A stretch of 36,445 nt of DNA from an uncultured Cryomorphaceae bacterium (GTDB taxonomy: Bacteria > Bacteroidota > Bacteroidia > Flavobacteriales > Schleiferiaceae). Under the pieces are notes generated by a model, which saw nothing but the letters and a program-made list of their open reading frames with translations, did not search any database and was not told the origin of the DNA. Location: assembly GCA_913043005.1 (NCBI GenBank), contig CAJWKU010000018.1, positions 1 through 36,445 on the forward strand. The letters are read 5' to 3'. Positions 1-36,445 of this stretch are shown piece after piece. Position 1 is the stretch's first letter. Each line of letters starts with the position of its first letter. A program made the translations under genes and the position numbers.

Positions 1-552
1 AAAGGAATTGTATTCAATAGTCCTTACTTCTCAACTTCTATATGGGTTGCTGATTCTGATACCCTGATCACTCAATTACCAGAGAATATTCAACGGGATA
101 TTGCAATAGCAGAAAAAACGAATGCTTTTGAAACTGAAGCTTATCAAAATGCAATGATGACTTTTTATGAAAACTTTATGATTAGATCAACAGAAGTGAA
201 TTGGGATAGTATCCCGGGATATGAGTTATTTAGTCCCTCATTCAAGCATAAAAATATTAGCAGTAACAATTTCATATACAACTATATGTGGGGACCAAGT
301 GAATTTAGTGCAACCGGTACATTAATTAATTATGAAATAAATGAAGCTTTGAATAAAATAAGTGTCCCTGTTCTTTTCACTACTGGTGAGTTTGATGAAG
401 CTCGACCATCAACGGTAAAGAGATTTACTTCTCTTGTCCCGGATGCAGAGTATCTCGAGATTCCAAATTCCGGGCACGCTATTAGTATTGACAATCCTAA
501 GAAGCTTATCAAAGCCCATCGAGATTTTGCCAATAAGATTGACAAAGAATAG
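1..552 (+). CDS. Proline iminopeptidase (S33 alpha/beta hydrolase), 5' truncated
   Basis: The frame is open from base 1, so about 183 C-terminal codons are visible and the start lies outside the window. The first residues (NSPYFSTSIWVADSDTL, then QLPENIQ) match the cap-domain region of proline iminopeptidase-family hydrolases. The end carries the family's catalytic Asp in TTGEFDEARPS and the catalytic His in NSGHAIS. The nucleophile serine elbow must lie upstream. Members of peptidase family S33 release N-terminal proline or other residues from short peptides, usually in the cytoplasm. That fits the peptide-degrading genes elsewhere in the window. It is convergent with the DUF1772 gene. Exact substrate preference cannot be judged from this fragment. 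Confidence 0.85.
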   Translation, partial: KGIVFNSPYFSTSIWVADSDTLITQLPENIQRDIAIAEKTNAFETEAYQNAMMTFYENFMIRSTEVNWDSIPGYELFSPSFKHKNISSNNFIYNYMWGPSEFSATGTLINYEINEALNKISVPVLFTTGEFDEARPSTVKRFTSLVPDAEYLEIPNSGHAISIDNPKKLIKAHRDFANKIDKE

Positions 553-598
553 AAAAATAGGATAAAGATTTTAATTCTTGATGAACGGGTTAAGAGAT

Positions 599-1093
599 TT
601 ATTTATCTACTAACAAATAGGAAATAATTAGCAATAAAAATGATATTGCAGAAGAAATAGAGCGAATAAAGTTAAAATTGTTCCACTTATCTTCTATGCT
701 ATTGCGCAGAAGGCTCAAATCATTTGAATTCATCCCACTTAAGTTTCTCTTATCAAGTATTTCATTTAAGGGTATGTTTCCGAGGACTGTTATGGCAAAA
801 ACTCCGACCCAATAGATAATTAAAATCAAAATTAATAGCCAAAAAATATTCTTTGGATACAAATGAAAATGAAATACCGGAACCAAAGCCACAGATATTA
901 TTGCACCAACAAAAACAATTAGAAAAGCACTATTTAATATAACTCGATTCATAGATTGAAGTGCGCTTAAATAATCTACATCATTTAATTTTCCTATGCC
1001 AGGTTTAACCGCATTAGACCAAGTAAAAAAAATACCTGCCATTAATCCGGTCAAAAATATCGAGGTGACCAAAATGACTGTTTGAGTTTTCAT
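599..1093 (-). CDS. DUF1772 family integral membrane protein
   Basis: A protein of about 164 residues with four predicted membrane spans: an N-terminal helix (VILVTSIFLTGLMAGIFF), two central helices and one at the C terminus. The order, with WSNAVKPGIGKL after the first helix, a LNDVDYLSALQSMNRVI segment and NIPLNEIL after the third, is typical of DUF1772 (anthrone-oxygenase-like) proteins. Their bacterial role is unknown. I prefer the ATG at 1093 (MKTQTVIL). A TTG four codons upstream (1105) is in frame, but the hydrophobic helix follows MKTQ directly. It is a single gene between a convergent peptidase gene and a tRNA. No regulatory signal is clear. Confidence 0.75.
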   Translation of the reverse strand: MKTQTVILVTSIFLTGLMAGIFFTWSNAVKPGIGKLNDVDYLSALQSMNRVILNSAFLIVFVGAIISVALVPVFHFHLYPKNIFWLLILILIIYWVGVFAITVLGNIPLNEILDKRNLSGMNSNDLSLLRNSIEDKWNNFNFIRSISSAISFLLLIISYLLVDK

Positions 1094-1194
1094 AAGCGAT
1101 ATCAAATATTAAAGCAAATAAAGTCTTCACGAAAATAAATAATAAAGAGCTACAATCAATTTATCGTATTCTCAAAAACCGGTTGTCTCATCAA

Positions 1195-1221
1195 AGAAAA
1201 AGCCCCACATTGCTGTAGGGC
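1195..1221 (-). terminator. Rho-independent terminator of tRNA-Arg
   Basis: On the minus strand, just 3' of the tRNA, GCCCTACA and TGTGGGGC pair over 8 bp (one G-U) around a GCAA tetraloop. A TTTTTC tract follows. This is a classical intrinsic terminator and separates the tRNA transcript from the DUF1772 gene. Confidence 0.85.
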
Positions 1222-1227
1222 CCTTAG

Positions 1228-1301
1228 TGACCTCGGCAGGATTCAAACCTGCAACCTCCTGATCCGTAGTCAGGTGCTCTATTCAGTTGAGCTACGGGGC
1301 C
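1228..1301 (-). tRNA. tRNA-Arg (anticodon ACG)
   Basis: A 74-base cloverleaf on the minus strand: acceptor GGCCCCG, TA, D stem GCTC/GAGC, anticodon stem CCTGA/TCAGG with loop CTACGGA (anticodon ACG, + strand 1265-1267), 5-base variable loop, T stem GCAGG/CCTGC, and discriminator A. CCA is not encoded. One acceptor pair is a C5-A68 mismatch; the other six pair (one as G-U). The ACG anticodon is normally edited at the wobble A to inosine by TadA to read CGN codons. Confidence 0.95.
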
Positions 1302-1356
1302 TCCTTAAACAGGGATGCAAATATATACATCCTGATCTCTTAAAATCTATTGGATT

Positions 1357-1851
1357 TTAGTTGTTTCTCTTGCGCTTGTGAGAACTCCAGTTTGTTACTT
1401 TTCCATCGAGGACATAATACCATTCATTAAAAGTGGTTTTCTCAATCACTTCCTCTAAATAAGTTCCCTCAACGTTAAATCCAGCATTTACCCATTCACC
1501 TCCAACTGTATCATTTTCTAGATTCACAGAAAAAGCGTAAAACATATCCCAAGAGTATGAAGTATCCATTGAACCTTCTTTTTCAACTATTGCAAGGAAT
1601 GCATCTGATCCTTCAGCTACTCGGCCATCATCAAAACTAAACTCACCGTCAATAGCTAAAAATTCGCTCATCGTTTCTGTATCCCAATTTTTCCAAGCTG
1701 CATCCAAACTAACTACAACATCAACACTGGCTTGTGAACCAATACCAACACTACCATCTTCTCCGCCAAAACCTACTCTAGTGTCCACTACCTCTGGAGC
1801 AGTACATGCCGCAAAAGCTATTAAAGACAAATAAACAAATACTTTTTTCAC
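1357..1851 (-). CDS. Small putative lipoprotein with an NTF2/SnoaL-like domain
   Basis: A 164-residue protein. MKKVFVYLSLIAFAAC is a signal peptide with a lipobox-like end (FAAC, predicted lipidated Cys16), so it is probably membrane-anchored. The remainder (LDAAWKNWDTETMSEFLAIDGEFSFDDGR, then SAFLAIV-like and NEWYYVLDGKVTNW segments) has the helix-then-curved-sheet pattern of SnoaL/NTF2-like proteins, which bind small ligands or act as simple enzymes. No catalytic residues can be assigned. It lies upstream of tRNA-Arg on the same strand, 55 bases away, and no terminator is evident between them. The fold is inferred from sequence pattern only. Confidence 0.65.
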   Translation of the reverse strand: MKKVFVYLSLIAFAACTAPEVVDTRVGFGGEDGSVGIGSQASVDVVVSLDAAWKNWDTETMSEFLAIDGEFSFDDGRVAEGSDAFLAIVEKEGSMDTSYSWDMFYAFSVNLENDTVGGEWVNAGFNVEGTYLEEVIEKTTFNEWYYVLDGKVTNWSSHKRKRNN

Positions 1852-1960
1852 TAATAATTATTTTAAAATTTAAACTTCAAAATCAACATTTTCCTGAATG
1901 ATTTTCGAATCACGAATATAAACTGAATATATCAAGTAGAATAACCAGAAGTTTGAAAAA

Positions 1961-4900
1961 TCAATTTCCCTCTTCGTCTTCTTGTTCATCTAATCCATCA
2001 AGGAAACGCAACATATTACCTTGGCTTGTAGTAGTAAAAGTGAAGTAAGGATTACCGTCTTTTGGAGGTAAGCTTCTTTTTTTCACATCGAGACTTAATA
2101 TTTTATTTAAAAAAGTTTTGTCTGTGGAATAATAACGCAACACATTTCGCTTAAAGTATAAAAAATGTTCAGTATCAGAGTTTAAGTAAAGCGAAAACTG
2201 ATCACCTCCTCTGCGTTTTCTTAGCTCTAAAACACCATCTAAAAATTTGTGAACAGGTTCTCCGGCGATAGAGCTGATACCTAATCCGTTTTTCGAACGA
2301 AATGCACGTGAATTCTTATCATAACTGAAATCTATCTCATCAAAAACAAATGTCTGTCTCAACTCTTTTGGCATTCGATATTCTGTAGAGGCGGAATAAT
2401 AATCGTTCTTATCCTTTAGGCTCATCAATCTATTCAAACCCTCATTCATATAATCATTTGCCCAATCTGTTGATATAGCTCCGATAACAGAATTCATCTC
2501 TACAGGAAGAGCTTTAAGAACATCTTCCGAAAATAAAAAGTCTAATGTAAGTGATGTAGTTGCACTTAATCGATTTGTAAACAGTTTGTATTTTATTTGA
2601 CCAAACGATTGAATAGCGACCCTTCCTAATTGAGATGCCAAAAATATTTCACCCAATCCTTTGGCCTCACAGTCTTGTGGGTTCAATTCAAAGTAATCAT
2701 CTGGTGCCTCTGGATCTAAAAGCCTACGTCGAGATGTGACCACATACGCATTGCTCTCAACATCATAAAATAAGATACCACGAGAACTAAATAATTTCAC
2801 TGATGAAGAAGGATTATTCCGCATTATAAAAGCGGTGTAGGGACTTGCAGAATCAGATCTTAGATAAATACCATTATAAACTTTGCGAGAAGGCCTTGCT
2901 GTATCCGGGTCTGGTAAATCAATAATTATTTCTAAAGGATCTATTTTCGTAGTTGTCATAACCCAATCGGTCTTTAAAAAAGGACAATCCGCAGTGATAT
3001 GTATACTACCTCTTACAGTTAACATTGGGTCAATAGATTCCATATTAACAATTCCATAATACTTGAAACGTGGACTTAAATAAAATTCAGATTCAGGTAA
3101 TAATTCTCCTTGAGCTACAATATGATTGGCAGTATCAACATCAATTCTCCCCATGGGGATGGGCCAAATAACATCCTGTTCATCACGATATTGATATGTT
3201 CCATTACCGTATAAATTATTTCGACCTCTAATTTTTAATTCTGCATTTACAATATTGTGATACTTGCCCAATCTACTTGCTAACATTGAAGCATTATTTA
3301 ACGTTTGCATTAAGGCATTCTGCTCAATAGTTACTCTTCCGCTGTCTGGATAAATTCTTGAATCTGCGACATCTATTGACGGAACTCCAAAACACTCAAG
3401 TAAACTTGGTGTTAAGTAAAATTTGGCATTCTGTGCAAGGAAACTCAATCCTCCCTGATTGTCATGTGTTGATGTTAAGCGGGACTCAAGATTAGAACTT
3501 TTGCTAATTGAAACATACTTTTCAATGATATTCCATTCTGCCCGATCCATATTTGCCCGGTATTTGTTTCTTGGAAATATTAATGTGTTATCTCCATCCT
3601 GAAGCTCAAAAACTCCTTTGTTCGTGACAAAATCGACCTCAGATATGGCATTATCCATTTGAAAACTCCATTCGCTCATTTCAGATTCACGTACGCGAAA
3701 GTTAGCACTTCCACTTTGTATCCATTTAGAAAATAAGCGAATCACTTCTCCTTCGAGCTCTGCATTATTAAATGCAAGTAGACCTTTAGCATCAAGGAAT
3801 CCCGGGGTATATTTTAATCTACCAAAGACATCCATTGACCTATCCGAATAAGTATTAAAAGGTTGATCCATGCTTGTTGACCACCAGGTATTAAAATTTG
3901 GTTCCCATTGCATATGAACAAAATCACCTGTTACACCAGGGTGTCCAGCACCCCGGGGTAATCCTTCCATTGGATTAAGATGAAAATCCCCATTGCCTCT
4001 AAGAGTATCAGGGAACAGTTCAAATCTAGAACTAGTACCAACAGCTTCTTCAAATGAAACGCTTCCATTCAAGCGCAGTCCAGCAATTGATAATTTCACG
4101 GCCCCTTTAACTAAACCTTTACCTCCAAATGTAGACCAACCGACATCACCTGTTTCTTGTGTAAACCCAAAAGAATAATCATCTTGGACACGAATATCTT
4201 GGCGTCTTGTTTCAAAAATATCTGAACTTTTAAATTCACCCTTAAAAACCAGACCCTCAGTTGTTGTATTATCGAGAGAGTCTATCTGGAATGGGTCAAT
4301 ATTAACATAAAACTTATCACGCTCATAAACGCCGTCATATGATCTATCGTAGAATATTTTCGCAGATTTTTCAGATTTAAAAATTGGATATTTAGGATAT
4401 CGTTGATAGCTAGATTTATTTGATGGGTAGTCAATTAATAATTCTCCAGATATATTCTCAATGGTATTCCTTACCCTCACTAACGGTCTACTTCCATCTT
4501 CCATTTGTTCAAAACTTGGAACAGAAAATCTCATCGAATCAATTACTGGCATATTAAATCGAAAAAGAGCATAGTCAAATTTATTTTTCCGACTGTAAAA
4601 AGTAAACCTACCTGCTTCTATTCTACCATCAAAATCAAAATTTAAATTTTCGTGAATCAAAACCTTGTTCGACTCGGGATAGAGAGCCACTTTCTGGGAG
4701 TCTGAAAGAGCTATTGTACTTACTCCAAAAACTTCCAAATCAAAATCTAGTAGACTAACTTTTGCATTCATGCCTTTACCTACATTACTTAAAAATCTTA
4801 TTACATCAAAGTCACGTCGATTGGAATGATTTAATATATACTCTGTCGTTTTTGGCAATACTTCCACTTCTCTTCTGTCTAGACTATACCTTACAAAGCC

Positions 4901-6367
4901 ATCAATTGCAAGTTCCATCATAAACCGTTCGCAAGACTCAAGCGGCATCCCTAGGCCAACAGCCATTTGATACACTCCTATGGACCTATAACCAAAACTC
5001 TTTCCAACCTCCTCTATCTTAACAAGTGGGTTCTCTAGATCAAGACCCTGCAGTGCTGCATACCTGGAGCTTCTAAAATATTGATCAGACTCAATTATTA
5101 TTGGAGAACCATTCCCCATATTGAGTCCACCCAGAGTAAACATAGGATCAGACGTTCTCCATCGTATCTGATCCAAGTCCATTATTAAATTGTGATAACT
5201 ATCAGCGAAAGGTGCAAGAGACATTCCCTTGCTAGGTCTATCAATTCTTAACATTTGATCTATCGGGTCATAAGAAACTTGACTTTTAAGATGATACAAT
5301 GAATCTCCTCCAAGTTTAAATGAGACCTCCGACTCACTAGAAATAAGTTCATCTGATCTAATTACAAATCTTTCAGATCTTATATTCAAAACTTCAAGAG
5401 TATCATACCAGAATTTAAACTGAGCCTTTAAATCTTTTGTTCCAGAAGCGAAAAAACGTTGTCCAATTATCGAAAAACCTCCCTTATAGTCAACACCTTC
5501 AAAGAAATTCGGTATTTCTAATTCATTGTTAAATGCCTCAAATCGGGGGAAAATGGCATTATTTGCCTGATTTCTTGCAGTCATTCTATCTTCGAAAAAG
5601 CCTAAAAGAGGTTCTCGTAGATAATACGAACTAAACAACTTTACTGTATCTACAGAAAAACCAGGCTCACTAAGATCCACATTCCAATTACCAAGGTCAG
5701 CGTACAGCTCTCCTGAGCCAAAGCCTGCGCGAAGCCACTCCACTTGACCCATTTCTGCAATAACCCTTGTCTTGAATGGATTATATATACCTGAAACATC
5801 ATTTATTTCGATTGAATCATTTTTAAATCTTCCAACAAGGCGTCCGCCTTCTATCCGATACAAAGTGCTGTCAGATACTTCTGCAGAGTCTAAATCCGCA
5901 ACAGAAACAATTCCATCCTGAAGCCACCATGATAATTGTCCATCATCAAATAAACGAACTGAAATAGACATGTCACTTCCATTAAGTGCTGAAAACGTAT
6001 GTAAGAATTTTTCAATTTCCTTACGAGAAGATCGATCAAATTCTCTTTGAATTTCTCGCCAAAATCGTTTAGATATTTTTTTTGGATAATTTAATGATGA
6101 ACTAGACCATTCTTTAAATAAGTCCACTAACTCAATCCATGCAATTGGTTTTACAACACGTCGAATAAGCATTTCATTCGCAATATTTTTAAAAACCTCC
6201 TTTTCATTTAACTCCTCATCCCCACTGAAGCTGTCATATAGTTCCCAAAACTCTTGAGATGAGCTCTCCCATGTTTTTTTTCCAAGATTATTAGACAAGT
6301 GCTTATCGAATAATCTCTTAAACTGATCGTCCTCTAAAAGAAAAGTTTTAAAAGACTGAGCACCCAA
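1961..6367 (-). CDS. Giant (about 1468 residues) predicted secreted protein of unknown function
   Basis: The product is rich in beta-strand-like alternation (for example LVGRFKNDSIEINDVSG, FKGEFKSSDIF, ARFYLTP-like segments). It has about 150 N-terminal mainly helical residues and no transmembrane helix after the N terminus. I recognise no catalytic motif. Large proteins with this texture occur widely in Bacteroidota but are uncharacterised. An AsmA-like or beta-helical envelope protein is possible but unproven. The only conventional start is TTG at 6367 (followed by GAQSFKTF). The same frame is open upstream to 6466 and reads QKWSLLIFFFGIFNCHLGAQ, which looks like a signal peptide ending at AQ-S. 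No ATG, GTG or TTG precedes that stretch in frame, so the true start may be non-canonical (ATA 6424 or ATT 6466), or a homopolymer indel may be present. It follows prmA closely on the same strand. Confidence 0.75.
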   Translation of the reverse strand: MGAQSFKTFLLEDDQFKRLFDKHLSNNLGKKTWESSSQEFWELYDSFSGDEELNEKEVFKNIANEMLIRRVVKPIAWIELVDLFKEWSSSSLNYPKKISKRFWREIQREFDRSSRKEIEKFLHTFSALNGSDMSISVRLFDDGQLSWWLQDGIVSVADLDSAEVSDSTLYRIEGGRLVGRFKNDSIEINDVSGIYNPFKTRVIAEMGQVEWLRAGFGSGELYADLGNWNVDLSEPGFSVDTVKLFSSYYLREPLLGFFEDRMTARNQANNAIFPRFEAFNNELEIPNFFEGVDYKGGFSIIGQRFFASGTKDLKAQFKFWYDTLEVLNIRSERFVIRSDELISSESEVSFKLGGDSLYHLKSQVSYDPIDQMLRIDRPSKGMSLAPFADSYHNLIMDLDQIRWRTSDPMFTLGGLNMGNGSPIIIESDQYFRSSRYAALQGLDLENPLVKIEEVGKSFGYRSIGVYQMAVGLGMPLESCERFMMELAIDGFVRYSLDRREVEVLPKTTEYILNHSNRRDFDVIRFLSNVGKGMNAKVSLLDFDLEVFGVSTIALSDSQKVALYPESNKVLIHENLNFDFDGRIEAGRFTFYSRKNKFDYALFRFNMPVIDSMRFSVPSFEQMEDGSRPLVRVRNTIENISGELLIDYPSNKSSYQRYPKYPIFKSEKSAKIFYDRSYDGVYERDKFYVNIDPFQIDSLDNTTTEGLVFKGEFKSSDIFETRRQDIRVQDDYSFGFTQETGDVGWSTFGGKGLVKGAVKLSIAGLRLNGSVSFEEAVGTSSRFELFPDTLRGNGDFHLNPMEGLPRGAGHPGVTGDFVHMQWEPNFNTWWSTSMDQPFNTYSDRSMDVFGRLKYTPGFLDAKGLLAFNNAELEGEVIRLFSKWIQSGSANFRVRESEMSEWSFQMDNAISEVDFVTNKGVFELQDGDNTLIFPRNKYRANMDRAEWNIIEKYVSISKSSNLESRLTSTHDNQGGLSFLAQNAKFYLTPSLLECFGVPSIDVADSRIYPDSGRVTIEQNALMQTLNNASMLASRLGKYHNIVNAELKIRGRNNLYGNGTYQYRDEQDVIWPIPMGRIDVDTANHIVAQGELLPESEFYLSPRFKYYGIVNMESIDPMLTVRGSIHITADCPFLKTDWVMTTTKIDPLEIIIDLPDPDTARPSRKVYNGIYLRSDSASPYTAFIMRNNPSSSVKLFSSRGILFYDVESNAYVVTSRRRLLDPEAPDDYFELNPQDCEAKGLGEIFLASQLGRVAIQSFGQIKYKLFTNRLSATTSLTLDFLFSEDVLKALPVEMNSVIGAISTDWANDYMNEGLNRLMSLKDKNDYYSASTEYRMPKELRQTFVFDEIDFSYDKNSRAFRSKNGLGISSIAGEPVHKFLDGVLELRKRRGGDQFSLYLNSDTEHFLYFKRNVLRYYSTDKTFLNKILSLDVKKRSLPPKDGNPYFTFTTTSQGNMLRFLDGLDEQEDEEGN

Positions 6368-6446
6368 ATGGCAATTAAAAATCCCAAAAAAGAAAATTAA
6401 TAGACTCCATTTTTGGAGTCTTATGAATTCGAATGGTTGGATATTT

Positions 6447-7307
6447 TCAAGTCTCTGAATGATAATTCAAAGTAAGGTGAATCCATCCCTCTTTTGATGA
6501 CTGACTTACTAAAAAATATCCACAATCTTTTGCACGTTCTAAAACCTTGTCAACATCATCTAAATAAAAGCCGCTAAGATGTAAAAGAGTTCCGCTAACC
6601 GAGTTCTTTGCATACGAATCCATATCTGAAAGCAGAGTATTCCTATTTATGTTTGCAAGAATGTAGTCGTAACTGCCATGAGCTATACCCGCAGGAGATA
6701 TAAGCTCAACTCCTCCTACATAAATATCAGAATTATCGGATACATTATTAGCCTGTATAACCTCTAATGCATTTTCAGCAGAATAAGGATCAATCTCAAC
6801 ACCAATTGCCTTAATAGCGCCCATCTTTACTGCCAAAACAGTCAATATACCCGTACCGCAGCCCATGTCAAGAATTTGCTTTCCCTTTAAATCAATTTTG
6901 AGAAGCTCCTGAATCATAAGATATGTAGTAGGGTGGTGACCCGTCCCAAAAGCCATTTTTGGATTAATCTCTATGAGATATTGATACTTGTTTATGTCAA
7001 GACCTAAATGAAATGGTGCTTTTATTAAAACTTGATTTTCAACATAAACTGGAGAAAAATTTGACTCCCAATTAATATTCCAGTTTTGATGAGGTATTTC
7101 AACCGTCTCAATCTTTAATGGACCTTTTGAGAGACCGAGAGGGAAATCATCAGTTGTTATTACTTTATATTGGTCTTTTGGCATATAAGCCAAAACATCT
7201 AAACCCTTTACTTCAATGGACTCAACAGGTTTGTCTTGTAGGTCAGCAATTACAAAATCAATGGCATCTAAATCTGAAACTCTGATTGAAATCTGGATAT
7301 AATTCAT
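6447..7307 (-). CDS. prmA: Ribosomal protein L11 methyltransferase
   Basis: A 286-residue cytoplasmic enzyme that trimethylates ribosomal protein L11 using S-adenosylmethionine. Visible signatures are the family-specific MAFGTGHHPTT (about 118-128), SAM-binding motif I LDMGCGTGILT (146-156), the acidic VEID of motif II, and motif IV ANINRNTL (about 217-224). The N-terminal 60 or so residues are the divergent L11-recognition domain. Length is normal for the family. Its ATG overlaps the tpiA stop (TAATG), so the two are translationally coupled. The tpiA-prmA pairing is common in Bacteroidota. Confidence 0.95.
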   Translation of the reverse strand: MNYIQISIRVSDLDAIDFVIADLQDKPVESIEVKGLDVLAYMPKDQYKVITTDDFPLGLSKGPLKIETVEIPHQNWNINWESNFSPVYVENQVLIKAPFHLGLDINKYQYLIEINPKMAFGTGHHPTTYLMIQELLKIDLKGKQILDMGCGTGILTVLAVKMGAIKAIGVEIDPYSAENALEVIQANNVSDNSDIYVGGVELISPAGIAHGSYDYILANINRNTLLSDMDSYAKNSVSGTLLHLSGFYLDDVDKVLERAKDCGYFLVSQSSKEGWIHLTLNYHSET

Positions 7308-8062
7308 TAAGATTTTCTCAATTTCTCTACCAAAAGAAGAAAATCATCAGCGTTCAGCGAAGCCCCGCCAATAAGACCACCATCCACATCGGGTTGAGCA
7401 AAAATATCATCTGCATTAGAGGGTTTACATGAACCTCCATACAATATTGGTAACTCTCCAGTTCCAAATGTCTCTTTCAATTTACCCCTAAGAAAAGCGT
7501 GCATTTCCTGAGCTTGATCGGGGGAAGCCACTTCTCCAGTTCCAATGGCCCAAACAGGCTCATATGCAACAACCACATCTGCAAGACCTTCTGGTGAAAG
7601 ATCACTCAAAGCGATCTTCAGTTGTGTCCATGTGTCATTGAGAAAAGTTCCAGACTTTCTTTGTTCTAATTTTTCACCGACACAAACAATTGGAATCAAA
7701 TGATGCTTTAATGCAGCTTTAACCTTTAATGCAACTAAATCATCCGTTTCTTTGAAATACTCTCTTCGTTCTGAATGGCCTAGTATCACAGCATCTACTT
7801 CTGAATTTAAAAGCATTTCTGGAGATATTTCACCGGTAAATGCCCCAGAATCTTTATGGTGGCAATTTTGCGCTGCAACTGCAATCTCAGGGTTCTCCCA
7901 GAGTTTTTCAACGGATGGAATTAAATGCAATGAAGGAGGGGCAACTACAACTCGGACATCCCCAACTACCTCATTAGTTAATAAATTAGAGATTTTTTCT
8001 AGAAGAGAGATACCCTCTTCAGGAGTTGTATTCATTTTCCAATTCCCTACCAAAATTTTCAT
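7307..8062 (-). CDS. tpiA: Triosephosphate isomerase
   Basis: A 251-residue TIM barrel that interconverts dihydroxyacetone phosphate and glyceraldehyde-3-phosphate in glycolysis and gluconeogenesis. All key residues are present: Asn7 and Lys9 in GNWKMN, the electrophilic His96 in ILGHSERR, catalytic Glu168 in AYEPVWAIGTG with the following flexible loop, and the phosphate-binding YGGS and IGGASL segments. Length is standard. It sits 68 bases downstream of the permease gene, overlaps the prmA start, and belongs to the DUF1599-MauE-tpiA-prmA run. Confidence 0.98.
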   Translation of the reverse strand: MKILVGNWKMNTTPEEGISLLEKISNLLTNEVVGDVRVVVAPPSLHLIPSVEKLWENPEIAVAAQNCHHKDSGAFTGEISPEMLLNSEVDAVILGHSERREYFKETDDLVALKVKAALKHHLIPIVCVGEKLEQRKSGTFLNDTWTQLKIALSDLSPEGLADVVVAYEPVWAIGTGEVASPDQAQEMHAFLRGKLKETFGTGELPILYGGSCKPSNADDIFAQPDVDGGLIGGASLNADDFLLLVEKLRKS

Positions 8063-8130
8063 AAAATTTTATTTATTTAGAACTATTAAAGAAAAATTAC
8101 AATGATTATGCATAATTAAGAAAACAAAAT

Positions 8131-9153
8131 TTAAGATCTGCTTTTATATTCACTCTCAGATAGCCTCGGATCAATCCAGCGATATGATATTTCTACAAGC
8201 CATTGAATTATTACAAAAACGGCGGATAACGATAAAACACATCCCATTACGACTGGGAAATCTCTAGACTCAAGAGCATCAACCATCATTTTACCTGTCC
8301 CGTTCCAACCAAATACTGATTCAACAAATACTGCTCCCGAAAAAAGTCCAGCTAACCAGCCTGAAACAGTAGTAACCAATGGATTTAAAGAATTTCGCAG
8401 AACATGCCTTTTCAAAACTTGAATTTGTGTTAAACCTTTTGAATAAGCTGTTCTAATATAATCTTGAGATAAAACCTCAAGAGCTGAGGATCTCATCATT
8501 TGAGCAATAACTCCGAGCGGTCTTATCCCTAGGGTAAATGATGGTAATATTATATGGTGCCAATTATAGATCTCATACTCACCAAAATCATCTAATTCAA
8601 TGAGGTTTCCTGTCATGGGAAGTCCTGTCCATGGACCAAGGATGAAACCAAAAACCCAACCTATTATGACAGCACTGAAAAAACTAGGAAGCGCCATTCC
8701 TGTTGTCGATAATATTACTACGAGTCGGTCAATCCAAGTTCCTGATTTTATTGCTGCTAAAAGACCAATTGGGATTCCAAAAAAAAGAGCAAAGCACATG
8801 GAAGTTAACGCCAATAATCCTGTATTTGGTAATGATTTTGCTAACATTTGAATAACAGGAACACCTTTATTTTGATACGATGTCTGAAGGTCAGGCCAAC
8901 GAAATCCCCAAGACATATCATTGCGATAACCAATAGGTGATAATCCTTGTAAATAATCCCAATATTGAATTGACAGAGGCTTATCTAAACCGTATTCTGC
9001 GCGAAGAGCTTCCAAAGCTACAGGATCTTCTACCTGCCCAAGCATCATTCGAGCAGGGTCTCCGGCGACAGCATGAAAAAGAAAAAAAACTAAGGTTACA
9101 ACCCCTAGGAGAACAATTGCAGATTGAAAAATTGTTTTCCAACGATCTTTCAT
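8131..9153 (-). CDS. ABC transporter permease, DppB/OppB type
   Basis: A 340-residue inner-membrane protein. The N-terminal helix IVLLGVVTLVFFLFHAVAGDP followed by PARMMLGQ is the usual DppB/OppB beginning, with about five further spans. The cytoplasmic coupling (EAA) loop is visible as SQDYIRTAYSKGLTQIQVLK, and the family end ISYRWIDPRL is intact. Such permeases form dimers with a DppC/OppC partner and two ATPases to import peptides, nickel or similar solutes. None of these partners is in the window, so it looks like an orphan or a scattered component. It overlaps the MauE/DoxX gene by 4 bases (ATGA), so it is part of that operon. The substrate cannot be inferred. Confidence 0.9.
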   Translation of the reverse strand: MKDRWKTIFQSAIVLLGVVTLVFFLFHAVAGDPARMMLGQVEDPVALEALRAEYGLDKPLSIQYWDYLQGLSPIGYRNDMSWGFRWPDLQTSYQNKGVPVIQMLAKSLPNTGLLALTSMCFALFFGIPIGLLAAIKSGTWIDRLVVILSTTGMALPSFFSAVIIGWVFGFILGPWTGLPMTGNLIELDDFGEYEIYNWHHIILPSFTLGIRPLGVIAQMMRSSALEVLSQDYIRTAYSKGLTQIQVLKRHVLRNSLNPLVTTVSGWLAGLFSGAVFVESVFGWNGTGKMMVDALESRDFPVVMGCVLSLSAVFVIIQWLVEISYRWIDPRLSESEYKSRS

Positions 9154-10298
9154 TCTGGAAAATATGACTCAGCCCCTTTTGAGTTGAAAACAGCATCATT
9201 AAAATGAAAATGATTTATAATAACACCGTTTTTCAAAATTGTAACACCAGGATTTGAGCGATTGATCGTCTTCAATGCTGTACCATCCATAACTGCCCAA
9301 GGGAAAGAACAAGATGTTTCATTCATTAATTTAGATATATCCTCATCAGAAGAAGAAGTCATTCCAACTACTTTAAAATCAGATTTTTGAGAATAATTAC
9401 TTAACTCTTTTGTTAAGCGCTTTAATTCACTGTAATTAGCCTTATTAAAATCATAAGCCACTAGCCAAATAACATCACCTGATACATACTCTTGAGTTTG
9501 ATCAGTACCATTTATATTAATTGTGAAGTCATGTATAGGGGGCTCGTAACCATCACTAATTTTTTTTGAAAATGTTCCATCAGGATCTATAGTGAAATCT
9601 TTTTCCCATAACTTTTCTTTGATATAATCTGTTCCTGAAATCTCAAAAGATTCATCATCTCCTCCTTTCATAGTGTAATATGTCTCATACACTGGAGGAT
9701 CTAAACCTAGTTCTTCCGCTGACATCATAGCCTCTGAAACATCTGTTCCTGGTTTATAAGCACGGAAATCCCAAACGGGGAGGTGGTTTAGAACAAAGTA
9801 AGAAAAGCTCACACTAGCTATAAGACCCAAAGCTATGATCACGCGATTAATACGAATACTTAAAAAAGGTTCAATACTATTTCTTCCCCATATCAATATA
9901 GCTATTAAAATGCTCAAAATCACATCTTTACCAAAGCTTTCCCATGGCTCTAATGGAATAGCATCACCAAAACAACCACAGTCAGTTACCTTTTCATAGT
10001 AAGCACTGTAAAAAGTTAAAAAAGTAAAAAATGCCATCATTCCAGCCAAGCTGGTTAAAGTAATTTTTTTCCAAACCCCGAGAAGAAGAGTTACCCCAAG
10101 TATTACCTCATAGATGACTATCAGCACTGCAAGATATAATGCCAAAGGCTGCAAAAAAGTAAGATTCAATACATCCTCACCAAAGTATTCATCCAACTTA
10201 AAGCTAAAACCAACAGGGTCGTTCATTTTTATAACTCCACTGAATATGAACAATAGTCCTACAAAGAATCGAGAAAAGTTGACTAAGAAAGTTTTCAT
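9150..10298 (-). CDS. BT_3928-type MauE/DoxX membrane protein with C-terminal thioredoxin-like domain
   Basis: A 382-residue protein. Residues 1-170 hold about four or five membrane spans and match the MauE/DoxX family: FFVGLLFIFSGVIKMNDPVGF at the start, TFYSAYYEKVTDCGCFGDA at about 95-113 with Cys107 and Cys109. After a periplasmic-looking linker, residues about 250-370 resemble a thioredoxin-like fold (VIWLVAYDFNKANY, DFKVVGMTSS, PGVTILKNGVIINHF) but lack a CxxC active site. MauE relatives support disulfide handling, so a redox role is plausible but unproven. The start is 5 bases after the DUF1599 stop, and the end overlaps the permease gene. Confidence 0.85.
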   Translation of the reverse strand: MKTFLVNFSRFFVGLLFIFSGVIKMNDPVGFSFKLDEYFGEDVLNLTFLQPLALYLAVLIVIYEVILGVTLLLGVWKKITLTSLAGMMAFFTFLTFYSAYYEKVTDCGCFGDAIPLEPWESFGKDVILSILIAILIWGRNSIEPFLSIRINRVIIALGLIASVSFSYFVLNHLPVWDFRAYKPGTDVSEAMMSAEELGLDPPVYETYYTMKGGDDESFEISGTDYIKEKLWEKDFTIDPDGTFSKKISDGYEPPIHDFTININGTDQTQEYVSGDVIWLVAYDFNKANYSELKRLTKELSNYSQKSDFKVVGMTSSSDEDISKLMNETSCSFPWAVMDGTALKTINRSNPGVTILKNGVIINHFHFNDAVFNSKGAESYFPE

Positions 10299-10303
10299 AA
10301 ATA

Positions 10304-10843
10304 CTATTTGTTTGAAAGATGTATTAAAGCGAATACTGCATAATTAACCATATCCATATAGTTAGCGTCAATACCCTCGCTTACTAGAGTTTCTCCGTTG
10401 TTATCCTCAATTTGTTTAACTCTTAAAACTTTTTGAAGTATTAAATCTGTCAGCGATGGAATTCTCATATCTCGCCATGCTTCACCGTAGTCATGGTTCT
10501 TATTTTCCATAAGATTGTAAATATGTTCAGCATGCTGATTATAAAGTATCAAAGCCTCTTCAGAATTCAAATCAGGTTCATTTACGATACCTTTTTCTAT
10601 CTGGATAAGTGCCATGATCGAATAATTAATAATCCCAATAAATTCTCCTTCCATTGGGTCTTCAATTTTCTGGCTTCCAGATATTTGGATTGACCTTAAT
10701 CGATTGGCTTTTATAAAAATTTGATCTGTAAGAGAGGTTAAACGCAGTATACGCCACGCCGTCCCATAATCTTGGCCTTTTTTTTGAAATAAATCCCGGC
10801 ACATTTCCATTATTGCCGAATACTCTTTCTGGGTCTTTTTCAT
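10304..10843 (-). CDS. DUF1599 (Nmad1) protein with two tandem copies of the domain
   Basis: A 179-residue protein made of two similar halves. Residues 13-80 contain CRDLFQKKGQDYGTAWRILR with SLTDQI, and residues 104-175 contain HIYNLMENKNHDYGEAWRDM with SLTDLI. Each half ends in a NY-[SA]-[IV]-[MF]-ALI helix. The paired DYG-AWR and SLTD signatures define DUF1599, called nucleotide-modification-associated domain 1 in some resources. The biochemical function is unknown. It is the first gene of the minus-strand run to prmA. Its ATG is only 16 bp from the divergent folP start, so any promoters must overlap coding sequence or each other. Confidence 0.85.
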   Translation of the reverse strand: MKKTQKEYSAIMEMCRDLFQKKGQDYGTAWRILRLTSLTDQIFIKANRLRSIQISGSQKIEDPMEGEFIGIINYSIMALIQIEKGIVNEPDLNSEEALILYNQHAEHIYNLMENKNHDYGEAWRDMRIPSLTDLILQKVLRVKQIEDNNGETLVSEGIDANYMDMVNYAVFALIHLSNK

Positions 10844-10859
10844 AACTACCTTTATACTT

Positions 10860-11717
10860 GTGAAAGATACTGCATTTCGTCCATTTTATTTAAATATTTC
10901 GGGTCAAATATGGCATGCGAAACAACCTGTAATTGTTGGAGTTATAAATGCTACTCCCGACTCTTTTTATGCGAAAAGTAGATCTATCCAAACAAATGAT
11001 ATAATTACAGCGGCAGAGAATTTGGTTTTAGATGGAGCCGACTGGATCGATATTGGTGGCTGCAGCACAAGACCTGGAGCTGACACACCGAGTATTGAAG
11101 AAGAATGGCTAAGGATAGAATCAAGTCTAAAGGAGCTAGTCAAAAAATTTCCAAATGTCCCAATTTCTATTGATACTTTTCGTTCTGAAATTGCGCAAAA
11201 AGCCATTGATGCAGGAGCATCTATTGTTAATGATATTTCTGGAGGCACGATTGATCCTAAAATATGGAATGTAGTCGCGAAGAATAAGGTGCCTTATGTA
11301 TTAACACATTACCCTCAGGGATCGACTCCAAAAAACATGCAAAATGAACCTTTGGGATCAAAAAAAGTATTTAGTGCTGTATTTCAAGAACTCAGCGCAT
11401 CAATAGATAACCTTCATAGCTTGGGAGTAAATGATTTATTAATTGATCCTGGGTTTGGTTTTGGAAAAACTATTGAATCAAATTACAAACTTATGTCTGA
11501 CTTATCGGGCCTAAGAGAATTAAATCACCCTATTTACATCGGGATTTCAAGAAAGAGCATGCTTTGGAAACTTCTTGACAGCAGCCCGAATGAAATGCTA
11601 CCCGCATCAAGCGCAATTCACTTATATGCTTTAGAAAAAGGTGCACAAATATTGCGCGTTCATGACCCAAAAGAGGCAAATCAAATCAGGACGATCTGGA
11701 AAAGCCTTTGTCAGTAG
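10860..11717 (+). CDS. folP: Dihydropteroate synthase
   Basis: A 285-residue cytoplasmic TIM-barrel enzyme that joins p-aminobenzoate to dihydropterin pyrophosphate in folate synthesis; it is the sulfonamide target. The motifs are complete: GVINATPDSF (pyrophosphate loop), DIGGCSTRPGA, PISIDTFR, IVNDISGG, LIDPGFGFGKT and IGISRKSML. The family more usually has GGESTRPG, and here Glu is replaced by Cys. The start is GTG at 10860; no ATG occurs in frame before the catalytic loop. It is divergent from the DUF1599 gene, an arrangement seen in many Bacteroidota, and convergent with the SpoIID-like gene. Confidence 0.95.
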   Translation: MKDTAFRPFYLNISGQIWHAKQPVIVGVINATPDSFYAKSRSIQTNDIITAAENLVLDGADWIDIGGCSTRPGADTPSIEEEWLRIESSLKELVKKFPNVPISIDTFRSEIAQKAIDAGASIVNDISGGTIDPKIWNVVAKNKVPYVLTHYPQGSTPKNMQNEPLGSKKVFSAVFQELSASIDNLHSLGVNDLLIDPGFGFGKTIESNYKLMSDLSGLRELNHPIYIGISRKSMLWKLLDSSPNEMLPASSAIHLYALEKGAQILRVHDPKEANQIRTIWKSLCQ

Positions 11718-11738
11718 ACACCATCTTATAATTGAAAA

Positions 11739-11767
11739 AAAATCAAAATTTAATCGGTTTTGATTTT
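11739..11767. terminator. Bidirectional terminator between folP and the SpoIID-like gene
   Basis: AAAATCAAAA and TTTTGATTTT form a perfect 10-bp stem around a 9-base loop. A-rich sequence lies on one side, which gives a T-tract when read on the minus strand. It lies between two converging genes. The last codons and stop of the SpoIID-like gene (TGA at 11743-11745) lie inside the hairpin. Confidence 0.55.
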
Positions 11768-12894
11768 GGATAATAAAAAGTTAATATTTCATCAGCAGAG
11801 TATCCAAAATTTGCCATTCTTAGGCCACCTTCCTGGGACATCCCGATACCATGACCGTACCCCCTACCCGTTAAAGTAATATTGTCACCTCCATTGTTTT
11901 CGACACTAAACCAAGTTGACCGAAGAGAGAAGAATTCTCTGAAATATCTTAAACGCTTTTTCTTCCCTTTGAACTCAACAAACTGAACTCTAAAAGGTTG
12001 CTTGAAGGATAGCGCAAATTTATTTAAGTCAGCATCTTGCATACTTACACCAAATGAATCTGACATGTATTTCAACCATTTCATTTTATTCACGGTCTTC
12101 TTCCAATAAGTTTGAGGACACTTAAGACTGAAAGTATCCAAGACACTTATGAGGGATGACCTGGGGTTAAAGTACCAACCGCAAGGCATAGTCTGCCCTC
12201 CAGAATTAGCATGAAACAGGGCATCAATTGGATTGCCATTAATGTCTGCTAGTATTGTTTGAGATGTGGAACGCACAGCCTCTAAAAGCCTATTCAATCT
12301 ATTTAAATTCTTTGGCCATCCATGAAATGCTTGAGATCTCACATCATCAGTAACCCCATATGGAAAACCATCTTTTGAAAACTTATTATAATTTTTACAA
12401 ATCCAGGTTCTCGCCAAAATAGCTTGAGCTCTCCATAATTCTGGATGATCTAACCTTCCCAGCTCGGCATCCACAACACCAATTAAATATGAATCCAATG
12501 ACAGCAATGCGATGGATAACAAATGTGTCTTATGATATTTAAATATTAAAGAACCTGAAATACGTCGTGTAGTTCCATCTAAATTCTTAATATCCAAAAC
12601 ACTTTTAGAGGCAATCAGCAAAGAGTCTGCATGCTGCCAATCCTCATTGATTTTGTAAGCAACACTTTTACCCAAACCGATAACGCTTATCTCATTATCA
12701 AATATGGTATCTGTTTTGATATTTTTAAAAACTATTACTTTAAATCGCGTTCCTCTGATATCAAAGCCTCCGGAAAATTGATCAGAAAATATTTGAACCC
12801 GTAAAACATCTGGAACATCTTGTGACCGCAACTCTACGCCCACTAAAAAGAAGCATAGAAAAGGAAATACTCCTTTATAAATTATTCGCAACAT
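11743..12894 (-). CDS. SpoIID/LytB domain protein, predicted exported
   Basis: A 383-residue protein with a signal peptide (FPFLCFFLVGVELRSQD). The SpoIID core follows: VVDAELGRLDHPELWRAQAI (about 140), ARTW, DDVRSQAFHG, FHANSGGQTMPCG and the diagnostic C-terminal GRGYGHGIGMSQEGGLRMA. SpoIID in sporulating bacteria is a lytic transglycosylase that removes stem-less glycan. Gram-negative relatives are thought to act on denuded peptidoglycan. The catalytic Glu of SpoIID corresponds to the AELG region seen here. Its ATG lies inside the 3' end of lpxB (20-base overlap), so it is co-translated with that operon. Confidence 0.9.
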   Translation of the reverse strand: MLRIIYKGVFPFLCFFLVGVELRSQDVPDVLRVQIFSDQFSGGFDIRGTRFKVIVFKNIKTDTIFDNEISVIGLGKSVAYKINEDWQHADSLLIASKSVLDIKNLDGTTRRISGSLIFKYHKTHLLSIALLSLDSYLIGVVDAELGRLDHPELWRAQAILARTWICKNYNKFSKDGFPYGVTDDVRSQAFHGWPKNLNRLNRLLEAVRSTSQTILADINGNPIDALFHANSGGQTMPCGWYFNPRSSLISVLDTFSLKCPQTYWKKTVNKMKWLKYMSDSFGVSMQDADLNKFALSFKQPFRVQFVEFKGKKKRLRYFREFFSLRSTWFSVENNGGDNITLTGRGYGHGIGMSQEGGLRMANFGYSADEILTFYYPKSKPIKF

Positions 12895-13984
12895 AATTGG
12901 CTACAGATAACATTGGATTTTGATTCAAGTCTAGTTTAAGTCTCAATTTTTCATAGGATATTTTTTGCTTACTATTATCATTTAAAAGTTTTTCTAAAGC
13001 GAGAAAAAGAGCCTTAGAATTACAAGAATTTTGAATGAATTCTTTTACTACTTTATCTTTAAGAATCAAGTTCACTAAGGATATATGGTCCACTCTTATA
13101 AAAAACTTAGCAATCAAATATGTAAACCACGATGTCTTGTATGCAACAACTTGAGGTATGCCCCTTAGAGCTGTTTCTAATGTTGCCGTACCGGATGAGA
13201 CAAGCGCTATCTCAGCACCTTCCAATGCATTGACTCCAATAACAATTTGATCTGAATCAAAACTTTTTCCAGAATATTTTCTCAATATTTTTATATACTC
13301 TTCTTCTCCAATATGCTCAGGTCGAACCCACTTAAAGGATTTTTTTAATTTAATTGCAGTCTTAAAAAAAATAGGAATATGTTTCGATAATTCTTGTTTT
13401 CGACTTCCAGGTAATAAAGCCAACCAACCTCCTTTTGTTGCATTAATTTTTTTTACTCTTTGGATTGCAGGATGACCAAAATAGGGAGCATCAATACCTT
13501 CTTTACTCAAAAGTTCTGACTCGAAAGGAAGTAATGGAATTACTGCATCTGTATACTTTCTCAAACCAACAACCCTTCCTGGACGCCATGCCCAAAACTG
13601 AGGACTTACAATTTGAATTAGTTTCGTTCCACTTTTTCTAAGACCACTAATCGTAGCCCACCTTGCGAGACGGATATTGAAAGTTTGATAATCGATACAT
13701 ACAATTAAGTCTGGTTTCCATTTTGATAAAAATATCTTTAATTTCTTTTCCTGTTTCAAGACTCGGGGAATGTGCCTAGCAACTTCAAAAAAACCCATTA
13801 GAGAAAGCTCATTTAAATCCACTTGAGGCTTCTGGCCTTCAAGAGCCTCTGTCATTCCCTTGCCTCCCCAAAAAATAAATTCAGCTTTGGGCCAGTTATT
13901 TTTCGAATATTTTATGAATTCAGAACCTAAAACATCTCCGGAAGCTTCACCAGCTAAAACAAATATTTTCTTCTGTTTAATCAT
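12875..13984 (-). CDS. lpxB: Lipid-A-disaccharide synthase
   Basis: A 369-residue GT19 glycosyltransferase that condenses UDP-2,3-diacylglucosamine with lipid X to form the lipid A disaccharide at the inner membrane. Signatures are FVLAGEASGDVLG near the N terminus, FWGGKGM, MGFFEV, DYQTFNIRLA, QIVSPQFWAWRPGR, LPFE, GHP, LLPGSRKQEL, SSGTATLE and VAYKTSWFTYLIAKFFI. The reading frame stays open another 54 codons upstream, but the conserved start is ATG 13984 (MIKQKKIFVLAGEAS). It overlaps the stop of the small membrane gene as ATGA, which settles the choice. It overlaps the SpoIID-like gene by 20 bases. Confidence 0.95.
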   Translation of the reverse strand: MIKQKKIFVLAGEASGDVLGSEFIKYSKNNWPKAEFIFWGGKGMTEALEGQKPQVDLNELSLMGFFEVARHIPRVLKQEKKLKIFLSKWKPDLIVCIDYQTFNIRLARWATISGLRKSGTKLIQIVSPQFWAWRPGRVVGLRKYTDAVIPLLPFESELLSKEGIDAPYFGHPAIQRVKKINATKGGWLALLPGSRKQELSKHIPIFFKTAIKLKKSFKWVRPEHIGEEEYIKILRKYSGKSFDSDQIVIGVNALEGAEIALVSSGTATLETALRGIPQVVAYKTSWFTYLIAKFFIRVDHISLVNLILKDKVVKEFIQNSCNSKALFLALEKLLNDNSKQKISYEKLRLKLDLNQNPMLSVANYVANNL

Positions 13985-14283
13985 AACCACTCCCAACGAA
14001 AATATAAATAGAGGGAAAAATATATTATTGAAACAAATAAAATCATTCTTACCATAACCGTGCGTTTTAAAAAAACACCCAAAACCAAAAAAAGAAAATT
14101 TATCAAGGTTGAGAACACAAGAACCCGAAATAACAAAAAAGACCATAGATCAGGATCTATTTTTTCAGTTGTTGGTAATTTAGGAAATCTAGCAAGTAGA
14201 TACGTCCAAATAAATAATGGTGTACCTGCAGCAATAACAAACCCAAGAGTCATGTCTAAAAACCCTCTTTTGCTAACTATCAT
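13981..14283 (-). CDS. Small three-helix membrane protein of unknown function
   Basis: A 100-residue protein with three membrane helices: about 10-30 (MTLGFVIAAGTPLFIWTYLLA), 47-70 (FLLFRVLVFSTLINFLFLVLGVF) and 76-97. Charged RWEWL closes the C terminus. I recognise no domain. It is held between surE and lpxB by ATGA overlaps on both sides. That implies co-translation and perhaps a role in the envelope or in lipid A synthesis, although the latter is inferred from position alone. Small membrane genes at this place occur in other Bacteroidota. Confidence 0.75.
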   Translation of the reverse strand: MIVSKRGFLDMTLGFVIAAGTPLFIWTYLLARFPKLPTTEKIDPDLWSFLLFRVLVFSTLINFLFLVLGVFLKRTVMVRMILFVSIIYFSLYLYFRWEWL

Positions 14284-15059
14284 AGTTCCAAAATTTTGTT
14301 GATATCAATAATTGACTTATGCGAAGTCAGATCAAACTGGACCGGAACGACTGTTACATAGTTTTTATTTAAAGCCCATATATCAGTTTCATCCGAGCCA
14401 TCCATATCTTTAAACTCCCCGGTCATCCAATAGTAAGATTTTCCGTTGGGATCCATACGCTTGTCAAATTTCTCCATCCATTTACCAATTGTTTGACGAC
14501 AAACTCTTATCCCCTTGTATCTTTTTGCTGATATTTTTGGGATATTAACATTCAGACAGACTCCATTTGGCATACCCTTTTTCAAGACCATTGAAGCAAT
14601 TTTATAAACATAATTTTCAGCTTCAGAAAAATCAGCATCCCAACTGTAATCTAGTAATGAAAATCCAATAGATGGAACTCCCTGCAATGCCCCTTCAATT
14701 GCAGCCGCCATAGTACCACTGTAGAGAACATTTACCGAGGCATTGCTGCCATGATTGATCCCGGATACAATCATATCTGGTTTTTTTTCAAGGATCTCAT
14801 GGACACCTATTTTTATGCAGTCTGCGGGAGTGCCACTGCATGAAAATTCTCTTTGAGGTCCTGAATCCATAAATATAGGCTCACAACGAAGAGAGTCACT
14901 TATCGTTATCGCATGACTCATTCCACTTTGCGGAGAGTCTGGAGCGACCACCACCACATCACCTAATCGATTCATTTGCCTTATTAGGACTCGAATACCA
15001 GGTGACGAAATGCCATCATCATTTGTTATTAATATCAGTGGTTTTACCATTTTTGTCAT
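14280..15059 (-). CDS. surE: 5'/3'-nucleotidase SurE
   Basis: A 259-residue metal-dependent phosphatase acting on nucleoside monophosphates (and, in some species, short polyphosphate). Conserved elements are ILITNDDG near the N terminus (the two Asp bind metal), VVAPDSPQSGMSHAIT with the metal-linked Ser, SGTPADCIKIG, the Asn-containing VSGINHGSNAS, and YSGTMAAAIEGALQG. Length is normal. MTKM gives two possible starts (15059 or 15050). The stop overlaps the next gene as ATGA. It heads the surE-lpxB-spoIID operon and is divergent from the zinc peptidase gene. Confidence 0.95.
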   Translation of the reverse strand: MTKMVKPLILITNDDGISSPGIRVLIRQMNRLGDVVVVAPDSPQSGMSHAITISDSLRCEPIFMDSGPQREFSCSGTPADCIKIGVHEILEKKPDMIVSGINHGSNASVNVLYSGTMAAAIEGALQGVPSIGFSLLDYSWDADFSEAENYVYKIASMVLKKGMPNGVCLNVNIPKISAKRYKGIRVCRQTIGKWMEKFDKRMDPNGKSYYWMTGEFKDMDGSDETDIWALNKNYVTVVPVQFDLTSHKSIIDINKILEL

Positions 15060-15074
15060 ACTTCAAAACTACAT

Positions 15075-15107
15075 TTTGACAGGTTATATATTACGGCATT
15101 GAATTTG
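15075..15107 (+). promoter_or_regulatory. Possible Bacteroidota promoter for the zinc peptidase gene
   Basis: TTTTG at 15075-15079 and TGAATTTG at 15100-15107 resemble the Bacteroidota -33 (TTTG) and -7 (TAnnTTTG) elements. The spacing is near the usual 19-21 and there is one mismatch in the -7 box. It lies about 30 bases upstream of the ATG. This is pattern matching in AT-rich DNA, so weak. Confidence 0.3.
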
Positions 15108-15135
15108 TACTTTTCCACAGTAAATAAATAATATA

Positions 15136-15819
15136 ATGTTCATACTAATAATTGTTGTCTTTATGGCCCTTGGGTTTTATGTCCAAAACCGCCTAAAATC
15201 TCGTTTTAAAAAATATAGTAAAGAGCTCTTACATAATGGAATGTCTGGAGCTCAAGTTGCCGAAGCGATGTTAGATCATTACGGAATCAGCTCCGTAAAT
15301 GTGGTTTCCGTTCCCGGTAAATTAACTGACCATTATAATCCAGCAAATCGAACCGTTAATTTATCTCCTGAGGTCTATGAAGGACGAAATGTAGCTTCAG
15401 CAGCTATTGCTGCTCATGAATGTGGTCATGCAGTGCAACATTCTACGGCCTATTTCTGGCTTGGAATGCGCACGAAAATGGTACCTGTGGTAAATGCATC
15501 CAGCCAAATAATGAGAATGGTATTTTTTGCTTCATTATTTGGAATGGGATTATTGGGTTTAGGATATTCTAACATTCTTATACTTTTGATTGCAGTACAA
15601 GCTGTAATTGCAAGCTTTGCTTTTGTTACACTGCCAGTCGAGTATGATGCATCAAGACGTGCTTTAGTATGGCTCAAAGGAGCAGGAATAACAAATCCCC
15701 ACAATCATGGAATGGCTGAAGATGCTCTAAAATGGGCAGCTAGAACATATTTAGTGGCAGCTATTGCTGCAGCAACTCAACTACTTTATTATGTAATGTT
15801 ATACATGAGAAGAAATTAA
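15136..15819 (+). CDS. Membrane zinc metallopeptidase (YugP / Zn_peptidase_2 family)
   Basis: A 227-residue protein. An N-terminal helix (FILIIVVFMALGFYV) is followed by SGAQVAEAMLDHYGI and DHYNPANRTVNLSP. The zinc-binding HECGH sits at residues 94-98 (IAAHECGHAVQH). Two hydrophobic helices run from about 125 to 165, then VEYDASRRA holds the probable third ligand Glu169. This matches the YugP-like family of neutral zinc peptidases, whose substrates are unknown. The active site faces the cytoplasm or membrane surface; orientation is not determined here. It is 44 bases upstream of the SOUL gene on the same strand and probably co-transcribed. Confidence 0.9.
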   Translation: MFILIIVVFMALGFYVQNRLKSRFKKYSKELLHNGMSGAQVAEAMLDHYGISSVNVVSVPGKLTDHYNPANRTVNLSPEVYEGRNVASAAIAAHECGHAVQHSTAYFWLGMRTKMVPVVNASSQIMRMVFFASLFGMGLLGLGYSNILILLIAVQAVIASFAFVTLPVEYDASRRALVWLKGAGITNPHNHGMAEDALKWAARTYLVAAIAAATQLLYYVMLYMRRN

Positions 15820-15863
15820 GTGATTATTTTCAAACTAAATTACTGAACCTGGGTTATTTAAAT

Positions 15864-16442
15864 ATGAATTGGATTATTGGAATAGTAGTTTTAGCAGTTA
15901 CATCATTTATTGGGTTTACGTATTACTCCTCTCAAAAATTGGAAAAACCCAATTATGAAGTTTTAGTGAACGAGGGTGACTATCAAATCAGGTTATACAA
16001 TAGTAGCCTCTGGGCTGATGTAGAAGTTTCCACAACAAATCAGGGAGATATGTCAAGGGAAGGATTTCGTCCCTTGGCCAATTATATCTTCGGAGGAAAC
16101 GCAGAGAATAAAAGTTTGAGTATGACGGCACCGGTCGCAATGGTTAACGATTCAATAAACCCCAGTATGAGGTTTTACATGCCATCTGATCGGAATATCA
16201 AAAATCTACCAAAGCCCAACGAAAATAACATTCGCTTTGTAGAGCTTCCTGAGAGAAAACTTGCAACCTTGAAATTTGGCGGTAGCCTCAATGAGGGCAG
16301 CAAAAAAGAAGCTATGAAGAAATTAAAAATATGGTGTGAAGAAAATAATTTAGAAATAATCGGACCGATGGAAGTTTTTGGGTATAATGCCCCTTATGAA
16401 GTCATCAAGACCAACGAAGTAGCATTCCCTATTAAAGATTAG
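15864..16442 (+). CDS. SOUL family (heme-binding-like) protein, membrane anchored
   Basis: A 192-residue protein. Residues 2-22 (NWIIGIVVLAVTSFIGFTYY) form an anchor or uncleaved signal. The rest is a SOUL domain: YEVLVNEGDYQIRLY, the EGFRPLANYIFGGN segment, SMTAPVAM, RFYMPS, and FGGSLNEGSKKEAMKKLKIW near the end, finishing with GYNAPYEV. Eukaryotic SOUL/HBP proteins bind heme or porphyrin; bacterial members are little studied and many lack the heme-ligand His. No such His is obvious here, so heme binding is uncertain. Its stop codon abuts the stop of the convergent FAD oxidase with no spacer. Confidence 0.85.
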   Translation: MNWIIGIVVLAVTSFIGFTYYSSQKLEKPNYEVLVNEGDYQIRLYNSSLWADVEVSTTNQGDMSREGFRPLANYIFGGNAENKSLSMTAPVAMVNDSINPSMRFYMPSDRNIKNLPKPNENNIRFVELPERKLATLKFGGSLNEGSKKEAMKKLKIWCEENNLEIIGPMEVFGYNAPYEVIKTNEVAFPIKD

Positions 16443-17849
16443 TTAATCTTCAGGGAAAATCTTTCCAGGGTTCATTATTCCTTTTGGATCTATAGAATCT
16501 TTAATCGCCTTCTGCAAGCTTATTGCAGCCTTATTAAAAGCAATGTCCATGTAACTTTTTTGAACAAGACCTATTCCATGCTCCCCGCTGATTGTTCCGC
16601 CCATTAACTTTACTTGTTCAAATATTTCTCTTATTCCTGATTTTAGATGCTCCCCATCCCATTGATTATCAGTCATGTCTCCTTTTAAAATATTGACATG
16701 TAAGTTTCCATCACCTGCGTGACCGTAGCAGACCGACTCAAAACAATAATTAGACCCAATTGATTTCACCGCTCTCAGCAGCTGAGGTAACTTAGCTCTT
16801 GGGACCACAGTGTCTTCTTCCTTGTAAATACTATGAGACTTCACCGCTTCACCCACACTTCTTCGCAACTTCCAAATTGCATCACGTTCTTTTTCCGTTT
16901 CAGCAAAAAGAACTTCCACAGCACCATTGGAGTCCACTACTGAAGATATTTCCTCTGCTTCTCGCACTACAGCGTCATTATCATGCCCATCTACTTCAAT
17001 TAGAAGATGAGCTTCTATTTTATCATCAGTAGGCAGATTAACGTTCTCATTGTATTTAAGTGCCCAATCAATAGCTGCTCGCTCCATAAACTCAAGTCCA
17101 GATGGAGTTACTCCAGATCGAAATATTTTTTCTACCGCAGCGCATGCCAGATCAGAAGAATGAAACGGAACTAACAAAGTGTATGAGAATTTTGGGTATG
17201 GTATTAAGCGAACTACTATTTTTGTAACTACTCCCAAAGTACCTTCAGATCCAACGAAAAGCTGTGTTAAATTATAGCCTGTTGAATTCTTAAGAGTATT
17301 TGCTCCGGTCCATATTATTTGACCATCGGGCAAAACTACCTCTAGGTTTAACACATAAGCAGATGTTACTCCATATTTAACGGCTTTTGGACCGCCTGCG
17401 TTATACGCTACATTCCCACCCAATGTCGAAGAGCCCCAGCTTGAAGGATCAGGAGGGTAAAAAAGACCTTTATTCTTACAAGCATCATGAAAAACTTGGT
17501 TAATTACACCAGGCTCAACTGTGGCTTGGGAATTTGATTCATCAATTTCGATAATCTTTGACAAACTTTCCATACTTAAAGAAATACCACCAAAAACAGG
17601 AATCGAACCACCTGAAAGCCCAGTCCTCGCAGCTGCAGGAGTAACTGGAATACCAAATTTATTTGCTTCTCTTAAAACAATAGAAACATCTTGTGTAGAT
17701 TCTGGACGGACTACAACTTCGGGTAGATTGCTTATATCTTCTGTTTGGTCGTGAGAAAAATCTTTTAAACGCTCTGGATCAAAAGAAATTTTCTCTTCAC
17801 CAAGATGCTCTTTTAGAGCCTGAAGCCAATTTGGTTTATCTTCGAGCAT
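16443..17849 (-). CDS. FAD-linked oxidase, GlcD / D-lactate dehydrogenase type
   Basis: A 468-residue flavoprotein of the vanillyl-alcohol-oxidase fold. The PP-loop for FAD is seen as TPAAARTGLSGGSIP (about 74-88), then PGVINQVFHDAC, DPSSWGSSTLGGNVAYNAGG, and TGYNLTQLFVGSEGTLGVVT. The C-terminal FAD-oxidase domain contains CYGHAGDGNLHVNI and GGTISGEHGIGLVQK. Family members oxidise glycolate, D-lactate or D-2-hydroxyglutarate and pass electrons to quinone or an iron-sulfur partner. No GlcE or GlcF partner is nearby, so a single-subunit D-lactate or 2-hydroxyacid dehydrogenase is likeliest. It is divergent from the DPP-IV gene, about 34 bases apart. Confidence 0.9.
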   Translation of the reverse strand: MLEDKPNWLQALKEHLGEEKISFDPERLKDFSHDQTEDISNLPEVVVRPESTQDVSIVLREANKFGIPVTPAAARTGLSGGSIPVFGGISLSMESLSKIIEIDESNSQATVEPGVINQVFHDACKNKGLFYPPDPSSWGSSTLGGNVAYNAGGPKAVKYGVTSAYVLNLEVVLPDGQIIWTGANTLKNSTGYNLTQLFVGSEGTLGVVTKIVVRLIPYPKFSYTLLVPFHSSDLACAAVEKIFRSGVTPSGLEFMERAAIDWALKYNENVNLPTDDKIEAHLLIEVDGHDNDAVVREAEEISSVVDSNGAVEVLFAETEKERDAIWKLRRSVGEAVKSHSIYKEEDTVVPRAKLPQLLRAVKSIGSNYCFESVCYGHAGDGNLHVNILKGDMTDNQWDGEHLKSGIREIFEQVKLMGGTISGEHGIGLVQKSYMDIAFNKAAISLQKAIKDSIDPKGIMNPGKIFPED

Positions 17850-17883
17850 ATTTGAAAATTAATTGAACAAAAATAAGCTTTCA

Positions 17884-20049
17884 ATGCAAAAAAAACTCAC
17901 TATTCTTTTATTCTTTTCATCTTTAGTTTTAGTAGCTCAAGAAGGACCAATAAAACGTTCTGTTGAATTTGATGATGTATTTGCATCAAGAGTGTTTGCA
18001 TCAAAAGGGGTTTATGGCTTGCGGTCAATGGAAGATGGTTTGCATTACTCAAGGCAAACTAAAAAAGGAATAGAAAAATTTGAATTTAAATCTGGAAAAT
18101 CTAAAGGTGTATTAATTAGCAATGGGGATGCTTTAGATACTCAAGGAAATGATATACCGCTGAGATCTTATACTTGGATCAAAGGTGAAACAAAAGCCAT
18201 AATAGAGACTGAAATTGAGTCTATTTACCGTCATTCTTACAGGGCGAAAACGTATGTCTATGATCTTGAAAACAAAAGAACTTCGGAAGTTGCTTCACAC
18301 CCGATTCAAAACCCATTGATCAATCCCAAAGGGAATAGCATTGCATACGTTTATCAAAATAATATTTATATCAAGTCTTTAATTGATTCTTCAGCACTAA
18401 AAGTCACAAATGATGGAATCTTAAACGAAATAATCTACGGGGCTCCAGATTGGGTTTATGAGGAAGAATTTGGATTTCATATTGGAATAAGCTGGTCTGA
18501 TAATGGCAGGTACCTCGCATACTATCGTTTTGATGAAACAGAGGTTCAAGAATTCAGTATGGACATCTACGGAAACGAGCTATATCCTCATCCATATGTT
18601 TTCAAGTACCCAAAAGCGGGGGAAGAGAATAGTAAAGTTGAAATTTGGGTCTTTGACACTAAAAGCAAAAAGCACAATAATGCCTCAAGTGGAATTAATT
18701 ATGAATATATCCCTCGCATAAATTGGTCTCCACTCGGAGAATTGATAATATCTACTTTAAATAGACATCAAGACAGTCTGAATTTGATAAGATTTAATCC
18801 AGTCAATGAAGAAAAAAATAATCTCCTTCTAGAAACTGAAGACTCCTATGTAGACGCTGATCATGGTATTACTTTCTTGAGAGACGGCTCATTTATTTGG
18901 ATGTCTGAAAGATCTGGATTCAATCATATATATCATGTTGGCCCAAGAGGGAAAAAGATAAAGGCTATAACTCGTGGTGATTTTGATATAACAAAGCTTT
19001 TTGGAGTAGACGAAGTTAATGGAGTGGTCTACTATCAAGCTGCTGCAATTGACCCTTCGCAGAGAGAGGTTTATAAAAGTTCAATCAAAAGAAAAAGACC
19101 AATAAGAATAAGTCCGAAAAACGGATGGAACGGCGGAACTTTTAGTAGCACTTTTAGTAATTACATTTTAAACCATTCTGATGCTAACACCCCAGAAAAA
19201 ATAAGTTTATGTGATAATTCTGGCAAAGTGATAAGAATATTAGAGGATAATTCTGATTTACGAGAAAGACTCGGCAACTTTAATCTGAGCCCCAAAGAGT
19301 TTTTTAAACTCAATACTGATAATGGACAGGAACTGGCAGCATGGCAAATTAAACCCCTCAATTTTAATGAACAGAAAAGATACCCAGTTTTGATGTTTGT
19401 ATACGGAGGCCCAGGAAGTCAAACTGTTGAGAATAAATACGGAGGAAGAAACAACTGGTATCAAATGCTAGCGGCGCAAGGTTATTGGATCATCTCTGTT
19501 GATAATCGCGGCACAGGGGCAAAAGGTCGCGATTTTAAGAAATGTACATATTTAGAGCTGGGAAAACTTGAAGTTGAGGATCAAATTTCAGCGGCTCGTA
19601 CATTGGCAAAAAATGTTAATGTTGATTCGAGTAGAATTGGAATTTGGGGATGGTCCTATGGAGGATTCATGGCGGCGAATTGCATACTTAGAGGTTCTGA
19701 TGTTTTTAAGACAGCTATTTCAGTTGCTCCCGTATCAAACTGGCGTTTTTATGATAATATTTATACAGAGAGATATATGAGAACTCCAAAAGAAAATGGA
19801 GATAGCTACGATGAAAACTCTCCACTGAGTCATGCAAATAAGCTGAAAGGAAATTATTTACTCATACATGGAACCGGAGATGACAATGTTCATGTACAAA
19901 ACTCCATGCGTTTATCTGAGGCACTTATTCAGGCGAATAAACAGTTTGACTTTATGCTTTACCCTGATAAAAATCATGGGATTTATGGAGGGATGACAAG
20001 TGTGCATCTTTATTCAAAAATCTCTAATTTCATCCACGAAAACTTATAA
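17884..20049 (+). CDS. Dipeptidyl-peptidase IV-like S9B serine peptidase
   Basis: A 721-residue exported peptidase. I choose ATG 17884, which gives the signal peptide MQKKLTILLFFSSLVLVAQ. A TTG seven codons upstream (17863) is less likely. Residues about 25-470 form the beta-propeller and include the substrate-anchoring double Glu in DWVYEEEFGFH, the mark of dipeptidyl aminopeptidases. The alpha/beta-hydrolase domain follows: FVYGGPGSQ, nucleophile Ser591 in GWSYGG, Asp666 in HGTGDDNVH and His698 in KNHGIYGG. The triad is complete. It removes X-Pro or X-Ala dipeptides in the periplasm or at the surface. The POT transporter gene starts 38 bases later, so the pair probably produces and imports dipeptides. 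Confidence 0.95.
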   Translation: MQKKLTILLFFSSLVLVAQEGPIKRSVEFDDVFASRVFASKGVYGLRSMEDGLHYSRQTKKGIEKFEFKSGKSKGVLISNGDALDTQGNDIPLRSYTWIKGETKAIIETEIESIYRHSYRAKTYVYDLENKRTSEVASHPIQNPLINPKGNSIAYVYQNNIYIKSLIDSSALKVTNDGILNEIIYGAPDWVYEEEFGFHIGISWSDNGRYLAYYRFDETEVQEFSMDIYGNELYPHPYVFKYPKAGEENSKVEIWVFDTKSKKHNNASSGINYEYIPRINWSPLGELIISTLNRHQDSLNLIRFNPVNEEKNNLLLETEDSYVDADHGITFLRDGSFIWMSERSGFNHIYHVGPRGKKIKAITRGDFDITKLFGVDEVNGVVYYQAAAIDPSQREVYKSSIKRKRPIRISPKNGWNGGTFSSTFSNYILNHSDANTPEKISLCDNSGKVIRILEDNSDLRERLGNFNLSPKEFFKLNTDNGQELAAWQIKPLNFNEQKRYPVLMFVYGGPGSQTVENKYGGRNNWYQMLAAQGYWIISVDNRGTGAKGRDFKKCTYLELGKLEVEDQISAARTLAKNVNVDSSRIGIWGWSYGGFMAANCILRGSDVFKTAISVAPVSNWRFYDNIYTERYMRTPKENGDSYDENSPLSHANKLKGNYLLIHGTGDDNVHVQNSMRLSEALIQANKQFDFMLYPDKNHGIYGGMTSVHLYSKISNFIHENL

Positions 20050-20087
20050 TCTGATTATCTTCCGCATTCTAAAAATAAATATTAATC

Positions 20088-21572
20088 ATGTCAACATCTA
20101 AAATCACCCACCCCAGAGGTCTATATTCTCTATTCTTCACAGAAATGTGGGAGCGATTCAGCTACTATGGTATGCGCGCTCTTTTAGTTTTATATCTAAC
20201 TACAGAATATGCACAAGGAGGGTTTGGGCTGGAAAGGGCCAGTGCTTTAGAGATTTATGGAATATTTACTGGTTTGGTGTATCTGACTCCAATCGTAGGA
20301 GGAATGCTTGCAGATAAATTATTAGGTCAGCGAAAAGCTATCTATACCGGTGGAGTTCTAATGGCAATGGGACAATTTTCTTTAGCTGCTTCTCATGTTT
20401 TCATGAATGATGAAACCCAGAGAACATTCCTTTTCTATTTAGGTCTAGGTCTTCTTATGATGGGAAATGGCTTTTTTAAACCAAACATATCTACTATTGT
20501 GGGCACCCTATATAGCGATAATGACCCAAGAAAAGACTCTGCATTTACAATTTTTTATATGGGAATAAATTTAGGTGCCTTTTTAGCGCCAATCATTTGC
20601 GGAACCCTGGGTGAACAAGTGGGCTGGAGTTATGGTTTTGGTGCTGCAGGCATCGGGATGTTACTCGCTTGTATTTGGTTTTATTTTGAAGAAAATAAAC
20701 TTGAAGGTCAAGGAATGCCTCCCGGTAGAATTGGCGAAAAAAGATTAAAAGGTAAAGATTTTATAAATGTTTTAGCTTACATCATTGGCTCTATTGTTTT
20801 TGTCTATGGATTCCTTATTCTACAAGATTCCATTTCAGAAAACCTTATGAGTACTCTAATTAAAATAGTTGCAGCTTTAGGTATTTTATCGCTGGGTTAT
20901 ATTATATATAAAGGCACTAATGGTAATGAAGAATGGAGTAGAGTTAGTGCTATTTTTATTTTTTCTATTGCCAATATTTTCTTTTGGAGTGGCTTTGAGC
21001 AAGCTGGCGGAACCTTTAATTTATTTGCAGCAGACGAAACGAATCGAATGATTGGAGAAACAGAGGTTGCGGCATCTTTATTTCAATCTATCAATGCACT
21101 AGCAATATTTATATTCGCTCCTCTACTTGCCTCATTTTGGGTGGCTCTCGCGACACGAAATAGAAACCCCTCTACTCCAGCTAAATTTGGATGGGGATTA
21201 AGCTTCCTAGCTCTTGGTTTTGTCGTTATGTCTTTGGCCAGTTTTGCAGCAGAAGGAGAAGCATTAGTAAGCCCAATGTGGTTAGTTGGTGTATATGTAA
21301 TACATACTTTCGGCGAACTTTGTCTTTCACCAATTGGGTTATCCATGATTACAAAATTAGCGCCGCCCAAAATTGTGTCTGTAATGATGGGGTTATGGTT
21401 TGCTTCCATGGCATTAGCTAACTATATGGCTGGCATTATGGAATCTCTTCTCGAAGGCATTTTCCCTGGTATGAATTTATTTGTTTTTCTAACAATAACG
21501 GCAGGAACAGGAGCATTGATGATGTTTGCCTTGACTCCGGTATTAAAAAAATTAATGAAGGGTATTCACTAA
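20088..21572 (+). CDS. POT-family proton-coupled di/tripeptide transporter
   Basis: A 494-residue major-facilitator protein with 12-14 membrane helices. The N terminus has the diagnostic ExxER motif (EMWERFSYYGMRALLVLYL), which takes part in proton coupling. The signature GNGFFKPNISTIVG with FYMGINLGAFLAP follows in helices 4-5, and FSIANIFFWSGFEQAGGTFN and GELCLSPIGLSM lie in the C-terminal half. The family (DtpA/PepT) imports di- and tripeptides with protons. Immediately downstream of the DPP-IV gene, it is the expected uptake system for the released dipeptides. It ends at a bidirectional terminator. Confidence 0.95.
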   Translation: MSTSKITHPRGLYSLFFTEMWERFSYYGMRALLVLYLTTEYAQGGFGLERASALEIYGIFTGLVYLTPIVGGMLADKLLGQRKAIYTGGVLMAMGQFSLAASHVFMNDETQRTFLFYLGLGLLMMGNGFFKPNISTIVGTLYSDNDPRKDSAFTIFYMGINLGAFLAPIICGTLGEQVGWSYGFGAAGIGMLLACIWFYFEENKLEGQGMPPGRIGEKRLKGKDFINVLAYIIGSIVFVYGFLILQDSISENLMSTLIKIVAALGILSLGYIIYKGTNGNEEWSRVSAIFIFSIANIFFWSGFEQAGGTFNLFAADETNRMIGETEVAASLFQSINALAIFIFAPLLASFWVALATRNRNPSTPAKFGWGLSFLALGFVVMSLASFAAEGEALVSPMWLVGVYVIHTFGELCLSPIGLSMITKLAPPKIVSVMMGLWFASMALANYMAGIMESLLEGIFPGMNLFVFLTITAGTGALMMFALTPVLKKLMKGIH

Positions 21573-21593
21573 ATAGCAAGAAGTTTCAAAATT

Positions 21594-21622
21594 AAAAATA
21601 CCGTTAAATAGACGGCATTTTT
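21594..21622. terminator. Bidirectional terminator between the POT gene and the Nudix-like regulator
   Basis: AAAAATACCGT and ACGGCATTTTT form a stem (one A-C mismatch) around TAAATAG. A/T tracts on both sides let it work in both directions between the converging genes. Confidence 0.6.
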
Positions 21623-21630
21623 AATTTTCA

Positions 21631-21654
21631 GAACAGTCAACTGAACAGTCAACT
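21631..21654. repeat. Perfect 12-bp tandem duplication
   Basis: GAACAGTCAACT occurs twice head to tail. The second copy overlaps the stop codon (TAG, minus strand, 21653-21655) of the Nudix-like regulator gene, which ends there. It looks like a recent small duplication. Confidence 0.85.
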
Positions 21655-22354
21655 ATTGATAAACAAAATCATATCCTTTCAAAGATAGAGTTCTATACTT
21701 TTTCTCATCGAACATGTATAACCTAGAGGGACGCTTTGCCCTTGAAGAAGAATGGACCATATTTCCAGTATCAATAAGAAGTTGACTCTTTAGTAACTTT
21801 CTTCTGAAATTTCTCTTATCAAAAGACTTTGTTAACGCACATTCATATAAACGCTGAATGCTATACATGGTAAATTCATGCGGCAATAAACTGAATCCAA
21901 TAGGTCTTCTTTTCACTCTGCGCTTGAGTCTTTCTTTTGCATAAGTGACTATTTCATTATGATCAAAAGCAAGTGTCGGAATGTCATTTACATTCACCCA
22001 AGTATATTTCTCGCGTACCAAATTATCTTCAAGATCCCGATCTAAGCGAACCGTACAATAATAAGCAATGTTAATTACTCGTCCCACAGGATTTCTGTAT
22101 AGATCTGCAAAACCATTCAATTTCTCCAGTAGCCAATCGTTCCTTCCTGTTATTCGATTTAATAATTCTTTGGCGACAAAAGAAGTTTCCTCATCTGTAT
22201 TGACCACCGAAGAAGGAATAATCCAGGCACCTTCAAATGGGGTTCCAACTTTTTTGGATAAAAGAAGTTTCAAATTCTCACCATCAAATCCAAATACTAT
22301 CACAGAAGTTGCTATTGCTACCTTAAATTGCTCTGGTAAAAAGTCTACGCGCAT
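21653..22354 (-). CDS. Nudix-like / winged-helix (NrtR-type) transcriptional regulator
   Basis: A 233-residue protein. Residues about 10-140 match the Nudix fold of NrtR-like regulators (VAIATSVIVFGFDGENLKLLLSKK, EGAWIIPSSVV, RVINIAYYCTV, YTWVNVNDIPTLAFDH). The Nudix box is degenerate: where catalysts have G-x5-E-x7-RE-x2-EE-x-G, this reads SVVNTDEETSFVAKELLNRI, lacking the REUxEE core. It is therefore probably a ligand sensor without hydrolase activity. The C-terminal 70 or so residues (LPHEFTMYSIQRLYECALTKSFDKRNFRRKLL) are the winged helix-turn-helix. NrtR-like proteins sense ADP-ribose or sugar-derived ligands. The target here is unknown; a candidate site lies in its own upstream region. 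Confidence 0.85.
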   Translation of the reverse strand: MRVDFLPEQFKVAIATSVIVFGFDGENLKLLLSKKVGTPFEGAWIIPSSVVNTDEETSFVAKELLNRITGRNDWLLEKLNGFADLYRNPVGRVINIAYYCTVRLDRDLEDNLVREKYTWVNVNDIPTLAFDHNEIVTYAKERLKRRVKRRPIGFSLLPHEFTMYSIQRLYECALTKSFDKRNFRRKLLKSQLLIDTGNMVHSSSRAKRPSRLYMFDEKKYRTLSLKGYDFVYQ

Positions 22355-22399
22355 ATTAAAAATTTATTATTTATTTTTCATTAATACCACCATAAAAAC

Positions 22400-22413
22400 A
22401 AATACTCTATTGA
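22400..22413. promoter_or_regulatory. Candidate regulator half-site upstream of the Nudix-like gene
   Basis: AAATACTCTATTGA, 46 bases before the regulator's ATG. It shares AAATACTCTATT with the inverted repeat at 24449-24471. It could be an operator of the adjacent regulator. This is speculative because the region is AT-rich. Confidence 0.25.
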
Positions 22414-22569
22414 AAAAAGTGTGCCATTTTTTTATCCCTACGAATTTAAATGGTTGATATTAAAAGAACATTATGTTCAGATTAATATTCTGTTAATTTT
22501 AGTAAAGATTATAAAAATATTAAACTATTTAATTCCAATTTTATTATTTAATAATATGTTTCCCTAGAT

Positions 22570-23733
22570 ATGTCAAAAAATGATGTTCCCTTTTCTTTTT
22601 GGGAAAAGAACCGATCACTTTTTCAAGGTGATGTAATAATTATAGGCGGCGGTCTTGTTGGTCAATCTGTAGCGATTGCTCTGCAAAAAAAGAGAATTAA
22701 ATCTCATCAAAAGCCATTAAAAATTTGTATCGTAGACAAGCTACCTACAGGAAAATCAGGCGCCAGTACAAGAAATGCTGGATTTGCATGCTTTGGAAGC
22801 CCAACAGAAATTCTTGATGATATGAATCAGGAAACTGAAAATAAAATAGTGGCAAGAATGAAAAATAGAATTGCTGGCATTTCACTCTGGAAAAATTGGG
22901 TGTCTCCTGATATTATAGATTGGGAAGATCATAATGGATATGAAGTATTCGAACCTCAAGAAATAAAATCATATGAGGAGGTTTTGAATCAATTAGATAA
23001 TCTAAATCGTATGGGTAAACTAGCCTCGGGGGAAAAACAAATATATTCGAAAACATCACAGATTTCTACGAACTTACCCTACTCTATCAAAATTAATGGT
23101 GAAGCCAGTCTCAACCCAGGTAAAGCGCACAATGCCTTAGTCGAAATTAATAGATCCTTTGGAACAGTCTTTTTCAATGGAATCCGAATCTCAGGAAGAA
23201 AAAATTGGATAAAAACAAGAAATGGATGGACCATACCGAGTAATCAAGGAGATTTTAAGGCCTCTAAAGTTGTCGTTGCAACAAATGCCTGGACCCCAGA
23301 GTTAATTCCAGGAGTAGACATCACTCCAGGAAGAGGCCAAATAATTTTAATAAAACCATCTCAAACTACTATTTTTAAAGGGGTCTGCCACGCTAAAAAA
23401 GGTTATTTATATTTCCGAAATTTGAATAACTACCTATTGCTTGGTGGGGGAAGAAACCTTTTTCGGCAAGAGGAAACATCTTTAGACATGTGCACAACAG
23501 CTAATGTTCAAACTTATTTGGAATCATACATTAAGGAGGTACTAATTCCAAAGCAAGAATATACCGTTATAAATAGGTGGTCTGGTATTATGGCATTTTC
23601 AAGATCAGGTGAGAAATCCTCGTTAATTTATTGGGAAGAGCCAAACCTATTAATTGCTGCCAGAATGGGAGGAATGGGAGTCGCACTGGCACCAAAGGTC
23701 GGGGAAGATGTTGCTAAAATGATACTTACCTAA
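22570..23733 (+). CDS. FAD-dependent oxidoreductase of the D-amino-acid oxidase (DAO) superfamily
   Basis: A 387-residue flavoprotein. The Rossmann motif for FAD is DVIIIGGGLVGQSVAIAL (about 20-37). The strand ending in an acidic residue (ICIVDK) and SGASTRNAGFACFGSP follow, as in glycine/D-amino-acid oxidases and related dehydrogenases. VVVATNAWTPELIPG, TPGRGQIILIKP, YLYFRNLNNYLLLGGGRN and RWSGIMAFSRSG complete the family pattern, and the C terminus AARMGGMGVALAP closes the FAD site. The substrate is probably an amino acid or N-methyl amine, but the exact one cannot be read off. It is divergent from the Nudix-like regulator across 215 AT-rich bases and ends at a strong terminator. Confidence 0.88.
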   Translation: MSKNDVPFSFWEKNRSLFQGDVIIIGGGLVGQSVAIALQKKRIKSHQKPLKICIVDKLPTGKSGASTRNAGFACFGSPTEILDDMNQETENKIVARMKNRIAGISLWKNWVSPDIIDWEDHNGYEVFEPQEIKSYEEVLNQLDNLNRMGKLASGEKQIYSKTSQISTNLPYSIKINGEASLNPGKAHNALVEINRSFGTVFFNGIRISGRKNWIKTRNGWTIPSNQGDFKASKVVVATNAWTPELIPGVDITPGRGQIILIKPSQTTIFKGVCHAKKGYLYFRNLNNYLLLGGGRNLFRQEETSLDMCTTANVQTYLESYIKEVLIPKQEYTVINRWSGIMAFSRSGEKSSLIYWEEPNLLIAARMGGMGVALAPKVGEDVAKMILT

Positions 23734-23761
23734 ATCAAAGTCCAAAACATCTTAAAAAGAC

Positions 23762-23793
23762 AAGGGCGATAATCGTAATTATCGCCCTTTTTG
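23762..23793. terminator. Strong rho-independent terminator after the DAO-family gene
   Basis: AAGGGCGATAAT-CG-TAATTATCGCCCTT: GGGCGATAAT and ATTATCGCCC pair perfectly over 10 bp (flanking AA/TT extend it) around a 4-base loop CGTA. TTTTTG follows on the plus strand. On the minus strand it is followed by TTGTCTTTTT, so it could also end a transcript coming from the candidate RNA at about 24360-23800. Confidence 0.9.
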
Positions 23794-23799
23794 TTTATC

Positions 23800-24360
23800 C
23801 CGGAAAGCCGGTTTATTCAAAAATCCCGTAGGACCGTCCACCGCAAATAAATTCTCTGATTTCTCAGATACTATTGGTGTCTTTTTCATCACCTGTCATT
23901 TACGATTTTCCTGTTAAACAACCCTGTCCGCATCGGTTCAAAGTCTGGACTTTATTTCAAGCCCCAGTATAACAAGACTCTGTCTATTTGAATTGCTCCA
24001 AACACTGGCTATCCAGTAGAATAATTACTCGTCGAAACCAGTATTTATTCTTTCAAGAGTTCAGAGTGGCGTCCTAAAGACCATACTCTGAGTTTCAAGA
24101 TTTGAGTCTGTACTTTTTTTCAAAAGTATTTGTCATTTCTTGCTGCCGAATTTTACTTTTGGTAGATCTTCTTGCGAAGATTTTCCTAACGTCCACCCGA
24201 GGGCTTCTTTTCAGCAGTTCTCCAATGTTGCTTAAAGCTCCTTCTTTCGAAAAGCAAATTGTGTTTTCTATCTTGCGACTTCGACGACACAAATTACTCA
24301 TTATGAGACACATTTCGATGACCCTTTCGCATCATTGAACCAGATCAAACCGTTGTTTTT
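23800..24360 (-). ncRNA. Candidate long structured non-coding RNA (unassigned family)
   Basis: No credible protein is encoded in this gap: the longest frames are under 80 codons and lack homology I recognise. On the minus strand there are many hairpins. These include TCTGA-GAAA-TCAGA (23855-23868), GGTG/CACC (23876-23893), AAAGT/ACTTT (23940-23953), ACTGG/CCAGT (24004-24017), TCAGAGT/ACTCTGA (24061-24091), CAAAAGTA/TACTTTTG (24121-24161), ATCTTC-GCAA-GAAGAT (24166-24181) and TTGTGT/ACACAA (24259-24292). CGGTTT(+)TTCAA at 23809-23820 pairs with TTGAA and AAACCG at 24335-24352, closing the whole unit. GNRA loops appear only when read on the minus strand, which fixes the orientation. The segment is richer in G+C than its AT-rich upstream flank. 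I tested by eye for the RNase P core (GAGGAAAGTCC, ACAGAA), a tmRNA tag frame, SRP and 6S, and saw none. Ends are approximate. Confidence 0.5.
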
Positions 24361-24665
24361 CTCTGTTTGTGTTCATTGAAAGTAGAAAAAAAAATATCGC
24401 ATCACACCCCTTGTTAATAAGTTTGTTAAAAAGAATAATTTTATATTTAAAATACTCTATTTGAGTATTTTACGAATTAATTTAATTTGATGTTTAAACA
24501 AATAGAGTCACGAATTGACTTTACTAATACTATAAATATTTCGTCAAACTTCCTGAATATTCAATTTTCACATCCAGAAACTATTTTTTTTATCAGAATA
24601 AAATTATTTAGGAGCCGAATAAGCTTTCAAATAAAACAATAATTAAATATCCAGAAAAATTTAAT
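24361..24665. other. AT-rich intergenic segment upstream of the candidate RNA
   Basis: About 305 bases of very AT-rich DNA between the porin stop codon and the candidate RNA. No gene is seen. It contains the 24449-24471 inverted repeat and a partial copy of its arm (CAAATAGAGT at 24499-24508). On the minus strand, TGTG followed about 19 bases later by TACTTTCA (near 24377-24384) is a weak match to a Bacteroidota -33/-7 promoter that would start transcription just before 24360. No clear terminator follows the porin gene. Confidence 0.5.
24449..24471. repeat. 9-bp perfect inverted repeat, possible operator
   Basis: AAAATACTC-N5-GAGTATTTT is a perfect palindrome. There is no T-tract typical of a terminator on either side, and its arms plus spacer have the size of a transcription-factor operator. 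It lies about 100 bases upstream of the candidate minus-strand RNA. A 12-base match to one arm and spacer occurs upstream of the Nudix-like regulator gene. Confidence 0.5.
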
Positions 24666-25871
24666 CTATATCCTGACCTGGAAAATAACCTGAATTTGAT
24701 TTTCTAATAAACCATTTATATCCCTCGTAATGCCGTAATCCAAATGAAATTTGGCATTGTGGCCTCTATGGTAATAGTTAAACCCTAAATTAGTTACCGA
24801 TGTTGCTACAAAAAGACCACCTGAATAAGTATCAAATTCGGGATAAACAATGGAATAATTTGCCGCAAGACTGAAGTTTTTTCGAATCAGAATCTCAGCA
24901 AGCAAATTCCCACCTGTACCCAAAACTAAATAACGGCTGATCTCCTCAGGTAATAAAATATCCGATGGAACTGGTGAGTGCTTGAGACCTGTTAATGAAT
25001 TGGCGGTAGCTTGACCTATCTCAAATAGAATAGAAACACCTCTATACTTCAACAAAGCATCCAAATACCACTTCCGATAATCAGGTAGGTCACGAGAGCC
25101 GTTGGCTCTGTACATAGTAAAATCTCCATGCGACTCTCCAACCGGACCAGAAGCACCATAATTATACGACCCAGCAACACCTATGAGCATTTTTAGTTTT
25201 TTCTCGAAGAGCAAATCAGCTGAAAAATTTGTATTACCCTCGGAGAAATCCCCAAAAGGCGATAAGTCTATGCGAAATGCGTACTTGTAACCGCCGATAT
25301 CTACATCTCTTGAATCGTCACCAAATGAATTTCTTCCGTCCCCAGTGGTTAACGCTAACTTAGGTTGAATCTTTACTTCTCCAATATTAAACTCCGCCTC
25401 AAGCTTCACTCCTATCTCCCGTCCAGTTTCACAAAACCGACTACTAAAAAAACTTCTACTGGTAAATGAAAGTTGATCCTCATAGAATAACATTTCACGA
25501 TTATTTCCAATATTTGGCATTTGCCCAATTGTTAGTTTTATTCTTTCAACAGGCTTATAGGATATCCAGGCATCCATTAAAAGATCATTCCTAGAATAGT
25601 CTGATTGAATAAAAAATTCCAGCTTTTCTCTCAAAGCAAATCCTTGAATCCTTAGAAAAGTCAATTCTGGAGAAAAACGAGTATCTACCTGTTCCGAATT
25701 ATCTATAAATGAAAGTTTTGGCTGTATTGCCCCCCCCAATTGAAATCCATAATTATAATCTCGAGATGCGATTTTCAAGCCCCCACCGAGACCATAATCT
25801 CCCAGACCTTGGGCGTGAGAGACTTCAGCGCATAGAATTATAAATATTGAAAATAAAAGTGATCTTATCAT
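24666..25871 (-). CDS. Outer-membrane porin, phosphate-selective (OprP/OprO-like), paralog 2
   Basis: About 401 residues with a signal peptide (MIRSLLFSIFIILCAEVSHA, cut before QG). An in-frame ATG nine codons upstream (25898) overlaps the M14 gene by 11 bases and could be used instead. The mature protein is a run of amphipathic strands with aromatic ends (LEFFIQSDYSRNDLLMDAWISY, VERIKLTIGQMPN, IKLEAEFNIGE-like segments) and ends in IQVIFQVRI. The pattern GGYKYAFRIDLSP with KYRGVSILFEIGQ is shared with the porin at 27429-28760, so the two are paralogs. It is the last gene of the iadA operon and probably admits small anionic solutes or peptides through the outer membrane. Confidence 0.8.
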   Translation of the reverse strand: MIRSLLFSIFIILCAEVSHAQGLGDYGLGGGLKIASRDYNYGFQLGGAIQPKLSFIDNSEQVDTRFSPELTFLRIQGFALREKLEFFIQSDYSRNDLLMDAWISYKPVERIKLTIGQMPNIGNNREMLFYEDQLSFTSRSFFSSRFCETGREIGVKLEAEFNIGEVKIQPKLALTTGDGRNSFGDDSRDVDIGGYKYAFRIDLSPFGDFSEGNTNFSADLLFEKKLKMLIGVAGSYNYGASGPVGESHGDFTMYRANGSRDLPDYRKWYLDALLKYRGVSILFEIGQATANSLTGLKHSPVPSDILLPEEISRYLVLGTGGNLLAEILIRKNFSLAANYSIVYPEFDTYSGGLFVATSVTNLGFNYYHRGHNAKFHLDYGITRDINGLLENQIQVIFQVRI

Positions 25872-25887
25872 GAAAAATATATTTGTC

Positions 25888-27432
25888 TTAGTATGCATGG
25901 TAACGATAATATTTTAATTTTTTATTTAAACCCGTATGAATTACATCAAAAGCAACATAACTACTAGTGGCCTCAGGCTCAAACAATTCAAATAAATGAG
26001 CTCCGCGAACTTGAGATGTCGGAACATATAATAATTCAAAAGGCTGTTCCTTTTCTAAAAGTCTCAACTCTGAGGTTACTCTTTGACGACGTACTCTAAA
26101 TTCTGGTATACCATCCTGCAGATATTTAGTGATATTATATGAATAAATTCGATTTGGGTCTAAAGTCTCTGAGCTAACTAGCTTATACTTGATTCCTAGA
26201 ACATCGAACTTCGGCTTAATCAAAGGAATAAGCTCTTTTGTTAGCAAATATGCCAAAGGAAACGAACGTGTCTTTATGTTTCTTTGTTCAGATAAGTCTC
26301 TGACTTCAAACTCAAAGCCCTGAACGGATTTCTCTTCCAAATCAATAAAATTCATAATTCTATTTTCAGTCAAGTATGAAGATGAATAAACAACCCTTCG
26401 ATTTGTATCAGTTAGGTGTACTAAAACTTTTCTCATATTATGTTTTGATTGCACTGCTGATTTTAAAAAACTCATCCCAACCTCCTTAACACAGGCCACT
26501 CTCCTTTTAAAAGATGTCCTACCCAAGCCCACACCTCTTATTTCAATTAGCGAACTAACACAGTTACTTAAAGCATACGATGTTGATGATGATCGAGCAC
26601 TTATAGAGCCCTCACGGATACGGATAGTCCCTAGATGCTTTTCGGTGGAGAAATAATTATGATGAGTATATCCTTGTTTGTCAAGGTCAGCTTGGCAGGG
26701 GGTAATAAAAGAATCTTCTATTAACTCTCTTAATTTTTTTGGGACATTGGGATTTGAAGTATGCAAAAACATTACGTCATACATCGATGTGACACCAAAA
26801 TTACCAAAATTGACAAAGTCCCGTCGAAAGGGTCGATATTCATGAAAATCTAGAGCCAATTCTGGATCGAATAAATTAAATGTACTCTTCAAATATTTGG
26901 TTTCCGGAGCACTTATAATTGTATGATCTCGATTCAAGTCCATCCCATTTTTTGCATACCGGTTCTCTTTTTTATAACCATCTGGGTTAGCAACAGGAAT
27001 TATCATCATTTCAAATTCATCTAATAAATCAGAATTATTGAGTAATTCATGTATCAGGAATAAAAGACCCTCAACACTACCCATTTCATTGCCATGCAAA
27101 CCACCTTGAAGCCATACACGTATAGGATTCTTAACAGGGTTTTTACCAACCAACCTAATAGCAGGTATCTCAATCCCTCCCTGGCTTTTGCCAATAAAGG
27201 AAATACTCAGCTGGTTTGGATTTTCTATGGATTTATTCTTTAAAAAACTTAATAATTCTGTAATTGATGTGTATCCCTTTTTTTTTGAAAATCCAGGGGT
27301 AGGGATTTCTATATCTGGATCTGGAAAAAAAATTTGAGTTATTATTTTAGGTTGAATTCCTAACTGCAATACCGAAGAAGAACTGCATAAAACAATTACA
27401 ATAAAAAGTATTGAAGTTTTTATGAATTTCAT
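25888..27432 (-). CDS. Exported M14 zinc carboxypeptidase
   Basis: 514 residues. ATG 27432 (MKFIKTSILFIVIVL...) overlaps the previous stop as ATGA and begins a signal peptide. A start 11 codons upstream is unlikely. The M14 domain is complete: zinc ligands His and Glu in GGLHGNEMGSVEG, the Asn-Arg substrate pair in GMDLNRDH, the third zinc His in ALDFHEYRPF, and a candidate general-base Glu in SLIEIRGVGLGR. A C-terminal region of about 200 residues follows, probably beta-rich. M14 enzymes remove C-terminal amino acids from peptides. Lying between two porin genes and downstream of iadA, it probably trims peptides in the periplasm or at the surface. Confidence 0.88.
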   Translation of the reverse strand: MKFIKTSILFIVIVLCSSSSVLQLGIQPKIITQIFFPDPDIEIPTPGFSKKKGYTSITELLSFLKNKSIENPNQLSISFIGKSQGGIEIPAIRLVGKNPVKNPIRVWLQGGLHGNEMGSVEGLLFLIHELLNNSDLLDEFEMMIIPVANPDGYKKENRYAKNGMDLNRDHTIISAPETKYLKSTFNLFDPELALDFHEYRPFRRDFVNFGNFGVTSMYDVMFLHTSNPNVPKKLRELIEDSFITPCQADLDKQGYTHHNYFSTEKHLGTIRIREGSISARSSSTSYALSNCVSSLIEIRGVGLGRTSFKRRVACVKEVGMSFLKSAVQSKHNMRKVLVHLTDTNRRVVYSSSYLTENRIMNFIDLEEKSVQGFEFEVRDLSEQRNIKTRSFPLAYLLTKELIPLIKPKFDVLGIKYKLVSSETLDPNRIYSYNITKYLQDGIPEFRVRRQRVTSELRLLEKEQPFELLYVPTSQVRGAHLFELFEPEATSSYVAFDVIHTGLNKKLKYYRYHAY

Positions 27433-28760
27433 ATCAAAATACTCGTTATGAACTGAATAAACCATTCAGGACGAGTTAAAACCTCCCCAATAGGTGAGGT
27501 TGCGCCATCTACTGAAAAACGTGTTATCGAACTCTGCATTTTGAAACCATACCAGCGTACAAAGTATTTCGAAAGTCCCAATGTAATCGCTTCCGGACGA
27601 CTATAAAACGTACCATTATGTAAAAAAGAATATTCAGGTGCTTGCAAATAACAGTAGCGTGCATCAAAAGAAACACCGTTTTTTAGGATATAGCCTCCCT
27701 GTATATTGTAACCGTGGCCTACCATCATTCTGTTTTTCACATAGGAATCAACATTTTGAATACCATCTATCAAAAAGCTACTCGACGTAGAACCATCATT
27801 TCGAACGCGGTAACTAATGTCAGAAGGTACAGAAGCATCAGCATATACGTATTCTCCAAGAATAGAAACACCCCGAAATTTAAAGAGGAAATCAGCACCA
27901 AGTTGCCAATAATTTGGTAGGCTCGTTTTAAAATCTTGATCTAAATATAAAATACTCCCTTGAGCTCTTCCCCGACGGCTACTAATTCCTTCATTAAAGC
28001 TTCCTCTTGCCCCAAACACAAGTTTTGGGGTTCTTTCCCTAACTAAGTCAACTTGACGATATTGACCATAGCGAGTAAAGAGACCATTTGGCAAATAGTC
28101 CAAACGAAGACCGTACTTCAATCCCCCGATATCATTTCCCATTGGGACGTCTCCATCTCCAGAGGTTATGGATGTCAGAGCTCGCAAATAGCTTCTTGAA
28201 TTTAATCTGATTGTGCTTTCTGAAAATAGACCAAATTCAAATATTGTATTGAACGCAGATGTTAATTTACTACGATCGACCAGCTGCATAGTACCTGAAT
28301 TCATTGTCATTTCCCGACTATTTACTGGATTCACTTTCTGACCAATAATTATCCTATGGCGTTTGTTAAACCGGTATGTTAAATAAGCATGCAGCAATCT
28401 AGTCGATTGAGAATTATCAACCTCTGGAACGCCACCCAGATCAACTTGTATCCTGTATTGTATTCTAGCAGGTTCGTATTCACCATTAATTCGAAGTCTC
28501 AACCTTCGTAACCTGGCTCTGGTACTATTAGGGTCAGCAATAGAATCTTCATTATACTCAACATCTATACTAGGCTGAATAAGGCCACTTATTTTCATTT
28601 TATAGCCACTCGAGCCAGAGAATGTCCAGCCCTCCCCTAATGTATAATCATTCGCTACCAAGTAATCATCCTCAGTTATTTGAGCATTCATAACCGACGA
28701 TAAAAAAGTAATTACCAATACCCAAATATTTTTAGACGCGATTTTTTTCATTTTTATCAT
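27429..28760 (-). CDS. Outer-membrane porin, phosphate-selective (OprP/OprO-like), paralog 1
   Basis: About 443 residues. I choose ATG 28760 because it overlaps the iadA stop as ATGA; MKKIASKNIW starting at 28751 is the alternative. The signal peptide ends at SSVMNA-QI. The body is beta-barrel-like, with repeated strands such as RIQYRIQVDLGGV, HRIIIGQKVNPVNSREM and GLKYGLRLDYLPNG. It shares motifs (FRGVSIL, GDG near the middle) with the porin at the end of the operon. The OprP/OprO family forms anion-selective trimeric channels. Substrate specificity cannot be told from sequence alone. It sits between iadA and the M14 peptidase gene. Confidence 0.82.
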   Translation of the reverse strand: MIKMKKIASKNIWVLVITFLSSVMNAQITEDDYLVANDYTLGEGWTFSGSSGYKMKISGLIQPSIDVEYNEDSIADPNSTRARLRRLRLRINGEYEPARIQYRIQVDLGGVPEVDNSQSTRLLHAYLTYRFNKRHRIIIGQKVNPVNSREMTMNSGTMQLVDRSKLTSAFNTIFEFGLFSESTIRLNSRSYLRALTSITSGDGDVPMGNDIGGLKYGLRLDYLPNGLFTRYGQYRQVDLVRERTPKLVFGARGSFNEGISSRRGRAQGSILYLDQDFKTSLPNYWQLGADFLFKFRGVSILGEYVYADASVPSDISYRVRNDGSTSSSFLIDGIQNVDSYVKNRMMVGHGYNIQGGYILKNGVSFDARYCYLQAPEYSFLHNGTFYSRPEAITLGLSKYFVRWYGFKMQSSITRFSVDGATSPIGEVLTRPEWFIQFITSILI

Positions 28761-29866
28761 TCTAATGAAATCATTTCTCCCATTGCAATTACATTTTGTA
28801 ATTCCCAAGAATCATTAAAAACACAAAAATCAGCGTCAGCTCCAACCTTTACTCGACCTTTATGATTTAAGCCTAAATTATCTGAAACATTAGATGTAAC
28901 TATGGACAATGAGTCCGAGATAGAAATTGCTTCTGACTTAACTAGACTTTGAAACTCTGATAAATTCGCAGATATCGGAGCGGGCTTGGTACCAATAATA
29001 TTTTGCTTATCATCTTTTAAATCTAAACCGGCATTACCATCTGTTGAGAAAGTGATCCGATCAATAGAAAGATTCTGCTCCAATGCCATAAGGACCGCTC
29101 TATGGGGATCAGTGAATTTTGAGGCCCCAGTAGTTATGTCTATTCTACCTCCCAGCTTACCAAATTCAATTGCCGATTCAAATAATTCCGAAGTACGAGC
29201 AACATGTGTTGGAGAAATTGACTCGATAGGAACTTGGTAATCATTAACCATTTGAAAAAGAGGATCTAACTTACTCGGGGAATTACCTAGATGCACATGT
29301 AAAATACCTTTTTTGCCAGCAAGCATGGAACCAACATATACTTCTCTCCATTTCTTTAAAAGTTCCTGAACTGTTGGAAATGATGATCTAATGTCTGAAA
29401 TAGCTATTTTACAACCCAAGACTTTGTCAATAAAAACCAAATCATCCTGAATAGAATTCATTACATGAATTGGGTCTAGACCATAATACCCAGTATGCAT
29501 ATAACCGGTCATACCTTGGTCGTCAAGACCTTTGACTTTCGCATACAATGATTTTGGACTTCTTGTAACTCCATCTGTACCCAAAAGACCTACAACAGTT
29601 GTTGTGCCTATGGAAAGCAAATCTTTAGCGGTTAACTCATTCGTCATTGAACCAAACCCACGCTTACCACCTGCTCCAAGAACATGAACATGTTGATCAA
29701 TAAATCCTGGAGTAACAATCTGATTATTTAGATCTACAGTTGTATAATTTAATCCGGTAATAGATAAATTTTCCTCTATTGCGATAATAGCTGAACCCGA
29801 AACCAATATATCAGTATTTCCAATTTCTTTTGGGGAATACAATCGAGCATTTTTAAATAAAATCAT
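28757..29866 (-). CDS. iadA: Isoaspartyl (beta-aspartyl) dipeptidase, M38 family
   Basis: A 369-residue cytoplasmic amidohydrolase that splits beta-aspartyl dipeptides, releasing aspartate. These dipeptides arise from isomerised Asp/Asn residues and from cyanophycin breakdown. The binuclear zinc site is complete: His59 and His61 in FIDQHVHV, the carboxylated-lysine position Lys153 in GCKIAISD, His190 or His192 in GILHVHLG, His221 in SPTHVAR, and Asp276 in FSTDGNAG. LLGTDGVTRS (about 94-103) and the HTGYYG Tyr residues match the substrate site of known IadA. Its start overlaps the transporter stop as ATGA, and its stop overlaps the porin start. The coupling suggests one pathway. Confidence 0.93.
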   Translation of the reverse strand: MILFKNARLYSPKEIGNTDILVSGSAIIAIEENLSITGLNYTTVDLNNQIVTPGFIDQHVHVLGAGGKRGFGSMTNELTAKDLLSIGTTTVVGLLGTDGVTRSPKSLYAKVKGLDDQGMTGYMHTGYYGLDPIHVMNSIQDDLVFIDKVLGCKIAISDIRSSFPTVQELLKKWREVYVGSMLAGKKGILHVHLGNSPSKLDPLFQMVNDYQVPIESISPTHVARTSELFESAIEFGKLGGRIDITTGASKFTDPHRAVLMALEQNLSIDRITFSTDGNAGLDLKDDKQNIIGTKPAPISANLSEFQSLVKSEAISISDSLSIVTSNVSDNLGLNHKGRVKVGADADFCVFNDSWELQNVIAMGEMISLE

Positions 29867-31239
29867 AACAACATTATTTGAATTAAAAGCATTAACATCA
29901 AAGCAACTGTTATTGGAATTGCATTTCTTTTTACAATTTCCGAAACTGAAACATCTGCTATAGAAGACGTTGCTAAAATAACCCCACTGATAGGAGAGAC
30001 AGTTCTACCTAGAGAAGCAGCTAAATTCATTGGAAGAATAAGATTAATACTATTTACACCAAACTTAGCAGCAATACTAGGAATTAATGGACCAAAGGAG
30101 AAAAATGCTGCATTTCCACTACCCATAAGAATTGAGGATAAGAAAACCAATAAAGTAAACACAACTAAGACCAAGGAAGACCCCAATCCTAAATACTGAG
30201 CTCCATCAATCATAGCTTGAATAAAACCCAATGATATAAGTCCTTTTGCAAATACACCAGCGGTAATAACCAATGTAACAACTGACACAAAAATATTAGA
30301 CATCCCTTTCCAAAAAACCTTGGAACTATCCATAGCGCTCTTTATAGATTTCTTTTTTAATGAGAAAGCAATCAACGCAATGGTCCATGAGATAATCATC
30401 GCCATGGTGGTATTCAAAATGACAGAAAACTCCGTGTACTCATTGACCATATAGACGGAAACCAATAATATTATGGGTATTATTGGTATCAAAGAAAATA
30501 ATGCTGGAACCCCGTTTTGCTTATCCAAATCATCTAAGGGTATTGCAGGTGAATTTTTAAATATTTTACCTTGCTTGGCATCAAAGTATTTATTGACCAA
30601 ATAATAAGAAATAGCCATCACCAACATCAGTGGCCAAACAGTTGGGATTTGATGTTGAATAAAATAATCAACTATCGGTATGTTAGCAATTGATGAAGCA
30701 CTGGCCGTTATTGCTGAAGCAGGTCCCATTCCAAAGGCTGTGCTCCCAGTAATCACTGATACTGCTGATGCCCTGCTCACTCCCAAACCAACTAAAACTG
30801 GAAAAACTGAAACCATAAAAAGACATGCGCATCCTGCAGCGGAAGGGATACAAACAAAAATTAATTGCATTAGTGGAAGAATTGCAATACATGTCAGCGA
30901 TGGCGAAAGCTTCAACCTTTTTACACCACTCAGCGTCTGTCTCACCAATTCATTTGAAGCACCAATATGATCAGAGTAGGCTACAAATCCACCGATACTC
31001 ATTATCATTAAACCAACACCACTTAACGATTTCGAAAATTGCGATGATACGACAGTCATCACACGGACAAAAGAAAAGTTACTTCCATCATTGAAACCAA
31101 TCAAATAATCATAACCTAAAAAACTTGCTATAGTCAGCATTAACATTCCTGAAAACAATAATACTGCCTGAGCAGGCCAGCCCTTCAAAAGGGTCCAGCA
31201 AACCCCAAACAGGATTAGAAAGACAAGAAAAATACCCAC
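29863..31239 (-). CDS. DcuC-family anaerobic-type C4-dicarboxylate/short-peptide transporter
   Basis: A 458-residue inner-membrane protein with about 12 helices. Its pattern (FLVFLILFGVCWTLLKGWPA near the start, LMSIGGF-like glycine-rich spans, ITGSTAFGMGPASA, LGSGNAAFFSFGPL-like segment near the C terminus, SLGRTVSPISGVILATSS) fits the DcuC branch of the ion-transporter superfamily. DcuC proteins carry aspartate, fumarate or succinate. Here it heads the operon and is coupled by ATGA to iadA, so a role in taking up aspartyl compounds or exporting the aspartate product is plausible. Specificity is inferred, not shown. It begins 5 bases after the lamin-tail lipoprotein gene, so that gene may be co-transcribed. 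Confidence 0.8.
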   Translation of the reverse strand: MGIFLVFLILFGVCWTLLKGWPAQAVLLFSGMLMLTIASFLGYDYLIGFNDGSNFSFVRVMTVVSSQFSKSLSGVGLMIMSIGGFVAYSDHIGASNELVRQTLSGVKRLKLSPSLTCIAILPLMQLIFVCIPSAAGCACLFMVSVFPVLVGLGVSRASAVSVITGSTAFGMGPASAITASASSIANIPIVDYFIQHQIPTVWPLMLVMAISYYLVNKYFDAKQGKIFKNSPAIPLDDLDKQNGVPALFSLIPIIPIILLVSVYMVNEYTEFSVILNTTMAMIISWTIALIAFSLKKKSIKSAMDSSKVFWKGMSNIFVSVVTLVITAGVFAKGLISLGFIQAMIDGAQYLGLGSSLVLVVFTLLVFLSSILMGSGNAAFFSFGPLIPSIAAKFGVNSINLILPMNLAASLGRTVSPISGVILATSSIADVSVSEIVKRNAIPITVALMLMLLIQIMLL

Positions 31240-31244
31240 CTGAA

Positions 31245-32177
31245 TCAGAATAAAGAACCATCACTTTTTGTCCCTGGGGAAAAAAGCAAAGTACTAGCGG
31301 TTGTGTGCTGAACAAGCTCACCTATCAAATCAGGAGAACGCGTGTACGACTCGTTAGGGTTATCAGACAAAGGAGTTATATCAAGTTGAATCATTACACT
31401 ATCCGATGAATTAGTTATTGTCAGCACATCTCCTGAATTATTAAGATTCATCATTCCTGTGGTTGTAGCCGATATTTGTGCACCACCAAATGAACCCGTT
31501 GGTGTTCCCCCGCCAAACAATACATAAACCCCTCCAGCAGGAAGGATTGTTCCACTGGGAAATTCATGGCGCGGTGAATTTGAAGAAAGTGCAGTAGCAT
31601 CATAAACTTTATATCCTGACAAATCAATAGATGCAGATCCAATATTTACCAATTCGATAAATTCATCTTCATTTTGCACATATGTACCATCTCCATTTGC
31701 ATCACCATCTAATCCACTGTTGTAAGGATCATATAATATTTCATTTAAAATTAAGGAAGCTAGGCCTTGACCATCATCATCATCAAGAATAACGGAAACT
31801 GAAGTTTGACCAACATTTACAGCATTTTCTAATTGGAAAAGAACTGTAATATCTTCAGTGCCCTCAATATCTTCATCGTTGATCCCTAGCAAGAAGACAC
31901 TCGCTAGAGTATCTCCCGCTGGGATAACTATTTGTGTGCTACTCACACTGTAATCAACACCCTGCGTTGCAGTTCCCTGAAATTCTAAAAAGGCAGTAAC
32001 ACTAGTAGTAGTTATATCATCTAAGCTTAATTCAAGAAGCACACTATCCCCATTATTTTCTGACAAAGTCAGCTGGCTCACATTTAACTCAGCAGTGGGT
32101 GCGTAAGGGACATCATTGGTTTTACAGCTATTTAAAAAAGAAACAAAAAATAGTACCCATAAAATCTTCTTGACCAT
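31245..32177 (-). CDS. Surface lipoprotein with Calx-beta and lamin-tail domains
   Basis: 310 residues. MVKKILWVLFFVSFLNSC is a signal peptide with lipobox-type Cys18. Residues about 28-135 are a Calx-beta domain (ELNVSQLTLSENNGDSVLLEL, TATQGVDYSVSS, IVIPAGDTLASVFL, INDEDIEGTEDITVLF). Residues about 138-285 are a lamin-tail domain (SLILNEILYDPYN, DEFIELVNIGSASIDLSGYKV, LPAGGVYVLFGG, DVLTITNSSDSVMIQLD). Both are adhesion or calcium-binding modules common in Bacteroidota surface proteins. A DGDANGDGTY loop may bind calcium. It lies between a T9SS-tailed protein gene and the DcuC-like gene on the same strand, with short gaps. Confidence 0.82.
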   Translation of the reverse strand: MVKKILWVLFFVSFLNSCKTNDVPYAPTAELNVSQLTLSENNGDSVLLELSLDDITTTSVTAFLEFQGTATQGVDYSVSSTQIVIPAGDTLASVFLLGINDEDIEGTEDITVLFQLENAVNVGQTSVSVILDDDDGQGLASLILNEILYDPYNSGLDGDANGDGTYVQNEDEFIELVNIGSASIDLSGYKVYDATALSSNSPRHEFPSGTILPAGGVYVLFGGGTPTGSFGGAQISATTTGMMNLNNSGDVLTITNSSDSVMIQLDITPLSDNPNESYTRSPDLIGELVQHTTASTLLFSPGTKSDGSLF

Positions 32178-32199
32178 AATGAAAAGTTAAAAAAATCAA

Positions 32200-34104
32200 T
32201 TAATGATTAACCACAACTTTTTCCTCTGAAACAATTCCGTTAGAAAATAATCTTACAATGTACATTCCATTGGGAATATTCGATGTATTCAAAGAACATT
32301 GTCCGCTAACAATAGTAGAGTTCAAAATCTGTTGACCAGTCGTTGATAAAAGCTCAACAGTAGCTCCTTCATTTGCAAAGTCTATTTTTAACAAATCATT
32401 GACGGGATTAGGACTTATGGAAAACCCAAAGTCATACTTTCTGTCTTCACCAACCCCTACTGTGGAGCAATCGGTATCACAATAATTAAAGCAGAAAGCA
32501 AGAGTGTCTGCTGCTGATCCCACCGTGTGAAAACGATTGGTGAATCCACCTGAAAGTAGAGTACAAGCAGAATCTAGAGCGCTAAATTGCTCTTGACCTG
32601 CCCAGTTATCCGCTATGAACTTATAAAAAATAGGCGTATTCTCATCGATCATTGCTGTGTACTCCCAAATATTATCACCATCAGTATCAGTCATTGGCCA
32701 TGCAGTTGGAGACCAGGCATTAAAAGATCCAGTTAAATATGGCTGAGTAAATGAGGAAGGAGCTTTTGGACTATTCATATCTACCATAAAGTGAACACTT
32801 TGCGGAACTGCTGGAGCCGGACAAACTGTATCTGGCGAACATGTTCCATAGCAGAAACCTAAGGTTGTGTCTTGTGAGAAAACAGGCAAGGTTCTATCAC
32901 TAAAAGCTGCTGGGTCGGCACAGGGAAGACCAGCAATATTCTCTTGAGTTGCCCAATTTGTGCTATTCGCAGGGCTGTTTAAAAATCTAAATTTCCCAAG
33001 ACCATCACCGGAAAGAGTATCTGTTCCTTCCCAAATACCATCTGCGTCAGGATCGGACAAAGCAAGACCGGTAGCGCTTCCATATAAGCCTCCACCTACA
33101 TAGATACCATTGGGTCCGACAGTGATATTCGCGGTATTGACTTTAAAGGTAACTACATGAGTCGCTGCTGCTGCTGGACAAACTGTATTAGGTGAACAAG
33201 TTCCAAAGCAAAACCCTAATGTTGTGTCTTGTGAAAAGGTAGGTAGAATTCTAAAATTGAACATTGCAGGGTTAGCGCAAGGGAGACCTGTAAGGTTCTC
33301 CATGGTTGCCCAGTTACTATTGCTTGCAGGGCTGTTTAAGAAAGTGAAATTTCCTCCAGCAGTTCCATCTAGCGTATCTGTTCCTTCCCATATACCATCT
33401 CCATCAGGATCAGACATGGCAATAGCCTGAGCGACACCGGGCTTACCCAGGTACATACCATTGGCACCAACAGTAATATTTGCGGTGTTGACTCTAAATG
33501 TCACAACATGAAAAGAATTATTAGAGCACTGAGGATATGGGCAGCTAGAGGTTGAAACTGAAGTGTCATTATCCGTGCAGTTTGGGCCTCCATAAATCCA
33601 TCCATTCGGCCATACCATTCCTGATGTATCCTTAAATGCCCACGAATCTGTGTAATCCCAAGATGTTCCTGTACCATCAACATTAACATCTCCAAAAGTT
33701 TCCAATAAAACACTATCCTTAAATAATTCAATAGCATCATCCCCATTTTGAGACATAGAATTATTACCAGGGATAATAACTTCAAAAGAGGAAATACAGG
33801 AACCAAAATATGATGCTAAGGCAAGAGAATCTCTATATAAAAGTATATCATCACCTTGCTGAACAGATATTGAAGGAAAGAAAAATTCCATGCCATCAGT
33901 TCCATTACCATTATTGGCAACACCCACAGAATAACGACTCAAATCCGAAATTGACGAATCCGCTTTAAATTGAAGAGCTTTACCTGCAGTTCCAGTGCCA
34001 TCAAAAAAATCCATGACTCCTTGAATACTCAACTGAGCGAAGGAAGAATATGACATCCCTAGTGAAATAACTATAGCTGTAAAAATTCTTGAATATTTTT
34101 TCAT
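32200..34104 (-). CDS. Secreted repeat protein with T9SS C-terminal sorting domain
   Basis: 634 residues. Signal peptide MKKYSRIFTAIVISLGMSYSSFA. Residues about 25-190 look like a lamin-tail-type domain (MEFFFPSISVQQGDDILLYRD, NGDDAIELFKDS). Three modules follow: 197-315 and 316-432 are close copies (VTFKVNTANITVG, DPDGDGIWEGTDTL, SNWATMENLTGLPC, FSQDTTLGFCFGTCSP), and 434-545 is a diverged relative resembling a starch-binding-like domain (GSFNAWSPTAWPMTDTDGDNIWEY). Residues 553-634 are a type A T9SS tail (FGFSISPNPVNDLLKID, GMYIVRLFSNGIVSEEKVVV). The protein should be exported through the type IX system. Function is probably substrate or carbohydrate binding, with no enzyme motif seen. Confidence 0.85.
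   Translation of the reverse strand: MKKYSRIFTAIVISLGMSYSSFAQLSIQGVMDFFDGTGTAGKALQFKADSSISDLSRYSVGVANNGNGTDGMEFFFPSISVQQGDDILLYRDSLALASYFGSCISSFEVIIPGNNSMSQNGDDAIELFKDSVLLETFGDVNVDGTGTSWDYTDSWAFKDTSGMVWPNGWIYGGPNCTDNDTSVSTSSCPYPQCSNNSFHVVTFRVNTANITVGANGMYLGKPGVAQAIAMSDPDGDGIWEGTDTLDGTAGGNFTFLNSPASNSNWATMENLTGLPCANPAMFNFRILPTFSQDTTLGFCFGTCSPNTVCPAAAATHVVTFKVNTANITVGPNGIYVGGGLYGSATGLALSDPDADGIWEGTDTLSGDGLGKFRFLNSPANSTNWATQENIAGLPCADPAAFSDRTLPVFSQDTTLGFCYGTCSPDTVCPAPAVPQSVHFMVDMNSPKAPSSFTQPYLTGSFNAWSPTAWPMTDTDGDNIWEYTAMIDENTPIFYKFIADNWAGQEQFSALDSACTLLSGGFTNRFHTVGSAADTLAFCFNYCDTDCSTVGVGEDRKYDFGFSISPNPVNDLLKIDFANEGATVELLSTTGQQILNSTIVSGQCSLNTSNIPNGMYIVRLFSNGIVSEEKVVVNH
32808..33510 (-). repeat. Two tandem about 350-bp duplicated modules inside the T9SS protein gene
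   Basis: The coding segments around 33160-33510 and 32808-33156 encode near-identical modules and are also alike as DNA (for example both read TTGTGTCTTGTGA and TATCTGTTCCTTCCCA on the plus strand). The DNA-level likeness suggests a fairly recent duplication or gene conversion. Confidence 0.75.
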
Positions 34105-34123
34105 TTTTATGTTTTTTGAAAGG

Positions 34124-34131
34124 TATTTTTG
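34124..34131 (+). promoter_or_regulatory. Possible -7 element for the alpha/beta-hydrolase gene
   Basis: TATTTTTG matches the Bacteroidota -7 consensus TAnnTTTG, about 62 bases before the ATG. No good -33 TTTG is present at the expected 19-21 bp. A second perfect match, TATATTTG on the minus strand at 34182-34189, could serve the divergent T9SS protein gene. Low confidence. Confidence 0.3.
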
Positions 34132-34192
34132 GGTAACATTAATTCAGTGACTAATATAAAACAATTCTAAATTATTTAGATCAAATATAGAG

Positions 34193-35134
34193 ATGATTAT
34201 TAAGCCATTAAAAAGAAAAATAAGACTGCTGGTGTTTCTACTAATTGTATCTCTAATATTCCCTTCATGTCTCCCCGACACCAACCCTAACCCCATTGAA
34301 GGAAACCCACTAGGTGTTTATGGTAGCGGTTCTTTTTCATTTAATGGTTATGTCAATTTTCAAGATAAACCTGTTAATTGCTACTATTTTATTCCTGAAT
34401 CTGCAACGGATCAAACTCCAATTATGTTTTTAATTCATGGAAATGGTAGAAATGCCCAATCATTATTGGCATCACTAAAAACTAGCGCAGAATCATCAAA
34501 TGTCATTTTAATTGCACCTGAATTAAGCACTCAATATTTTAATTTTAATGCATTCGGTTTGTGCAACGTATTTCAAGATGGAGAAAACGCTTCCGGTTTA
34601 AATGAATATGGTGATTGGAGTTTTAACCTTTTGGATCCGATATTTTATGATTTTAATTCGTTAATTGAATCTAATCAATCAGAATATGACCTTTTTGGTT
34701 TTTCAGCAGGAGCGCAATTTGTTCACAGAATGACTCTTTTAGATTCAACCAGCCATGTGAGAAATTTTATATCTGCCTCTGCAGGCTGGTATACTCTGCC
34801 CGACACGACAATAAATTTCCCTTATGGTTTAAAAAATATTCATGGAAGTCAAACCCAAAGGCAAGAGCAATTATTTCGTTCTTTTTCAAAGAAACATTTT
34901 ATTATCGTTGGCTCTGAAGACAATGATCCAAACTCTTCAGACCTAAGACATACCTTAGAAGCTGATGCCCAGGGATCAAACCGATATGATAGGGCACACT
35001 ATTTTTTAGCACAGGGAACATCTATTTCGGATCAATCTCAAATTCCATTTTCATGGAACCTACAGGTGGTATCACAAGTGGGTCATTCTGGACAAGGAAT
35101 GGGTTCCTATGCTATTAATATGCTATATCCATAA
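34193..35134 (+). CDS. Alpha/beta-hydrolase lipoprotein
   Basis: 313 residues. KRKIRLLVFLLIVSLIFPSC is a signal peptide with lipobox-type Cys26, so the enzyme is predicted to be anchored in the envelope. The alpha/beta-hydrolase features are the oxyanion loop in FLIHGNGRNA (about 80-89), nucleophile Ser171 in FGFSAGAQ, a candidate Asp242 in IVGSEDNDP and His297 in VGHSGQGM, in the right order. It resembles the poly(hydroxyalkanoate)-depolymerase or feruloyl-esterase-like group of secreted esterases, but the substrate is not assignable. It is divergent from the T9SS protein gene and followed by another secreted protein gene on the same strand. Confidence 0.8.
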   Translation: MIIKPLKRKIRLLVFLLIVSLIFPSCLPDTNPNPIEGNPLGVYGSGSFSFNGYVNFQDKPVNCYYFIPESATDQTPIMFLIHGNGRNAQSLLASLKTSAESSNVILIAPELSTQYFNFNAFGLCNVFQDGENASGLNEYGDWSFNLLDPIFYDFNSLIESNQSEYDLFGFSAGAQFVHRMTLLDSTSHVRNFISASAGWYTLPDTTINFPYGLKNIHGSQTQRQEQLFRSFSKKHFIIVGSEDNDPNSSDLRHTLEADAQGSNRYDRAHYFLAQGTSISDQSQIPFSWNLQVVSQVGHSGQGMGSYAINMLYP

Positions 35135-35232
35135 ACCCCAAACTTTACGATTGCCCAATACACAGAAATAAATATCCTTAACTTGCAACATTACCTTGAC
35201 TTTGAGCGTAAAAAATATAGCTATTCAAGTTT

Positions 35233-36336
35233 ATGGATATTAGAAAAAATATTTTTACTTTAATTTGTGCTTGCATCTCTGTAATGAGCTTTGGTCAATG
35301 CCAATACATCTTGACAATGTATGATACGGGCGGAGACGGTTGGAATGGCAACTCTATGACCATACAAACCAGTGGATACCCTGCCACAACGGGCTTAACT
35401 GTCGCTTCTGGGTTGGGGCAAAGTTATCTATTAACCATAACACCAGGGGATACATTAAATTTTAATTGGCAGGGAGGTGGCTCTAAACAAAGTGAATGCT
35501 ATTACACTTTGGAAGAATACCCTTCCTATAATTTGCTTTACACATCTCCCACAGGGGACCAAATGTCAATAAACACTCCAGAGTTTGAAGTCTTTTGCTG
35601 TAATGCTGTCAATAACTTAAGCTTCAGCTACACCAATTCTGGAAGTCAGTTCTCTTTTATTGCCTCTCAAAATGGTGCATCAAGTTATTATCGATGGGAC
35701 TTTGGAGATGGTAATTTTGGTTCTGGAACAATGGTTTCGCATACCTACACTTCCTCAGGCACCTTTGATGTAAGTCTGGAATCTTTAAATAATTGTGGGG
35801 ATACATTGAATATAACCATACCTATTATTTTCTGCCTTGATTCGATTCTTGCCAATTGGACTGCAACATTAATTTCTTCGGGTCCCTTGGGTATGAAGAT
35901 TGAATTCAATGCCAATGTTTCACTTGGAGCCTCGTCCTACAAATGGTTTTTTGGAGATGGTGATTCTGGCGTTGGAAAAGTCGTTACGCATATTTATGAC
36001 ACTCCTGGATTATTTTACAATGTGACATTAATTACCTCAAATAACTGTGCTGGCTCAGCTAGCATCACAAAATCCTTAACAACAATCGGAACCATAGAAA
36101 AAGAAATTTTACCATTAAAAATTTGGCCAACAACTCTCATGCCAGGCCAAAAAATATACTTTACAAACAATAACTCCGCAGAGCCAAGAAATAGAATTAA
36201 AATTTTCGACTCCAATGGAAGGTTAATGAATGGTCATAATATTTCTGATGGAATTGAAATTCCGTATCATTGGCCCATTGGAAGTTATATATTATCGATT
36301 AATCATCATATTTATAAGTTCATCTTAACGCAATAA
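35233..36336 (+). CDS. Secreted PKD-domain protein, possible T9SS cargo
   Basis: 367 residues. The signal peptide NIFTLICACISVMSFG is followed by a GDGWNG-type beta module (YDTGGDGWNGNSMTIQ, about 30-120). Two PKD domains come next: about 130-200 (YYRWDFGDGNFGSGTMVSHT) and about 210-290 (YKWFFGDGDSGVGKVVTHIY), each with the signature W-F-G-D-G. The last 70 or so residues (LPLKIWPTTLMPGQKIYF, RIKIFDSNGRLM, YILSINHHIYKFILTQ) resemble a T9SS C-terminal sorting domain, though diverged. PKD modules usually support protein or polysaccharide contact at the cell surface. No catalytic domain is present. Confidence 0.8.
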   Translation: MDIRKNIFTLICACISVMSFGQCQYILTMYDTGGDGWNGNSMTIQTSGYPATTGLTVASGLGQSYLLTITPGDTLNFNWQGGGSKQSECYYTLEEYPSYNLLYTSPTGDQMSINTPEFEVFCCNAVNNLSFSYTNSGSQFSFIASQNGASSYYRWDFGDGNFGSGTMVSHTYTSSGTFDVSLESLNNCGDTLNITIPIIFCLDSILANWTATLISSGPLGMKIEFNANVSLGASSYKWFFGDGDSGVGKVVTHIYDTPGLFYNVTLITSNNCAGSASITKSLTTIGTIEKEILPLKIWPTTLMPGQKIYFTNNNSAEPRNRIKIFDSNGRLMNGHNISDGIEIPYHWPIGSYILSINHHIYKFILTQ

Positions 36337-36343
36337 ATATTAA

Positions 36344-36375
36344 AAAAATCAAGCACTTTTCAGTGCTTGATTTTT
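36344..36375. terminator. Bidirectional terminator between the PKD gene and tRNA-Pro
   Basis: AAAAATCAAGCACT and AGTGCTTGATTTTT pair over 14 bp (9 bp core TCAAGCACT/AGTGCTTGA) around TTTC. T-tracts result on both strands, so it can end the PKD gene and, from the other side, the tRNA. Confidence 0.9.
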
Positions 36376-36396
36376 AATGATCAAAGAAGAATATTG

Positions 36397-36445
36397 TCGG
36401 GATGACAGGACTTGAACCTGCGACCACACGACCCCCAGCCGTGTA
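36397..36445 (-). tRNA. tRNA-Pro (anticodon GGG), 5' part cut off
   Basis: The 3' half of a tRNA on the minus strand, running off the window end. Visible are the anticodon stem-loop CACGG-CTGGGGG-TCGTG (anticodon GGG), T arm GCAGG-TTCAAGT-CCTGT, and acceptor end CATCCCG with discriminator A. CCA is not encoded. The D arm and 5' acceptor lie beyond base 36445. Confidence 0.9.

Follow-up and report, generated by a model that had tools for sequence, protein, structure and literature searches.

To our knowledge, few bacterial noncoding RNAs of the size and complexity considered here are known. The closest described systems are GOLLD, ROOL and OLE, all three recently shown to be RNA-only homo-oligomers (PMC12286853). 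The same paper portrays GOLLD as large (many over 800 nt) and ornate, with a conserved 3' region and a less conserved 5' region, often near tRNA genes and with a marine example (PMC12286853). GOLLD is encoded by phages or prophages, often near tRNA islands. ROOL is another large ornate RNA of unknown function, and its 5' and 3' regions are described as intertwined and co-evolving (PMC12286853). OLE RNA is described as an RNA of ~600 nt confined to a restricted clade, with no established precise biochemical function; its hosts are Gram-positive extremophiles and anaerobes. The smtA motif ("Soda Lake RNA") is a structured RNA of over 350 nt and unknown role, described from Thioalkalivibrio only (PMC11109978).

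The locus described here lies in a window (the whole stretch of DNA analysed, 36,445 nt) that constitutes an entire contig (G000:C18) of a genome of 1.67 Mb. Its element shares with GOLLD a large and ornate structure, a conserved 3' part, a less conserved 5' part, a nearby tRNA gene and a marine occurrence, but it has no covariance-model match to GOLLD, is mostly smaller and is a single chromosomal gene with conserved synteny through its genus; it adjoins one tRNA-Pro in two of its lineages (groups B and C below), and no phage or plasmid copy was found. It is large and ornate like ROOL, although its 5' part changes faster and no model match was obtained, and like OLE it measures around 600 nt and is restricted to one clade, again without a model match and in other hosts. 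The smtA motif is comparable as a large genus-restricted structured RNA and differs in its recorded length and in its restriction to Thioalkalivibrio. RNase P RNA class A and tmRNA are similar in size and complexity but differ in that both occur elsewhere in element-bearing relatives. GOLLD is the nearest in habit, and by model score the putative RNA is not a member. On its predicted features (several hundred nucleotides, many covarying helices, no shared open reading frame [ORF], promoter and terminator signals of its own), the element fits the descriptive class of large ornate stand-alone RNAs, and within that known bacterial class it is best read as a new family.

Extent of the element

An earlier note on this DNA had singled out positions 23800 to 24360 as the only long coding-free gap and proposed that they encode a structured RNA of about 550 nt on the minus strand. 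The gap is indeed exceptional: from 23733 to 24666 it measures 932 nt, the longest between main ORFs of the window, compared with 251 nt for the next longest. It contains two ORFs of 72 and 78 amino acids (aa), neither of which is common to the lineages when 19 homologous sequences are compared. The landmarks of the locus are as follows.

22570 to 23733, plus strand: ORF for an FAD-dependent oxidoreductase (DAO; PF01266), convergent with the RNA gene
23755 to 24384, minus strand: whole element, spanning the -7 box through the T-run of the terminator, aligned with its counterparts in G012, G010, G016 and G014
24377 to 24384, minus strand: -7-like promoter box TACTTTCA; a TAnnTT box opens all 19 full-length homologues
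24412 to 24421, minus strand: upstream box CTTATTAACA of consensus STTWTNMACM, which resembles a DnaA box and precedes the -7 box by 27 nt
24666 to 25898, minus strand: ORF without a Pfam or NCBIfam match

The element was found by nhmmer, synteny and covariance models. The minus-strand RNA proposed at the outset held up, while its boundaries did not: the element is longer, extending from the promoter box at 24384-24377 to the terminator at 23789-23755. The predicted transcript would run from about 24371 to 23756 on the minus strand, a length of ~615 nt.

Distribution within the genus

The element was detected in 21 of the 22 genomes of the genus that were analysed (Flavobacteriales), with two copies cut by contig ends. 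A DNA search of 100 relatives matched six genomes, namely the source genome (G000), four of the same genus and one with a 38-nt match taken as chance. Nucleotide identity to the window's element is 98% in G012, 90% in G010 and 75% in both G016 and G014, where the adjacent oxidoreductase protein is 60 and 59% identical, respectively, to that of the window. An nhmmer search of oxidoreductase loci revealed the element in seven further genomes of the genus, plus a contig-end fragment in an eighth. A covariance model of the 3' end (R1), built from 12 sequences, matched 12 of 88 family genomes, the same 12 genomes from which it was built. A second model (R2), built from 19 sequences, recovered 20 of the 22 genomes of the genus with scores between 126.9 and 183 bits, a result that for 19 of them follows from their use in building the model. 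The 21st genome, G021, retains the last 58 nt of the RNA at a contig end (46.4 bits); in G008, the element was not found, and neither the POT transporter nor tRNA-Pro was seen.

Outside the genus, the best R2 score in 66 other family genomes was 23.4 bits, for the terminator hairpin only, and weak matches spanning the model reached 20.3 bits and were taken as chance. Among 395 genomes of the order, four weak matches outside the genus were likewise taken as chance: those in G046 and G127 cover only the terminator hairpin, that in G255 (30.4 bits) is largely contained in an ORF of 71 aa, and that in G077 (27 bits) falls in a ~260-nt gap holding a terminator-like hairpin. The initial suggestion that the RNA is perhaps family-specific narrows to genus-specific with the models used; this absence elsewhere is bounded by the models, since R1 missed all of group C. 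A search of genome contigs with the terminator-hairpin pattern gave 11 records, each carrying one of the names Flavobacteriales, Cryomorphaceae, Schleiferiaceae or Owenweeksia sp. TMED14; the named records with the element include "Owenweeksia sp. TMED14" and "Cryomorphaceae bacterium BACL7."

The homologues fall into four diverged lineages, listed here with the length from promoter box to terminator in the 19 complete sequences.

Group A: G000, G012, G010, G016 and G014; 625 to 631 nt
Group B: G009, G013, G006, G003, G015 and G004, plus the cut G021; 666 to 681 nt
Single lineage: G018; 834 nt
Group C: G001 (cut by a contig end, with the 3' part left), G002, G005, G007, G011, G017, G019 and G020; 560 to 569 nt

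Identity within the 3' domain is 54 to 64% between groups A and B, 53 to 62% between G018 and either of these, and 39 to 55% between group C and the others.

Covariation and predicted fold

Homology, synteny and covariation support a structured RNA. Covarying helices, a check that the earlier note had set, were counted in structures predicted from the same alignments, with shuffles and slid partners as controls, of which only the latter preserve sequence relatedness. In the 3' domain, the 32 named pairs are formed in 96.3% of cells over 19 sequences, compared with 81.0% (standard deviation, 0.9) after shuffling and 40.6 to 51.1% with slid partners; two-sided changes are seen at 22 of the 32 pairs (13.0 shuffled, 3 to 6 slid), and the covariation score is 0.543 (0.241 shuffled, 0.087 to 0.144 slid). 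In seven full-length sequences of group C, for which 28 helices with 178 pairs are predicted, 91.5% of cells are paired, compared with 79.9% shuffled and 34.6 to 41.9% slid, and 86 of the 178 pairs show two-sided change, compared with 45.2 and 17 to 27. A covarying-stem scan that assumed no fold returned 14 stems in group C, 6 in groups A and B and 3 in the joint 3' domain, recovering helices of the same fold. In these three sets, the scan found no covarying pseudoknot compatible with the fold; two four-pair candidates in group C clash with supported helices and were taken as chance, and the remaining stems fit a nested fold. RNAalifold gave just 76 confident pairs on the joint alignment of groups A and B, probably because the middle of that alignment is misaligned, and no pair count was made on it.

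The features of the predicted fold, in the order of the RNA, are as follows.

24308 to 24372, minus strand: 5' domain, with a helix ACACA/UGUGU around CAGA/UCUG and inner hairpin AAAC-AACG-GUUU, and with the hairpin UGAUGC-GAAA-GGGUCA
24257 to 24295, minus strand: long hairpin AAUUUGUGU...ACACAAUU
24166 to 24181, minus strand: hairpin AUCUUC-GCAA-GAAGAU, with 6 of 6 pairs in the window and 5 of 6 in each of four group-A relatives
24111 to 24128, minus strand: hairpin UACUUUU-GAAA-AAAAGUA, replaced by UCUCU-GCAA-GGAGA in G016 and G014, the stem being changed on both sides
24004 to 24051, minus strand: two hairpins, AGAAUAA...UUAUUCU and ACUGG-AUAG-CCAGU
23946 to 23965, minus strand: helix PA with loop core UUGRRAYARA, the start of the conserved 3' domain
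23842 to 23904, minus strand: branched hairpin of the A/B type, CGUAAAU...AUUUGCG around GGUG...CACC and CUGA-GAAA-UCAG
23755 to 23840, minus strand: 3' junction, with closing helix GAC/GUC, hairpins GUCC-UACG-GGAU and CCGG-CUUU-CCGG, and the terminator hairpin with its T-run

Within the 3' domain, the terminator helix is paired in 100% of cells over the 19 sequences, helix PA in 94.0% (with two-sided change at 5 of its 7 pairs) and the outer, closing helix of the junction in 94.7%, reading AGAC/GUCU, AAGC/GCUU or AAAC/GUUU depending on the lineage. Upstream of it, the 5' domain is drawn from the alignment of groups A and B (A4), with covarying stems judged by eye and uncounted; the ACUGG-AUAG-CCAGU hairpin was recovered with two-sided changes in the scan of these groups. 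The internal loop UCGUCGAA of the long hairpin (24287-24280, minus strand) is complementary over eight bases to UUCGACGA (24036-24029), a possible kissing contact between two loops; the pairing is kept in all five group-A sequences (one U-G), a comparison of little power in which chance is not excluded.

The abundance of local hairpins first noticed by eye is borne out by folding: the minus strand of 23760-24400 folds at -181.1 kcal/mol with a z score of -6.3 (20 shuffles), and the plus strand at -152.7 kcal/mol with a z score of -4.3 (20 shuffles). All three GNRA hairpins that had been pointed out (loops at 24172-24175, 24118-24121 and 23860-23863) are present and recur in the four closest relatives, the first loop reading ACAA in G010 and the third GUAA in G016 and G014. 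Group A has two more recurrent GNRA hairpins, close to 24244 and to 23997, and hairpins similar to AUCUUC-GCAA-GAAGAU were seen by eye in group B. The 11-bp long-range helix that the earlier note had drawn between the two ends did not survive comparison: the five group-A sequences keep 11, 11, 9, 9 and 9 of the 11 pairs with zero two-sided changes, and the six group-B sequences keep 3 or 4 of 8 pairs, with gaps at the other 3. Its arms fall in the local hairpins AAAC-AACG-GUUU (24358-24347) and CCGG-CUUU-CCGG (23811-23800).

Strand, promoter and terminator

For the exact element of the window, the strands are inseparable by z score (-4.9 sense and -5.1 antisense; 30 shuffles each). Across the window and seven relatives, all 8 sequences fold more stably on the sense strand, and 7 of the 8 have the stronger z score there, the exception by z score being the window's own sequence; sense z scores range from -4.4 to -8.0 (30 shuffles each). 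Three conserved G-U pairs, at alignment columns 7-14 (U-G in 15 of 19 sequences), 198-209 (U-G in 13 of 19) and 190-217 (G-U in 10 of 19), would turn into A-C mismatches on the opposite strand, which favours the sense strand. Judged from these pairs together with the promoter-like and terminator signals, the putative RNA is on the window's minus strand.

The -7-like box TACTTTCA (TAnnTT..) begins 12 nt ahead of the base that opens helix 1. RNase P RNA and tmRNA of the genus, read by eye, have in the corresponding upstream position TACCTTTG (12 of 15 loci), TACATTTG (two loci) or TACATTTA (one locus); the box of the RNA gene deviates from TACCTTTG. Only 8 of 19 sequences have an exact TTG placed 19 nt ahead of the -7 box. 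The best site for STTWTNMACM lies 26 or 27 nt before the box with no mismatch in 15 of 19 sequences and with one mismatch in G020; in G000, G012 and G010, the script favoured a site 12 nt further up, and CTTATTAACA (CTTGTTAACA in G010) is also found at 27 nt. Shuffled upstream regions matched the box score in 0 to 4 of 500 cases for 17 sequences, in 15 for G020 and in 34 for G010. The composite STTWTNMACM-N26/27-TAnnTTYR (24421-24377, minus strand, in the window) has 13 matches in 199,141 bases (the window and 28 loci, some overlapping), all at this RNA gene and, with two genes seen twice, representing 11 genes. The pattern was fitted to these promoters, so only its absence from the rest of the 199,141 bases examined is informative; the stricter pattern missed G010, G007 and G005, though their promoters were among the searched loci. 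The DnaA box has the consensus TTATNCACA, and the upstream box equals it exactly in G002 and G019. We treat this resemblance as a lead only.

At its 3' end, the element has a 12-bp terminator hairpin (23789-23762) followed by the T-run. A terminator-like hairpin was also seen by eye between tRNA-Pro and the RNA in all seven group-C loci reaching that far.

A probable stand-alone RNA gene

We regard it as practically certain that the gap encodes a real structured RNA, and an RNA gene that stands alone, rather than a cis-acting element, is very probable. Conserved position, strong covariation, promoter and terminator signals, the lack of a shared ORF and the lack of an Rfam match all uphold the stand-alone structured RNA first suggested. 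The best explanation of the whole, which we consider somewhat better than an even bet, is a large stand-alone structured noncoding RNA with its own promoter and terminator that serves as a trans-acting structural RNA. Most likely, the gene would be transcribed from its own promoter carrying a specific upstream site, and the transcript would stop at its own intrinsic terminator. The RNA itself would be the product, with a length of ~615 nt here and between roughly 550 and 820 nt in relatives, and would fold into a conserved 3' domain (the UUGRRAYARA-loop helix and the terminator-enclosing junction) and a faster-changing 5' part with GNRA-capped hairpins. It would most likely act in trans as a structural RNA, either as a protein-bound particle or as an RNA homo-oligomer like GOLLD, ROOL and OLE. 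We infer transcription, trans action and particle formation, the trans-acting structural role being deduced from size, neighbour independence and fold. Confidence is highest for a structured RNA and declines through a gene of its own and a trans-acting structural role to a particle or oligomer, for which, by analogy, the chance falls a little short of even.

That nearly every one of these small genomes carries the element suggests a function of importance to the genus. A bolder version, which we think unlikely, makes it an undescribed class of self-assembling RNA particle or RNP core, arisen or captured in the ancestor of the genus, with a DnaA-box-type switch site and the status of a single-copy, near-universal housekeeping RNA; if true, this would be a housekeeping RNA comparable in scale to RNase P and peculiar to one lineage. 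Short of that, the element adds a large-RNA family without a detectable relationship to GOLLD, ROOL or OLE, with covariation enough to fix much of the fold, a defined gene, a distinctive promoter and a one-genus boundary with the models used, and it exemplifies a genus-specific RNA that small genomes carry almost without exception.

Synteny and possible mobile origin

In groups B and C, the RNA gene occupies a slot with trxB/tRNA-Pro(ggg) on one side and the oxidoreductase and/or an NrtR-like gene plus a POT transporter on the other; the 3' neighbours in group A are the same. A conserved position, proposed earlier as a check, was thus found. The gene beyond tRNA-Pro is thioredoxin reductase by NCBIfam in the two genomes tested, G002 and G019. 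In G000, the interval from the RNA to tRNA-Pro (24666-36336, annotated over 24666-31239) encodes an M14 peptidase, a Porin_O_P protein, a beta-aspartyl-peptidase and DcuC, and the corresponding interval in groups B and C is a short spacer; the distance is some 11 to 12 kb in G000 and G010. The window contig ends inside tRNA-Pro(ggg), at 36395-36445.

Among the alternatives, the one that survives best concerns origin: a GOLLD- or ROOL-like RNA could have been brought into the ancestor of the genus, 3' of tRNA-Pro(ggg), by a mobile element or prophage and later have been kept chromosomally. The RNA does lie just downstream of this tRNA in five group-B and seven group-C loci. tRNA-Pro(ggg) is beside thioredoxin reductase also in genus g3 (G049 and G041 tested), and both signature patterns of the RNA are absent from the gaps after the tRNA in 19 loci of g3, g5 and g6 (one of which ends at the tRNA), so that the RNA gene appears to be new in, or kept only by, this genus. 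R2 and Rfam searches of two ~500- to 600-nt gaps beside tRNA-Pro (G043 and G100) returned only the tRNA. Searches of RNA families and of phage and plasmid records weigh the other way. Rfam 15, in which we take GOLLD, ROOL and OLE to be included, gave no match at gathering score in the window element or in the element at nine loci of groups A and B and G018, and at five group-C loci gave only RNase P RNA and tRNA; the scan first proposed was thus negative for all four lineages. Permissive scans (E values up to 10) of the window element and three homologues yielded only weak unrelated matches and no GOLLD, ROOL or OLE. The strongest subthreshold hit in the window region, to MicX (E = 0.013), falls on the terminator hairpin, as do several others. 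There was no match in 50,697 phage records for queries from groups A, B and C or in 72,556 plasmid records for queries from groups B and C, and the sole viral contig retrieved, with two terminator patterns, overlaps ORFs and scores 8.5 bits, a chance match. On balance, we hold a mobile origin to be improbable, though the least improbable of the alternatives. A literature search combining Schleiferiaceae with noncoding RNA found nothing.

Oxidoreductase neighbour and enzymatic RNAs

The neighbourhood also raises the possibility of a base-pairing regulatory RNA, or of an element serving the convergent FAD-oxidoreductase gene as antisense or terminator. Both RNA and oxidoreductase were found in 12 genomes by the initial searches, and the same hairpin is terminator-like on both strands, so it may also end the oxidoreductase transcript. 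The apparent partnership arose because nhmmer and R1 were too narrow: the oxidoreductase gene is present in 13 of the 22 genus genomes and was not detected in 9, and the diverged RNA was then read in the same slot in eight of those nine. Group-C genomes have the POT transporter, and the oxidoreductase gene was not found in them. More than 550 nt of covarying structure, moreover, far exceeds what an antisense RNA or terminator needs, and we consider this explanation quite unlikely.

A large ribozyme or RNP enzyme RNA, analogous to RNase P, is about equally doubtful. Size, complexity and strongly conserved loops speak for it; on the other side, no Rfam ribozyme family reached threshold in the element, and RNase P RNA and tmRNA are separate genes in relatives. 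The earlier note had judged by eye that the cores of RNase P RNA, tmRNA, 6S RNA and SRP RNA are lacking, and the model searches agree: RF00010 (RNase P RNA class A) gave no match in the element, nor did RF00023 or ARAGORN for tmRNA, and there was no Rfam match to 6S or SRP RNA in the element of the window or the relatives' loci. RNase P RNA was found in 52 of 60 relatives and tmRNA above cutoff in 50 of 60, and neither was found above cutoff in G000. The idea from this double absence, that the element replaces one of them, is ruled out by G010, G012, G014 and G016, which carry the element, a separate RNase P RNA and a separate tmRNA; for the same reason, the element is not a diverged form of either. 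On its contig in G010, tRNA-Pro is followed ~3 kb further on by RNase P RNA; as the window contig ends in that tRNA, the RNase P gene of G000 is probably just off the contig.

With the stand-alone structured RNA as the favoured reading, coding potential can be treated briefly. The longest ORF per sequence spans 39 to 121 codons on the sense strand, with scattered starts, and 60 to 142 codons antisense (19 sequences); in group A, the longest antisense ORF starts 338 to 347 nt from its 5' end in 5 of 5 sequences, with 67 to 95 codons, and is absent as a shared frame from groups B and C. A decayed protein gene or a set of chance hairpins, to which short ORFs on both strands and the antisense ORFs of 130 to 142 codons in 5 of 19 sequences might point, is refuted, unless the alignments are wrong, by the covariation and by the absence of a reading frame common to the lineages across the 19 sequences, and we give it almost no credence. 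In G007 (L104, just after position 5156), a short tandem-looking repeat, GGGGTAAGCATAAAAA, occurs twice after the RNA terminator.
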